Below are positions 1-64,000 of a DNA stretch of 64,000 nt, one piece after another (positions within the stretch are counted from its first letter, which is position 1; each line of letters opens with the position of its first letter). The notes below the pieces were generated by a model, which saw nothing but the letters and a program-made list of their open reading frames with translations, ran no database searches and had not been told where the DNA came from. The translations under genes and the position numbers were made by a program. The stretch comes from Arctopsyche grandis (taxonomy: Eukaryota > Arthropoda > Insecta > Trichoptera > Hydropsychidae): NCBI RefSeq assembly GCF_051622035.1, contig NC_135355.1, positions 39,413,986 to 39,477,985 on the forward strand, in the 5' to 3' direction.

Positions 1-246
1 TTTTTTTTTAAATATATGTACATACATACATATAACATTTCGTTTCTAAATTTTTATCATTAATTTTAATTCATTAAAAAATAATTTATCCAAACTTTAT
101 CGATTTTCTATGTTGTAGTCTATTTTTTTTTGGCCTATTCTGTATAAAAACAGATTCTTATATGTGTACTGATTTTAGACATTCAGTAAGTTCTGCTTCT
201 CTGATACAGCGTGTCAGAGCCAGGTTTCGGTAAATCAGCACATCCA
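1..246. other. AT-rich sequence without a recognised gene
   Basis: This stretch is T- and A-rich with short runs of the type TACATACA. I see no coding or repeat signature that I can name. Confidence 0.5.
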
Positions 247-763
247 TTAACCCTTTGCCCGTGGCAATAAATATAGCGAACAAGCCCTGTACATGGCGGC
301 ACCTTTTTCGCGAATTTGGCAATCGAGTTTTCGACCTTAAATACACATTTTAATATTTACTCAAGTAACCAGATATGTTAATTAACACATAAAGTATTAT
401 TTTAAACAATAAAATACATAATATATCTCGTAGTTTTGGCTTAATTGTCAAATAATCATTCTTCATACAATTGAGACGTATCGTCGCCATTGTTCAACAG
501 ACGTGACGTCACATTAACGAGGTTTCACTATGGTTCTACAAAAAACTAATTTTGACTGGTATATATTCATTTTAAGCAAATTGAATAGATGGCATTCAAC
601 TCTCAGTAATATATTCAACCAATTTTGAACCTTAAAACAGTTGAAATAGGCGCATATAAGGCTCAAAATCCCGTGCAAAGTTCAGAAATTCTATGGAAGA
701 CAGCCGCGCTACAGACTTGTCGCGCAAAGCTTCCATAGAAGACGGCCGCGGGCAAACGGTTAA
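247..763 (-). mobile_element. piggyBac-type MITE, copy A
   Basis: The element is bounded by TTAA at both ends (247-250 and 760-763), the target site of piggyBac transposases. The termini are inverted copies of each other: CCCTTTGCCCGTGG on the left and, read from the right, CCGTTTGCCCGCGG. There is no transposase frame, so it is a non-autonomous element. Near-identical copies lie at 22419-22699 (partial), 32031-32544 and 58947-59466. The strand is arbitrary and is set so that copies at 32031 and 22419 read plus. Confidence 0.88.
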
Positions 764-1445
764 TCATTCTATAGAACCTTCTAAGTGTCTAGAGATAATC
801 ACAATTGATTGTATACATGTGAATACACCTGAATTTGCTATTGGATGTTCAAAAGTGTTAATTCAGAAGTGAATTTGCCTTCTTAAATATAACTTGCATA
901 GTTTCTAACTACCATGATATGCGTTGTTGGTTAAATTTGCTTGCCATGATTCGGATTCGTCGGAATTTTTATAGATAAGGAGTTGTTTTGTTAAAATATT
1001 TAACAAATTATCTGTCTAAGTGTACGTAGCATAGTGTTTTTATCTCACAAAAGTACATGTATTCAACAAATTTTATCGGGCAACTTGTAATGTATGCACA
1101 GGAGACAAATTCGAGTGCATTGAAACTGTATTATTATTACAAGGTGTTTTGACCAATAGTTTTAAAAGCCTTATATATTGTACGAATAATTTTTAAAAGG
1201 TAAAATATCCTCTTTTTTATGTACTAGTGCAGAATTACGGCACTATTTGGTTCGGCTCAACCTTCGATGTGTCGGGTTTGTCGGTCTGTTTTCTTTTTGT
1301 TTTAAATTGTGCCTTTTAAAACGATACAGATTCAAAAATATACATGTAATATTCTTGTAGCCTTGAATTTTTTCTAATTGATTTTGATATGTATGTACGT
1401 ATTATATATTTTATGATAGATGTAAGACTACTTGTGTAATGAAAC
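764..1445. other. Unassigned AT-rich sequence
   Basis: No open frame of useful length and no repeat family recognised on either strand. Confidence 0.45.
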
Positions 1446-1650
1446 ATTATTACCAGTGCCGGCCTTACACCCAATGGCGCCCTCGGGCATTTTTTTCTTA
1501 AGACCCAAAGGAAAAATATTTCGCCTTTGGCGCTCTAATCTAAAATTTTGTATGGCTTTAGGCGCTCTAATTTTAAAATTTTAAGCGCCATTGACGCATC
1601 GAGCGGCGCCCTTACTTATTTGGCGCCCTAAAACCGGCATTGATTATTAC
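1446..1650. mobile_element. hAT-type MITE with perfect 8-bp target duplication
   Basis: The element body is 1454-1642 (189 bp). Its ends are inverted repeats, CAGTGCCGGCCTTA at the left and CAATGCCGGTTTTA read from the right. It is flanked on both sides by the 8-bp direct repeat ATTATTAC (1446-1453 and 1643-1650). An 8-bp duplication with CAGTG-type ends is typical of hAT elements. The interior contains repeated GGCGCC/GGCGCTC words and could fold strongly. It has no coding capacity. Confidence 0.9.
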
Positions 1651-2048
1651 GTAGATGAAACTAAGTATGTAAATGCCTAAATAAAGACGAAAAATATTTA
1701 TAATTGTTAATCAGGCATCCAATGTCACATTACATATATTCTGCGTGTTGATTTTTTATAATCTAATTCAGCTACCATTTTGTTTAAAACTTAGATGTTT
1801 ATAAATTTTGTGGGACCATTTGTTATCAAATTATCTCCCAACAATAATATTTGTTCTTTTTTTTTATTTGCTTTCTTTTGTTTTAATTCTCATTGTATAT
1901 TTTTAAGTTTTCAATATAATTTCAATGTAAAAAAAAAAAGAAAAGATTCTATCGTGTGTTTTATTTAGATGCTCAATGTTTCTATTCGTCTGCCGACACA
2001 CTTCAGGATTTTGGCAGCTAATGATATCTACAAACTGCTTTTCACTGT
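1651..2048. other. Unassigned AT-rich sequence
   Basis: Poly-T and poly-A runs around 1858-1940 are visible. No gene is recognised. Confidence 0.4.
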
Positions 2049-2516
2049 ATGCAGATCAGTGGCGGCTCGTTCACATGGGCTGCGGACTGCAGACCTCCCA
2101 ATTTAGTACACAAGTTTAGTCTATATGGGCCGCAGCCCTCCCAGTATAGTACACATACATGCTATTTTTTACAAGGCTTTTCTTTTTTATTATAATTATA
2201 AGGCTCTTCTATATTTCACTTCGCTCATTGGTCTGGCAACATATGGATATTATATCCTATATTCTTCCGATCGTTTTGAAACTTTGCCATTTTGCGCGGT
2301 TTGATCAACAATAGATATTCAAATCAAATCCGCCAGTACGATGGTGAAAAATAATAGAGACGAAAAATGTAAAATTTTGGTATTATGGTAAATAGCCTTA
2401 TGTATTACCCTTTCCGCCACCCTCTCGTTTTGTCAGATTTTAATTGTTTCAACGCCTAGTTCTTTTTCTCCCCCCCCCCCCCTTTTGAATTCTCACGAGC
2501 CGCAACTGATGCAGAT
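2049..2516. mobile_element. hAT-type MITE with perfect 8-bp target duplication
   Basis: The body is 2057-2508 (452 bp). It begins CAGTGGCGGCTCGTTC and ends, read in reverse, CAGTTGCGGCTCGTG. The flanks are the 8-bp direct repeat ATGCAGAT (2049-2056 and 2509-2516). Part of its interior (words CTGCAGACCTCCCA and AGTATAGTACA) recurs at 38998-39115, and a similar terminus occurs at 19572-19586, so this is a multicopy family. No transposase frame is present. Confidence 0.9.
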
Positions 2517-3150
2517 AGATCGTCATAGATTATTTTTACACAATTGCATTAGATTTTTATATTGTATTTTTTTTTTTTAATGAAATGATCAATCTAAAAA
2601 CGAAGAATTCATCCCATTGCGTATGTTCCTCGAGGGTAAGTCGTATTTAAACGCAATGATTGTGATCTGATCAATATTTTTCGTTTCGTATATATGTAAG
2701 GGTACTCTATTGCTAATATTATTTTCATCAACAGTCGCAAGGATCGGAAAATACCGAGTCGATAAGTAGTGGATCGTGTAATAGTACATGTTGATGTAAT
2801 TGTTGATTTTCAAATGCTATATGGGAGTTCATAATCTGTGGAATTATGGTTGTGTTATGTAATAAAAATTGATGAAAATATTTGTTTTTCTTTTATTTGG
2901 CATTAAAAGTGCGACAACAGTGTCGAATGGGAATATTTATTTATTTTATTTAAAGAGGCTCACCAACAATGTACATACATTATATTCTTTACACATTTAT
3001 TCACAATATATTCTTTACACATTTATGATTCTGATATATACCTACATCAATTATAGGTGTGCACAACATTATTTAAGTATACAAATTATTTTTAAATGTT
3101 AAACAATTAATCTAGAATACAGTAGAACAATTAAGACATATTTTTTTTTT
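2517..3150. other. Unassigned AT-rich sequence
   Basis: Short open frames here have no recognisable domain and look like chance frames in AT-rich DNA. Confidence 0.4.
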
Positions 3151-3162
3151 TTTACATACATA

Positions 3163-4073
<911 letters not shown>

Positions 4074-4878
4074 GCTGGCGACAGAAATGTTATGTATATT
4101 AATAGAAATGGCTTTAGGCGTCATATTGTTGTCAAGTGACGATTGTCCACAGACAATCCTAAATAATTTTAGCATCAGTCGTATTTGGAGCTTGGTGGTC
4201 GACGTATGTCCGATAAACACTTCTCTGTTTGTTTATATTACTCGCAAGATGGGCAAGTGCATCATTAGAAATTGCACAATGCATTCAAAAACACACAATA
4301 AACAACATGGGATACATTTTTATAGGTAAATAAATCCGATTTTATTCCGTTCGTTGTAGCGTATTTATAGAGACATACCCAGTAATATTGACAACAATTA
4401 TTATTTTTTTTTTTACATACATACCAGGAAGGCCTTACAGGTAACCCAATGCGCCTTCCTGGCCAATTACAATTCAGCATTTTATTACAAGTCATTGAAT
4501 TACGAGACACTGAAAAACTCCCAAATTAACGAGACATCTATTAAATTGTACATACATTTATTGTACATTAATCATACAAATAGTGGTGACATAGTAGGTA
4601 GGAAGGATTTTTAGCCATTTTTTAAACAGGAACCGTTTCAACAACGAAATCAGAGAAAATTGGCAAACTCTGATAGGAAACGATCGACCTGGAGTCACAA
4701 ATAATCTGACCAGCAGCACTACAGGTGTACTCAGAATAATTATTTTCCAATCGAGTTCAGCTCCTGGGATCGAACCCGGCGCCTCTCGGTGTTAAGCAGA
4801 AGCTTAACGACCGAGCTATGCTGCTGGCTATTTATTCTTAGGGGCCTTCTATTATTATTACATTTCTCTGGCTGACGA
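4074..4878 (+). mobile_element. P-element-like MITE carrying a THAP-type start, copy 1
   Basis: The body is 4082-4870 and includes a SINE insertion at about 4395-4830. The flanks GCTGGCGA (4074-4081) and GCTGACGA (4871-4878) match at 7 of 8 positions. The ends are inverted repeats of the form CAGAGAAATGTWATA. At 4251-4325 it encodes MGKCIIRNCTMH... with HGIHFYR, which resembles the N-terminus of a THAP zinc finger (Cys-x(2-4)-Cys spacing and a following His/Phe). P elements combine a THAP domain with 8-bp duplications, so P-like is the best label. A second copy lies at 36588-37524. No transposase catalytic part is present. Confidence 0.72.
4395..4830 (-). mobile_element. tRNA-derived SINE inserted in the P-like MITE
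   Basis: Read on the minus strand, the head contains TAGCTCGGTCGTTAAG and GGTTCGATCCC, matching the A and B boxes of a tRNA-type RNA polymerase III promoter. A conserved core follows (GATCGTTTCCTATCAGAG and AAACGGTTCCTG). The 3' end is the hairpin CCAGGAAGGC / GCCTTCCTGG and an A/T-rich tail. The surrounding P-like sequence resumes on the right, which shows that the SINE is the younger insertion. Confidence 0.85.
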
Positions 4879-4914
4879 ACGAAATAAAAAAAACCATTTG
4901 GGTGACACCACTGT

Positions 4915-5194
4915 GTAGATATCTTACATATAAAACACTAAAGTTTGTTCGTATGTATGTTTGTATGTATGTACCTACGTATTTTTCATCAATTTAATTA
5001 ATAGTCGACAGTCTATTGTTCTGACGTCATCGAACAAATAATTCGGTTTTTTCCGATTCAAAGGATTCGAAGTTCCCGGGGGCGTAGGCGCCGAGGGCGA
5101 AGCCCTAGGGCTCCACCCCCTAGGGGGCGTAGATGTCGAGGGCGGAGTCCTAGGGGGCGCAGACCCCGGGGGTGTACATATATTTTTTTATAAG
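4915..5194. other. GC-rich block with repeated GGGGGCGTAG words; possible Helitron end
   Basis: After an AT-rich start (ATATAAAACACTAAAG) a GC-rich block at 5077-5173 repeats the words GGGGGCGTAG, CGAGGGCG and CCTAGGG. Such blocks occur near ends of some insect Helitrons, but no terminal hairpin with a CTRR end could be confirmed. The assignment is tentative. Confidence 0.25.
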
Positions 5195-5669
5195 AGACTT
5201 ACTAACGCGTTCGGCGTTCGCTTGAGTCGCACGTCGCATCGCGCCGCCTCACGTACGCGTATTTACAACAATAATTACAATGAAACAAAACAATGGCGAA
5301 TCGAACCATGGCAGTGGTGAACCATGGAAGTGCGGAGTGGAATACCGAAACTTCCAGAAAGACAAAACGAGACAGCAATAGCCCTCAAACTCGAAAAAAA
5401 AAGAAAAACAATCAAAGACTACTGGTTGGCACCCACTCAAACCTCGAATAGATATGATGTGCTATCGGAGGATGAAGACCAGAAAACGTTCCCAAAAGAG
5501 AGGGAACCATATCCTCCCCCGATAGTCATACACGGGGTGAAAAGTATTCGACCCCTCACAGAGATGCTGGTATCAATCCTACTAACCAAGGGATACGACG
5601 CGAAATTGATTGGAAACTCGCAAGTAAAAGTGCAATTGAAGGAAAATGGTGCATATAGAACTGAAGAGT
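5195..5669 (+). pseudogene. Jockey-type LINE A, 5' end and N-terminal part of ORF1 (gag-like)
   Basis: A reading frame from about 5324 encodes a basic, proline-rich start followed by NRYDVLSEDEDQ and PPPIVIHGVKSIRPLTEML, the pattern at the N-terminus of Jockey-superfamily ORF1 proteins. The frame is interrupted at 5669 by the RTE element 5670-9303 and resumes at 9317. A 13-bp repeat, AGAACTGAAGAGT, lies at both junctions (5657-5669 and 9304-9316). The exact 5' limit of the element is not determined. Confidence 0.7.
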
Positions 5670-8600
5670 CATCATCATCATCATCATTTACAGCCATTCG
5701 CCATCCACTGCTGGATGAAGGCCTCTCCAACACGCTTCCACTCGTCTCTGTTTTGCGCAACACTCATCCATCTCATTCCGCACATTTTCCTAATTTCGTT
5801 CACCCATCTTCCTTGCGGTCTTCCTTTTACTCTTTTGCCTTCTCTCGGGTACCATTCAATCACTTATTTTGTCCACCTTTCGTCCATCCTCCTAGCTACG
5901 TGACCCGCCCATTGCCATTTCAATCTCTTCACTCTATCCACTATGTCCACTACCCTTGTCATATTTCTCACCCACGTGTTCCGCTTTCTGTCTTTCCTCG
6001 TTATGCCAAGCATACAGCGTTCCACATTTCTTTGAGTGCATTGGATTTTATTTAGCATCTTGGCGTTCAGTGTCCAAGTTTCACATCCATACGTCATCAC
6101 TGGCAAAACGCATTGATCAAAGATCCTTTTCTTCAGGCAGAGTGGCATTTTTGATTTAAAAACAGCATTCATCCGTCCAAATGCACTCCATCCTAATTTC
6201 ATACGTCTCTTTATCTCTTCATTTTTACTACCAGACATGTCAATTATTTGACCTAAATATAAATAACTATTTACTACTTCTACTGGTTTATCATCTAAGG
6301 GGATGCTATCAGGCATGCAATAACTATTGAACATTAGTTTAGTCTTATCTACGTTAATTTTTAATCCTACTTTTCTACTTTCCCTGTCCAGCTGTGTTAG
6401 TCTGATAAGTAGGTCAGCTGAATCACGAGCTACTAAAACTATATCGTCTGCGAACCGAAGGTGACTCAAAAAGCGACCATTGATGCTTACTCCGGCTGTA
6501 TCCCAATCCAAGTTCCTGAAAACTCCCTCAAGCACCGCATTGAATAACTTGGGCGAGATTGTATCTCCTTGTCTTACTCCTTTTCCTATGCTAAATCTAT
6601 CTGTACCTTAAAAATTTTTAACCGAAGCTGTGGCATTCTTATATGTTGCTGCTAACAGTCCCACATAGGGTTCCGGCACTCCCTGTGTTTGTAGAGCGTT
6701 AAGTACTGCATTATGACTAACTGTATCGAAGGCTTTCTCATAATCGACGAAACCTAGGCACAATGGCCGTTGATATTCGTTGGCGCGCTCGATTAGTTCG
6801 CCAACTACTTGGAGGTGGTCCATTGTGCTGAAATTTGCCCTAAACCCTGCCTGCTCTATAGGTTGGTTCTCGTCGAGGATATTCTTCAGCCTTTCTGTAA
6901 TAACCTTCGTGAAGAGCTTGTAGACCGCTGAAAGTAAACTAATGGGTCGGTAGTTCTTGATATTGGTTTTTTCGCCTTTTTTGTGTATTAAAATGATAGT
7001 TGCGTTATTCCATCCTTCTGGTATAGCTTGGTTCTGGATGCATTTGCTGAAAAGCCTAGCTAAGATATTAATTAGAGGGGGGCCGCCACATTTTAGTAAG
7101 TCAATGGGAATATTATCTTCCCCTGGGGTTTTACCGTTCTTTGCAGTTTTTAGCGCGGCCTATACTTCGCTAGGCAATACTGCAGGAACCCTTTGGCCGC
7201 GTGTCGATTCCGGAGCGGGAAATTGATCGTTGTTGTTCTCGTAAAGTTTTGCATAGAACGTATAAACTCTGTCTATGATCTCTTCTCTATTCCTTATTAT
7301 TACTCCGCTCTCTGATCTGATTGCGATCATTTGGTTTTTGCCTAAGAAAAGATCTTGTTTGCACTTTTTCAGGCTACGGTTATTCTTAATGGTATTTTCT
7401 ATTAGCTTGCTGTTAAAATCCCTGACATCCCTGACTATTCTCTTCTTAATTTCCTTATTTACTAGATTGTATTCTTGCTTATTATTATCCCTATCTAAAT
7501 TCCTTTTATGCTTAATTAGGTTTTTTGTTTCCGCTGAAATTTTGCTTAATTTAATCTGTTTCCTAAATCCACCTAATTTCTTACCTGTTGAGGTTAGAAC
7601 CGAACTAATTACAGTGTTCAATTCCTCGATGTCTGCTTCTGGGTTTAATTTCCCGTATCGATTTCCAAGTTCGAGTTCGAATTCCTTTTTCCTAGACCTT
7701 AGTTGAGCGAAATCTGGAGAGTTACTGCATCCTTTTATTAATTTCCTACGTTCGCAATTTATATTAATGGCCATCTTGGCACGGACTAATCTGTGATCGC
7801 TACCTATATCTACTTTACTTAAAACACTAACGTCTTTAACGGAGTCCAGGGCATTTGTTAGGATGAAATCGATTTCGTTTCTGTCTCCTTTAGGACTCTC
7901 CCAAGTCCACTTATTGTTGGTGTTTTTCCTGAAAAATGAATTAGTGATAAAGAGCCTGTTGTGTTCTGCGAATTCTATGAGGCGATCGCCTGTGTCGTTT
8001 CTTTGGCCGGTACCAAAATTGCCTACTGCTCTTTCTGTATTTGCCTTTTGTCCTATTTTTGCGTTAAAGTCACCCATGATTATTTTAAGTGGTGACGGCT
8101 ATTATCGTATGCGCCCTGTATTTTTTCGTAGAAGTCTTCTATTTCCTCGTATGGGTGGCTAGATGTGGGGGCGTACACTTGGAAGATTTGACAAGTGTAC
8201 CTGCTCGAGATTCTTAATACTATATAGCATATACGTTCCGATATGTCGCTTATTTCTATGATATTTCTTTCTATTCTCTTATTGATAAGAAACCCTACTC
8301 CTCCTATTCTACCATTTGGTAGCCCTCTCCAGTAGAGACAGTTACCACTTTTTAGGATTATTTGGTTTTGCTGTTTTCGTCTTACTTCACTAAGTCCTAC
8401 TATATCCCATTTGATATATTCTAATTCATTCTCTAATGCAAGCACACTTCCTTCACTCGATAACGTTCTAAGCTATCATCCATCGTCACTCTTACCTTGT
8501 TGGAGGTTTGGATATTATTTTTCTCGCATTTATCCAAGATGTGTTGAGAAAAAGGCGGTACTTGAGAGAGAATTCCATTCAAGGATCGAGTCATTACCGC

Positions 8601-9303
8601 CGTAGACTCTTCTCTGTATTCAGGTCAGGTGTCGGATTTTCATCCTAGGTATCACTTGGATCACTTATGAGTTATTACATGCCATTTAACAAGGTTACTT
8701 TGTAAGTGGAAGTAGTTAGTTATGATAATAATAGATTAGCAATTGTTATACTACTTTTACAAATCTTTATCGTGAGACGCCTCTTTGGAGACAACGGATT
8801 TATGAGTGCGGTTTGCAATTTAATATTTTAATAATAACTTTAGTAAAGAATATAAAATTACACGAATTACTTTAATATAATTTAAATATGAAAAAGAACT
8901 GATAGACAGTTGGGAAACACCGTTTCTGTTTGCTATTATTCTATTAAGTAAAGTTCGTTAAAAATTTTTGGCTGAAAACAATTATGTGGAAGATTTATTG
9001 ACTGACGAAGGACCCTTTTTTTGTATTCAGGTAAGGAGATGTATCTCGTTCGTATATGCTTTTGCTCAGATTTGACACAAAAATTAACACAATTTTTTTC
9101 GAAAACACTGATATAAAAACGCTTTTACGTCCGATTTGCTGTTTATTTTTACACTTAAATTATACTAGGATGCAATTAGTAAAATAAGTGAGTAGATGGT
9201 TAAGTTTTTAGATTTAATTTCGTGCAATAGCCGGGTTTAAGCGAGTAATAGCGGGGAGTACGCAAAAGCACGTCTTCCCCGCATGACACGAAAGACCGAA
9301 CTC
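5670..9303 (-). mobile_element. RTE-clade LINE inserted in Jockey A, near full length but broken
   Basis: The element reads on the minus strand. An apurinic-type endonuclease is spread over 8445-7160 (GLSEVRR, FQVYAPT, MGDFNAKIG, NEIDFIL, GSDHRLV), followed by a reverse transcriptase over 7160-5864 (VDYEKAFDTV, RFADDIVLVAR, TYGCETWTL). The frame is split at about 8080, 7160 and 6536-6608, so it is inactive. The 3' end is a run of GAT triplets (ATC on the plus strand, from about 5670). A 13-bp target duplication flanks it. Its 5' region, 8446-9303, has no conserved coding sequence that I could follow beyond a short upstream part of the endonuclease. A truncated relative lies at 60570-61389. 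Confidence 0.88.
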
Positions 9304-9316
9304 AGAACTGAAGAGT

Positions 9317-10035
9317 AAGGGTACAGAATTCCATTCGTATCAACTGAGACATCGGACATTACAAAGGAACTATTGAGCATGGGACACGCGGTTAAAAACA
9401 TTATTAACATGCGAAGCGCTATAACGAAACAGCCTCTGCCAATGTTCATCGTGGACCTGCACAAAGGGATTATAACAAAGACATATAAAAGATTAAAAGA
9501 ATGCTAAATACAGTAGTATAGATTGAACTGCTATGTATGCGAAATTCCGCAATGTATATGTTGCCAGAGATACGGTCACACGAAAGGATTTTGCAACCGC
9601 AGACCGCGTTGCCTAAAATGCGCAGGCAAACATCTTACCCAAAACTGTGAAAGGAAAGAGAGAAATGGCGACGCTACTTGCGTCTTGCGCAAAGGCAAAC
9701 ATCCAGCTAACTATAAAGGCTGTAAAGTATATCAAGAAATGAGGACCAGAAAGTCACCCCCATTAAGACATAAAATAACAACAGAAAGCATAACACAGAA
9801 CAAAAACAATCAATATACTGAACCTGGAGTCAGCTATGCAAAGGCAGCAGGAAATAACCAGCCACACAATCACAATGAAAACAGAAACCAAGAAACATAT
9901 AATAGCACAACAGATCATATTAATAATACAACAACAACAACAATGAGCAAACTAGAACAAATTATGTTTAAACTAATGGAAAGGATGGACACAATGCTGA
10001 ATCTCCTATTAACAGTCATCTCCAAAATGCCGTAA
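9317..10035 (+). pseudogene. Jockey LINE A, C-terminal part of ORF1 with CCHC knuckles
   Basis: This continues the ORF1 interrupted at 5669. It encodes YRIPFVSTETSDITKELL and then zinc-knuckle sequences: CxxCxxYGHTKGFC, CLKCAGKHLTQNC and a third near GKHPANYKGC, the nucleic-acid-binding part of Jockey ORF1. An in-frame stop right after the duplicated target and a CVLR in place of an expected CVLC mark decay. The frame ends with TAA at 10033-10035, which overlaps the ATG of ORF2. Confidence 0.82.
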
Positions 10036-10457
10036 TGAGTCAATTCCTGCGAATCGCCATATGGAACGCCAATGGCCTGGTACAACATAGCCAGGAAGTA
10101 AACACATTTATTAAAACAAACAAAATTGATACAATGCTTATAAGTGAAACTCACTTCACAAAAAAAAGTTATATGAAGATACACGGTTACACAATATATG
10201 ATAGTACAGCACATGGAGACACAGCGATAATAATCAAAAATTCAATAAAACACCATGAATTGGAAGAATATCGACACGATTATATCCAAGCCACAAGTAT
10301 TGAAGTTGAGGAAATGCACAGATCAATAAAAATAAGCGCGGTATATTGTCCACCTAAACACGCCATAAAAGTAAATCAATTCGAATACTTTTTTAAAATA
10401 CTCGGTGACAGATTCATTGCAGGGGGTGACAAGTTTCACCAAACTAATTCAGAGTAA
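10035..10457 (+). pseudogene. Jockey LINE A, ORF2 endonuclease start (truncated)
   Basis: The ATG at 10035-10037 shares its A with the TAA stop of ORF1, forming TAATGA. The product starts MSQFLRIAIWNANGLVQH and contains LISETHF, the opening motifs of the LINE endonuclease. It is lost after about residue 135, where the sequence passes into another Jockey copy. No reverse transcriptase remains for this copy. Confidence 0.82.
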
Positions 10458-10559
10458 GCTCAACGCACAATTCCTGCATCGCGGGAGATGTAATTCCACA
10501 GGAGACGACTCTCCAACACGTGACTTCGTGTTCACAGAGTGGACAACGGAGGAAAAAAC

Positions 10560-10847
10560 GGCTCCAGAATGGCAGTAAGTTTCTAACCAGAGAAGCAAAA
10601 AGCGGAATCTGGAATCACCGTCTCCAGAGTCACGAATCAAACTAAAAAAAGATACTCGACGCTTACTCAACACTGCAATGATCAAGAATTCCCATCACAG
10701 AAAAAGAAAACAAACCCCCACCAATATTTTTATATGGGATTAAAGATATAACCAAAATGATAGAGCTATTCGAAACAGCAACAAATAAGGAGGACTTTTC
10801 TATAAAGTCCACCACAAAAAACCAAATCATAATAACTAACCTGTAGA
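10560..10847 (+). pseudogene. Jockey LINE B, N-terminal ORF1 fragment
   Basis: In one frame the sequence encodes NKPPPIFLYGIKDITKMIEL and TTKNQIIITN, the N-terminal ORF1 region also seen at 5324-5669. It stops at about 10847, where the CR1-like LINE begins, and picks up again at about 12438. Confidence 0.65.
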
Positions 10848-12437
10848 GACTAACCTGCTTAATTTCACTACTACTCTCACATCTTATATGGACAAACGAA
10901 TCCAAATAGACGTCGTTTATACGGATTTCTCTAAAGCTTTTGATAAAATCAATCACAACCTATTACTCAATAAACTTTGGTCCCTCGGAATCCGAGGAAA
11001 TTTATTTCGTTGGATCTCTTCGTATATACTAAATCGTCACCAAATCATAATTCTCAATGGTTTTAGATCATCACTTAGACATATTCCTTCCGGTGTCCCA
11101 CAAGGGTCGCATTTAGGTCCCTTATTCTTTTTACTCTATATTGATGATATCTCATACATCTTCAAACATTCCTTTATACTTCTTTACGCTGATGATTTAA
11201 AAATTTACAAACCTATATACACCATAGACGATTTTCATAAGATACAAGAAGATCTAGATAGATTCTCTATATATTGTTTAAATAATGATCTTTTTATTAA
11301 TCTAGAAAAATGCTCTATTTTAAATTTCACTAGAAATAAGTCAATTATTACTAATCAATATCAATTAAATCATTCAATCCTTAACACGTCATCTTCTATT
11401 AAAGATCTTGGTGTAATACTCAATAATAAACTAGATTTCTCTGAACATATTTCTTTTATTACCAACAAAGCATTTAAATCTCTTGGATTCCTACTCCGCT
11501 CAACAAAACCCTTTAATGATCCTTATGTACTAAAATTACTTTATTTTTCCTTTGTAAGGTCTCGCCTTGAATTTGCCTCAATTATCTGGTCACCTTTTTA
11601 TTTATCCCATATTAATTGTATTGAGAAAGTTCAACTTAAATTTATTAAATCCTTACGCTACCTTTTTCCTACCTATACCCATTCTACTGTTTCCGACATT
11701 TTAAAAATCCTTTCTTTTAACAATCTTTCTGTCAGGCGACGACATACTGATGCTATATTCTTCTTTAAGCTCATAAATGGTTTCCTTGATTGTTCTGATT
11801 TACTGAATAAGGTTAATTTCAGAATCCCAGTTCGATACTCTAGACGCGTTGCACTCTTTTCACTTGATCCTTTCAATACTAATTCCCAAAAATATTTTTA
11901 TCTGCAGCGCGTTTATCGTATGTTTAACGGAGAGCTGAATGAGGTTGATCTGTTTGGTATTTCCCTACATCAATTCAGGTCTAACATCAAGAGAATCTTG
12001 ACCAATTGATTCATTTTTTCTCCTATTCTATTTTTCCAATATTTCCATTATTTTTATACTTTAGTTTAGTTATGTAATGTGCTATTTAATCATATTATAG
12101 CTTTCATTCTTTTCCTTTTCATTTATTTATTTTGTATTTACCTTTTTCATTTGTTTTATATTTGTAAATTTCAATTTCTTCTTATATTCTATCTTATAAC
12201 CTTTTCCAAATATTTTAATATTATAGTTTAATTATGCAATGTACTACATATTTTGTCATGCCTTTATTCTTTACTTTTTAATTTGTTTTCCTTATATTTA
12301 TCTTTTTCATTTTTGTAAAAATCTATTATTGGACTCGGATGTTACATATATTATTTATTTACTTTTTGTTTTTTTTATACCTATCTCTGTACATCCTGTC
12401 TGTTGATTTTTCAATTAATAAAATAAAATAAAATAAT
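10848..12437 (+). mobile_element. CR1/Jockey-group LINE inserted in Jockey B, 5'-truncated
   Basis: A 373-residue open frame (10888-12009) covers most of a reverse transcriptase: FSKAFDKINHNLL, GVPQGSHLGPLFF, and the catalytic LYADDLKIY, then a long C-terminal region. A T-rich 3' UTR of about 410 bp follows, ending in a (AAATA)n-type tail at 12417-12437. The endonuclease is missing, so the copy is dead despite the clean frame. A second, shorter copy at 56219-57267 is almost identical. The clade (CR1, Jockey or a relative) is not certain from reading alone. Confidence 0.85.
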
Positions 12438-13386
12438 AACATGTAAGGATGCAAGCACATACAAAAAGGTAATAGATTTGGTAAGATCAAATGCACTAAT
12501 TGGACACACATTTACGAAAAAAGAAGAGAGGTGGTACCAGAATAGTCATAAAAAATCTTCATCCCTCAACTCCACTGGAAATAATCAAAAAGGAAATAGA
12601 GGCAACCGGCAACAAATCAAGGGGGAAATTATTAACTGTAAATACGGCCATAATAAAATACCCACCTCTACATTCTTTGTAAACTTGGAACCCGGTGAAA
12701 ATAACAAAATAGCAAAGCAAATTACAAATATTTTCCATCAAAAAATTATAATCGAAGAACCCAAAAAAAAGGACAATTGTCCAATGCTACAGATGCCAGC
12801 AGTACGGACATACAAAAAATAATGGCATGTTTAGATGCGTGAAATGCGTCAAAGTTCGAATGTCCTAAAGCAGATAAAAACACACCAGCTAAATGTGTAT
12901 TATGTCACAATGAACACCCAGCAAACTACAAAGGCTGCAATGTTTACTTAGAAATCATGAAAAGAACAGGAAAAACAAGAAATCAACCACTTCAAGACAA
13001 AATAACAAATCATTACAACGAAATAGTCCCCGTACAAGCCGGCCAGCAAGCGCAAGATATACAGCATAACCAAACTAAGCAAGATGGAAAAAAGCGAAGA
13101 CAGTACGCCGATGTTGTGATGAATGGAGCCAACGAAATGGAACCACAGCATATACCCGGAGATCTGCTCCACGAACTGATCCGAAAACAGGCAGAAAAAT
13201 GGACACTCTCATACAGCAAATGGGTACCCTAATGGGACTGATCACAATGCTAGTGAATAAACTATGTCGATAAAAGCACGAATCACTCAACAAATAACAT
13301 CCCTATTATTAGGAGTTAAAACAAAAATACTCGAAAAATATCAAAGGCATTAAATCACTTAGAATCGCAGCATGGAACATCAATGG
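12438..13386 (+). pseudogene. Jockey LINE B, ORF1 remainder and ORF2 start
   Basis: The sequence resumes ORF1 (KDASTYKKVIDLVRSNA, VIKNLHPSTPLEIIKKEI, then FVNLEPGENNKIAKQI) with frame changes near 12540 and 12790. Zinc-knuckle remnants follow at 12780-12950. At 13361-13386 it encodes LRIAAWNINGVQ, the first residues of ORF2. It then passes into LTR-like and Helitron sequence. Confidence 0.7.
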
Positions 13387-13435
13387 TGTTCAGACCAATT
13401 GTTTCATGGTCGGCTGTCGTGGCACTACGACCAAA
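13387..13435 (+). mobile_element. Fragment resembling the start of LTR family 2
   Basis: About 46 bp starting TGTTCAGACCAATTG resemble the 5' ends of the LTRs at 27614-28259 and 34165-34742. It is a fossil scrap joined to Helitron sequence; no other part of the element is visible. Confidence 0.4.
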
Positions 13436-13499
13436 AAACAGGCCTTTGTTTTGAAGGAGAAGCGGTAGTTGCCGCCCGGTTGGCTTGTTCTATTCGCCT

Positions 13500-14399
13500 C
13501 CCGCTTCGGTCGAGTGAACATCTCTGTTACCTACCTACCTCTGTTAACAATGAAACACTTGGATTATGTTGTACTGGAGGAAAAATTTCGTTGCCAGAAC
13601 TTCCAGAATTGCTGGAGCCTTTGAAGAGCTTAATGAAAGGTAATCATCCTAATTCTAAAGAATTTTTAAAACATTTAAGAAAATACAACAGCAGTTTCCA
13701 AATGACTTCATTCGGAACATCTGTGCCCATTCCTGAGTTAACTAGATTTATGCCTCCATTTAAAATTCAAGGGCAAGTGTACCACAGGGTTGGTTCCCTA
13801 CTTCCGTTATCTAACGCCGAGTCAAAGTTTCTAATTATTTACTTTCTTGGCGACGAAGATATTGAAGCGGAAAGACGTTGTGCAGTGATTCCAGGCACCG
13901 ACAAAAGTTTGATCGATGCCTTGCAAAGGATGCTGCACGACAACAATTATTATGTACAGCAATTCAAAATGGCACTCGATGATAATCGAGGTGAAAACCT
14001 CAAGATCGTTATTAAGGCAGACAGGAAACCATTGCAAGCCCATGCACGTGTCTTTAATGCACCGGTAGTCAATGAAGTCGCGATAATTATTTCTGGAAAT
14101 GAGTTTGAAAAGCGCGATATTGTTTTAACTATGCGTGGTAATGAGATAAAAATGAGATAAAAAGAATATCAGAGACGCACATTTCGTATGACGCCTTACA
14201 GTATCCACTGATGTTTCCACGTGGCGAGGATGGATACGCCATCAATGTCAACCAAGTTAAACCGGGAACATCGATTGAAGTTAAGAAAATGGTGTCGGCA
14301 ATATCTTATTACGCCTATCGTTTGATGGTACGATCGAATGAGAACCAACTGCTAAATATCGACAATTATTCCATCAATATTTGGTTGGCATGTATGCCA
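13500..14399 (+). pseudogene. Helitron, N-terminal part of the Rep-helicase protein
   Basis: The frame 13372-14160 includes NNETLGLCC, LRKYNSSFQMTSFG, KFLIIYFLGD and NAPVVNEVAIIISGNEFEKRDIV, the order found in the Helitron N-terminal domain. After a frame change the region encoding YPLMFPRGEDGY and SYYAYRLMVRSNE follows to 14399. Jockey C is inserted at 14400; the Helitron frame (MYAKIETKRLLFIRLNQ) resumes at 17253. An upstream part of the frame is foreign LTR-like sequence, so the start codon at 13372 is not genuine. Confidence 0.85.
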
Positions 14400-14790
14400 T
14401 GTATGCCATGCAGAGAAAAGTAGTAAAAAAAGAAAATTAGATAAAGTATTATCTTCCCCGCAAAATAAGCTGAAAGAAACACCAAAACAGCAAACAAACA
14501 AACCTAAAAAAGAACCACTTCCACCGCTTATTTATGTGAGCAATGTTCTTGACTTCAATAAGTTTAGAGCTCATATATTATCAACAACAGAAACACCAAA
14601 ACATCAGAAAACATTCAATGTCAATTTAAAGTAATCTCTAATAATAGTATCAAAATCACTACACAAACCGAAGAAGATTATCGCAAAATCACTAAATGAT
14701 TTAAAACAACGTGAATGTAAAGACAACGAAAACCCCCTTCACAATCTAAATTACCACACCTATCAACTCAAGAATGATAGGTGCTATAGA

Positions 14791-15477
14791 GTGGTTTTTA
14801 GAGGTTTACCGCCATCAACAGACATTAATGAGATAAAAGATTCTATCAAAGATAAAGGATATGAAGTGGCCAATGTGGCAAATATTATCAAGAAATTTAC
14901 AACCGATGGTGAAAGAAAAATAAAACATTTCCCACTATTTTTTGTAGACCTGGTGCCAAAAGAAAACTGCAAAGAAGTATATGGTATTAAAGAACTTCTA
15001 CATTGCAGAGTAACAATTGAACCACCAATGAAAGTAAAAGATATCCCTCAGTGTACAAACCGTCAACAGTTTGGGCATACAAAAAATTTTTGCAATCGAC
15101 AACCTAAATGCGTCAAATGTGCCGCAGACCATCACACAACAAAATGCAACAAGCAGAAAAATGTTCCCCCAACTTGTGCCCTGTGTGGCCAGCAAGGACA
15201 TCCAGCTAGATACAGGGGTTGTGAGGTCTATAAAAAAAAGATAAAAGCATCAAAACCCAAAACGTTAACAGTAACGCAACGCGTACAACAAAATCAAATT
15301 GACGTTGTTGGTAAACAAACAACTGCGGACAAAACATATAGTGAAGCAGCTAAGTCCCAAGAAGACAAAAGAAAACAAGATATCGGGCAGAAAAATAAAT
15401 TAACTGAACCTACCATCGGTGACATTATGCAGTTGCTATGTGACTTTCAAACTGAAATAAAACAACAATTCAACTGA
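14791..15477 (+). CDS. Jockey C ORF1 protein (gag-like), 228 residues, 5' incomplete
   Basis: The product begins MVFRGLPPSTDINEIKDSI, part of the domain that precedes the zinc knuckles in Jockey ORF1. Knuckles follow at residues 88-140 (QQFGHTKNFC, CVKCAADHHTTKC, CALCGQQGHPARYRGC). The first knuckle has Asn-Arg in place of the usual second Cys region (CTNRQQFGH), so it may be non-functional. The C-terminal tail is Lys/Gln-rich. The true start lies upstream in a damaged part. It would coat LINE RNA in the parent element; here it belongs to a dead copy. Confidence 0.7.
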   Translation: MVFRGLPPSTDINEIKDSIKDKGYEVANVANIIKKFTTDGERKIKHFPLFFVDLVPKENCKEVYGIKELLHCRVTIEPPMKVKDIPQCTNRQQFGHTKNFCNRQPKCVKCAADHHTTKCNKQKNVPPTCALCGQQGHPARYRGCEVYKKKIKASKPKTLTVTQRVQQNQIDVVGKQTTADKTYSEAAKSQEDKRKQDIGQKNKLTEPTIGDIMQLLCDFQTEIKQQFN

Positions 15478-15554
15478 CTCATAACCAGAGTGGAAAAAAT
15501 TGAAAATCATTCGAAATCACCAAGTAAACATAATAAAAATTCCCAACGCATATA

Positions 15555-16062
15555 ACCAGCAGCGTGGTCTAGTGGTGAATGTTGAATTATTTCGTACTTG
15601 ATGTTACGAGTTCGATTCCCCGCTAAGTCTCGTTGTTGGCCAGATCTTGATTTGTCTAGGTCGATCGTTTCTTATCAGAATTTTCCAATTTTTCTGATTT
15701 TCATTGAAACGATTCCTGTAAAATTGGCGTTTCCTTCCCAATTTTCTGTTGCGAACCTTTAGTTATTGTTATATCTTAGGTTTCGCCATATTGCTCACCA
15801 TAGATGTCTCTGTGGTTGTTTATCGAATATAAAATTCGTATTGTTACATGAAAGTTATTCATCGTTATTTATCGTATTAATACGATGTTTGTAATATATG
15901 TATACTGACCATAGATGTCAGATATTTAGATTTACATGTATCTATGTAATAATTATGTGGACCAGGAAGGCGCATTTGGGGTTTACCTGTTAAGCCTTCC
16001 TGGTATATTTGTATATATGTATGTGAAAATATGTATGTAAATAAAAATAAAAAATAAAATCA
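15555..16062 (+). mobile_element. tRNA-derived SINE inserted in Jockey C
   Basis: The head reads CCAGCAGCGTGGTCTAGTGG with GAGTTCGATTCC, matching the A and B boxes of a tRNA-type promoter. The family core (GATCGTTTCTTATCAGA, AAACGATTCCTG) follows. The 3' hairpin CCAGGAAGGC / GCCTTCCTGG is at 15962-16004, and an A/T-rich tail of AAATAAAA type ends it. The Jockey ORF2 start continues on the right at 16063. Confidence 0.88.
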
Positions 16063-17252
16063 TGGAATGCAAACGGACTCAATCAGAGAGTCCATGATCT
16101 TGAAGTGTTTTTAAAGACAAACAACATTGATCTAGCACTAATATCAGAACCACACTTTTCACAAAAAAGTTATATAAAGATAAATGGATACTCGGCTTAT
16201 TGGACAACAAAACCTAGTGAACGACCTTATCCACAAAATCAGCAAGTCACTACCTGGAAATTATTGCAAATTACTGGAATCATACTTATCCGGACGCAAA
16301 TTCGGAGTTGCTCATGAGAGGGCATTCTCTAACTTTTTCACAGCCTCTGCAGGAGTACCACAGGGAAGCGTGATAGGGCCTATACTGTACCTGATATACA
16401 CTCCCGACAAGCGAAGAGACATTCATTGGAACATTTGCCGATGACACAGTTATTATGTCATCGAGCGAGTCGCAAGTGGAAGCATTTGAATGCCTGCAGC
16501 GTGCACTGGATAAGATCAGTAAATGGACCAAGGATTGGAAGATGAAACTGAACGAGCTAAAATCAATGCAGATCACATTTTCACTGCGACGAAATAATAT
16601 CAGCATTCAGACTTTCATAAACGGAATCTAAGTTCCACAAGTTTTGTCAGCCAAATATTTAGGACTGCATCTTGACTCAAGGCTTACATGGAGGCATCAT
16701 ATTAAAAAAATAGAACACATTCGTATGAAGCAGAGAGAAATGCACTGGTTAATAGGAAGACACTCCAAATTAGACCTAAACTGCAAAAAACTGATATACC
16801 AGGCAATCGTGAAGCCAATATGGACATATGGTATACGACTGTGGGGATGCAGTAAGCCATTCAACATCGAAAAAATGCAAATATGTCAAAATTAGTTTCT
16901 GAGGATTATCACCGATGCATATCGCTTCATCACAAATGAAGAGATCCACAAGGACCTTAAAATCCAAAAAGTAAAAGAAGTCATCCGAGAATGCGCTGGG
17001 AGGCACGAGTTGAGACTGCACCGTCACCCCAACATAGAAGCTTTGCAGCTACTGGACACAACTCACCAGCAGAGGCGTTTAAAGCGAAAAAAGCCTCATG
17101 AATTGGTGTTCTGAATGTGAGAGATTCAGTAGCCCAATTCACAATTTTGGGGACGGAGTGATGATTCCGTAGTGCCCGTACATGACCTGAAGAACAGCGA
17201 TATCACTGGTGATGATTTATCGGGAATTGATAAGATGGCACCAAAAAAAAAA

Positions 17253-19170
17253 ATGTATGCCAAGATTGAGACGAAAAGATTGCTCTTCATTCGATTAAAC
17301 CAAAATAAAGCTTCGTCTCGATGATTACATACACTCAAAAGATGCAATTGTGAATGATGGGAATGCAGAAAATCATGGAAAGTTGGTGATTCTGCCATCA
17401 ACATATACAGGAGGTCCGCGAAATATGCACAGGATGCTATCACTTACGTTCGATATGGAGGCAACCATCTTTATTTATTACGTATACGTTCAATCCAAAC
17501 TGCGATAATTTGACTAACGGTCAATCGAGAACAATTTAGTTGCTAGAATTTTCCGACAGAAACTCATAAATTTTTTGAATGTTATGATCAAAGGCGAAAT
17601 TTTTGGCTCGGTTAAATATCGGCTTTATTCCGTTGAGTGGCAAAAGAGAGGTCTTCCACATGCACATTTTTTGCTTTAGCTTACCAATGGACTAAGAACA
17701 AATCAAATCGACGATATCATCTTTGCTGAAATTCCCGACCCCAACATCGATAAGAAGCTTCATGACACCGTCATTAAACAAATGGTACGAGGTCCGTGTG
17801 GCAATTTTAATAGACAGTCTCCGTGCATGATGGATAATTTCTGCAGCAAAATGTTTCCGCGTCAATTTATCGAGGGCACGCAAATATTGACAAACGAATA
17901 CCCTACCATGTGACGGTAGAAAATCTAGCGATGCTATTGGTCGCGTTTACCCAGTGGACATTAGAAACTTTGAATGCTACTACTTGAGGATGACTACTTG
18001 CACAAGTCAAAGGACCGACTTGCTTCAAAGATCTCCGAACAGTCGATGAAGTTGAACATGACACGTATCATGCAGCCTGCCTGGCATTGGGACTGCTAGA
18101 AAGCGACAATCAATGGAATGAAACATTGAAAGAAGCGAAAGAGTCGGACTCTCCATTAAACATTAGAACTCTCTTCGCAGTCATCCTGTCGTTTTGCGAG
18201 CCGTCATTCAAAAGCTCTTTGGGAGAGCTACAAAGATTGTATGTCTGAAAATCCGATGAAAGTCCGTTATAATTGGTTTCAAGGATTATCTCCAGACTAA
18301 GTGCAAGTAGGCTAAACAATGGCCACAGTGATTCCAAGAGGCACGATGGTTGACGAGATAAAAGCCTGCCTGAAATCGTCGCAGCTTTGGAAACATGTTA
18401 AAACTATGAAACTTACGACCAACATGAGAGTTCTTCAATCCGATAGCTCCAAACATTTTTGTGACTATTTGCTTAACATTGGCAATGGCAAAGAGGCAAC
18501 AACTGCATCTGGAAAAATAAAACTCTCATTCGGGGAAATTTGTTCAACGGTTGAAGTTTTAATCGATAGAGTCTATCCAAACAAATCCAGAAAATGGCTT
18601 AAAAACCGTACAATTCTGACAACGCTTAACGTCAACGTTGAAGAAATCAACCATTTAATTCAGAATACGTTAACAACGCAATCTCGAACATTCTTCTCCA
18701 TTGATAAATGCGTAAATGAAGACGAAGCGACGAGTTACCCGGTGGAATATTTGAATTCTTTAAATCCGAGTGGACTACCATCTCACAAATTGGATCATCC
18801 ATCATGCTATTGAGAAATTTAGATCCACCAAAATTGTGTAACAGAACAAGACTGATAGTAAAGAATTTAAATACATATATAATATTATTGAGGCAACCGT
18901 TTTAACCGGAGTACATGAAGGGGAGCAAGTCTTCCTTCCAAGAATTCCTATACAAGCCATTTTCATTCAAAAGATTGCAATTCCCTGTACGGCCAGCGTT
19001 CGCCATGACAATAAATAAGTCACAAGGACAATCGCTCAAAGTCACGGGCTTGGATTTGACGGACGAATGCTTTTCACATGGAAAGCTACTGTATGTGGGA
19101 ATGTCGAGAGCCAAGGATCCATCAGAACTATACATTAAAGCTGATAAAATAATATAAGCAGTTCAATAGA
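17253..19170 (+). pseudogene. Helitron, Rep catalytic region and C-terminal helicase part
   Basis: After the Jockey insertion the frame gives MYAKIETKRLLFIRLNQ, then RGLPHAHFLL (about 17650), the His-x-His motif of the HUH rolling-circle nuclease. The conserved FKDLRTVDEVEHDTYHAACLALGLL region follows at about 18027-18100. At about 18230-18320 the frame jumps straight to the late helicase (SSQLWKHVKTMKLTTNMRV, 18370-18430), so the Walker A/B part is missing. The C-terminal Pif1-like motifs [11 protein letters not shown] and YVGMSRAK lie at 19003-19110. Several frame changes are present; the element is dead. Confidence 0.87.
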
Positions 19171-19689
19171 AAATGGCTTCAATAATATTAAAATTTATCC
19201 ATGATAATAACTTATGCGATGTTATCGGAGAATTAACGAAGCTCTTAAAATTTTTGATTACCACTCCGATGACAACTGCATAACCTGAGCGATGCTTTTC
19301 TACATTAAATAGAATCAAAACTTACCTCAGAAACACAATGAGTCAAGAGACATTGACAGCTTTATCTATGCTTTCAATAGAGAAAATATGATGAGAAAAA
19401 TAACAAATTTTAATGAAAAAAATTATAGACAAATTTGCCAATAGCAAATATAGACTGATGGATTTTGTTTTGAAATAGCTTTATCTCATTGTTGTTATTA
19501 TTTTTAATAAAATATAAGTGATATGAACTTTTACTGATTTTTAATCTACCACAGCACCCCCAATTATCATATCCACGAGCCGCCACTGGATAAAAATAAT
19601 CCGCCAACCGAGAAAATAAATGGATTGGCCACCAACGCCCATCACCACCATATACTCAAATTTTAAATAAATCTATATCAACATATCTA
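19171..19689. other. Helitron flank and a hAT-MITE terminus
   Basis: Most of this is AT-rich. At 19572-19586 the sequence CACGAGCCGCCACTG matches the terminus of the hAT MITE at 2057-2508, but I could not find the other end or a target duplication. Terminal hairpin and CTRR of the Helitron were not identified. Confidence 0.4.
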
Positions 19690-20555
19690 TATCGCCCTTT
19701 TGAAGAACTTATATTGGAACCAATCTGCTGTTGTGAAGGTTGAAGACTTGGAAACTGAAAAAAGTAGAAATGAGTCCCATGAAGAATTGTCGCCCATGCT
19801 CTTCAATCTGTATTCGGAAATGGTGTTCAACCAGGCAGTCGATAGTCGAATAGGAGTAAAATTAGGCGGCGAAATTATAAATAATATCCGTTTCACAGAT
19901 GATACGGCAATATTGACTGAGAGTGCCGAAGACCTGCAATCGTTATTGATCGCAATTGATCATTCACGTAACAAATGGGGTCTGTCTATTAATATCAACA
20001 AGACAAAATCAATGGTCATATGTAAAGAAAAAACGGATCCATTAAACCTGAGTGTGCGCGGACAAATGATTGAACAGGTCGAACAATACAAATACCTAGG
20101 AGCAATGATCAATACGGACGTCAGCTCCGAAATGGAGATAAGAAGAAGGATCGAAATAGCAAGAAATGCCTTCAGCAGTATGAAAAATGTTTTGTGTTGT
20201 CGAAGGTTGTCTATGAAATTGCGCTTAAGAGTCCTGCACTCCTATGTTTGGTCAGTTTTGCTGTACGGATGCGAAACGTGGACGCTGTTAGTGGCATCTA
20301 TGAACAGGATAGTCCTTTGAAATGTGGTGTTACCGGAGGATGCTAAAGATCTCGTGGAAGGAGCATGTAAGAAACGAAACAGTCCTCCAGCTTCTTCATA
20401 AAAAGAGAGAGCTTCTTGACACGGTGAAGCGCCGTAAGATGGAATACTTTGGCCACATTATTCGCGGCCCCAAATATCGCCTTCTACAAACAATCATAGA
20501 AGGCAAACGGTGGCTTGGTAGAAAGAAGCACTCTTGGCTCCGGAACTGATCAGGT
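19690..20555 (+). pseudogene. RTE-clade LINE, C-terminal reverse transcriptase part, 5'-truncated
   Basis: The frame starts NLYWNQSAVVKVEDLETEKS and includes the catalytic region in the form RFTDDTAILTES, where the usual FADD Ala is Thr. HSYVWSVLLYGCETWTL follows, then after a frame change near 20320 MWCYRRMLKISWKEHV and GRKKHSWLRN. It belongs to the same family as the intact element at 47528-50873. A solo LTR splits it at 20556; the last part is 21434-21572. Confidence 0.85.
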
Positions 20556-21429
20556 TGTAGGAATCTCGTCATCGTCATCGTCATCGAAACATTCGAGAAT
20601 ATTCCACAACAACAAACCACATTCCTCGCAGAACTCACCACACAACACGTGCACTTCTTGGAATCAATCGCCAGTTCCTTCGAGAATGTTCCACCCCTCA
20701 CACTCGAGCGGAACGAAACCCAGACGACGCACACCTGCAGCCATTATATTAAACTCAAGCGGAACGGTGCCATATCCAACTCAAGCGGAACGGTGCCAAA
20801 TCCTTCGAGAATTTTCCACCCCTCACACTCGAGCGGAACGAAACCCAGACGACGCACACCTGCAGCCATTATATTAAACTCAAGCGGAACGCCCCTACCA
20901 GTCGAGCGGAACCAAAACGGTTGAAACACGCCGCCACCATTAAACTACATCGAGCGGAACGGCGCCAATCATTCCAGAAAATTCTACCCCTCGACAAAAG
21001 CGCATTCCTCGCTTACGCATCAACAACCACCACCATTGGTCAGGTGATTCCAGAAACACTATAAAAGGAGGTACAACCCAAACAACGCCAGTCGACCCAC
21101 AGCAGCAAGCGTCGACACACAGCAGCAGACCAGAGACCTTCTGAACATAGCCGAACGACGAGCCAACAACACACTGCCGCATCCAGAGACCTTCTGAACA
21201 TTGCCGAACGACGAGCCAACAACACACTGCCGCATCCAGAGACCTTCTGAACATAAACGAATGCCGAGCCAGCGACACTCTACCATATCCAGAGACCGCT
21301 GAACGCCATACTTTTGCCCAAATATAATACCTTTGTACAACCATAGGCAAACAATAAAACTTTATAAAACAAGCACAACAGTGTTTCGTTAGGCTGGGAT
21401 ACGGTCAACACTCCAGTACCCCGCCTACA
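20556..21429 (+). mobile_element. Solo LTR, family 1 (Ty3/Gypsy, CsRn1-like), in the RTE copy
   Basis: The LTR starts TGTAGGAATC and ends CCCCGCCTACA. It is flanked by the 4-bp target repeat AGGT (20552-20555 and 21430-21433). It contains internally repeated segments with the words TCGAGCGGAACG and CATCCAGAGACC, and a U5-like end shared with the LTRs at 43382-44174 and 61661-62308. It is a fossil left by recombination between two LTRs. Confidence 0.85.
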
Positions 21430-21433
21430 AGGT

Positions 21434-21572
21434 CATGGATGGGACTCGTTCTCGAAAAGTTATTTCGGCTTGCCCATGATAGGGAAGAATTCGCACGGGC
21501 CATAAACGATGTCTGCCCATGGTAGTCGCCTACGTCCGAATACGGATTCGGCATTAGAAGAAGAAGAGGATA
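21434..21572 (+). pseudogene. RTE-clade LINE, last part of ORF2 and AGA tail
   Basis: This short stretch continues the RTE copy interrupted at 20555. It encodes LEKLFRLAHDREEFARAIND, the typical end of this RTE family, followed by a stop and a short AGAAGAAGAAG tail. Confidence 0.78.
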
Positions 21573-21599
21573 TCAAAATAAAACTTTAATTTCTGTAGT

Positions 21600-21720
21600 G
21601 AATATGTGATGACCCTGATTGTATTCCGTGCGCTTTAGCGTAGTTATGGAGACGTACCGCGGAATATTGACACAATTTATTTATTCGTAAAGCCACTTCT
21701 ATTATTATAACATTTCTCTG
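21600..21720 (+). mobile_element. P-like MITE, 3' fragment
   Basis: The segment from GATTGTATTCCGTGCG to ACATTTCTCTG matches the right-hand third of the P-like MITE copies at 4074-4878 and 36588-37524. The THAP part is missing. Confidence 0.65.
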
Positions 21721-22004
21721 ATTGAACATGAGAGCACAAATAACATTAATTTTAATAAAATATCTTGTTAAAAGGGTTTACCAATGCGAAGTCCAGAAAA
21801 ATTATTTTTTTTTACTTAAAAAAGACATCCTTATTATTTGGCTGTAAGAAAATAATATGAATATATGGGGGGCGCCTGAAATTCACTTGCTTGGTTGTCG
21901 GCATCTGCTTGTCTTGTTTATCTTAATCAAATCGGTCATTTTCATGTATGTTGATGCATCATGGTCCATTATAGAAATATTGGTAATTTCCTATGTCCGG
22001 GTCA

Positions 22005-22080
22005 GTCTGCGTTTGACATAAGATCCAACTACTGCAAAAAAAAAAAAACTGCTTAAATTTCTCGGAAATAATATTTTTTC
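22005..22080 (+). mobile_element. Short fragment related to the Merlin element flank
   Basis: The words TTTGACATAAGATCCAAC and TTAAATTTCTCGGAAATAAT resemble 24376-24465, next to the Merlin transposase gene, and an inverted version at 44870-44960. It is probably a Merlin end. Confidence 0.45.
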
Positions 22081-22117
22081 ATTGTTACGTATTTTACATG
22101 TATGTATATTATATATA

Positions 22118-22418
22118 AGCCAGCAGTATGGCTCGGTGGTTGCGTTTATGTTGAGCACCAAGCTGTTACCGGGTTTGATTCCGAGCTAATTTTTAATGCT
22201 GCTGGTCAGACTTGGATATTTGTGACTCCAAGTCGATCGTTTCCTATCCGAGTTTGCCAATTTATCTGATTTCATTGTTGAAACGGTTCCTCCATCAAAA
22301 TGGCAAAAACCAACCTACCCGCTATGTCACAAATATCTGAATTTGATTTGTGTACAATATGTAAAAAATTATGTACAAGCCTAAATATACAGACGTCTCT
22401 CTATGGGTTAATTAATTG
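22118..22418 (+). mobile_element. tRNA-derived SINE, 5' two-thirds
   Basis: The head (GCCAGCAGTATGGCTCGGTG, GGTTTGATTCC) and core (GATCGTTTCCTATCCGAG) are clear. The 3' end is cut by the piggyBac MITE that begins at TTAA 22419. An inverted copy lies at 22795-23225, giving a foldback pair. Confidence 0.85.
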
Positions 22419-22699
22419 TTAACCGTTTGCCCGCGGCCGTCTTCTATGGAAGCGACAAGTTTGTAGCGCGGCTGTCTTCCATAGAATTTCTGAACTTTGC
22501 ACGGGATTTTGAGCCTTATGTGCGCCTATTTCAACTGTTTTAAGGTTCAAAATTGGTTGAATATATTACTGAGAGTTGAATGCCGTCTATTCAATTTGCT
22601 TAAAATGAATATATACCAGTCAAAATTAGTTTTTTGTGGAACGATACTGAAACCTCGTTTATGTGACGTCACGCCTGTTGAACAATGTCGACGATACCC
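22419..22699 (+). mobile_element. piggyBac-type MITE, copy D (partial)
   Basis: It starts at TTAA with CCGTTTGCCCGCGG and follows the left half of the copy at 32031-32544 to about 22699. The right half is missing; the sequence passes into a short palindromic block with CCCTAAAACTGGTCACGAG and its inverse. Confidence 0.85.
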
Positions 22700-22760
22700 T
22701 AAAACTGGTCACGAGAAAACTAATTAACCGATTTTAGGGTGTGACCAGTTTTCTCTTTTT
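22700..22760. repeat. Short inverted repeat with GGTCACGAGAAAACT words
   Basis: The words CCCTAAAACTGGTCACGAG and, inverted, TTTTAGGGTGTGACCAG form a small palindrome. A similar tandem version lies at 34938-34984. The family is not identified. Confidence 0.5.
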
Positions 22761-22794
22761 TTTTCAATATTCTGTGGTAACTTTAATATATTTT

Positions 22795-23225
22795 ATTTTA
22801 TTTTTTACATAGATATATACCAGGAATGCCTAACAGGTAGACCCCAATGTCCCATTCCTAGACAATAAATTACAAACATTGAAGCTTTTTATAACATAAA
22901 TCGCCGTATTTCGAGGCTGAAGAGCCCGAAATCAACAATTAATTAATCCATAGACATATGTGTATTTAGACTTGTCCATAAATTTTTACATATTGTATAT
23001 AAATCAAATTCGGATATTTGTAACATAGCGGGTTTTTGCCAATTCGATGGAGGAACCGTTTCAACAATAAAATCAGATAAATTGGCAAACTCAGATAGGA
23101 AACGATCGACTTGGAGTCACAAATATCCACGTCTGACCAGCAGCATTAAAGATTAGCTCGGAATCAAAGCCGGTAACCTCTCGGTGCTAAACATAAATGC
23201 AATCACCGAGTCATACTGCTGTCTA
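22795..23225 (-). mobile_element. tRNA-derived SINE, inverted relative to 22118-22418
   Basis: On the minus strand it has the head (GACAGCAGTATGACTCGGTG), the core (GATCGTTTCCTATCTGAG) and the 3' hairpin region at 22817-22863. It retains the 3' end that the partner copy lacks. Confidence 0.85.
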
Positions 23226-23265
23226 ATATACGCTAAATACTAGTCCACGTGGTGTTAGTTGTACC

Positions 23266-24255
23266 TTATATTGTGTATTTATCTACAATAACCATCAGAA
23301 GCGATTCAAACAGATATCTGGAGGGTCGAATCTGGCTCCTAAATACGTAATCTTGCAAATGCAATGCAAATGATTCGCGACTTGAGCCGACGTGACGATT
23401 CATCTTCCGTTTGGCTCGCATCAACATCATCTCAATGTTTTGCGTGTGCAATTCCCGATTATTCGGGTCCACCAAGTTGTTTTCGGCACCCATAAACGAA
23501 TGCGTGTATATTCCATTCGCAATGTGCGGAATGTTTCCGTACGCTGCCCAACCGTCCGAAATTATGTTTGAACCGGGCAATATATGTCGGAGTATTTCAT
23601 CTTGCAGTGTATCCGCAGCGCAGTTCGGAACCGCAACCAAGAAACGCTTTCCAACAGCGCCGTTTTCCAGTCTCTCGATTCCGCCGAACACCCAGTGACC
23701 TTCGGGCTGCTGGCTCTGTCGGTGTTCACCGCGGAAGAAGTACGACTCGCCGATCTCTACAATCACCGGTTGAAAGTTCTCGTCTATCCCTCCGATTGCA
23801 CCGGCACGTCTTTGATTCTTCTCGAACTCCTCCCGAATAACGTTGCATATATCAGCGGAATCCTCTTCGCTGACACCTAATTGAGTCACTGTTTCGTTTT
23901 GCAGATCTTCGCACCAATAATGCATTACAACTATGATTGTACGCAGCGGCAAATCCCTCCCGTCGAAAAATGACTCGGATCGGATGGACTTTCGAAAGTT
24001 GCACTCTTGCAAGTTGCATTCCCATCTGTAGCCGTCAATAATTTGAGCACATTCCAACAATGATGCGGGTTCACCGCATACGCTGCAGAGACGACTGTTC
24101 TTAATCAGTCCGCGTTTCGCCAACCACTCTATGCACATTCCACTTTCGCCTAAAACCACACATAATTCAGGCGATGACCACTTCTCGTACAATATGTCTT
24201 TCCTATCCATAAGCTTGTTCACTATTTTATTACAGAGTTTCCATACACTTGTCAT
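23266..24255 (-). CDS. Merlin-type DDE transposase (ISXO2-like), open frame of 329 residues
   Basis: The frame is uninterrupted from ATG at 24255. The N-terminal part has a Cys pair zinc-binding-like region (CSVCGEPASLLEC and CNLQECNF, residues 57-86). The ISXO2-like nuclease domain covers about residues 150-300: IGGIDENFQ with the first catalytic Asp, SYFFRGEHR, HWVFGGIER, ISDGWAAYGNI with the second Asp, and HTQNIEMMLMRAKRKM with the last acidic residue. Merlin elements are eukaryotic relatives of IS1016/IS1595. It would cut and paste its own ends. The frame looks intact, but terminal repeats and a target duplication were not located, so activity is unknown. A decayed relative lies at 44680-44960. 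Confidence 0.88.
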   Translation of the reverse strand: MTSVWKLCNKIVNKLMDRKDILYEKWSSPELCVVLGESGMCIEWLAKRGLIKNSRLCSVCGEPASLLECAQIIDGYRWECNLQECNFRKSIRSESFFDGRDLPLRTIIVVMHYWCEDLQNETVTQLGVSEEDSADICNVIREEFEKNQRRAGAIGGIDENFQPVIVEIGESYFFRGEHRQSQQPEGHWVFGGIERLENGAVGKRFLVAVPNCAADTLQDEILRHILPGSNIISDGWAAYGNIPHIANGIYTHSFMGAENNLVDPNNRELHTQNIEMMLMRAKRKMNRHVGSSRESFALHLQDYVFRSQIRPSRYLFESLLMVIVDKYTI

Positions 24256-24650
24256 GTTAATTCTTTTAGGTTATATTCAATTTCAAAAAGGGCCTGAGTC
24301 GAGAAATTCTAAAGCCTAGTCGCGAACAAGAAGGCCTCGAGGGTTTTCTTTTGGTTTATGTGTCAAAACAGCGTGTGCTTTGACGTAAGATTCAACGTAT
24401 TTGACATATCAGTGTAGCCAGTGTTAAAAAAAAAACGGTTAAATTTCTCGAGAATAATAATTTGGTAATTGGATTGGAGCGCACATTGTGATCGCTCAAA
24501 AGACAATTTTTGGCCCTCGAGTTCTCGTTAGTATGATAGTTATTTGTTTTATCTTTTTTCAAGATCGCAAGTTTGTCTCAGCGCATAGGGGTTTCTGATT
24601 TGTTTTGTTTTATACTGAACGTTTGTTTTATACAAGATTGCTAATGGTAT
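24256..24650. other. Flank of the Merlin gene, likely element end
   Basis: The stretch includes TTAAATTTCTCGAGAATAAT (24449-24468), shared with other Merlin-related fragments in the window. No gene is seen. Confidence 0.4.
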
Positions 24651-25291
24651 TGTAAGGCAGGGAAGGTATGTTGACCGTATCCCAGCCTAACGAAACACAT
24701 GTTGTGTAGTTTGAAAGAGGATCGTTTATTTTCGTTAAATTGGTACAATGGTTATTGTGGTGACCATTGAAGTATAATGTATAAAATAGTCATTCCTAAC
24801 AAAAGTATCGCTTAAAAGCGAACCATCGAAGAGAGAGACGGAAAGTCAGAAGAGAGACAAAAGAGTGAGGAAAAAAAATTCGTGGAAGTGATCGTCCCTT
24901 ACAACAACTGGACAAAACAGCTGACATCTCCGGGCACACGGATTTTTTGTGGCAACATTTTTAGGGGCTGAGAGCAATTCTATGCATACTACTTCAATGT
25001 AGATAAAGTAATAATTAGTTTTAAAAAATAATACGGTGTACGGCTCTGTTTTTCAATGAGTGAGGCTGGTCCGAACATCTAGCACGTGCACATACAGATG
25101 TTCGGACTTTGTCGAACTAATACTACCACACAATTTCACTAGTAGAGCCTATTTCAAAGAGATCCTACTGCTACAGAGCTTAACAAACAACTGAGCAAAA
25201 CAGCCGAAATCTCCGTCTGCACGGAGTTTTTGTAGCAACATTTTTGGAAGCTGAGAGTGCTTCTACCCATTCTACTTCAATGGTGGTGACA

Positions 25292-25594
25292 CGACAACTC
25301 GTTCACAGATTTTCCATAAGCCGATGATGCGCTCCAGGCATTACGTAAACGGCCATCTCTTTCTCACCCCGTCTGTTCACCATGATCTCGTTTACTCTGC
25401 CATTACGTATGCAGCCATCTCTTTCACAGACCATTTTTTCACCGATAACAGACGGTCTGTGAAAGAGATGGCTGCATACGTAATGGCATAGTAAACAAGA
25501 TCATGGTGAACAGACGGGGTGAGACAGAAATGGCCGTATACGTAATGCCTGGAGCGCATCATCGGTTTACGGAAAATCTGTGAACGAGTTGTCG
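25292..25594. repeat. Long inverted repeat: two 141-bp arms, 21-bp loop
   Basis: Arms 25292-25432 and 25454-25594 are near-perfect inverted copies with only a few mismatches by eye. Transcripts could fold into a hairpin of about 140 bp. It lies inside the LTR described at 24651-25967. Confidence 0.92.
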
Positions 25595-26145
25595 GGTAAC
25601 CGGTTATTGTATGTACGAAGAGGTTTCTTCGGAGATGTGATCTAGTTGAACTCCAGAGGTTCACTCTGGTGTTGGGACTGGCGTATCACTTTATATACCT
25701 TCTGGCTTGAAGCGTGTCGTGTGCATATCTTTTGTTCTTCGGTTCCCGGATACACGTGTTTGACCTTATGGAGAGCAGGCGATTGATTGAAACGCGGTGT
25801 TCGGCTTCGGAAAACAATGTTTATTGGTTCAGGTACAGCGAGTGTGGGAGACGAGAGAGGTGTTGTCGGTTGCGAGGTCCGAAGGGAAGAGATAGCTTCC
25901 CGTGACGCGCTGACCGCCCTCGGGGCGAAAACACCTCCGTTTACGGCCAGCCTTTGGGGTTGCCACAATACTCCCCCCTTAGCCTTGGCGATACCACTTA
26001 GCTGGTACCCCAGCGTTACAGACGAAATAATGTCTTACAGTCACAGAAGCAAAATAATATTACAGTTACTTCCGACCTCTCTCGTGTTCTTTCTCTTGGT
26101 ATCATACAAGTGTATCAAAAAATGCATGTGGACCACGAATGTACA

Positions 26146-26325
26146 CACATAAGTAAACTAAAATACACATCAGTACAACATAAGTAAATCGAATACACAT
26201 CAGTACAACATAAGTAAACTAAAATACACATCAGTACAACATAAGTAAACTAAAATACACATCAGTACAACATAAGTAAACTAAAATACACATCAGTACA
26301 ACATAAGTAAATCGAATACCCATAC
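26146..26325. repeat. Tandem repeat, about 31-bp unit, five to six copies
   Basis: The unit contains ACATCAGTACAACATAAGTA followed by AACTAAAATAC or ATCGAATAC. It sits in the 3' non-coding part of the LTR-element fossil. Confidence 0.9.
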
Positions 26326-26919
26326 TTTCCACGGAAAGGTAAACATAGAACAGTAAGGAATGAAAGTTTTGGAATTTCGCTTCCCGGAGCTACAGCGTAT
26401 GTGGAGGATCGTACAATTCATAACAGCCATCATTAGTTATAAAAACTGACAGTCTAATGTACACACGGAATGAGATCTAATAGCAGCGACTCCACGCTAG
26501 GCACACAAAAATAATAATATACTCATTACATATGGTAAGGAAAAAAATCGGGATACATAGATAGACGAGAACACAATCATCTAAGGCTATTGCAATTAAA
26601 GCATTAAACTATAACAATATTTGAATAACTGATTATTCTAGGTAGAAATGCATTCCTGAAACTTCCGTGAGGTTATGGGCATTTCATGAGAAGCTAACAT
26701 GTCATCATAATTGGGGTAGATACTAATACATATGCGAGTGCTTAATTACTAGTCCCTAAATCGAGCAGGAATTTGCGTGGTTCTTCCAGTGCGGGTCGTT
26801 GATGATGTAGGCATTGGTACTGACGGTGGTAGAGATTGCTCTGGAGGTGATGGTGATTGCTCCGACGAGGTCGGGGGTGGTCCAGGTGATAGCGGGGGCC
26901 GGGGCGAGGGCGGAGGCTT

Positions 26920-27052
26920 GGTGTCGGGGGTCACCAGTATGGAAGATGAACGAATGAGACGACTGGCATGTTGAAATTGATCGAGGCTGCGTGGCTCGAT
27001 GTCGGGGGTCACCAGTATGGAGGATGAACGAATGAGACGACTGGCATGTTAA
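26920..27052. repeat. Direct repeat, about 60-bp unit, two copies
   Basis: The words GTCGGGGGTCACCAGTATGG and AACGAATGAGACGACTGGCA occur at about 26923-26971 and again at 27001-27049. The copies overlap the LTR-element pol end. Confidence 0.85.
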
Positions 27053-27512
27053 TGCACGTGTTTATTATATGACAGCTGAAGACAGAGTGAGTAGCAGCTA
27101 TCCGAACCCAGCCGGGTTGGTCCCCACTCGCAGGAAGGCAACCAAACTCGACCATGTCGTATAAGCGAGCCGCCACAACCTATATTCGAGGCGCGTGCTC
27201 GGGGTCAGCGTGCCAGGACATCGTGGTTTTATGGGTTCATGCGCCAGGACGTGGTTCGTTTGAGCGTGTGCCATGCCTTAATGACTTTTCACGTGTATAT
27301 TTGGGGCACGTGTATTTGATGCAAGCTATGACCTATTTACGAGGCGAGCGTGCTACACGTGCTGTTTATGGGGGGGAAGCGTGTTCTTCCTTTGTTCTTC
27401 GGGCACGGTCACAGGGGTCGTTGCCCTTGAGTTTATGCGTGTTTGGACAGGATCGATGATGAGATCGCTGGTGTTGATATAATATAGCATGAGTTGTACT
27501 ATATTCCTACAG
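27053..27512 (-). mobile_element. Fragment related to LTR family 3
   Basis: Read on the minus strand from 27512 the sequence starts TGTAGGAATATAGTACAAC and continues with a word like AGCGATCTCA, as does the LTR at 63108-63555. The other boundary is not defined. It is a partial fossil. Confidence 0.4.
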
Positions 27513-27613
27513 TATTGATAAAACAAATAACTATGGTAAATGGTATTGTTAATGGCCCTTGATGGGTGACCGTGAAAAAGTCGACATACATATAAAAACC
27601 GGCTAGTATATAT

Positions 27614-28259
27614 TGTACGGACGCCAGGGGTTCTCAATCGAGATGCCACCTGATGTCGTGATGTTTGTATAGCTAGTGGTAAAGCGTCGGCGTGGTTTTC
27701 CCCCAATGGTGCCTGCTGATCGTCGTCTGTGGTCTGGTCTCTGCTAATGTCTGCTCTGCTCTCTGTCTCCCCCTCTCGTACCGTGTGCGTATGTAAACGT
27801 GATGTTGGGAGATGGAAATGGAAGGAGATTGTATACAATGACAACAGGTCGTAAATCTGTTTTTTATACAACTATATTTCAAGTTAAATGTACAGAGAGC
27901 AAGCAGGGGGGAAGGGGGGGGGGAGTTCGTGTACAAAGAACACGTGTTGTGTGGATTTAGGTTATGCACCAAGAACGCGTGTCTGAGTGGCCTGCCTTCG
28001 GGATGAAGACAGACCAGGCTTCCTCAATACACCCGGACGAATACTGGAGCTGGTCTCCAAGTATCGTCAAACATCACCAGTCTCGAACTGGTGATTCGGG
28101 ATCGAGGAAACGCGCCGCTTAGAAGCAGTGTTCAAGCGGCGGCGGTTGGAGTGGGAGTGTGTGCGCTGGCTGACCAGGGCGGCCAGCACCAAAAAAACAT
28201 AGGGCAGCTCGTGGGTCGTAAGGCCACGAAAGCCGACCAACAGACAATTGGTCTGAACA
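27614..28259 (-). mobile_element. Solo LTR, family 2
   Basis: Read on the minus strand it runs from TGTTCAGACCAATTG to CCCTGGCGTCCGTACA, about 646 bp. The 5-bp repeat TATAT flanks it (27609-27613 and 28260-28264). Related copies are 34165-34742 and the nested one at 43307-44398. No internal coding part remains. TG...CA ends and a 5-bp duplication indicate an LTR retrotransposon; the superfamily is not established. Confidence 0.82.
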
Positions 28260-28263
28260 TATA

Positions 28264-28426
28264 TATTAGTGGCGTGCGGTAAAACTTTCTCTCCCCCCGT
28301 CGTACATACTTACTTAATTTGCACGAGCAGGATACAACAGGAATAGGCTTTTCCTCGTGTATCTGCGCGCGCACATTAAATAAGGCTGTATAACAAAAAG
28401 AGAGATAATTTCACCGCATGCCACTA
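28264..28426. mobile_element. MITE-like element with AGTGGCGTGCGG ends
   Basis: The left end TAGTGGCGTGCGGTAAAA and the right end, inverted, TAGTGGCATGCGGTGAAA are near-perfect inverted repeats about 160 bp apart, inside TATAT-rich flanks. It resembles small hAT MITEs. The solo LTR 27614-28259 inserted beside its left end. Confidence 0.65.
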
Positions 28427-29224
28427 ATATATATTATATGCACATAGTACCGTTTACCATGCACCCTTTTTTTTGATCTTTCGATTTTCGATCTTTGCCT
28501 TCCAATATTTGCTTTTTCGGCCTTTTCACTTTCGGTCCCGTGAGGTAGACCCATTTGCTTCTTCACCTTAGCCCTAAAAGTACTGAAAGAGTCAGTAAAA
28601 AAGTCGGGACAAACATCCATACCATTTTAAAGACGCCATATACGCTCATTGTGACGGCATATACGTGCGATTGTACTATTGAAAGAATTGTTTTTATGAC
28701 AAATTGGTGGATTAAAATGATTTTTAAATCTGGTTACACATTACGTTAAATTGTACCACCATACAAAAATTATTGTATTTCTAGTTATTACAAGAACCTT
28801 GCAAACAATCTGTCTTCGATTATATGTTTAAAATGCACGAAAAGCATTCGCTGAAGAAGAGCACGAAAAATTTTATTATACAATATTGACACACCCCTAA
28901 TGGTAAGACATGCATATTAGGGATGCAAAATTGTATTTCAAATTAAAATAAAATAAAAATGGAAGATTAAGAACATTAGACTGAATATGAAAGAAATTGA
29001 AATTGTTTTCATTGTAATATTTTTTTAATGTTATTTAAGAAGAGGTTTATAATACAATGCAATTAATTTATATAGTATTTATATTTTACATTGCCATCAT
29101 GTTCTATGATGGGTAAATTAATTTTCAGTAAGTGAACATTCTACTCTTCATTTTAATATCTTTTTCTCGGGTAGCTTATTTACATTTTAATCATTCATAA
29201 AAATTATTCAAGCTGATACAATTA
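28427..29224. other. Downstream flank of zinc-finger gene 1
   Basis: AT-rich with no recognised gene; it includes the 3' UTR of the minus-strand gene ending at 29225, whose polyadenylation site I cannot place. Confidence 0.4.
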
Positions 29225-31771
29225 TTAAATACCCATATCTAATAAGTGTCGTTTCATATGTTTTCCTAGCAAATAATTATTTGAAAAGCATTTAGAGCAC
29301 ATTTCACATTTCGACGGCTTCTCACCAACGTGACGTTTCATGTGAGATCTTAATTCACTCTCGTTAACGAAACGCTTCAAGCATATTGGACATTCGAATG
29401 GTTTTTCTCCGGTGTGACGTTTCATATGCACAATTAAGTTTCTATTGTTTACAAAACATTTCGAGCAAGTTTCACACTCGAATGGTGTTTTCAAAGTGTG
29501 ATGTTTCATGTGTCGTCTCAGCAAAAGATTGCTTGCAAAGCGTTCAGAGCATATTTTACAATTCAGTTCTGTTTCTGAGATGTGACGTTTCATATGCTGT
29601 TCTAATTCACTTTTCCTTACGAAACATTTCGAGCATATGTCACATTCGAATGATTTTTCTCCAATGTGACGCTTTAAATGAATTTTTAACTCAATGTCTC
29701 TTACGAAGCATTTCGTGCATATTTCGCATTTAAATGGCATTTTCCCAGTGTGACGTTGCATATGTTGTTTGAACCCACCATTAGTTAAAAAACATTTCGA
29801 GCACAATTCACATTTGAATAGAGTTTCCCCAGTGTGACGCTGCATGTGTTGTTGAAGTTCGCCATTGTTTAAGAAACATTTTGAGCATATTTCACACTTG
29901 AATGGTTTTTCTCCAATGTGACGTCTCACGTGGATTCTTAATTCACTCTTACTAACAAAACGTTTTGCACACATTGCACACTCGAATGGTTTTTCTCCGG
30001 TGTGACGCTTCATATGCACATTTAAGTTACGGTTGGTTACAAAACGTTTCGAGCAGATTTCACATTTGAACGGCGTTCTCAGAGTGTGTCGTTGCATATG
30101 TTCTTTAAGTTCGTAATTGCCTAAAAAACATTTGGAGCATATTTCACATTTGAACGGTTTTTCTCCAGTGTGACGTTTTAAATGTTTTCTTAAGGCGTCG
30201 TATATTACAAAACGTTTTGAGCATATTGTACATTCGAATGGTTTTTCTCCAGTGTGACGTTTCATATGTACCTTTAAGTTTCGATTGGTTACAAAACATT
30301 TCGAGCAGATTTCACATTTGAATCGGGTTTTCAATGTGTGACGTTTCATATGTTTTCGTAACAAAACATTGCTTGAAAAACGCTCCGAGCATATGTTACA
30401 ATTCGATTCTGTTTCTACAGGGTGACATTTCATATGCTCTATTAATTCACTTTTCCTTACAAAACATTTCGAACATGTTTCACACTTGAACGGCTTTTCT
30501 CCAGTGTGACGCTTCAAATGTATTTTCAGCGCATCTTCAATTACAAAACATTTCGAACATATTGTACATTCGAATGGTTTTTCTCCAGTGTGACGTTTCA
30601 TATGCACGTTCAAGTTTCGATTGGTTGTGAAACATTTAGAGCAGATTTCACATTTGAATCGTGTTTCCAAACTGTGACGTTTCATATGTTGTCTCAGCAG
30701 AAGATTGCTTGTAAAACGTTCCGGGCATATTTTACAATCCAATTCTGCTTCTTCTATGTGACGTTTTACATGCTCTCTCAATTCACTTTTCCTTACAAAA
30801 CACTTTGAACATATATCACATTCATATGGCTTTTCTCCAGTGTGACGTTTTAAATGGATTTTCAACGCGTTTTCAATTACAAAACGTTTTGAACATAATG
30901 TACACTGAAACGGTTTCTCTCCGTTGTGACGTTGCATATGTACATTTAAGCTTCGATTAGTTGTAAAACATTTTAGGCACATTTTACATTTGAATCGTGT
31001 TTCCAAGCCGTGACTTCTCATATGTTGTCTCAGCAGAAGATTACTTGTAAAACGTTCCGAGCATATTTTACAATTCAATTCTGTTTCCTCAGTGTGGCGT
31101 TTCATATGCTCTCCCAATTCGATTTTCCTTAGAAAGCATTTCGAGCATGTCTCGCATTTGAACGGTTTTTCTCCGGAGTGACGTTTTAAATGGATTTTCA
31201 ATGCATCTTCAATCACAAAACGTTTTGGGCAAATTGTACATTCAAATGGTTTTTCGCCTGTGTGACGTTTCATATGTACATTCAAGTTTCTATTCGTTGC
31301 AAAACACTTCAAACATATTTCACATTTGAATCGTGTCTTCAAAGTGTGACATTTCATATGTTCTCTCAATAAAAGATTGCTAGTGAAATGTTCCGAGCAT
31401 ATTTTACAATTCAACTGCTTTTCTCCAATGTGACGTTTCATATGCTCTCCTAGTTCAATTTTCCCTACAAAACATTTCAAACACAATTCACATTTGAATG
31501 GTTTTTCTCCAATGTGGCGTTTTAAATGTTTTCTAAGTGCGTCGTAGATTACAAAACGTTTTGAACATATTGTACATTCGAATGGTTTTTCTCCAGTATG
31601 CCGTTTCATATGTACATTTAAGTTTCGATTGGTCGCAAAACATTTAGAGCAGATTTCACACTTGAAACGTGTTTCCAAACTGTGACGTTTTATATGTGTT
31701 GATAATTTTGTATTATACAAGTAGCATCCGTCTGAAGTTTTACTTATGTGGTCAGTTTTTTTATTATCCAG
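29225..31771 (-). CDS. ZAD-zinc-finger gene 1, exon 3: array of about 29 C2H2 fingers
   Basis: The exon begins after an acceptor (tttcag, then CTGGAT at 31771) and ends with TAA at 29225-29227, giving 848 residues. Together with 32896-33177 and 33252-33401 the protein would be about 992 residues. I count 29 fingers of the form Cx2C-x12-Hx3H joined mostly by TGEKPF linkers. Fingers 1-16 repeat a four-finger unit, with recognition helices near NRNLNV, I.DALKI, RKSEL and SNLLLR, four times; fingers 17-19 begin a fifth. Such arrays bind DNA, and the ZAD mediates dimer formation, so a nuclear DNA-binding regulator is expected. The target is unknown. Confidence 0.93.
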   Translation of the reverse strand: MDNKKTDHISKTSDGCYLYNTKLSTHIKRHSLETRFKCEICSKCFATNRNLNVHMKRHTGEKPFECTICSKRFVIYDALRKHLKRHIGEKPFKCELCLKCFVGKIELGEHMKRHIGEKQLNCKICSEHFTSNLLLREHMKCHTLKTRFKCEICLKCFATNRNLNVHMKRHTGEKPFECTICPKRFVIEDALKIHLKRHSGEKPFKCETCSKCFLRKIELGEHMKRHTEETELNCKICSERFTSNLLLRQHMRSHGLETRFKCKMCLKCFTTNRSLNVHMQRHNGEKPFQCTLCSKRFVIENALKIHLKRHTGEKPYECDICSKCFVRKSELREHVKRHIEEAELDCKICPERFTSNLLLRQHMKRHSLETRFKCEICSKCFTTNRNLNVHMKRHTGEKPFECTICSKCFVIEDALKIHLKRHTGEKPFKCETCSKCFVRKSELIEHMKCHPVETESNCNICSERFSSNVLLRKHMKRHTLKTRFKCEICSKCFVTNRNLKVHMKRHTGEKPFECTICSKRFVIYDALRKHLKRHTGEKPFKCEICSKCFLGNYELKEHMQRHTLRTPFKCEICSKRFVTNRNLNVHMKRHTGEKPFECAMCAKRFVSKSELRIHVRRHIGEKPFKCEICSKCFLNNGELQQHMQRHTGETLFKCELCSKCFLTNGGFKQHMQRHTGKMPFKCEICTKCFVRDIELKIHLKRHIGEKSFECDICSKCFVRKSELEQHMKRHISETELNCKICSERFASNLLLRRHMKHHTLKTPFECETCSKCFVNNRNLIVHMKRHTGEKPFECPICLKRFVNESELRSHMKRHVGEKPSKCEMCSKCFSNNYLLGKHMKRHLLDMGI

Positions 31772-31801
31772 CTGAAACATATAAAAAGCAGGACTTGATT
31801 A

Positions 31802-32030
31802 TTTATTATAAACTAGTGTTGTGCCCGATGAAATATCATCGCATGGGTGTTGGTGTATTAAGATATTAAATAAAAAATAAAAAAGAAATGTGTCGGTCCT
31901 GTGTTTGATCTGCATGCGGTCGAAATTTTCTCAAATACCTTTTAAATATACTTAATTTAATATTTATATTTAATTGTTAATGGTAAAAACTACCTACCTA
32001 TCTACATATAAACAATATAAAATAGAGAAA
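31802..32030. other. Intron 2 of gene 1, part before the MITE
   Basis: Low-complexity AT-rich intronic sequence; nothing else seen. Confidence 0.5.
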
Positions 32031-32544
32031 TTAACCGTTTGCCCGCGGCCGTCTTCTATGGAAGCTTTGCGCGACAAGTCTGTAGCGCGGCTGTCTTCCA
32101 TAGAATTTCTGAACTTTGCACGGGATTTTGAGCCTTATATGCGCCTATTTCAACTGTTTTAAGGTTCAAAATTCGTTGAATATATTACTGAGAGTTGAAT
32201 GCCATCTATTCAATTTGCTTAAAATGAATATATACCAGTCAAAATTAGTTTTTTGTGGAACCATACTGAAACCTCGTTTGTGTGACGTCACGTCTGTTGA
32301 ACAATGGCGACGATACGTCTCAATTATATGAAGAATGATTATTTGACAATTAAGCCAAAATTACGACATATATTATGTATTTTATTGTTTAAAATAATAC
32401 TTTATGTGTTAATTAACATATCTGGTTACTTGAGTAAATATTAAAATCTGTATTTAAGGTCGAAAACTCGATTGCCAACTTCGCGAAAAAGATGCCGCGT
32501 ACCGGGCTTGTTCGCTATATTTATTGCCGTGGGCAATGGGTTAA
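32031..32544 (+). mobile_element. piggyBac-type MITE, copy C, in intron 2 of zinc-finger gene 1
   Basis: It has TTAA at both ends (32031-32034 and 32541-32544). The left end CCGTTTGCCCGCGG and the right end, inverted, CCCATTGCCCACGG are inverted repeats. It is opposite in orientation to copy A. The element does not break the exons. Confidence 0.9.
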
Positions 32545-32617
32545 TGAATGAATTAATTAAATGAATTTTCAATAAACGGCAGTAAATTCTCTGCCAAGAG
32601 GAAACATTGGTAGCAAA

Positions 32618-32637
32618 TAGTATATATATATATATAT
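32618..32637. repeat. (TA)n microsatellite
   Basis: About 20 bp of TA in the intron of gene 1. Confidence 0.8.
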
Positions 32638-32895
32638 AGAAGTTTTTTATTTTGTTATTGTATTCGTATATAAGTTTTGTCAGTGTTTTAGCCGTGAAGT
32701 ACATATGTATGTGGAATCGAAACGAATATAATAGTACGGCGAGCTTTATCTCAGACAGACACAATAGCCATATAATATATATGATATGATGATGATGATG
32801 GGTCAAATCTTACAATTTCGAATGGGTACTTGCTGACGGATAAAAGGAAAGGATGATTTTTTTTGCCTAATATTACTTAAATATGTATGTATTAC

Positions 32896-33177
32896 CGTTG
32901 AATCTTTCTCTTCTTCTAGTGAAAGCTTGTCGGTATCAATACTCCTTTTCTTTAGATTACAATTCATCGATCGCACTTCACTGTCTTCGCCGAATTTGTC
33001 CTCACAAACGAAATCGTCAAGTAAAACTTCCTCCACTTTAATATCCACACATTCGATAGATTTCCGTCTCATCTTTTCATCACTCTGTTTACAAATCTTT
33101 TTAAATTGAGCGAGCAATTTCAAGTTGCATTCACAGGATGAGCACATTGCATGGGGCAGTCCATCGTGTTTTCTCAC
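32896..33177 (-). CDS. ZAD-zinc-finger gene 1, exon 2: second half of ZAD and acidic linker
   Basis: After an acceptor (ctag) at 33178-33179 the exon starts VRKHDGLPHAMCSSCE, giving the second Cys pair of the ZAD and its long helix (LLAQFKKICKQSDE). An acidic linker follows with IKVEEVLLDDFVCED. The donor is ACG/gtaata at 32896/32895. Length is 282 bp in phase 0. The same exon occurs in genes 2, 3 and the relic at 45202-45522. The 1,124-bp intron downstream carries the piggyBac MITE 32031-32544. Confidence 0.9.
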
Positions 33178-33251
33178 CTAGAATGGAAATATACATAGAT
33201 TTGATGCAAAGAATCTAATTGGAATTTATTTTAACACATTGAGCATCTGAC

Positions 33252-33401
33252 TTGTAGTTGACAGCAGTGTGAGATGAGTCGCTGCGCTTCCAGAGACTCT
33301 GAATTGGAATGGAAGATGGAAATGGAAGATTCAACTGGAACTGAACATAGGCAAAGTCGACAAGTCTGCGTCTCGTCTGGAACAAACTCGGCCCAGGACA
33401 T
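33252..33401 (-). CDS. ZAD-zinc-finger gene 1, exon 1: start and first Cys pair of ZAD
   Basis: The frame opens MSWAEFVPDETQTCRLCLCS and ends LISHCCQLQ before a gtcaga donor. CRLC is the first zinc-binding pair of the ZAD. Genes 2 and 3 start directly at M(M)TCRLCLCS, so the ten extra residues here are unusual: the position of their Met is a Gln codon (CAG), and translation must begin upstream. The exon is 50 codons, phase 0, followed by a 74-bp intron. Confidence 0.82.
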
Positions 33402-33712
33402 GCTTAATCTTTAGTGTCAGTGACAGAACTTTGACAGCTGACGATGGGTACCAATTGTCATGTAGGGATTGTGAAACCGCAGCTCGCGAACTGCGTGCGT
33501 TCTTGGGATAGGCGCATTGTGAAAAAGAAAAGATTATAATATTAGGCAAGAGAAGTACTATAGTTGTTTGCTAAATATACATAGTTTTAAGTAAAAAATT
33601 AGAACTTCGTGAGTAAATTACAACTGATTACTTTTTGTGCCGTCTAAGGTGCTTCTGTTCACTACTAACTGATGCAATATATTAATTTACCGTAATACAT
33701 TATATATATTAA
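33402..33712. other. Upstream flank of zinc-finger gene 1
   Basis: It must contain the promoter of the minus-strand gene starting at 33401, but I cannot identify a TATA box or initiator with confidence. Confidence 0.35.
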
Positions 33713-34065
33713 GCCAGCAATATATATTTAGCACCACTACGATCACTGGATCGATTCGCCAATAAACTGCTGGTTAGGTTTGGGGGTTTTGTGACTCCAA
33801 ATCGATCGTTTCTCTATCAGAGTTTGCCAATTTTATCTGATCATTGTTGAAACGGTTCCTGAAAATTGGTAACGGATCATTTACTGTTGTCACAAAAATC
33901 TATGTGTATAATTTGTAGAAATTATGCACAGAAATCTGAAATCTATAATTTCGTGTTTATTATGTGTATAAAATTGTAACAATAATTGTGCACAAAAATC
34001 TAAAAATAATCCATAGATGTCTCTATAATTATTATTTCTATACTTAATTAATTATTGTATTCTAC
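33713..34065 (+). mobile_element. tRNA-derived SINE, decayed, 3' end missing
   Basis: The head is eroded (GCCAGCAATATATATTTAGCACC), but the core GATCGTTTCTCTATCAGAG and AAACGGTTCCTGAAAATTGG is clear. The word CCATAGATGTCTCT near 34010 is shared with the other copies. The 3' hairpin is not found. Confidence 0.75.
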
Positions 34066-34159
34066 GTATTCTGATTGTATTATATGTATTATTGTATTCT
34101 GACCGTTCTTGTACACTCGTCGCATTGGAGAGATCTGTAATGACGAGTGTACATTGATT

Positions 34160-34747
34160 GATTGTGTTCAGACTATTTGTCTGATGGTCGGCTTTCATGG
34201 CCTTACGACCCACGATCTGGCCGATGTTTTTGCCTTGCTAACCACCCTGACAGCGGCTAGCCCATCGAGTTGCGCGCCAACGGCTGCTGCATAAACACGC
34301 AGTTCGCTCCTTGCCACCGAATCACCAGCTCGGCCACTGGTGATGTTTGACTATACTTGGAGACCAGCTCCAGTATCCGTCCGGTGTGCACCAGAGGAAG
34401 CCTGGTCTGTCTTCGTCCAGAAGGCAGACAAATCAGACACGCTTGGTGCATAATCTCAAGCCCACGTGTTGCCATTGTTTACTCCCCCCCCTTCCCCCCT
34501 ACAAACAGACTTACAACCTGTTGTTATTATATAATCTCCCACCCTTTTTCCACATCACGCATCCCACGCACACTACGAAAGAGAAGGAGATAGAGCAGAG
34601 CAGCCATCATCAGCAGAGACCAGACCGCAGACGACGAGCCGCAGGTCCCGTGGAGGAAACCTCACCGCGCTTTACCACGAGCTCTACACTTCACAAACCG
34701 ACATCAGGTGGCTCTCGATTGAGAACCCCTGGCGTCCGTACAGATTG
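34160..34747 (+). mobile_element. Solo LTR, family 2, with 5-bp target duplication
   Basis: The LTR is 34165-34742, from TGTTCAGACTATTTG to CCCTGGCGTCCGTACA. GATTG flanks it on both sides (34160-34164 and 34743-34747). It is a fossil without internal coding sequence. Confidence 0.87.
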
Positions 34748-35269
34748 TAATAAAAATAAAAATAAATAAAATATAAAGACGGTAATCTGTGTGTGTGTGT
34801 GTCCTAACGTTAGCCGAACATAATGGCTACGTCCACACTACCGATATCTACACCCGATATTTACGAAATTTTCCAAATCCAGTTGCCATATTGCAACCTG
34901 TGGTTGCTATTTAGGAACTGGTTATGGCAAATTTGGTACGAGAAAACTGGTCACACCCTAAAATCGGTCACGAGAAAACTGATTGAACAAAAGTCGAATT
35001 CTACGGACCGCTACACTCACGAACAATGTTGTATTTCTTGACCAAAATGCAATGCGAAACTGAAACGAAATGTAACTGGCCATCGCGGTTCGAGTGGGGG
35101 GGTGGATGTGATAGCATGTACATTTTATGTAAATCTCATGCTAATATCGGTTTGAATATATTATTAAAAAAATTCAATATACTTAAATAAATTCCACATT
35201 TAATCTATTTATTCCAATTGATTTGAATGATTTTTCACTCAAGTGTCATTGGATATGAGTTTTTATTGA
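34748..35269. other. Unassigned sequence with a TG run and GGTCAC repeats
   Basis: A (TG)n run lies at 34788-34801. The block 34938-34984 contains GAGAAAACTGGTCACACC and CGGTCACGAGAAAACTG, related to 22700-22760. No gene is recognised. Confidence 0.4.
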
Positions 35270-35648
35270 TCCACCATCAGGGGCGTCATTTGGGGGGCTG
35301 GGATGGGCAGCCGCCCCCCCTAGATTTGAACGAGACTATCCATGTTGTTTAATGTATTATTATGAATTTAAATTACAATACTAAATCAACAAAAATAGAA
35401 TATTGAAATTCTTTAGAACACTGTCAGGTATTAACTGCCAAATATATTTTTTGTTTTGTTGTTTGTCTTGCTTTGAAAGATATTTGCAGAGATCTGGAGT
35501 GGAGCAACAAGTTTTTGCACGGAGTAGGAGCAAGAAAATTTGTGGTGCTCCACTGCTCCGATATTTTGCTTTTATGTATTAGAATTTAAAAATTAAATGA
35601 ATGCTTTTTTTTAATTTTTCTTTCAATTTATGATTAATTAAATATTTG

Positions 35649-36562
35649 ATGGTGTAGGCGGGGTAGCGATGTGTTGACCGTATCCCGGCCTAACGAAACA
35701 TAGCCGAACAACGAGCCAGCAACACACTGCCGCATCCAGAGACCTTCTGAACATAGCTGAATGCCGAGCCAGCGACACTCTACCATATCCAGAGACCGCT
35801 GAACGACATACTTTTGCCCACAAATACCATACCTTTGTACAACCATAGGCAAACAATAAAACTTTATAAAACTAGCACAGCAGTGTTTCGTTAGGCCGGG
35901 ATACGGTCAACACATCGCTACCCCGCCTACATTGGTGACCCCGACGTGATCTACGCAACCTTCTGATCATCCAACAGCGCTGTCAACACACATGTACCCC
36001 GCCTACATTGGTGACCCCATCTTAGAACTACGCAGCCTTCATAGCAGTCAACAGCGCAGTCAACACGGCAGCCCACAGTGCAGCCTCCACAACAACCAAC
36101 AGCCGCCACGACAGCAGTCAACAGCGCAGCCTACATAGCAGCCCACAGTCGACCCACAGCAGCAAGCGTCGACATACAGCTCCTGACCAGCCACCACTAC
36201 ACTACGCGGACTTGGAAGATCAACCAGCCGGACGAGCCAGCAACACACTGCCGTATCCAGAGACCTTCCGAACATAGCCGAACAACGAGCCAGCAACACA
36301 CTGCCGCATCCAGAGACCTTCTGCACATAGCCGAACAACGAGCCAGCAACACACTGCCGCATCCAGAGACCTTCTGAACATAGCTGAATGCCGAGCCAGC
36401 GACACTCTACCATATCCAGAGACCGCTGAACGACACACTTTTGCCCACAAATACCATACCTTTGTACAACCATAGGCAAACAATAAAACTTTATAAAACT
36501 AGCACAACAGTGTTTCGTTAGGCCGGGATACGGTCAACACATCGCTACCCCGCCTACAATGG
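35649..36562 (+). mobile_element. Composite LTR-derived element (family 1) with tRNA-Trp-type primer site
   Basis: The unit 35653-36558 is flanked by the 4-bp repeat ATGG (35649-35652 and 36559-36562). Its first 48 bp are a perfect inverted copy of the LTR end at 35884-35931. An LTR end (CCCCGCCTACA, to 35931) is followed by TGGTGACCCCGACGTGA, complementary to the 3' end of tRNA-Trp, as in CsRn1-clade Gypsy elements. A second LTR end with a similar primer-site start lies at 35995-36030. Repeats of about 60 bp (AGCCAGCAACACACTGCCGC) follow, then the final LTR end. It has no protein frame and looks like a rearranged, non-coding derivative. Confidence 0.8.
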
Positions 36563-36587
36563 TTTATTATCCTGGAATCATTTGACA

Positions 36588-37524
36588 TGTGGCACCAGAG
36601 AAATGTTATATTAATAGAAGTGGCTTTAGGCGTCATAAACAAACAGTATGGTTATTATCCTTGGCTATATCCTAGTGCATTCCTATTAGAGGCGTTAGGT
36701 TTCAACTCATTGGAGTCTCGTCGGAATATGTTACTGGGAAGGCACTTTTTTAAGCTGTTGAACGGGATAATACACAATCCTCAGGTTCTTAATGAATTTA
36801 GGTTTTATGCACCTAGTAAATTCAGGGACTTGAGAAATCGTGATTTGTTTGTTCCTCCTGTGGCTCGCACAAATATGTTGACAACGGCTCCTATATCTAG
36901 GGCGATATATCTGCTCAACCGGATTTCTGGTGAAATTAACCTCTTCAATATAAAATATGCTCATCTGGTTGAGTGGTTGTTGAGGAATGCCAGTGGTTGA
37001 TTTTGCCTATTATAAATATGAATGATTGTTATTTTTTTTATGATTTTAATGATGTTGTGTTAATATTGTTATTATTATAAGTTATTATTACTGTTATCAT
37101 GTTATTATTATTGAATGACCGGCCACAGTGACGCGTTGGAGCTCTCTGAAATGTCACTGTGGCTAATATGTTAAATAAATAAATAAAAATAAATAAATAA
37201 ATATTGTTGTCAAGTGACGATTGTCCACAGACAATCCTAAATAATTTTAGCGTCTGTCGTATTTGATGCATGGTGCTCGACGTATTTCCGATAAAAACTT
37301 CTCTGTTTGTTTATATTACTCGCAAGATGGGCAAGCATCGGTAAAAATTGCACAATGCATTCAAAAACACACAATAAACAACATGGGATACATTTTTATA
37401 AGCAAATTGATCCGATTGTATTCCGTGCGTTGTATCGTATTTATAGAGACGTACCGCGAATATTGACAACAATTATTTATTCGTAAGGGCCCTTCTATTA
37501 TTATTACATTTCTCTGTGTGGCAA
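36588..37524 (+). mobile_element. P-element-like MITE, copy 2, split by a LINE
   Basis: The body 36596-37516 begins CAGAGAAATGTTATATTAATA and ends, inverted, CAGAGAAATGTAATAATAATA. The flanks TGTGGCAC and TGTGGCAA match at 7 of 8 positions. The THAP-like start seen in copy 1 is damaged here (ATGGGCAAGCATCGG at 37327). A LINE lies at 36638-37203. Confidence 0.78.
36638..37203 (+). pseudogene. CR1/Jockey-group LINE, 3' end only, in the P-like MITE
   Basis: A frame of about 118 residues reads FLLEALGFNSLESRRNMLLG, FFKLLNGIIHNP and RTNMLTTAPISRA, the C-terminal tail region beyond the reverse transcriptase in CR1-like LINEs. The 3' UTR contains CCACAGTGAC and GTCACTGTGG as a stem, then a (AAATA)n tail ending near 37203. 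Comparison with copy 1 of the MITE shows the clean insertion point within GTCATATTGTTG. Confidence 0.75.
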
Positions 37525-38229
37525 CATCATGTAGTAAGGTTATATTATTATTTTAATATATAATGAATGTCTATGTGTGTCTCGAATAGGCTCCTAAATC
37601 ACTGAACCGATTACGATGGAACTTTCAGGATTTGTTGTATGCATGTCCGGGAAGATTACTGTGAACAAAAAACGGGAAATAACGGGAACGGAAACGGGTG
37701 CCATTGCAACGTTATAATTTCAAATATTTTCGCGTCGCGACCAACGTGTTCGCTGCCTGCGTTTTTCCGACAAATGGGAACGGGATAGAGAACGGGAATT
37801 ACATGCGTTATTTTATAAATATTTTGTTTTATATACTTTTTTCACTTATTGTTGTTTTGTACAAATGAATGTGTGCACCCGCTTTCTTTTTTATTTTTCC
37901 ATCTTGATCAAATTATATTCTTGATTATTTTATTTATTCTTGTTACTATGGTAGTTGGGACAACCATGTGCACACCGTGTAGTATAGTATAGTATAGTTA
38001 TGTCTACATATGTATGTATTTTCATGATATATATTAAATATTTTAATAATAAATAAATTGTCTATAAGTAAAATTTAATAATTTTTTATCATATGTACAT
38101 GAATAAAATTAATAAATAAAGATGATAAATAGTATGATTCCTATTAAAACTAATCTTAACAATTTCTATGTTTGACTTATTTAATATTAATGCTATACAA
38201 GCTAGAGTAATTATTGCAAATTTGTTTTT
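37525..38229. other. Unassigned repeat-like sequence
   Basis: The words GAACCGATTACGATGGAACT and TTTCAGGATTTGTTG at 37605-37640 are reminiscent of non-coding Helitron-associated repeats, and AACGGGAA is repeated several times. A short TAGTA repeat lies at 37980-37998. I cannot assign a family. Confidence 0.3.
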
Positions 38230-38610
38230 CGATGATTAATTTTAATGAAAATTTACGATTGTGATTATGAATTTTTATTTTGATGTATTTATTTTGTCTT
38301 TTTGTTTTTTGTTATATATTATATTTTTTTTATTATTTCATAATTTTTATCATATTATTATTCTTATTATTTTGATATTTTTATTATACTGTTATTTCTA
38401 TTTTTTTTTTCTTTTTTTGTTTTCTTTAACTATCTTACTCTATTATCATTTTTGTTTCTTATTTTAAATGTTTGAGCTTTTCTTTTTTTTTACCTATATG
38501 TGAAAATTATTAATGGTTTACTTAACATAATTATATTTTTTTTTACTATCAATCTATGTAACTTAATAAACTGTAAATTTTCCAAATAAATAAATAAATA
38601 AAAACTATTC
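38230..38610 (+). mobile_element. Probable LINE 3' UTR with (AAATA)n tail
   Basis: A T-rich stretch ends in AATAAACTGTAAATTTTCC and an (AAATA)n tail at 38584-38604, like the 3' UTR of the CR1-like LINEs here. No coding part is present; the hydrophobic frame inside is a product of poly-T. Confidence 0.45.
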
Positions 38611-38997
38611 AGAGCACGGAGCGGAGTTGGAGCGAGTATTGAAGTGTCGGAGCAGAACAACTCAAAAAAGTGGTTATTCTAGATCTCTGGATATTTTTAA
38701 AACTCGTTTATCCTTTAAAATTATTTTGCTATGAATTTTATTGATAAAAATATATAAATAAAAAAATGATTAAAATAAATAGTTAAAATTCATATATAAT
38801 ATGTACTAATTTTTTTAATATAATACCCCCCCCCCGCCCCTAGAAAGTCATTCCTTACTAGTCAAAAATTTTGCCACCCCCCTGGGAAAAGCCGAAATGA
38901 CGTTCCTGTCCACCATGCTCAAAACATTTTAAGCAAATATCACATCATATATCTTTGTTATACTTCATATATTTTTGTTATACTTCATATATCTTTG

Positions 38998-39115
38998 TTA
39001 TGAGGGGCTGCAGTCCCCCCCAGTACAGTACAAATGCATGTTATTTTTGTCGTTTACATAGGCTGCGGGCTGCAGACCTCCCAGTATAGTACATATGCAT
39101 GCTATTTTTGTTTTC
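38998..39115. mobile_element. hAT-MITE fragment
   Basis: CTGCAGACCTCCCAGTATAG and GTACATATGCATGCTATTTT match the left part of the MITE at 2057-2508, here in two partial tandem copies. No ends found. Confidence 0.6.
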
Positions 39116-39236
39116 ATTCGATCACCGGTCAAATGTAAGCCATTGTGGCGCATTAGGTTCTTCCTGTAACGACACAATGGTCCAAAACTATAAATATATG
39201 TACATATGTAGCATGTGAATTTGAGTTGCATGTGTT

Positions 39237-41258
39237 TTAACGCATATGAAGTTTCATGTGTTTTATTAAAATAGCATTTCTAGAAAAATATTTTGAGCAT
39301 ATTTCACACTTGAATGGTTTTTCCCCGGTATGGGATTTCGCATGGATTCCCAATTCACTATTGCTTACGAAACATTTCGAGCACATTTCACATTTGAACG
39401 GCTTCTCACCCGTGTGACGTCTCATGTGAATTATGAATTTATCATTTTGTACAAAGCGTTTCGAGCATACGTCACATTGGATTGGCTTTTCTTCGGTGTG
39501 GCGATTCATATGTTCAGTCAAGCTGCCGTTGCTTATGAAAGCCTTCGAACATATTTCGCAATTGAACGGTTTTTCGCCGGTGTGGCGTCTCATATGAATC
39601 ACCAATTCACTATCGCTGACGAAGCATTTGGGGCATATTTTGCACTCGAACGGCTTTACATCGGTGTGATGTTTCGTATGTAGCATTAAGCCCCTCTTGG
39701 TGAAGAAGCGCTTGGGGCATATCTCACATTTGAACGGCTTTTCCCCAGTGTGGCGGCTCATGTGGGTTGTTAGTTCGTTATTGTTAATGAAACATTTGGA
39801 GCATACTTCACATTTGAATTCCGTTTCCCCAATGTGACGTTTCATGTGAAGTACTAATTCACTGTTCTTGACAAAGAACTTGGTGCATATTTCACATTTG
39901 AATCGTTTCTCGCCGATGTGGCGTTTCATATGTGCTTTGAAGTCACAATTGCTTACGAAGCACTTGGAGCATATCTCACATATGAATGGTTTTTCCCCAG
40001 TGTGGCGTCTCGTATGAATTTTTAAGTCACTTTTTCTCACAAAACATTTTGGACATATTTTACATTTGAATGGTTTGTCACCGTTGTGACGCATCATGTG
40101 AATTTTGAATTTATCATTTTGTACGAAACATTTAGAGCATACTTCACATTGGAACGGCTTCTCTGCAGTGTGGTGCTTCATGTGAACCAACAATTCGCCG
40201 GAGCTCGTGAAAAATTTGAAGCATATATCACATTTGAATGATTTAAGACCAGTATGGCGTTTCATATGGTTTCCCAATTCACTCTTGCTTGTGTGCATTT
40301 TTGAACAGACTTCACATTTGAATGGTTTTTCTCCGGAGTGACGTCTCATATGAATGGTCAACTCTCTCTTTTGTATAAAACCTCTTAAGCATATTTCGCA
40401 TTTGAACGGTGTATTCCCAGTGTGACGTTTTATATGTTCAATCAAACTATTAGATCTAGCAAAACATTTTCCGCATATTTCACACTTGAATTGTTTCTCA
40501 TCGGTGTGACGTCTGACGTGAGTTTTTAATTCACCTTTGGTTACAAAACGTTTTGAGCATTCTTCACATTCGAATGGTTTTTCTCCAGTGTGACGTTCCA
40601 CATGTCGCATCAAGCCTTTGTTGGTTCTTAGACATTTGGAGCAGATTTCGCATTTGAATATTTTTTTTTCATCGTGACGTCTTACATGAAGTGCCATTTC
40701 TCTATTGTTTACAAAATAGTTGGAGCAAATTTCACATTTGAATGGTGATTCCTCAGTGTGACGTTCCTTGTGTACTTTAAGGTCGCTATTTTTCATAAAA
40801 CATTTTGAGCATATTTCACATTTAAAAGGTTTATCCCCGGTATGACGTTTTCTATGAATCGCTAATTCATCATTGCTTAAAAAACACTTTGAGCACGTTT
40901 TACATTCGAATAGTATTTCATTAGTGTGACGTTTCATATGTATTTCTGATTTTCTATCACTTATGAAACATTTTGAAGATTTTTTCAATTTGTCCGATTT
41001 CAAATTCTGATGAACATTTATAAGATATTTCGCACATATGTCACGTTCATGGTCACTCAATTTATTGATATAATTTATGCCCTTAATCAGTCCACTATTG
41101 CACATCAAAATGTGTGATATCAATTCAGATTTATTGATGAAAACAATTCCACAATGGTCACATTCATATTTGGAATTATTAGAGTTGCAAACATCTAAAT
41201 TTGTCTTTGTTAGAAAAAGTTTCGAAGGAATTTCATCTTTCTTTATGAAGTTTTCCAG
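39237..41258 (-). CDS. ZAD-zinc-finger gene 2, exon 3: array of 20 canonical C2H2 fingers
   Basis: The exon starts after a ttccag acceptor with CTGGAAAAC (41258) and ends with TAA at 39237-39239, 673 residues. The first part has an isolated finger YECDHCGIVFINKSELISHI that matches the single finger of the relic at 45657. A half finger without its Cys pair (KCFISDRKSEIHMKRH) follows, then 20 regular fingers with TGEKPF-type linkers. One finger (SKMHTSKSELGNHMKRH) is shortened around its Phe. With exons 42546-42854 and 42936-43052 the protein is about 815 residues. A nuclear DNA-binding regulator is expected; the target is unknown. Confidence 0.93.
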   Translation of the reverse strand: MENFIKKDEIPSKLFLTKTNLDVCNSNNSKYECDHCGIVFINKSELISHILMCNSGLIKGINYINKLSDHERDICAKYLINVHQNLKSDKLKKSSKCFISDRKSEIHMKRHTNEILFECKTCSKCFLSNDELAIHRKRHTGDKPFKCEICSKCFMKNSDLKVHKERHTEESPFKCEICSNYFVNNREMALHVRRHDEKKIFKCEICSKCLRTNKGLMRHVERHTGEKPFECEECSKRFVTKGELKTHVRRHTDEKQFKCEICGKCFARSNSLIEHIKRHTGNTPFKCEICLRGFIQKRELTIHMRRHSGEKPFKCEVCSKMHTSKSELGNHMKRHTGLKSFKCDICFKFFTSSGELLVHMKHHTAEKPFQCEVCSKCFVQNDKFKIHMMRHNGDKPFKCKICPKCFVRKSDLKIHTRRHTGEKPFICEICSKCFVSNCDFKAHMKRHIGEKRFKCEICTKFFVKNSELVLHMKRHIGETEFKCEVCSKCFINNNELTTHMSRHTGEKPFKCEICPKRFFTKRGLMLHTKHHTDVKPFECKICPKCFVSDSELVIHMRRHTGEKPFNCEICSKAFISNGSLTEHMNRHTEEKPIQCDVCSKRFVQNDKFIIHMRRHTGEKPFKCEMCSKCFVSNSELGIHAKSHTGEKPFKCEICSKYFSRNAILIKHMKLHMR

Positions 41259-41339
41259 CTGGAATATATAAAAATAAAAAGATTACTATGTGATTTAATA
41301 ATGCGGTGACAATAGGAAACATTTAATGTGCTGTATAGT

Positions 41340-42444
41340 ATTATAAAGTTGCTACTCCGCTAGATTGAGCATCATAACCAACTCAAAATACGTAAGAGAA
41401 TCATGGAATTTCGAAAATTTATCCTAAATTAAGACAATTTTGAACTTATGTTTGTTATCAGTTGCATATTTTGTATAATAGGCTCATTTTCAGCATGTCC
41501 CGATGATAATATGACAATTTCTTAGCTCTTGGCTAAGCAAAAATGAAATATATGGCTACATTTTACAAAAGAGTATTGAAGTTGGATTTATCAAAATAAA
41601 AAAAAGGATATTTCTATTAAAAATCTTAAAAATTTTTAATCCAACAGTTGATACTATTTTGCCTCGAAGCATTTGTTATTTGATTATTAAATTCAATACA
41701 TATTAGAAAGCTGCTACTCTGCTAGATTGGACATCATAATCAATTCAAAATACGGAAGAAAATCATGGAATTTCGAAAATTTATCCTGAATCAAGATAAT
41801 TTTGAACTTATGTTTGTTATTAGTTGCATATTTTGTATAATAGGCTCATTTTCAGCATGCCCCGATGATATATAAGATAATATAACAATTTCTTAGCTCT
41901 TGGCTAAGCAAAAATGAAATATATGGCTATATTTTACAAAAGAATGTTGAAGTTGGATTTATCAATATAAAAAAAAAGGATATTTCTATTAAAAATCTTA
42001 AAAATTTTCAATCCAACAGTTGATACTATTTTGCCTCGAAGCATTTGTTATTTGATTATTAAATTCAATACATATTAGAAAGCTGCTACTCTGCTAGATT
42101 GGACATCATAATCAATTCAAAATACGGAAGAGAATCATGGAATTTCGAAAATTTATCCTGAATCAAGATAATTTTGAACTTATGTTTGTTATTAGTTGCA
42201 TATTTTGTATAATAGGCTCATTTTCAACATGTCCTGATGATATATTAGATTATATATCCATTTCTTAGTTTTTCGGTAAGCAAAAATGAAATATATGGCT
42301 ATATTAAACAAAAGGCTTTTCAACTTGGTTTTATCAAATTACAAAAAAAAGATATTTCTATTAAAAATCTTCAATATAATGGTCGATACTATTTTGCTTC
42401 GAAGCATTCGATATTTGATTATTAACTTCAATACACATTGGAAG
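41340..42444. repeat. Tandem triplication, about 360-bp unit, in intron 2 of zinc-finger gene 2
   Basis: Three copies start near 41345, 41707 and 42079 (marker GCTGCTACTCTGCTAGATTG at 41710 and 42082). The first two periods are about 362 and 372 bp. All share TTTGAACTTATGTTTGTTAT and CTTGGCTAAGCAAAAATGAA. Copies 2 and 3 are more alike than either is to copy 1. The unit has no recognised coding part. Confidence 0.92.
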
Positions 42445-42545
42445 ATTTTGAGTTTGAGACAGCGTAGCACTAAAAAAGTTGTGCAATTTCAAACAAGCAA
42501 AAGAAAAGTGCTGTGCAAGAATACGATAAAAACAAATTGCATTAC

Positions 42546-42854
42546 TGTCAATTCTTTTCTTTCTTGCATTGAAAACTTGTCGTGGTTCGGATGTTCCTCT
42601 GGGTTATAATTCTTTGGTATTATTTCATTCTCTTCATCGTTGGCGAGATTGCATAGCTGTGAATTAGAGTCACTCTTCCAATCTAAATCGTCCAGTATCA
42701 CTTCCTCCACTTTAATACCATTAAAACAATCCATGGATCTCTGTCTCGCTTTTTCGTCACTCCGTCTAGAGGTATTTTTGAACTGAGCGAACAGTGCCAA
42801 GTTGCGTTCACAAGACGAACACATTGTATGGGACAGTCTGTCATGCTCTCTCAC
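42546..42854 (-). CDS. ZAD-zinc-finger gene 2, exon 2: second half of ZAD and acidic linker
   Basis: The exon starts VREHDRLSHTMCSSCERN after a ttacag acceptor and ends ELT before a gtaatg donor, 309 bp in phase 0. CSSC is the second ZAD Cys pair; IKVEEVILDDLDW is the conserved acidic segment. The intron downstream is 1,287 bp and mostly filled by the triplicated repeat. Confidence 0.9.
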
Positions 42855-42935
42855 CTGTAATGAAAATATATATCCAGTAAAATATAGTGCAATTGGAGCT
42901 CATTTTGACACATTCACTGGGTAGGAGTTTCTGAC

Positions 42936-43052
42936 TTGCAAGTGACAGCAGTTCAAGATAAGTTCCTGTAGATTCAGAGACTCGGAATTCCCATAAATGG
43001 GAACGGAGCATTCAGCTGGAACGGAACACAGGCAAAGACGGCACGTCATCAT
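42936..43052 (-). CDS. ZAD-zinc-finger gene 2, exon 1: start of ZAD
   Basis: It reads MMTCRLCLCSVPAECSVPIY and ends LNCCHLQ before a gtcaga donor; 39 codons, phase 0. The frame joins exon 2 as LQ-VREHD. Two adjacent ATG codons (43052 and 43049) could both start. The 81-bp intron that follows is standard for this family. Confidence 0.88.
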
Positions 43053-43306
43053 GTCATACAATGCTTAGTTTATCTCGACCCTGGAAATAGAGCTTTGACA
43101 GCTGACAGCGGTAACCAGACCGGCTAACACAACCAAGAATACAAAATGAACACAATACAAATTGTACATACAAATTTTTTTTTTTTGGGACAAAATTAGT
43201 TTAAAAATCTCTACGCGTTCGATATTTATTGTATATAATAAATGAAATTGATTTATTACAAAAAATAATTTTTGACTCCCTAAGCATTGACCATGGTAAT
43301 TGGACT

Positions 43307-44398
43307 TGTTTAGACCAATTGTCTGATGGTCGGCTTTCGTGGCCTTACGACCCATGAGCTGGCCGATGTTTTTTGTACTGGTGTAGGCGGGGTAGGAAGT
43401 GTTGACCGTATCCCAGCCTAACGAAACACTGTTGTGCTTGTTTTAAGTTGTTTTATTGTTTGCCTAAATATTGTACAAGTGTATTAGAATATTTGAGGAA
43501 GTTTTCTCGAAGCGGCTATTGGCTGTTGACTTGGTGTCGTGATGGCCGCTGGATCTGCAATGTGTCGTTGCTCTGGATCCGGCTATGTTCAGATGTCTCT
43601 GGATATGGCAGTGTGTTGCTGGCTCGGCATTCGGCTATGTTCAGAAGGTCTCTAGATATGGTAGAGTGTCGCTGACTTGGCATTCGTCTATGTTCAGCAA
43701 GTCTCTGGATACGGAAGGGTGTTGCTGGCTCGTTCGGCTGGTCCGCTGCTGTGTGTCGAATCTTGTTGCTGTGGGTCGACTGGTCTGCTGCTGTGTGTCG
43801 ACGCTTGTTGCTGTGGGTCGACTGAAGTTGTTTGGGGTGGACCTCCTTTTATATTGTTTTTGGGCATCACGTGACTCGTCGCAGATAGTGTTTATGTGTG
43901 CGAGGAATGTGGTTTGTCGATTAGGGTGGACGTTTCTCGAATGTTTGGCGCCGTTCCACTCGATTTAGTTTAATGGCTGCAGGTGTTCTTCGATTTCGTA
44001 TCGTTCCGCTCGGCTTGTTGGGGCGGAATATGCTAGAATGTTTGGCGCCGTTCCACTCGATTTAGTTTAATGGCTGCAGGTGTTCTTCGACTTCGGGTGA
44101 CGTCAATGGTTGAGCGTGAGAAATGTATTCTCCGTCGCAGTAGATGTCTTGATGACGGTGACGAGATTCCTACACTGGCAACACTGGTGTGGCCAACACC
44201 TCACTCCCGCTCCAACCGTCGCCGCTTGAACACTGCTTCTAAGCGGCGCGTTTCCTCGATCCCGAATCACCAGTTCGAGACTGGTGATGTTTGACGATAC
44301 TTAGAGACCAGCTCCAGTATTCGTCCGGGGTGTATTGAGGAAGCCTGGTCTGTCTTCGCCCCGAAGGCAGACAACTCAGATACGCGTGCTTGGTGCAA
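43307..44398 (+). mobile_element. LTR family 2 copy, partial, split by a family 1 solo LTR
   Basis: The pieces 43307-43381 (from TGTTTAGACCAATTGTC) and 44175-about 44398 belong to one LTR of the family at 27614 and 34165. The middle, 43382-44174, is a younger insertion. The 3' end of the family 2 LTR is missing. It is a broken fossil. Confidence 0.78.
43382..44174 (-). mobile_element. Solo LTR, family 1, nested in LTR family 2
   Basis: On the minus strand it runs from TGTAGGAATC (44174) to CCCCGCCTACA (43382). CTGG flanks it on both sides (43378-43381 and 44175-44178). The internal repeats and U5-like end match the copies at 20556-21429 and 61661-62308. Confidence 0.88.
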
Positions 44399-44460
44399 TG
44401 TTCCTTTCCCATTTATGAGAATTCCGAGTCTCTGGAAGTGCAGGAACTCATCCCGAGCTG
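44399..44460 (+). pseudogene. Scrap of a ZAD exon 1
   Basis: About 60 bp (CCCATTTATGAGAATTCCGA, then CTCTGGAAGTGCAGGAACTC) are nearly identical to the middle of exon 1 of the relic at 45008-45120. The CRLC start and the splice donor are missing. It is a duplicated remnant, not a gene. Confidence 0.75.
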
Positions 44461-44679
44461 ATTATCTTGTCCTGTGGTTCTGTGCTTCTGATACTTTAGT
44501 TCCGAATTTTGCCTTATTAAACTCGCCAGAAAGATCCTACTCAATTTTAATAATTACCATTTTAATAATTGCATCTGTGCACATCGAAAGGTTACTCGTC
44601 ATCTGATGTGCAATCTATCATTCGTGAAGTCGACAATTGCGTTTAAAGCATCCATCCAGTTAATCTGTGGTTCAGTCTG

Positions 44680-44960
44680 TCTGGCGCTTGTCGATCGTTT
44701 GCACCGAACCCTCTTAAATTATGTCACCGAGGGTTCGATTACATAATTTTTCCGTTTGGATCGCATCCATATATTCTCAACATTTTGCGTATGCAATTCA
44801 CTATAATTTGGATCCACAAATTTGTCTTGGTGAACCACAAACGAATGCGCATATCTTCGTTTGTGAGCCGAAAAATTATTATTCTCGAGAAATTTAAGCG
44901 CTATTTTTTATTTAGCACTGGCAATACTGACATGTTGGGTCTTACATCAAAACGGAAACC
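44680..44960 (-). pseudogene. Merlin transposase remnant
   Basis: The plus-strand words CGCATCCATATATTCTCAAC, ATTTTGCGTATGCAATTC and CACAAACGAATGCGCATAT match the C-terminal coding part of the Merlin gene at 23400-23515 with many changes. It is followed by TTATTATTCTCGAGAAATTT, the Merlin flank motif. It is inserted just upstream of the ZAD relic. Confidence 0.68.
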
Positions 44961-45007
44961 GTTGTTCCGAAATTGGGATAACACAACTGACTGTATAACA
45001 TATCACA

Positions 45008-45120
45008 ATGACGTGTGACTTTGTCTGTGTTCCGTTCCAGCTGAATGTTCATTCCCCATTTATGGGAATTCCGAGTCTCTGGAAGTGCAGGAACTCATCT
45101 CGAGCTGCTGTCAAATACAA
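45008..45120 (+). pseudogene. ZAD relic (gene 4), exon 1
   Basis: The sequence follows exon 1 of genes 2 and 3 (ATGACGTGT...CTGTCAAATACAA before gtcaaa) but is 113 bp long instead of 114. One base is missing right after the first Cys codon (TGTGAC versus TGTCGAC), which throws the CRLC motif out of frame. Unless translation starts elsewhere, the ZAD cannot form. Confidence 0.82.
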
Positions 45121-45201
45121 GTCAAATGCTTCTATACAGTCAATGTGATAAAATGAACTTCAATTGTGCTACATTTTACTCAGTTTACATTGTCATTGCA
45201 G

Positions 45202-45522
45202 GTGAGAAAGCATGACAGACTGTCTCATACAATATGCTCGTCTTGTGAAAGCAACTTGGTATTGTTCGCTCAATTCAAAAAGACCTCTACACAGAGTGAC
45301 GAAAAAGTGAGACAGAAATCTACTGAATGTTTGAATATTATTAAAGTAGAGGAAGTTTTACTCGACGATTTGGTTTGGGACTCTGATGATGATTATCTGC
45401 CACTGTGTAATTCCCGTAATGATGACAAGGATAGTGAAATATGACTAAGGAATTGTAACCTGGAGAAAAAGAGTCAGGACTATCAGGACAAGCTATTATT
45501 GAGAGAAGGAGAAGATTCAACG
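45202..45522 (+). pseudogene. ZAD relic (gene 4), exon 2
   Basis: It starts VRKHDRLSHTICSSCESN after a ttgcag acceptor, carries IKVEEVLLDDLVW and ends EDST before gtaata, 321 bp. A TGA at 45442-45444 interrupts the acidic linker. Apart from that stop the exon is well preserved. Confidence 0.85.
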
Positions 45523-45656
45523 GTAATATATATTTTTTTGCCCATCACACTTTTATGAAATTTGACCTTTTTTCATTTTTATTTAGCATTAAACTGTCTC
45601 AATCTCAAAAACTTTCTATTCTTGAAAAGTTGATATAATATCATATTTTATTTCAG

Positions 45657-45971
45657 CTGAATGACTTCACAAATAATAATGAAATTTCTTCGAAAGTATT
45701 TCTAGCAAAGAATAATTCATATGGCTGTTACTCCAATGATTCCAAATTTGATTGTGACTATTGTGGAATTACACTCAATGATAAATCTAAATTGATATTA
45801 CACAAAATGATTAAACACATAAATCCTGTCAGTAGACAGATTGCTAATAGCAAAAAAATTAAGCAACACCCTGATTATAAAAAATCGAAAAGACTAATAA
45901 AACACGACATCAAAAGAATCTTCAAATTGGATATAACATATAACGAAAAATTGGGAATGACAAGAAAGTTG
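45657..45971 (+). pseudogene. ZAD relic (gene 4), exon 3: single C2H2 finger
   Basis: After a tttcag acceptor it reads LNDFTNNNEISSKVFLAKNN, then one finger, FDCDYCGITLNDKSKLILHK with MIKH. This matches the start of exon 3 of gene 2. No finger array follows; instead a basic segment (KKIKQHPDYKKSKRLIKHD) runs to a likely donor TTG/gtgcgt at 45971/45972. The frame of 105 codons is open. Confidence 0.72.
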
Positions 45972-46054
45972 GTGCGTGGCTTTCCGTGATAGTAGAACCA
46001 GACTAATAATTTCGCGGAAATAACCATTAGAATTTTTAAGGATATTTGTTACAG

Positions 46055-46476
46055 AGATACAAATCCTACAATGCTGTATCACTTGTCGATTCTATTTGGA
46101 CTGAAATGCAAAAATATTGTGTAGATAAATATACAGATTATGCTTACGGTAGAATCCATTTACAATTTGAATTTGATAAAGTAAAATATCCAAAGAAAAA
46201 CACGATAGTAAAATTGGATGATGATAAATATCAAGTGAAACCAATCCGGAAAAAATGTATGAGGTTGATTTAACTCTCGGGCACCGTACATGTGAAAAGG
46301 GACATTTGGGAAAAATATGCAAACATCAGACCGGTGTTTATTCATTGTATTTGAATATATCGGAAGAAGATACCATAGATGAAAGATATTCATGGGCTGA
46401 ATTAGCCTTGGGAAAAAATGTTTCCAAAAAAGATTTTTATAGACCAATAAGATCTATAAAACCTATTATATTGTAG
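46055..46476 (+). pseudogene. ZAD relic (gene 4), likely exon 4: SWIM-like domain
   Basis: After a gttacag acceptor the frame gives RYKSYNAVSLVDSIWTEMQK and YPKKNTIVKLDDDKYQV, then, after a frame change near 46250, YEVDLTLGHRTCEKGHLGK with ICKHQTGVYS. The C..G..GK-CKHQ pattern is that of a SWIM zinc-binding domain, although the usual CxC start has Arg-Thr-Cys. SWIM domains occur in MULE-type transposases and in some host proteins. Whether this exon belonged to the ZAD gene or to a neighbouring element is an inference from in-phase splice sites. Confidence 0.55.
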
Positions 46477-46620
46477 ATACAAGTCACCCATCTTCAAATA
46501 TAAGTATAGTGGAAAGTACGGAAAATATTGAAAGCAAGATTGCCGGAATAAAAGTAGAAGGTGGTGAAGAAATAAATAAAAATTTATGTGAATCAGTTTA
46601 CAAGAAATTAGAGCGGCGAT

Positions 46621-46804
46621 ATGATGTCGTGGGTTGTGGATCCCGAGCTCCTAATTATAGAGGTGGAGTCTCGTCCACTTTTATATGCAAAAGCATTGCC
46701 AGATTACTCAAATAAGATTATGAAGAATAATGCCTGGGAGGACATAACTAAAAAACTCTCAGAGGACTGGGAAACCCTCACCAATGGCGAAAAAAATAAT
46801 CGAT
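46621..46804 (+). CDS. MADF-domain gene, exon 1
   Basis: Starting at one of two adjacent ATG codons the frame reads VDPELLIIEVESRPLLYAKA, then AWEDITKKLSEDWETL and EKNNR, the first two-thirds of a MADF (Myb/SANT-like in Adf-1) DNA-binding domain. A gtaagt donor follows at 46805. Joining to the acceptor before 52045 gives NNRC-KDVQSKWKHVRD in frame (phase 1), which restores the conserved MADF end. PIF/Harbinger elements commonly carry such a second gene, so it may belong to the PIF remnant at 51228-52003; alternatively it is a host gene with PIF inserted. Confidence 0.78.
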
Positions 46805-47033
46805 GTAAGTATATAATAACAAACTTTATTTATTTTTATCAAATATGTAGGTACATATGTAGTTATTTTGTCTTAGTCACCATTTTGTCTATTGATGACT
46901 TGATATTGCCACGGGATAGAACCTTGTGGCGATGTAAAATATCTAGCGAAATAATCACGTATTTCCAGACCAGTATGGTTACTTCTTAGACCTCTCGGTT
47001 GGAGACCTTGTATTGGACTGTCAAATAAAGTAT

Positions 47034-47326
47034 TGTTGCGTAGGGGTGGGTGGAGGATCCAAGTAAAAGGCCAACAGTTGTTTCACAGCATTTATTGATG
47101 ATTAAGGAGATACACGCACTGGCAGTGCTCAGTCCAGAATGACATGATATCGCCTACGTACCGCCTTATAAAGGGTAGATCTCTCAGGACGTCTAATCTG
47201 TTTACCTGTTGTATAGTCACGTAATCGGATATGTATTTCCACGACATTGGGTCTCCCCGTACCGATTCTGAGAAAGGACTAATAACGGTCATTGTTTAGC
47301 CTAAATGCACTTAGAGTCCAGATATT
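47034..47326 (-). mobile_element. Repeat family 4 (LTR-like), minus copy
   Basis: Read on the minus strand it has GGCTAAACAATGACC near its start and ends GGATCCTCCACCCACCCCTA then CGCAACA. Related plus copies lie at 53450-53772 and about 54850-55190. TG...CA-type limits suggest a solo LTR, but no target duplication was found. It is treated as a fossil. Confidence 0.5.
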
Positions 47327-47329
47327 TAT

Positions 47330-47527
47330 TTTTAATTTTCATACAAGGAAGGCATTACAGGTAAACCCCAATGCGCCTTCCTGGCCAATTACAAACAATA
47401 CAGGATTTTTTATTATATAAGTCGCTAAATTACGAGACACTGACTTAAACTCGATAATTAACGAGATATCTATGAATTGTACATACATTTTTTATCATAC
47501 TCAAATACTGGTGACATAGTGGGTAGG
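47330..47527 (-). mobile_element. SINE, 3' part, left of the RTE insertion
   Basis: On the minus strand this is the 3' half of the family, with the hairpin words AAGGAAGGC / GCCTTCCTGG at 47346-47384. The body continues across the RTE insertion at 50874-51080. AGTGGGTAGG occurs on both sides of the RTE element. Confidence 0.87.
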
Positions 47528-50500
47528 TAGCGCTGAGATAAGAGTGGTGATGAGTGAATCCGTGGTAAGTTTCACTCTATAAAATGTCACACAACACTAT
47601 GACGGTCTCAGGTCAGCGGCGAGTAAGTGCCGCCGCTTAACAAAAGCACAACCCGGTTTTGAAAGGTACCGTAACACCTTTCATAGAGAAGGAAACTCCA
47701 TAAAAAAATTCCCTGGCAGTGGGCAGCAGCTCTGTCAGTACCATCCACGGCGGAAGTATATGCAATATACTAAAACGGCAAAAGATGGAAGATTCAAAGC
47801 GACGTGGCAGCCACTCAATCGGTTTGAATTCTGCGGAGCAGAAGGTTTGGGGAAAACTACTGTGCTCTCATATCCCTAGTATAACCACCATGAAGAGAAA
47901 ACCTAAAACCACGGCCCCGAGTCTCCGGCGTCCCTTCAATGGGACAGGGGTGCTAAGAATCCCCGGACTCAAAGTGGTGAACATACGAAAAATTGGTACA
48001 TGGAACGTTAGGACCATGTATCAAGCAGGTAAAATTGAAAATCTGCAAATAGAAATGAAAAAAAACCAAATACAGATGCTCGGCATAAGCGAAGCTAGAT
48101 GGCCTGGAGCAGGAAAAACGATGCATTGCAATGGATATACGACTTACTACTCGGGATCGCTTGACGGCACTCATAAGAATGGTGTTGCTGTGATTCTGGA
48201 AGACGACATCAGTAAAAGTGTGAGAAACTTTATTCCGTTATCTGAACGAGTCATGATGATACAATTAGCAGGAAAACCTATAAATGTTAACATAATACAA
48301 GTGTATGCCCCCACTTTTGATAAAGAAGAAAATGAGATTGAAGAATTTTATCAACAAATCAAAGAATTGATGACATATACGAAAAAACATGATGTTAACA
48401 TTATAATGGGAGATTTCAACGCCAAAGTTGGAGACGAAGAAACAATGGGTATAACTGGTCGCTTCGGACTTGGAGAAAGAAATGAGAGAGGAGACAGACT
48501 AGTTCAGTTTTGCCAGGAAGAGCAGTATGTTATCTTGAATACTTTCTTTAAGCTACCTAAAAGAAGATTATACACATGGAAATCCCCAATGGACTGTCCT
48601 GATAATATTGTGCGAAACCAAATTGACTTTATTTTGATAAACAGTAGATTTAAAAATAGTATAAAATCGGTGAAAACCTACCCTGGTGCAGACGTGGCAT
48701 CCGATCATAATCTACTTTGTGGGAAATTGAAGATAAGACTGAAAAAGATTTTAAGAGCATCAAAACCTAAACCAAGATTGGATTTAGAGCTGCTTAAAAA
48801 TCTTACGATCCACGAACAATTTACAAAAGATCTCAATAAAAATTTTAAACAAAAATGTATTGAAGAAAATAGTAATGTAAACATAAAGTGGGAAGGTATG
48901 AAATCAGCAATGACCCAATCTGGGAAAAAGTTTCTTGAAACAAATCAAATAATTAATAAAAAACAACCTTGGATGACGGATGAAATTATACATTTAATGG
49001 AAGAACGTAGAAAACACAAACATAATAATCCAACACAATATAAAAATATTCACCGCCAAATTCAAAGGAAAATTAAAGAAATCAAAGAAAAATGGATGGA
49101 AAATAAATGTAACGAAATTGAAAAATTACAAGAAAAACACGACGAATTTAACGTACATAAAAAACTAAAAGAAGCAACAGGATCATTCAGAAAAAAAGAT
49201 TTCATACTCCTTAGGAATAAAGATGGAAAAATCATTTTAAATATGGATGAGAAGAAATCAGAATGGACCGAGTACACAAAATTGCTCTTTAAAGACAATA
49301 GAGAAACCGGAGGGCATATTGAAGATCCAGAAACGGGACCATATATATTGAAATCCGAAGTGGAACATGCTATAAAACTAGCAAAGAGTCGGAAAGCTAC
49401 TGGACCGGATCTGATTCCTGCCGAATTTCTCAAGTTATTGGACGACGATAACATAGAAAATCTAACAAAACTCTATAATAAAATATATTTATCAGGCGAA
49501 GTACCTAGCGATTGGTTACAATCCATATTTATCCCGTTGCCCAAAAAGAGTAACGCGAGGACGTGTAGCGACTTCAGAATAATTAGCCTAATGAGTCACA
49601 CATTGAAGATCCTACTAAAGATAATACAGGGCAGAATTTACTCACGGTGTGAAGAGGCGATTAGCAGAGAGCAGTTTGGGTTCAGACAAGGCTTGGGTAC
49701 CCGAGAGGCCCTTTTCTGTATGAAAACACTACTCCAAAGATGCAGAGAAGTCCGTAAACCTGTGTACATCTGCTTTATAGACTTTGAAAAGGCCTTTGAC
49801 CGTGTCCAACACGCTCGCCTGATGGAAACATTAAAAAATATTGGCCTGGATGACAGAGATGTCAGATTGCTACGAAATATTTATTGGAATCAGACTGCAG
49901 TAGTACGTGTCGATGATCAATTCACTGATGAGATTCCTATAGAACGGGGCGTCAGGCAAGGATGCATCCTATCACCTACTCTTTTTAACACCTACACCGA
50001 ATCCATCTTCCACGATGCTCTCCAAGAGGCGGAGGGCATCAAGGTGGGCGGCGAGACGATCACCAATATAAGATATGCTGATGACACGGCACTAGTCGCT
50101 GAAAATTTAGCAGACCTGCAAAGATCTCTAGACCGTGTACATCAAGAAAGCAATCGAAGAGGTCTGCGCATAAATCTAAAGAAAACAAAATTTATGATAG
50201 TAGATAGAATGCAAACAGACACCGGGAATCTAACCTTGGATGGAGAGGTGATAGAAAGAGTAAAAAGATTCAAATACCTGGGTACCTGGCTGAATGAAGA
50301 GATGGACCCAGATGAAGATCTAAAAATCCGCATCGAGATGGCTAGAACATCATTTGTACAAATGAAGGCGGCCCTTACAAACAAGCATCTCAATCTTCAT
50401 ACGCGGTTGAGATTCGCGAAGAGCTACGTCTGGACAGTATTACTACACGGATGTGAGACGTGGACTCTGAAAACCAAGATGATCAGCCGCATTGAAGCTT

Positions 50501-50873
50501 TTGAGATGTGGGTCTATAGGCGTATGCTGAAGATTCCGTGGACCAAAAAGATATCAAACGAAGCTGTCCTCGGCATGATGGGGAGAGGCAGGGAACTTGT
50601 TTCTGTCATCAAGCGGAGAAAGATGGAGTACCTCGGACACATGATACGGGGTCCAAAATACGAATTTCTCCGTTTGATAACCATGGGGAAAATAGAAGGA
50701 AAAAAATGGATTGGCAGGAAAAAGTTATCTTGGCTTCGAAACATGCGCATGTGGACCGATATGAGCGCCGAAGAGCTGTTCCGAGCCGCTGAAGACCGAT
50801 GCGGATATATTCAAATAATCGACGAGGTGGTCGCCAACGTCCGGATGCGGACAAGGCATTAACAAGAAGAAGA
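47528..50873 (+). mobile_element. RTE-clade LINE, full length and apparently intact, with 10-bp target duplication
   Basis: The element is 3,346 bp between copies of AGTGGGTAGG (47518-47527 and 50874-50883). It has a 5' UTR of about 190-260 bp, one long ORF, almost no 3' UTR and an ACAAGAAGAAGA tail. Insertion into a SINE is shown by the SINE resuming on the right. The short tail, clean duplication and open frame point to a recent insertion. Confidence 0.92.
47785..50862 (+). CDS. RTE LINE ORF2: endonuclease-reverse transcriptase
   Basis: I take the first in-frame ATG at 47785, giving 1,025 residues; the open frame extends upstream to 47719 without an ATG. The apurinic-type endonuclease covers about residues 70-310: GTWNVRTMYQAGK, GISEARW, QVYAPT, IIMGDFNAKVG, NQIDFIL, ASDHNLL, all expected motifs. 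The reverse transcriptase covers about 530-800: FIPLPKK, FGFRQGLGTREAL, FIDFEKAFDRV, GVRQGCILSP and the catalytic RYADDTALVA. The C-terminal part has HGCETWTLK and RKKLSWLRNM. The protein nicks target DNA and copies its RNA there. No stop or frame break is seen. Confidence 0.93.
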   Translation: MEDSKRRGSHSIGLNSAEQKVWGKLLCSHIPSITTMKRKPKTTAPSLRRPFNGTGVLRIPGLKVVNIRKIGTWNVRTMYQAGKIENLQIEMKKNQIQMLGISEARWPGAGKTMHCNGYTTYYSGSLDGTHKNGVAVILEDDISKSVRNFIPLSERVMMIQLAGKPINVNIIQVYAPTFDKEENEIEEFYQQIKELMTYTKKHDVNIIMGDFNAKVGDEETMGITGRFGLGERNERGDRLVQFCQEEQYVILNTFFKLPKRRLYTWKSPMDCPDNIVRNQIDFILINSRFKNSIKSVKTYPGADVASDHNLLCGKLKIRLKKILRASKPKPRLDLELLKNLTIHEQFTKDLNKNFKQKCIEENSNVNIKWEGMKSAMTQSGKKFLETNQIINKKQPWMTDEIIHLMEERRKHKHNNPTQYKNIHRQIQRKIKEIKEKWMENKCNEIEKLQEKHDEFNVHKKLKEATGSFRKKDFILLRNKDGKIILNMDEKKSEWTEYTKLLFKDNRETGGHIEDPETGPYILKSEVEHAIKLAKSRKATGPDLIPAEFLKLLDDDNIENLTKLYNKIYLSGEVPSDWLQSIFIPLPKKSNARTCSDFRIISLMSHTLKILLKIIQGRIYSRCEEAISREQFGFRQGLGTREALFCMKTLLQRCREVRKPVYICFIDFEKAFDRVQHARLMETLKNIGLDDRDVRLLRNIYWNQTAVVRVDDQFTDEIPIERGVRQGCILSPTLFNTYTESIFHDALQEAEGIKVGGETITNIRYADDTALVAENLADLQRSLDRVHQESNRRGLRINLKKTKFMIVDRMQTDTGNLTLDGEVIERVKRFKYLGTWLNEEMDPDEDLKIRIEMARTSFVQMKAALTNKHLNLHTRLRFAKSYVWTVLLHGCETWTLKTKMISRIEAFEMWVYRRMLKIPWTKKISNEAVLGMMGRGRELVSVIKRRKMEYLGHMIRGPKYEFLRLITMGKIEGKKWIGRKKLSWLRNMRMWTDMSAEELFRAAEDRCGYIQIIDEVVANVRMRTRH

Positions 50874-51080
50874 AGTGGGTAGGAAGGATTTTTAGCCAAT
50901 TTTTAATCAGGAATCGTTTCAACAATGAAATCAGAGAAAATTGACAAACTCTGATAGAAAATGATCGACCAGGAGTCACAAATCCTGGTCTGACCAGCAG
51001 CATTACAGATAGGAATCGAACCCGGCGCCTCTCAGTGTTAAGCAGAAGCTTAACGACCGAGCCACGCTACTGGCTATATA
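50874..51080 (-). mobile_element. SINE, 5' part, right of the RTE insertion
   Basis: It continues the SINE at 47330-47527. Read on the minus strand the head has GTAGCGTGGCTCGGTCGTTA and GGGTTCGATTCC, followed by the core. The promoter boxes are well kept. Confidence 0.87.
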
Positions 51081-51099
51081 ATAAGATATAATCCTGGAA

Positions 51100-51182
51100 G
51101 TAAGTGCAAGCACTTAGTTAATCCGATAACAGATATCCGTTGGTCTAAGTGCAAGAACTTAGTTAATCCGTTAACAGATAAC
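51100..51182. repeat. Direct repeat near the PIF fragment, two copies of about 40 bp
   Basis: TAAGTGCAAG, ACTTAGTTAATCCG and TAACAGATA occur in this order twice, at 51101-51137 and 51151-51182. TAAGTGCAAG also starts repeat family 4. Role unknown. Confidence 0.6.
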
Positions 51183-51227
51183 CCTTGAACGGTCACATAG
51201 TCTCTGGGATTCTATTCGCTTAATCCG

Positions 51228-52003
51228 CGGCGTACGTAACAGTATCATCAAATTGGAATCCATCTTTGAATCTTTCAAAATTATGTAGAATGCAACATGC
51301 TTTAACCACCGATATCGTGCGAACGGGTTGAAGTTCTATAGCTCTCGTTAAAATCCTCCACTTGTTTGATAGAATACCAAAACTGCATTCAATCATTCTT
51401 CGTGCTCGCGTTAGTCGATAATTATAAATACGTTGTTGCACAGTCAAGTTGCGGTTCGGATATGGTCGTAAAACATGTCTAGATAGGGCAAAGGCTTCAT
51501 CGCCAATTAATGGCACAAATGGCATATTTTTCCCATTTGGATCATTCGGTTAAGTTTTCGGTTCTGGTAAATCGATTTGGCCCGATTCTAATTGTCTGTT
51601 AAATGATGTATTTTCGAGTAAAGACGTTCGAGTCAGTAGAAACGCCGTAAGCTCCTACTTCAATGCAAGTAAAACAATAGTTTGCATTACAAATTGCCAT
51701 TAAAATTATAGAAAAATAATTTTTACAATTATAGTACAGTGAACCGCTTTGATTGGGGTTTGTTATTTCAATGTGTTTGCCATCTACAGCCCCAATCACA
51801 TTGGGGAAATTAGTGCGGTGGTAAAATTCTTCGGATATTTTCTTAAAGTCATCCTTTGTTTTTTCTGGCATATACATACATAGGCTTTAAACAATCCCAT
51901 ATTTCGTCACAGACTTGTTTAATAATGTAATGTATAGTAGATACTCCAAGTAAAAACTGGTAATGTGAATCATGAAAAGTGTTGCCTGATGCTAAAAATC
52001 TGT
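51228..52003 (-). pseudogene. PIF/Harbinger (HARBI1-like) transposase fragment
   Basis: The minus-strand translation gives YRFLASGNTFHDSHYQFLLG, VIGAVDGKHIEI with the first catalytic Asp, YGVSTDSNVF with the second, and PLIGDEAFALS with the last acidic residue. YNYRLTRARRMIECSFGILS and CILHNF end the domain, the usual order of DDE_Tnp_4. Frame breaks occur near 51880 (a TATG duplication) and 51548 (an in-frame TAA). The 5' part of the gene is missing or beyond an intron whose acceptor would be at about 52004. It faces the MADF exon 2 across about 40 bp. Confidence 0.85.
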
Positions 52004-52044
52004 AACAAATGAATGGCTCATTAATACATATATTTTCTTTTTAG

Positions 52045-52160
52045 GCAAAGATGTACAATCAAAGTGGAAACACGTAAGGGACAACTTCCGACGAGAATAT
52101 CAAGCCCAAAAAGATGTTACATTAGGCCAAGGTGCAAAAAAGAGAAAGAAATACAGATAT
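52045..52160 (+). CDS. MADF-domain gene, exon 2 (interrupted)
   Basis: After the acceptor tttttag it reads KDVQSKWKHVRDNFRREYQA and then GAKKRKKYRYYD, the C-terminal third of a MADF domain. The frame then enters a GC-rich insertion at about 52161. A Ser/Gln/Pro-rich frame at 52642-53100 may be the rest of the same protein. Confidence 0.72.
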
Positions 52161-52625
52161 TACGATTGTAACGCGACGTTCTCCCCATCGTCCCATAGGG
52201 CAACACTCGCCCTTTATTTCGAGTGGCCACACAGGAAAAAGCCTTATAGGCGCGCGCGCATGGAGAGCGAGTCTCTCACCCGGCATTCACCGAGGAAGAA
52301 AGATCTCTCCTGTGCACGTCTCCAGGGGGAGACGGGGCCCAGAGATCCACCATTTTGCTGAAGAACCGCTGTGAGGTCGAGTGCAGCATCACTCCCTCCC
52401 CTGAGTTCCAGCACAACGCCTCCGGTATTCCTCACGCCGTTTCCGGAGAAACATCAGTCGTGAGAGGACCCGACCACGAGGAAGCTGTTATCAACGAGAC
52501 GATTTGCAGTCAGGAACCTCCCCGACTATATATATATATATATGTAACTGTATCCCAAGGTTAGTCCACGTTTCCCTATAACCCGACCCTTGGAAGAAGA
52601 ACGACCTAAACGCCCTCTGCATCAC
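52161..52625 (+). mobile_element. GC-rich insertion in MADF exon 2, possible LTR
   Basis: It starts TGTAACGCGACG right after the conserved RYYD codons and is clearly richer in GC than its surroundings. A TA microsatellite lies at 52527-52543. A right boundary and target duplication were not found, so the class is uncertain; it is treated as a fossil. Confidence 0.35.
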
Positions 52626-52641
52626 CCATCCACTTCAAAAG

Positions 52642-53100
52642 ATGGACGATGATAATAAAATGTTCAGTCAGCCTAACCAATCACCAAACATTGAACCATA
52701 TTTCAGTTACCCAAATTCTATCCCTTCGCTTCAATCAACACCTATCTGTACTCAGATCACACAACAGCAGCACTCACAGCCAACATTCACTCAAGTCCAT
52801 AATATGTATCAGCAGCACTCAGAGTCACACCCAACACTGTCCTTGCATCAATCTTCATCCGTTAATCCTGTACATCCATCTAAGGTAATTACGATTCTAG
52901 AGAATCGTCAATATCACCCCGCTAATTCAACGGCACGAAGTTCTAGGCCTCACTCCGTACAAAGCTTTTTTACCACTTTCAACCCAAATATTTGCCCATC
53001 TCCATCCAACACTGACCAATCAAGTTCAATAACTGTTCAGAGCCCCTTGACCAATATAAGTTCATCAGAAGAATTTTACTTATCTCCAGATGATTGTTAA
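52642..53100 (+). CDS. Ser/Gln/Pro-rich open frame, possibly the C-terminal part of the MADF protein
   Basis: The 152-residue frame starts MDDDNKMFSQPNQSPNIEPY, is low in charged residues and rich in Ser, Gln, Pro and Asn, and ends SSEEFYLSPDDC. Such composition is common in regulator activation regions. AATAAA at 53121 lies 21 bp after the stop and could be its polyadenylation signal. I do not recognise a domain. It may be the tail of the protein started at 46621, separated by the insertion. Confidence 0.5.
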   Translation: MDDDNKMFSQPNQSPNIEPYFSYPNSIPSLQSTPICTQITQQQHSQPTFTQVHNMYQQHSESHPTLSLHQSSSVNPVHPSKVITILENRQYHPANSTARSSRPHSVQSFFTTFNPNICPSPSNTDQSSSITVQSPLTNISSSEEFYLSPDDC

Positions 53101-53449
53101 ATTTAATACCTAAGTTTTTAATAAATATAAATTGTTTTGTAATTTTTGTTTTATTTACCTCAGTGTAACAGCTAGTCGTTGTACAGGTGGTATCGCCAAA
53201 CGCATGTTGGTATCTTGAAGTGTTATTCGAGGCCCCACTATCGTCAACAGTTGTAATAGACATTCGAAATATGTATTTTAAAATTAAATGTGTGCTATAA
53301 ATTTCTTCCCAAAATGATTATGAAAAAATTCAAGTCCATCTATGTAACTGCTGTATGTATGTGCTGTCTGAGCATCTTGATATTTTCACTGGTGTTAATA
53401 GTATTGTAGCGTATGCTAAAAGGAGCCGCAGTTATAATTGGTTGTCGAG

Positions 53450-53772
53450 GATTGTCTCCAGACTAAGTGCAAGTAAGCTAAACAATGACCACCGAATTGG
53501 CTTAGTAACGGCACCCAGTCCCTTCTCAGAATTGACAGCGATAGCGTGGGATTGACGGTCGTGGGAATACATATCTAGTACGTGACTATAACAATAGGTA
53601 AAAAAATCGGACGTCGAAGATTCCCTGAGCGACCTTCATAAGGAGGTACTTAGTCGATATCAAGACATTCTGGACGGAGCACTGCCAGTGTGTGTATCTC
53701 CTGAATCACCAATAAATGCTGTGAAACGATTTTGGCCTTTTACTTGGATCCTCCACCCACCTCTACGCAACA
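53450..53772 (+). mobile_element. Repeat family 4 (LTR-like), plus copy
   Basis: It contains GACTAAGTGCAAGTAAGC and TAAACAATGACC near the start and ends GGATCCTCCACCCACC then TCTACGCAACA. The first 60 bp (from about 53424) resemble 18262-18322 at the Helitron junction. A partial copy lies at 54850-55190. Confidence 0.5.
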
Positions 53773-54525
53773 GTATGTATTTACTTGATGAGGAAGTCAT
53801 AGAAAAAAAAGAAAAATTTAAAAATCATGACTAACATCAAAATGAGAAAGCTAATTTTGATAATTTTTTATATGCTTTTTATTATTCATGAATTATTCTC
53901 ACAATAAACTTAGGTCTATTGTAATAAATAATAGTAGTACTTATAGTGTGGATGCAAGAATTGTAAATAGGTTTTTGAGTTATTTTTCCGATTATGCTGT
54001 ACATTAACATTAGAATAATATAAAACTATGATTACTAACAAAATTAAATTAAAATTGTAAAATAGAAAATGATCAATAGATCATTAGCTATTAAAAAAGA
54101 TACAAGATGCATTGTGAACATAATTTAGTAATAATAAAAAACATTTTAAAATCAAATAGTGAGGATGCATGTGTAGGTTAGTAAGATAAAAGATCGGCTG
54201 AGAGCAGTAGATCGCATTTATTCAGGTATTTATTTATTTTTTAAAATCTATATAAAAAGGTATTACAGGAATACATATGTACATAGTTTATAGAACAGGG
54301 ATTTATTTAAAATGTAATATTAAAAGATTACGGAGGGATCCGATTGGACATTGGAATGGGATCTTACTTAATAAATAAGGATTATCAATTATATGTATAA
54401 TTCGAAAGATTAAACATAAATCGTTAATTTTTCTCTTAGATTGCAAGGAAATAAAACGACTACTGTGAAGAAAAATGTTTTTTTTTTTTTTATTTATTCG
54501 TTCTAGATTATAAATATTATTACTA
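53773..54525. other. Unassigned AT-rich sequence
   Basis: No gene or named repeat is recognised. Confidence 0.4.
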
Positions 54526-54529
54526 CTAT

Positions 54530-54845
54530 AACCATCAACATAGCTCAGTGATCATCGTATTGTAATGCTTTCATGGTGATGGGTTCATTCCGTGGCTCGG
54601 TGTTGCTGGCCAGATCTTGGGCATGTGACTCTAGGTCGATCGTTTCCTATCAGAGTTCGCCAATTTATCTGATTTTCATTGAAACGGTTCCAAAAATTGG
54701 CAACCTTACACATTTTCTCGCAAATCTCGAGTTTTCATCAATCTCGAATTGTATAAAATGCTGTAAATTTACAAATTTGACCATAGATGTCTCTGTGGGT
54801 GTTAATTGATATGTATTTACTTTGTATAATACAAATAGGAGCAGT
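54530..54845 (+). mobile_element. tRNA-derived SINE, main part, split by family 4
   Basis: The head is AACATAGCTCAGTGATCATC with GGGTTCATTCC; the core GATCGTTTCCTATCAGAG and AAACGGTTCC follows. The 3' hairpin is found after the family 4 insertion at about 55223-55255. Confidence 0.8.
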
Positions 54846-55190
54846 CGGATATTATACGCTGTCTAAAGTGCATTCGGAAGTGGACAATGGAGACCCTCGG
54901 ATTAGGCCGAGCGGCACTTCCCGCTTTTATTTCAGAATCCAAATGGAGCGTGAGATTGTTTGTGCCTGAGAACGTGAGACTGTACGTGCCTAAACAATGG
55001 AGAAGTAAACGGATAGTGGAAGATGCAGTGAGCGATCTGCCCTCTATAAGGAGGTACTTAGACCAAATCAGATCATTCTGGGACGAGCGCTGGCTGCGCG
55101 TGGACCTCCTTAATCACCCAATAAATACTGTGAAGCGACTTTGGCCTTTCATTTGGATCCTCCACCCACCCCTACGCAACAATACTATTA
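54846..55190 (+). mobile_element. Repeat family 4 (LTR-like), copy inside a SINE
   Basis: It resembles 53450-53772 from CTCTATAAGGAGGTACTTAG to the end CCACCCACCCCTACGCAACA. The start differs. No matching target duplication was found. Confidence 0.5.
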
Positions 55191-55254
55191 ATACTTGTAT
55201 CAGATGTATAATGTTTCTGGCCAGGAAGGCGCATTGGGGTTACCTGTCGTTAGG
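55191..55254 (+). mobile_element. SINE, 3' end
   Basis: GGCCAGGAAGGCGCATTGGG and GTTACCTGTCG are the first half of the SINE 3' hairpin; the second half is replaced by other sequence. Confidence 0.65.
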
Positions 55255-55755
55255 GCCGGGCCGCACCGCTCAACTCGCGAACAACTTGGTTGACGCGACG
55301 TGTCGTTCTGAAGTTGCAAAATTACCGATCCCATACACATTGTATGGGTTCACATTTCATCGGGCCGCACCCTTATAATAAAGCCCGACGACGGTTGATA
55401 TCAGTTGAAGCCGTTGGGTCTGGTCGCATGGATTTTATGACCTGAACGACCGACATGCAGGACCCATCAACAAAACTCCATACAAAAAAAACACGTCAAC
55501 AACCGCAGGAGCAATCTACGACATGCCTCTATTGTATGAATGATCAATCTATGAGATAATTTCTCAATTAATTGCTCAATATATGAGGTAATTGAACTAA
55601 AATTTGATTAAGATATCATTTATTGCACGTAATAAGTTTGTTAAATCTATCGAGTATAATAAACATTAATTTGAAATAACAACAACATAACAATGGAATT
55701 TGCCGGAGATCGAGGAAGAAGAGACGAAATACAATTAGTTAGAGAAAATTAAAAA
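55255..55755. other. Unassigned sequence with GGGCCGGGCCGCACC
   Basis: CTCAACTCGCGAACAACTT at 55269-55287 recurs inverted at 57520-57538, so this may be one end of a larger element reaching 57560. The evidence is thin. Confidence 0.3.
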
Positions 55756-56047
55756 AAAAATGTGGTCTACAAATTATGTGGATAATGTAAATAACAGTGT
55801 CCTTGTGTATTTAACAATAGACAGCGGTTTTGGAGGAATTTCGACACGTGCAACATTTGCATAGAGCTGCTGCAATAAATCTTCTGAACAATGATTTCTA
55901 AACAGGCCCCGTACTGTATCGTCTTTACTCATTGTATCATATTGAAATCTCCAATATATATTATTTTAAATGGACAGGTAGTGCCTGTGTCGTGTAAAAT
56001 TAACATTTGAAATAATAAAGATGTTGAAAACCCTAATAAATTACAAT
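55756..56047 (+). repeat. Duplicated block, copy 1
   Basis: The order TCTACAAATTATGTGGATAA, GTGTCCTTGTGTATTTAACA, then CGTGTAAAATTAACATTTGA and CCTAATAAATTACAATAGAT is repeated downstream, where a LINE has split it. Confidence 0.78.
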
Positions 56048-56167
56048 AGATAATACTGAACGGTAAGTAAGACTTTTTCGACTTGCTTACGACGACAATA
56101 AAGCATGAGTCCAACTTCTTCTACGTCCATCTTGAAAATGAGCGGAATCTTGGTCGCTTTTGCTCTC

Positions 56168-57424
56168 TATAGTGAGTCTACAAATTATGTGTATAATATA
56201 AATTATATGTATATGTATATTAAAGATCTTGGTGTAATACTCAATAATAAACTAGATTTCTCTGAACATATTTCTTTTATTACCAACAAAGCATTTAAAT
56301 CTCTTGGATTCCTACTCCGCTCAACAAAACCCTTTAATGATCCTTATGTACTAAAATTACTTTATTTTTCCTTTGTAAGGTCTCACCTTGAATTTGCCTC
56401 AATTATCTGGTCACCTTTTTATTTATCCCATATTAATTGTATTGAGAAAGTTCAACTTAAATTTATTAAATCCTTACGCTACCTTTTTCCTACCTATACC
56501 CATTCTACTGTTTCCGACATTTTAAAAATCCTTTCTTTTAACAATCTTTCTGTCAGGCGACGACATACTGATGCTATATTCTTCTTTAAGCTCATAAATG
56601 GTTTCCTTGATTGTTCTGATTTACTGAATAAGGTTAATTTCAGAATCCCAGTTCGATACTCTAGACGCGTTGCACTCTTTTCACTTGATCCTTTCAATAC
56701 TAATTCCCAAAAATATTTTTATCTGCAGCGCGTTTATCGTATGTTTAACGGAGAGCTGAATGAGGTTGATCTGTTTGGTATTTCCCTACATCAATTCAGG
56801 TCTAACATCAAGAGAATCTTGACCGATTGATTCATTTTTTCTCCTATTCTATTTTTCTAATATTTCCATTATTTTTATACTTTAGTTTATTTATGTAATG
56901 TGCTATTTAATCATATTATAGCTTTCATTCTTTTCCTTTTCATTTGTTTATTTTGTATTTACCTTTTTCATTTGTTTTATATTTGTAAATTTCAATTTCT
57001 TCTTATATTTTTCTTATAACCATTTCCAAATATTTTAATACTATAGTTTAATTATGCAATGTACTACATATTTTGTCATGCCTTTATTCTTTACTTTTTA
57101 ATTTGTTTTCCTTATATTTATCTTTTTCATTTTTGTAAAAATCTATTATTGGACTCGGATGTTACATATATTATTTATTTACTTTTTGTTTTTTTTATAC
57201 CTATCTCTGTACATCCTGTCTGTTGATTTTTCAATTAATAAAATAAATAAAAATAAATAAATAAATAATAGTATCCTTGTGTATTTAAAAATAGACAATA
57301 TATCTAATACATATATGTATTTTATTATTATTTTTATATTATTTTAAATGGACAGGGTGTGTCGTGTAAAATTAACAATTGAAATAATAGAGATGTTGAA
57401 AATCCTAATAAATTACAATAGATG
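56168..57424 (+). repeat. Duplicated block, copy 2, split by a CR1-like LINE
   Basis: The flanks 56168-56218 and 57268-57424 match copy 1 (TCTACAAATTATGTGTATAA; GTATCCTTGTGTATTTAAAA; CGTGTAAAATTAACAATTGA). The middle is the LINE 56219-57267. Confidence 0.78.
56219..57267 (+). mobile_element. CR1/Jockey-group LINE, 5'-truncated, nearly identical to 10848-12437
   Basis: The element starts within the ORF (IKDLGVILNNKLDFSEHI) and keeps about 200 codons plus the 3' UTR and a (AAATA)n tail. Over the shared ORF part I see only two base differences from 11399-12009 (CTCGCC/CTCACC and ACCAATTGA/ACCGATTGA), plus a few in the UTR. Both copies therefore come from a recent source. Truncation leaves no active enzyme. 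Confidence 0.9.
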
Positions 57425-57692
57425 TAAAAAACTAGTAGCACGTGCGACCGTCTCAGGTCGTCCCCGAGTTGAAAGGAAGGCCGCACTCGCAGACTTTCCA
57501 GCAACAAAACTCGTCAACAAAGTTGTTCGCGAGTTGAGGCTTTGCTGCTATAAATTAAAATAAATATTCAAATGAATGAATGACTTCTTACAAATGAATT
57601 GAAAAGCAAAGCAACAGTACTATGGGATTTAAAAGGCTTGGGTAGTGTAGCCGGCTACGGATCTGGATGCCAAGACAAACGATCATTTAAAG
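57425..57692. other. Flank between the duplicated block and zinc-finger gene 3
   Basis: It holds the inverted word AGTTGTTCGCGAGTTGAG and the 3' flank of gene 3. No gene is recognised. Confidence 0.35.
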
Positions 57693-58799
57693 CTATTTGT
57701 AGTGTGAAAGTTTCATATGTAAGCCCAAGCCGCAGATGCTTCCAAAATACTTATGACATATTTCACATTTGATTTTTGTTTCTACTTTGTAACATCTTAC
57801 GTGATCTTTCAGCACACGATCGCTCTTGAAACATTTCGAGCACGTTTCACACTCAAACGGTCTCTCACTAATATGATATTTCATATGAACTTCTAATGCG
57901 TCGTTACTCGTAAAACGTTCCAGACACGTTTTACATTCAAACGAATTGGCATGCCTTTCCATGTGAATTTTGAACGCGCTATCTTTAATATAACACTTTG
58001 AGCATATTTCACATTTGTACGTTTGTCGTTCGACGTGCTGTTTCATATGAATTTCCAACTCATCATTGGTCACGAAGGATCTCGGGCATTTTTCACATTT
58101 GAAGTGGGTTTCTCCAGTGTGCCGTTTCATATGTAGATTCAAACCGCAATTGCTTTCGAAATATTTGGGACATATTTCGCATTTGATTGTTGTCTCTACC
58201 GAGTAGCATCTTAAGTGATCTTTTGATAAACGTTTGGTTACAAAGTATTTCGGGCATGTTTCACACTTGAACGGTGTTACATTCATTCTACAATCGCATG
58301 GAAAATGCTTCCAGTATATTTGGGTACTGCCTAAACATTTTGAGCACGGTTTGTTTTGTTTGCCCTCGTGAATAATCATATGCTTTTTTAATTCACTTCT
58401 AGTTACGAAACATTTTGCACACGTGTCGCATTTGAATGGTTTTTCACCAGTGTGAAGTTTCATGTGTAGATTTAATTCGGTGTTTCTGACGAAGCTCTTT
58501 GAGCATATTGTACACTTGAATGGTTTCTCACTAGAGTGGCGTTTCGTGTGTACCTTCAGCTCTTTAATGCATACAAAATATTTTGGACAGAGTTTACATT
58601 TGAATGGTTTCTCGCCCTTGTGACGCCTCATGTGAGTTTCTACTTCTTCACTTTTTACGAAATACTTTGGGCATATTTCACACTTGAACGGGGTTTCTCC
58701 GGTGTGACGTCTCATGTGCTCTTTTAAGCCACGTTTGGTTACTAAATGTTTCGAACACATGTCACATTTGAAAGGCTCGTCAGCTTTTTTCATATCCTG
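57693..58799 (-). CDS. ZAD-zinc-finger gene 3, exon 3: about 12 C2H2 fingers
   Basis: The exon starts after a tttcag acceptor with CAGGATATG (58799) and ends with TAG at 57693-57695, 368 residues. Five regular fingers come first (SKHLVTKRGLKEHMRRH to AKCFVTRSELKKHMIIH), then a degenerate Cys-rich spacer (KPCSKCLG...CDCRMN). Two fingers end in RCY in place of the usual last His (KDHLRCY, KDHVRCY), each followed by an IKCEIC finger, so a two-finger module was duplicated. With exons 59794-60102 and 60183-60296 the protein is about 509 residues. A nuclear DNA-binding regulator is expected. Confidence 0.92.
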   Translation of the reverse strand, partial: QDMKKADEPFKCDMCSKHLVTKRGLKEHMRRHTGETPFKCEICPKYFVKSEEVETHMRRHKGEKPFKCKLCPKYFVCIKELKVHTKRHSSEKPFKCTICSKSFVRNTELNLHMKLHTGEKPFKCDTCAKCFVTRSELKKHMIIHEGKQNKPCSKCLGSTQIYWKHFPCDCRMNVTPFKCETCPKYFVTKRLSKDHLRCYSVETTIKCEICPKYFESNCGLNLHMKRHTGETHFKCEKCPRSFVTNDELEIHMKQHVERQTYKCEICSKCYIKDSAFKIHMERHANSFECKTCLERFTSNDALEVHMKYHISERPFECETCSKCFKSDRVLKDHVRCYKVETKIKCEICHKYFGSICGLGLHMKLSHYK

Positions 58800-58946
58800 C
58801 TGAAACGCAAGCAAAAAATTTGTATAAATATTAACATCATTAGACTAAACATCCGACAATTCAATCTCCATTTTGGTCAAATAAAACTTAATACAACATA
58901 AAGTGGCAACTTCAATACGTAATATTTGTACATTATTATTATTTAT

Positions 58947-59466
58947 TTAAGAACCCTTTGCCCGCGGCAATAAATATAGCGAACAAGCCCTGTACGCGGC
59001 GGCACCTTTTTCGCGAATTTGGCAATCGAGTTTTCGACCTTAAATACAGATTTTAATATTTACTCAAGTAACCAGATATGTTAATTAACACATAAAGTAT
59101 TATTTTAAACAATAAAATACATAATATATCTCGTAGTTTTGGCTTAATTGTCAAATAATCATTCTTCATACAATTGAGACATATCGTCGACATTGTTCAA
59201 CAGACGTGACGTCACATAAACGAGGTTTCAGTATGGTTCCACAAAAAACTAATTTTGACTGGTATATATCCATTTTAAGTAAATTGAATAGATGGCATTC
59301 AACTCTCAGTAATATATTCAACCAATTTTGAACCTTAAAACAGTTGAAATAGGCGCATATAAGACTCAAAGTCCCGTGCAAAGTTCAGAAATTCTATGGA
59401 AGACAGCCGCGCTACAGACTTATCGCGCAAAGCTTCCATAGAAGACGGCCGCGGGCAAACGGTTAA
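58947..59466 (-). mobile_element. piggyBac-type MITE, copy B, in intron 2 of zinc-finger gene 3
   Basis: TTAA lies at 58947-58950 and 59463-59466. The left end shows two extra bases before CCCTTTGCCCGCGG; the right end is CCGTTTGCCCGCGG inverted. It has the same orientation as copy A. Confidence 0.88.
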
Positions 59467-59793
59467 GTTTGGACCATTGTGGCATCACAAGTCTCTAATG
59501 CGCCACAATGTTCGAAAAAATACAGAAAGATGCATTTATACATAATCATAAAAAACAATATCATTATAATAATAGCAGATACAGTAAAAATATCAAATAA
59601 TAAAATAAAAAGTGGTGAATATCTTGCATTTACGGCCAGCACCAATATATAAGAACTAGCCGCAAATACAAAACATCCCTGCGAGCACCAAATGGAAGAG
59701 AGAAGATCAAAATTCCACGAATACATCACATTAAATTATAAAAAGATAATGATGAGCGCAGGCTATCAGCCAAAAATAGGTTACATGTATTAC

Positions 59794-60102
59794 CGTATCA
59801 TTATTTTCTTCGTTCAATGAAGGCTCATCAACGTCTGCAGTCTTTTCCTCTGGATTACAATCACTCGCTAGCATTTTACTATCCCCGTCATCGTCGGAGA
59901 GGTTACATAGCTGTGAATCAGGTTCGTTCTCCCACATTAAGTCATCCAGTAAAACTTCCTCGGTTTTGATATCCAAACATTTAGATTTCTGTCTCGACTG
60001 TTCATCACTCTGTGTACAAATCTTTTTAAACTGAGCAAACAGTGTCAAGTTGTGTTCACAAGATGAGCACATTGTATGGGACAATCTGTCATGCTTTCTC
60101 AC
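59794..60102 (-). CDS. ZAD-zinc-finger gene 3, exon 2: second half of ZAD and acidic linker
   Basis: It starts VRKHDRLSHTMCSSCEHN after a ttgcag acceptor and ends NNDT before a gtaata donor, 309 bp in phase 0. CSSC is the second ZAD pair; IKTEEVLLDDLMW is the acidic segment. The following intron is 994 bp and contains the MITE copy B. Confidence 0.9.
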
Positions 60103-60182
60103 CTGCAATGGTAAATAAATCGGGAATAATATAATCTAATCGGAACATATTGTGACATTTCGACTTTATACGAGTGTCTCAC

Positions 60183-60296
60183 TTGTAGTTGACAGCAGTC
60201 CGAGATGAGTTCCTGCAATTTCAGGGATTCAGAATACCCGTAGATGGGAATGGAAGATTTATCTGGTGTCGAACACAGGCAAAGTCGACACGTCAT
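60183..60296 (-). CDS. ZAD-zinc-finger gene 3, exon 1: start of ZAD
   Basis: It reads MTCRLCLCSTPDKSSIPIYG and ends SDCCQLQ before a gtgaga donor; 38 codons in phase 0, followed by an 80-bp intron. The frame joins exon 2 as LQ-VRKHD. This is the cleanest first exon of the family in the window. Confidence 0.9.
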
Positions 60297-60569
60297 TGCA
60301 CTATTGAATCTTTAGTTTATTGATTTCAGTTACTTTATACATCCTCGCGGGTTGGTTACAATATTAATATTTCGAATTGTACAAATGCAGAATATTTGAA
60401 CGATGGGCGTACCCAAGTATCTGACAGAACGTTGACAACTGACATTCATATATACCAACTGAATGATTTCTTAATGGATATACCAAATTCTCGTCTTTAG
60501 AAACTGAATTATTATCCTTGTCGTTAACTTTCCACAACTGAAACTTTTACCACATAAACGTATTATGTA
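60297..60569. other. Upstream flank of zinc-finger gene 3
   Basis: Promoter sequence must lie here, but I cannot place a TATA box or initiator with confidence. Confidence 0.35.
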
Positions 60570-61389
60570 TTTTATTATCATCATCATTTACAGCCATTCA
60601 CCATCAACTCCTGGATGAAGGCCTCTCCAGCACGCTTCCAATCGTCTCTGTTTTGCGCAACTCTCATCCATCTCACCCTCACATTTTCCTAATTTCGTCT
60701 ACCAATCTTCCCTGCGGTCTTACTTTTACCCTTTTGCATTCTCTCGGGTACCATTCAATCACTTCTTTAGTCCACCTTTCGTCCATTCTCCTAGCCACGT
60801 GGCCCGCCCATTGCCATTTCAATCTCTTTACTCTATCCACTATGTCTACTACCTTTGTCATGCTTCTCACCCACGTGTTCCGCTTCCCGTCTTTCCTCGT
60901 TATGCCAAGCATACATCGTTCCATACTTCTTTGAGTGCATTGTATTTTGTGTAGCATCTTGGCGTTCAGTGTCCACGTTTCACATCCATACGTCAATACT
61001 GGCAAAACGCGTTGATCGAAGATCTTTTTCTTCAGGCAGAGTGGCATTTTTGATTTAAAAGCAGCATTCATCCGTCCAAATGCACTCCATCCTAATTTCA
61101 TACGTCTCTTTATCTATTCATCTTTACTACCAGACATGTCAATTATTTGACCTAAATAAAAATAATTATTTACTAATTCTACTGGTTTATCATCTAAAAG
61201 GATGCTATCAGGCATGCAATAACTATTGAACATTAGTTTGGTCTTATCTACGTTAATTTTTAATCCTACTTTTCTACTTTCCCTGTCCAGCTGTGTTAGT
61301 CTGTTAAGTAGGTCAGCTGAATCTCGAGCTATTAAAACTATATCGTCTGCGAACCGAAGGTGACTCAAGAAGCGACCGTTGATGCTTAC
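60570..61389 (-). pseudogene. RTE-clade LINE, 5'-truncated copy
   Basis: It is the same family as 5670-9303: the 3' tail is again a short GAT run (ATC on plus, 60577-60589). The minus frame contains RFADDIVLIAR, LTYGCETWTLNAK and WAGHVARRMDERW. A stop lies between the pieces at about 61110. Truncation is at 61389, where SINGRFLSHL loses its upstream sequence. Confidence 0.85.
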
Positions 61390-61656
61390 ATATTTTATTA
61401 TAATGTGCAAATAATTCTTTCCGAGAAGCAAAGCTATTTTTTCGGTAAACGGATTATTTCGCACATTGTGATAGCGCACACGACAATCGTTGACATGGAA
61501 ATCGCCAATATAGAATATCTGGAATTCGAATTATCGTTAGTATAATAGTTGGTGTGGGTAACTCTAAAATTAATGGAATTTTTGGGTGCCAGACGTTCCG
61601 TGATCGAAATTTTAGTGACGTGCGCGAGATCGCTTCGTGCCCAATAATCACCGAAT
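61390..61656. other. Unassigned sequence between RTE and LTR
   Basis: CGCACATTGTGATAGCGCAC at 61460-61479 resembles GCGCACATTGTGATCGCTCA at 24478-24497 next to the Merlin gene, so a Merlin end may be present. No gene is seen. Confidence 0.35.
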
Positions 61657-62312
61657 CATTTGTAGGTGGGATTAACGGATGTTGACCGTATCCCGGCTTA
61701 ACGAAACACGGTTGTGTTTTGTTGGAATAAATTGTTTTTATTATATAGTTTCGAGTATACAAGTGTATAAGAGGTTATGTTGATGAAGCGGGTATATTCT
61801 GGAAGTTCTCGAAGCGGCTGGATTCGGCTGTGTTCTGGAGCGGTTTTTCTGTGTTGGTTATTGCAGGTTGAGTGAGTCTGGCTCTGTTGCTGGTCGGCTG
61901 CTTCTAGCTGACTGGTTGTTGGTGTAGTTTCGTCTGCTGCTGACTGTTGAGCCCGCTGTGCTGGTTTATATAGTAGTCCGCTGTGTGCGGCTCGTGTGCA
62001 AGGAATGCGGTTCGTTCCGTTTAATTTGTTAGGGTGGAACATTCTCGAATACGTGGCGTCGTTCCACTCAATTTAGTTTTTATCACCCTTTGTTCCAGGG
62101 AGTCTGGATGTTTGTTCAATGGGTTACAATGTAGCCGTTGTTTGTTCAGCTGCGCTTTAATTGATGCAGGTGTTCTTCGACTTCGAGTCGTTCCGCTTGA
62201 TTTGTTAGAGTGGAAGTTTCCCGACTCGAGATGACGTCAATGGTTGAGCGTGGGAAATGTATCCTCCGTCGGAATAGATGTTTCGATTGGGGTGACGGGA
62301 TTCCTACACATT
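61657..62312 (-). mobile_element. Solo LTR, family 1, with 4-bp target duplication
   Basis: On the minus strand it runs from TGTAGGAATC (62308) to an end in CCCACCTACA (61661), 648 bp. CATT flanks it (61657-61660 and 62309-62312). It shares the U5-like end with the other family 1 LTRs. It is a fossil. Confidence 0.87.
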
Positions 62313-62428
62313 TTTCAATGCCTTTTTGATACCCTTGAATTTTTATTTTGATCGCGTGACTCTACGCTAATCGCGTATGCTCAGGGTCTGCTCTGTCAAA
62401 AGGTGAACAACCTTAAAATAAATACATA

Positions 62429-62979
62429 TGTGACGAACCAGGTTTACGCCCGGGAATGTCTCCCACGTTGGGATGCGCATGTTGAACAGGTGTCCTCCAG
62501 GAACACGTTCTAAAGGGAAACCATGGCATGACCTGGACGTGTCGTAGGGTCTTAAGAGTTCTTCTGGTTCTATGCTTGCCGAAGCGCAGCCAGCTGTACG
62601 AGCTGGCGGGAGAAAGGCTGGAGACCCGGTCACGAGGTCCTTCCTCTACGTAGACGGCTTCTAACTGTTTCGCAAACAGCTGCGTATGAAGAGGGCGAGA
62701 GCTCCAGGAACTGTACAGCTACTACTGAGACTCAACCGCACGTGGATCGCTCGGCTCTCGGGATGCAGGGAGACACACGACTGTGTTTCTGAAGGTCTGG
62801 TGACAAGAAAAGGCGTCTGGGACGGGAGATCCGAGTTCGATCGTCTCCGAAGAAAGTCCGATGGCAAGAGAGCACTTCTGTGCTTGCACGTCTGGAAGCT
62901 ACGTCTGGGGAGTGGGGGTAGAGGATGCCAACTTAACCCTTGGCATTGCTACCAACTGAAGGGACGATGTAGTGTTACA
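62429..62979. mobile_element. GC-rich block, possible LTR of another family
   Basis: The block starts TGTGACGAACC and ends AGTGTTACA, and is clearly richer in GC than its flanks. No target duplication was found and the frames inside are not recognised, so the call is weak. Confidence 0.3.
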
Positions 62980-63107
62980 AATATTATGAATTTCAAAATC
63001 ATAGGACTTTTGTAGAGTTTTGTATTATTTTATTTTATGTCGCCAACGATTTCCCTATGTTTCTAAGATACATTGAAAAGTGCGCAGTTGCAAAAAAATA
63101 AATATAG

Positions 63108-63555
63108 TGTAGGAATATAGCACAAAATGTGCTATCCCGAATCGAAATCAGTGATCTCAACAACACAAGTAGTACGATGGCATCATTGCAAACATGCAGA
63201 GCTAACCTCGCTCGGAATTGTCTTCGCTACCCAAGGGCAACGACCGAGCAACCTTGAGGCATAGCTGCACACTGACTCGACCTCCATGCCCGTGGATACT
63301 TCCAGAAGTATGATCTCGTCACCTGGACACAAAGCATAACTTAGAGCTCCCTAAAGCAGGATGACAGGATAACCAGTATATAATCCAGAGCAGCAGACTC
63401 AGATGCCAGTTCAGCCAGCCCTTCCACTGTAGTGGGCAGTTAGCCCACTTCCCCGCGAATATACTATACTTCATGTGGAAACTCAGTTGGGTTTTTACGA
63501 GGATCCTTTATTACAAGTTGATTCGGGATGGCACGAGTTGCGCTATATTCCTACA
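63108..63555 (+). mobile_element. LTR-like fossil, family 3
   Basis: It starts TGTAGGAATATAGCACAA and ends TTGCGCTATATTCCTACA, so its ends are inverted repeats of about 17 bp. The start resembles the fragment at 27512 (minus). No target duplication is visible and no protein frame remains. Confidence 0.55.
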
Positions 63556-64000
63556 ATTCCATAATAATAATTTAAATTGAACGCCAAAACAGAAAGATGA
63601 TGGAGGTGAAGTTTTTTTTTATATACCTGTAGGCTATGTATGGAGTGGCATTACAACTTGTTACAATACAATATTATGAAGTGTTTCATCACCTTTGTAA
63701 ATAAATATTTATTTGTTTTACCATTATTACATTTTTAATACTTCATAGAGATTTTTATACTTCTGCGGTTGTAAATCGATGTTCTGCAAGAAAAATCTCG
63801 ATATTTTAAAATATTTTATTAATAATAAAACAAAAATAATACTCCCAATATTTTCAATAATAATAAATATAAGACAATTTATATTCCCAATAACAATTTT
63901 TGCCTTTATTTTGTCACAGCAATTAAAATTTAGTACTGGTCTCAGCATGGAATAAAAATGTTATTCGGAAAAATTTAAAAGGTTACGTCAACAAGAATAA
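63556..64000. other. AT-rich sequence without a recognised gene
   Basis: Nothing recognised on either strand. Confidence 0.45.

Follow-up and report, generated by a model that had tools for sequence, protein, structure and literature searches.

Long arrays of zinc fingers are commonly presented as targeting devices that change fast. Among the systems closest to the gene described here, the ZAD-ZNF proteins of insects, e.g. Kipferl, Nicknack and Oddjob of Drosophila, combine an N-terminal ZAD, a linker and C-terminal tandem C2H2 fingers, and their family is characterized by large expansion and neighbouring paralogues (PMC7655104, PMC9531945). The finger array of Prdm9 is a coding minisatellite, in which near-repeat fingers have grown by tandem duplication and in which variation in the mouse lies mostly at the contact codons −1, 3 and 6 (PMC3890296). 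Mammalian KRAB zinc-finger proteins have polydactyl arrays encoded by clustered genes; these arrays, contact residues included, are under strong purifying selection between orthologues (omega about 0.1), and duplication and deletion of fingers is known in polydactyl zinc-finger genes (PMC2865497). Both block-wise growth, in polydactyl genes generally, and purifying selection on contacts between orthologues are already known.

The gene analysed here shares the ZAD, the linker and the C-terminal fingers with the ZAD-ZNF proteins, but its 29 fingers form a four-finger higher-order repeat, of which the portions of PMC7655104 and PMC9531945 used here give no description. As in PRDM9, near-repeat fingers appear to have grown by tandem duplication; in contrast to PRDM9, the unit consists of four fingers, the copies look old, the contacts are held and the three scanned exons contain no match to a KRAB or SET domain. 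Compared with the KRAB proteins, a ZAD stands in place of the KRAB domain, and the copies that can be compared lie inside one gene rather than in orthologues. Among the papers listed in literature searches, no title or abstract opening names a ZAD gene with a higher-order block of four fingers, which is no proof of its absence.

Within the window, i.e. the whole 64-kb stretch of DNA that was analysed, this gene comprises three predicted exons (table 1). Joined in frame, ZAD exons 1 and 2 match PF07776 with 41.4 bits (E = 1.7e-10, cut-off 28), each of them singly staying below the cut-off, and the third exon, in which the zf-C2H2 and zf-H2C2_2 models score far over their cut-offs, joins in phase 0 at the TTTCAG before position 31771 (the GT/AG sites were read from the sequence by eye), which gives a predicted protein of about 992 residues (144 + 848). 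To judge from its sequence, the gene is an intact-looking member of the ZAD-C2H2 (ZAD-ZNF) family. Matches to BolA and Herpes_BLRF2 in the exons were taken as spurious, with no single stretch passing.

Table 1. Exons, finger blocks and neighbouring genes of the four-finger-block gene (positions within the window).
Feature	Position	Strand	Remarks
ZAD exon 1: start ATG, first half of zf-AD	33252..33401	(-)	14.7 bits alone; donor GT after 33252
ZAD exon 2: second half of zf-AD and acidic linker	32896..33177	(-)	19.8 bits alone; acceptor AG before 33177, donor GT after 32896
Terminal zinc-finger exon	29225..31771	(-)	848 codons + stop; 29 complete C2H2 fingers; acceptor TTTCAG before 31771
Degenerate finger 0, without Cys pair, then D-to-A type linker SLETRFK	31661..31732	(-)	Read from sequence
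Block 1, fingers 1-4, A B C D	31325..31660	(-)	
Block 2, fingers 5-8, A B C D	30989..31324	(-)	
Block 3, fingers 9-12, A B C D	30653..30988	(-)	
Block 4, fingers 13-16, A B C D	30317..30652	(-)	
Partial block 5, fingers 17-18, A B	30149..30316	(-)	Similarity matrices
Fingers 25-27, C D A run again	29393..29644	(-)	Type-specific linkers ISETELN, TLKTPFE
Second ZAD-C2H2 gene (gene 2)	39237-41282	(-)	Same strand as four-finger-block gene
Third ZAD-C2H2 gene (gene 3)	57693-58844	(-)	Same strand as four-finger-block gene

A PF07776 profile search of the genome gave at least 150 matches (150 of 150 scored over the cut-off, from 989 candidates), many of them half-domains, and the ZAD family is therefore large in this genome. 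Since half-ZAD frames at 42492-43064 and 59734-60311 precede the finger exons of genes 2 and 3, the window represents a cluster of three ZAD-C2H2 genes. A further finger stretch is found just beyond it (G000:C1:39479852-39480127), and the presumed intron of gene 2, between its ZAD frames and its finger exon, contains a 372-bp unit in three copies (41339-42443, 90% matches).

Along the terminal exon the fingers are evenly spaced at 28 residues. By their helices they can be assigned to four types, A (T-N-R-N-L), B (I-x-D-A-L), C (R-K-S/I-E-L) and D (S-N-L-L-L), and fingers 1-18 follow the order ABCD ABCD ABCD ABCD AB with a unit of 336 bp. Mean amino acid identity is 0.70 at lag 4 versus 0.50-0.55 at lags 1-3 and 5-7, with lags 8 and 12 also being raised; in 5000 shuffles of finger order the lag-4 signal reaches p = 0.0002 whether amino acids, nucleotides or contact residues are compared, by which a chance order is ruled out, and Tandem Repeats Finder reports a period of 336 with 4.9 copies at 30041-31697. 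A preliminary description had proposed just this fixed order of four types in fingers 1-16, with a unit of about 336 bp and a partial fifth block, which is now identified as the A-B pair of fingers 17-18. The periodicity it assigned to fingers 1-16 stands but is not confined to them, as the order recurs past finger 16, first in A-B and then in the C-D-A run of fingers 25-27. In between and beyond, finger 19 is weakly C-like, finger 20 is of the A type, and the helices are C-like in fingers 21 and 28 and B-like in finger 24. The degenerate finger before finger 1 and the ZAD exons upstream of the array had been missed.

The lag-4 signal was absent from gene 2 of the window, which served as a control (p = 0.27-0.83; contacts 0.83) and showed signals in its contacts at lags 8 and 11 (p = 0.009 and 0.001, uncorrected); in the second control, the 10-finger gene 3, it was weak in amino acids (p = 0.017) and nucleotides (p = 0.008) and absent in contacts (p = 0.15). 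In a tree of the fingers, types B (support 0.957), D (1.0) and, more weakly, C (0.73) each trace back to a single origin; the A types do not form one clade, with finger 9 standing apart and one finger of gene 2 placed inside. As read from these sequences, growth of the array seems best explained by tandem duplication of the four-finger unit. When the genome was searched with the protein sequence of the block, the gene's own copies matched with 77-100% identity over the full block, and the remainder of the same array gave partial matches of 65-76%; elsewhere, the best matches reached 55-56% over at least 88 residues, gene 2 of the window being top-scoring, and shorter ones up to 65% over 65 residues. 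No other genomic copy of the block was present among the 150 scored of 5259 candidates, a number at which a rare copy may be missed, and a search of viral contigs confirmed no relatives there.

The linkers are type-specific and repeat together with the fingers. Those from A to B and from B to C are canonical, i.e. TGEKP-like, and those beside D are non-canonical: the C-to-D linkers read IGEKQLN (the least non-canonical of the D-flanking linkers), TEETELN, IEEAELD and PVETESN, with ISETELN at fingers 25-26, and the D-to-A linkers read TLKTRFK, GLETRFK, SLETRFK and TLKTRFK, with TLKTPFE at fingers 26-27. Because of these linkers, each round can be described as a TGEKP-linked A-B-C triplet with a D finger set apart, the contact residues of which are hydrophobic (S, L and L at −1, 2 and 3). 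A structure model of two blocks has eight helices, one per finger and with both D fingers included, and its pLDDT falls below 50 only at residues 106-109 (D to A), at 192-194 (C to D) and in the last six residues; with a mean pLDDT of 70.9, a pTM of 0.31 and an alignment of four rows, however, this model is weak.

Block-wise growth as such is no special property of this gene. In a partial census of the genome (at least 48 array places noted, 30 loci and 22 stretches covered), 17 of the 33 array pieces with at least 10 fingers were periodic, the four-finger-block gene included, when p ≤ 0.005 was required in amino acids, nucleotides and contacts (1000 shuffles each, lags up to 12). Such growth is thus common in this genome, and the idea that it distinguishes the four-finger-block gene was rejected. 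Best lags among the 17 pieces were 3, 4, 5, 6, 8, 9, 10, 11 and 12 fingers, e.g. 8 in L048, 6 in L020/L014 and 5 in L009; L014 and L020 overlap in one gene, and L046 has its contact signal at a lag different from that of its amino acid and nucleotide signals. In L048 (G000:C6:33996000-34003000; 40 fingers, 8-finger period) 20 of the 32 best-matching lagged pairs are near-identical in DNA, as are 18 of 28 for L020 in L020/L014 (G000:C13:3764450-3771100; 33-34 fingers, 6-finger period), and by this likeness both are apparent cases of very recent block expansion.

What does set the four-finger-block gene apart from the other arrays examined in this genome is the combination of retained contacts with high silent divergence. 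Substitutions were compared in 14 of the 16 other passing pieces (L014 and the 12-finger piece of L039 being left out) and in the weaker L052 and L016, using lagged pairs chosen by best nucleotide match, which for the four-finger-block gene are 9 of 25; all of its 14 block pairs were also taken unpicked. Under the same rule, dS between lagged copies is 0.67 in this gene versus 0-0.53 in the 16 other arrays, i.e. lower in 16 of 16, with nine of them at 0.04 or less. Contact change per silent change is 0.18 (0.17 with all 14 block pairs), whereas it exceeds 1 in five of the 16 (L016 4.22, L002 3.87, L006 2.49, L017 2.38, L036 1.71) and lies between 0.45 and 0.93 in another five (L046, L019, L009, L004, L040), the remaining six showing too few changes to tell. 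With the 14 block pairs, contact versus silent changes give an odds ratio of 0.20 against the 16 arrays pooled (Fisher p = 6e-8) and of 0.28 against the four most silently diverged ones, L004, L040, L009 and L046 (p = 9e-5), and contact versus other non-core changes give 0.39 (p = 0.005) and 0.49 (p = 0.042), respectively, all of these p-values being too small because the copies compared share history. The four-finger-block gene thus contrasts with 16 other arrays that have the same mode of growth, in that its periodic code is kept while its silent sites have diverged far. At the other end of the range, the contacts of L016 (G000:C3:3932709-3937103) and L002 (G000:C7:8029742-8034658) change at roughly fourfold the silent rate, a suggestive pattern that would be that of positive selection, based on few changes and, in L016, on a weakly periodic array.

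Within the gene itself, the block copies look old and their putative DNA-reading residues look kept rather than changing. For the six pairs of whole blocks dS is 0.77-1.54 and dN/dS is 0.07-0.20, a comparison that strengthens the earlier statement that the contact residues are largely kept in each round. Identity at these residues (−1, 2, 3 and 6) is indeed 77% among fingers of one type (blocks 1-4 and the A-B pair) versus 1% between types, and their pN/pS is 0.17 within types versus 0.96 between types; a column bootstrap gives 0.22 within types (CI 0.10-0.38), and the values of 0.17-0.22 show no positive selection at the contacts among the repeats. Helix position 3 is constant within types (N, A, E and L) except in finger 9. 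At a dS of 0.77, an unconstrained site would be expected to have a pN of about 0.48 (Jukes-Cantor, by hand), as compared with the 0.105 seen.

Silent sites tell a different story from residues. At four-fold codons of shared residues the match is 0.63 at lag 4 (n = 79) versus 0.53-0.74 at lags 1-3 and 5-7, and codon choice at shared residues carries only a small type signal (difference 0.043, CI −0.017 to 0.108, permutation p = 0.12), as against a residue type signal of 0.434 that is the highest among the 17 arrays compared. In eight control arrays the codon-choice difference is 0.047-0.220, with every CI above zero; the 0.043 found here is near the value of the young control L002 (0.047, CI 0.012-0.089). 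Because silent sites have diverged far and codon choice carries little type signal, we conclude that it is chiefly in the protein sequence that the periodicity has survived. Silent sites still keep some memory of the blocks, i.e. they are not fully saturated, since pS is lower within than between types in five of five site classes and third-position identity in fingers 1-18 is 0.69 at lag 4 versus 0.54-0.59 at lags 1-3 and 5-7, a rise that is partly explained by shared residues. A low silent-to-residue ratio was dropped as a stand-alone mark of age, with the young arrays L031 (0.11), L030 (0.19) and L020 (0.26) also being low, and the age of the blocks therefore rests on dS.

What could such a conserved series of cassettes be for? 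ZADs mediate protein-protein contact. Taken together, the locus is probably an intact-looking ZAD-C2H2 gene of an arthropod, most likely an insect, in which a duplicated four-finger unit has been retained at the protein level, along with its contact residues; the units are presumed to serve as DNA-binding cassettes, with a role in chromatin. The array would bind DNA, with the A-B-C triplet and its TGEKP-like linkers acting as the repeated recognition cassette and the D finger, between its non-canonical linkers, acting as a spacer, a hinge or a weaker reader. Four to five equal A-B-C cassettes could confer multivalent binding of long residence to repeated subsites or, alternatively, could allow one subsite to be bound in several registers, and contact between molecules via the ZAD might strengthen multivalent binding. 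A role in chromatin or heterochromatin seems most likely by analogy with the studied Drosophila ZAD proteins and is favoured because Kipferl (PMC9531945) as well as Nicknack and Oddjob (PMC7655104) act at heterochromatin and piRNA loci. If orthologues confirm its age, the gene would lend itself well to asking whether a protein with repeated recognition units follows DNA that is repeated, too.

How many of the fingers take part in binding is a question of its own. Long finger arrays often use only part of their fingers, and a few fingers might suffice here, with the other blocks being maintained for reasons of length, solubility or protein contact and resembling one another through general constraint on fingers. 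Consistent with this, the D helix is hydrophobic, and constraint on contacts does not significantly exceed that on the remaining non-core positions within the same fingers (ratio 0.77, CI 0.32-1.42). General constraint on the fold is insufficient, however, because it would not make contacts 77% identical within types and 1% between types, and we regard this possibility as unlikely.

The preliminary description had also suggested, by counting three bases per finger, that the array might favour DNA with a 12-bp period. Stated fully, the array would read tandem-repeat DNA of about 12 bp, i.e. satellite or minisatellite DNA, with one block per repeat, and the periodic target would keep the blocks alike. 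The largely constant contacts at high silent divergence and the equal finger spacing throughout the blocks agree with this. Yet a figure of 12 bp per block is doubtful, as the hydrophobic contacts of D and its non-canonical linkers weaken the simple sum, and the D finger may not read the assumed three bases. Recognition-code preferences (E at 3 for C, R at −1 for G, N at 3 for A) predict the low-information motif CG-N4-A, which shows no excess at period 12 in the window, where 16 two-block matches were counted versus 14.6 expected and 0 three-block matches versus 0.15 expected. The same motif is in excess in its two-block form at period 11 in the window (32 versus 17.3 expected, sd 3.9), and its three-block form exceeds expectation there at period 10 (1 versus 0.15) and at periods 13 and 14 (2 versus 0.10). 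Tandem repeats with 12- and 24-bp units do occur, but in the window and the examined loci these are only short rows of two to five copies, and we found no support there for a 12-bp-periodic target such as a satellite. Moreover, block-wise growth alone needs no periodic target, because the 16 other array pieces have blocks of 3-12 fingers. Overall, a 12-bp target seems rather unlikely. A related proposal holds that long purifying selection keeps the cassettes of an old protein alike because its target is periodic as well (satellite DNA, a repeat linked to telomeres or centromeres, or clustered sites), so that the periods of protein and DNA would match; this must at present be considered quite doubtful.

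With DNA-binding cassettes as the preferred reading, the nature of the ligand has to be considered as well. C2H2 fingers can recognize RNA or protein surfaces, and a match to C2H2 models does not by itself reveal the ligand. Repeated cassettes that recognize RNA or a protein surface instead of DNA appear improbable, however, with TGEKP-like linkers at two of the four junctions per block and with ZNF568, CTCF, Aart, PRDM9 and ZBTB24, the chains of which bind DNA, as the best-matching solved chains for the fingers. A young coding minisatellite of the PRDM9 kind, homogenized through gene conversion and unequal crossing-over, in which constancy would mean recency and not selection, fits most of the other arrays compared, with their mostly minute dS, and would agree with close finger pairs such as 8 and 12 (94% of nucleotides) and the somewhat raised third-position identity at lag 4, but it is highly improbable for this gene and was rejected on the block dS, with four-fold sites of shared residues differing as much at lag 4 as at other lags and with fingers 2 and 18 sharing all 21 core residues at a difference of 10% in their 63 core bases, although the blocks have kept some silent memory.

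Around the gene cluster, the window contains further repetitive DNA, with no Rfam match at gathering scores anywhere in its 64 kb. A 53-bp tandem repeat occurs in four places (21115-21304, 35697-35804, 36232-36431 and, on the opposite strand, 43580-43732); its units look alike by eye and may represent the core of some dispersed mobile element. Next to this repeat lies a row of 24-bp units at 36031-36148, and a 31-bp tandem repeat is found at 26141-26311 (5.5 copies, 95%). Transposable elements surround the cluster with four frames, at 47704-50862 (+), 10840-12009 (+), 61117-61530 (-) and 23266-24270 (-), three of which have a reverse-transcriptase domain, accompanied by an endonuclease in 47704-50862, and one of which has an IS1595-type transposase domain.
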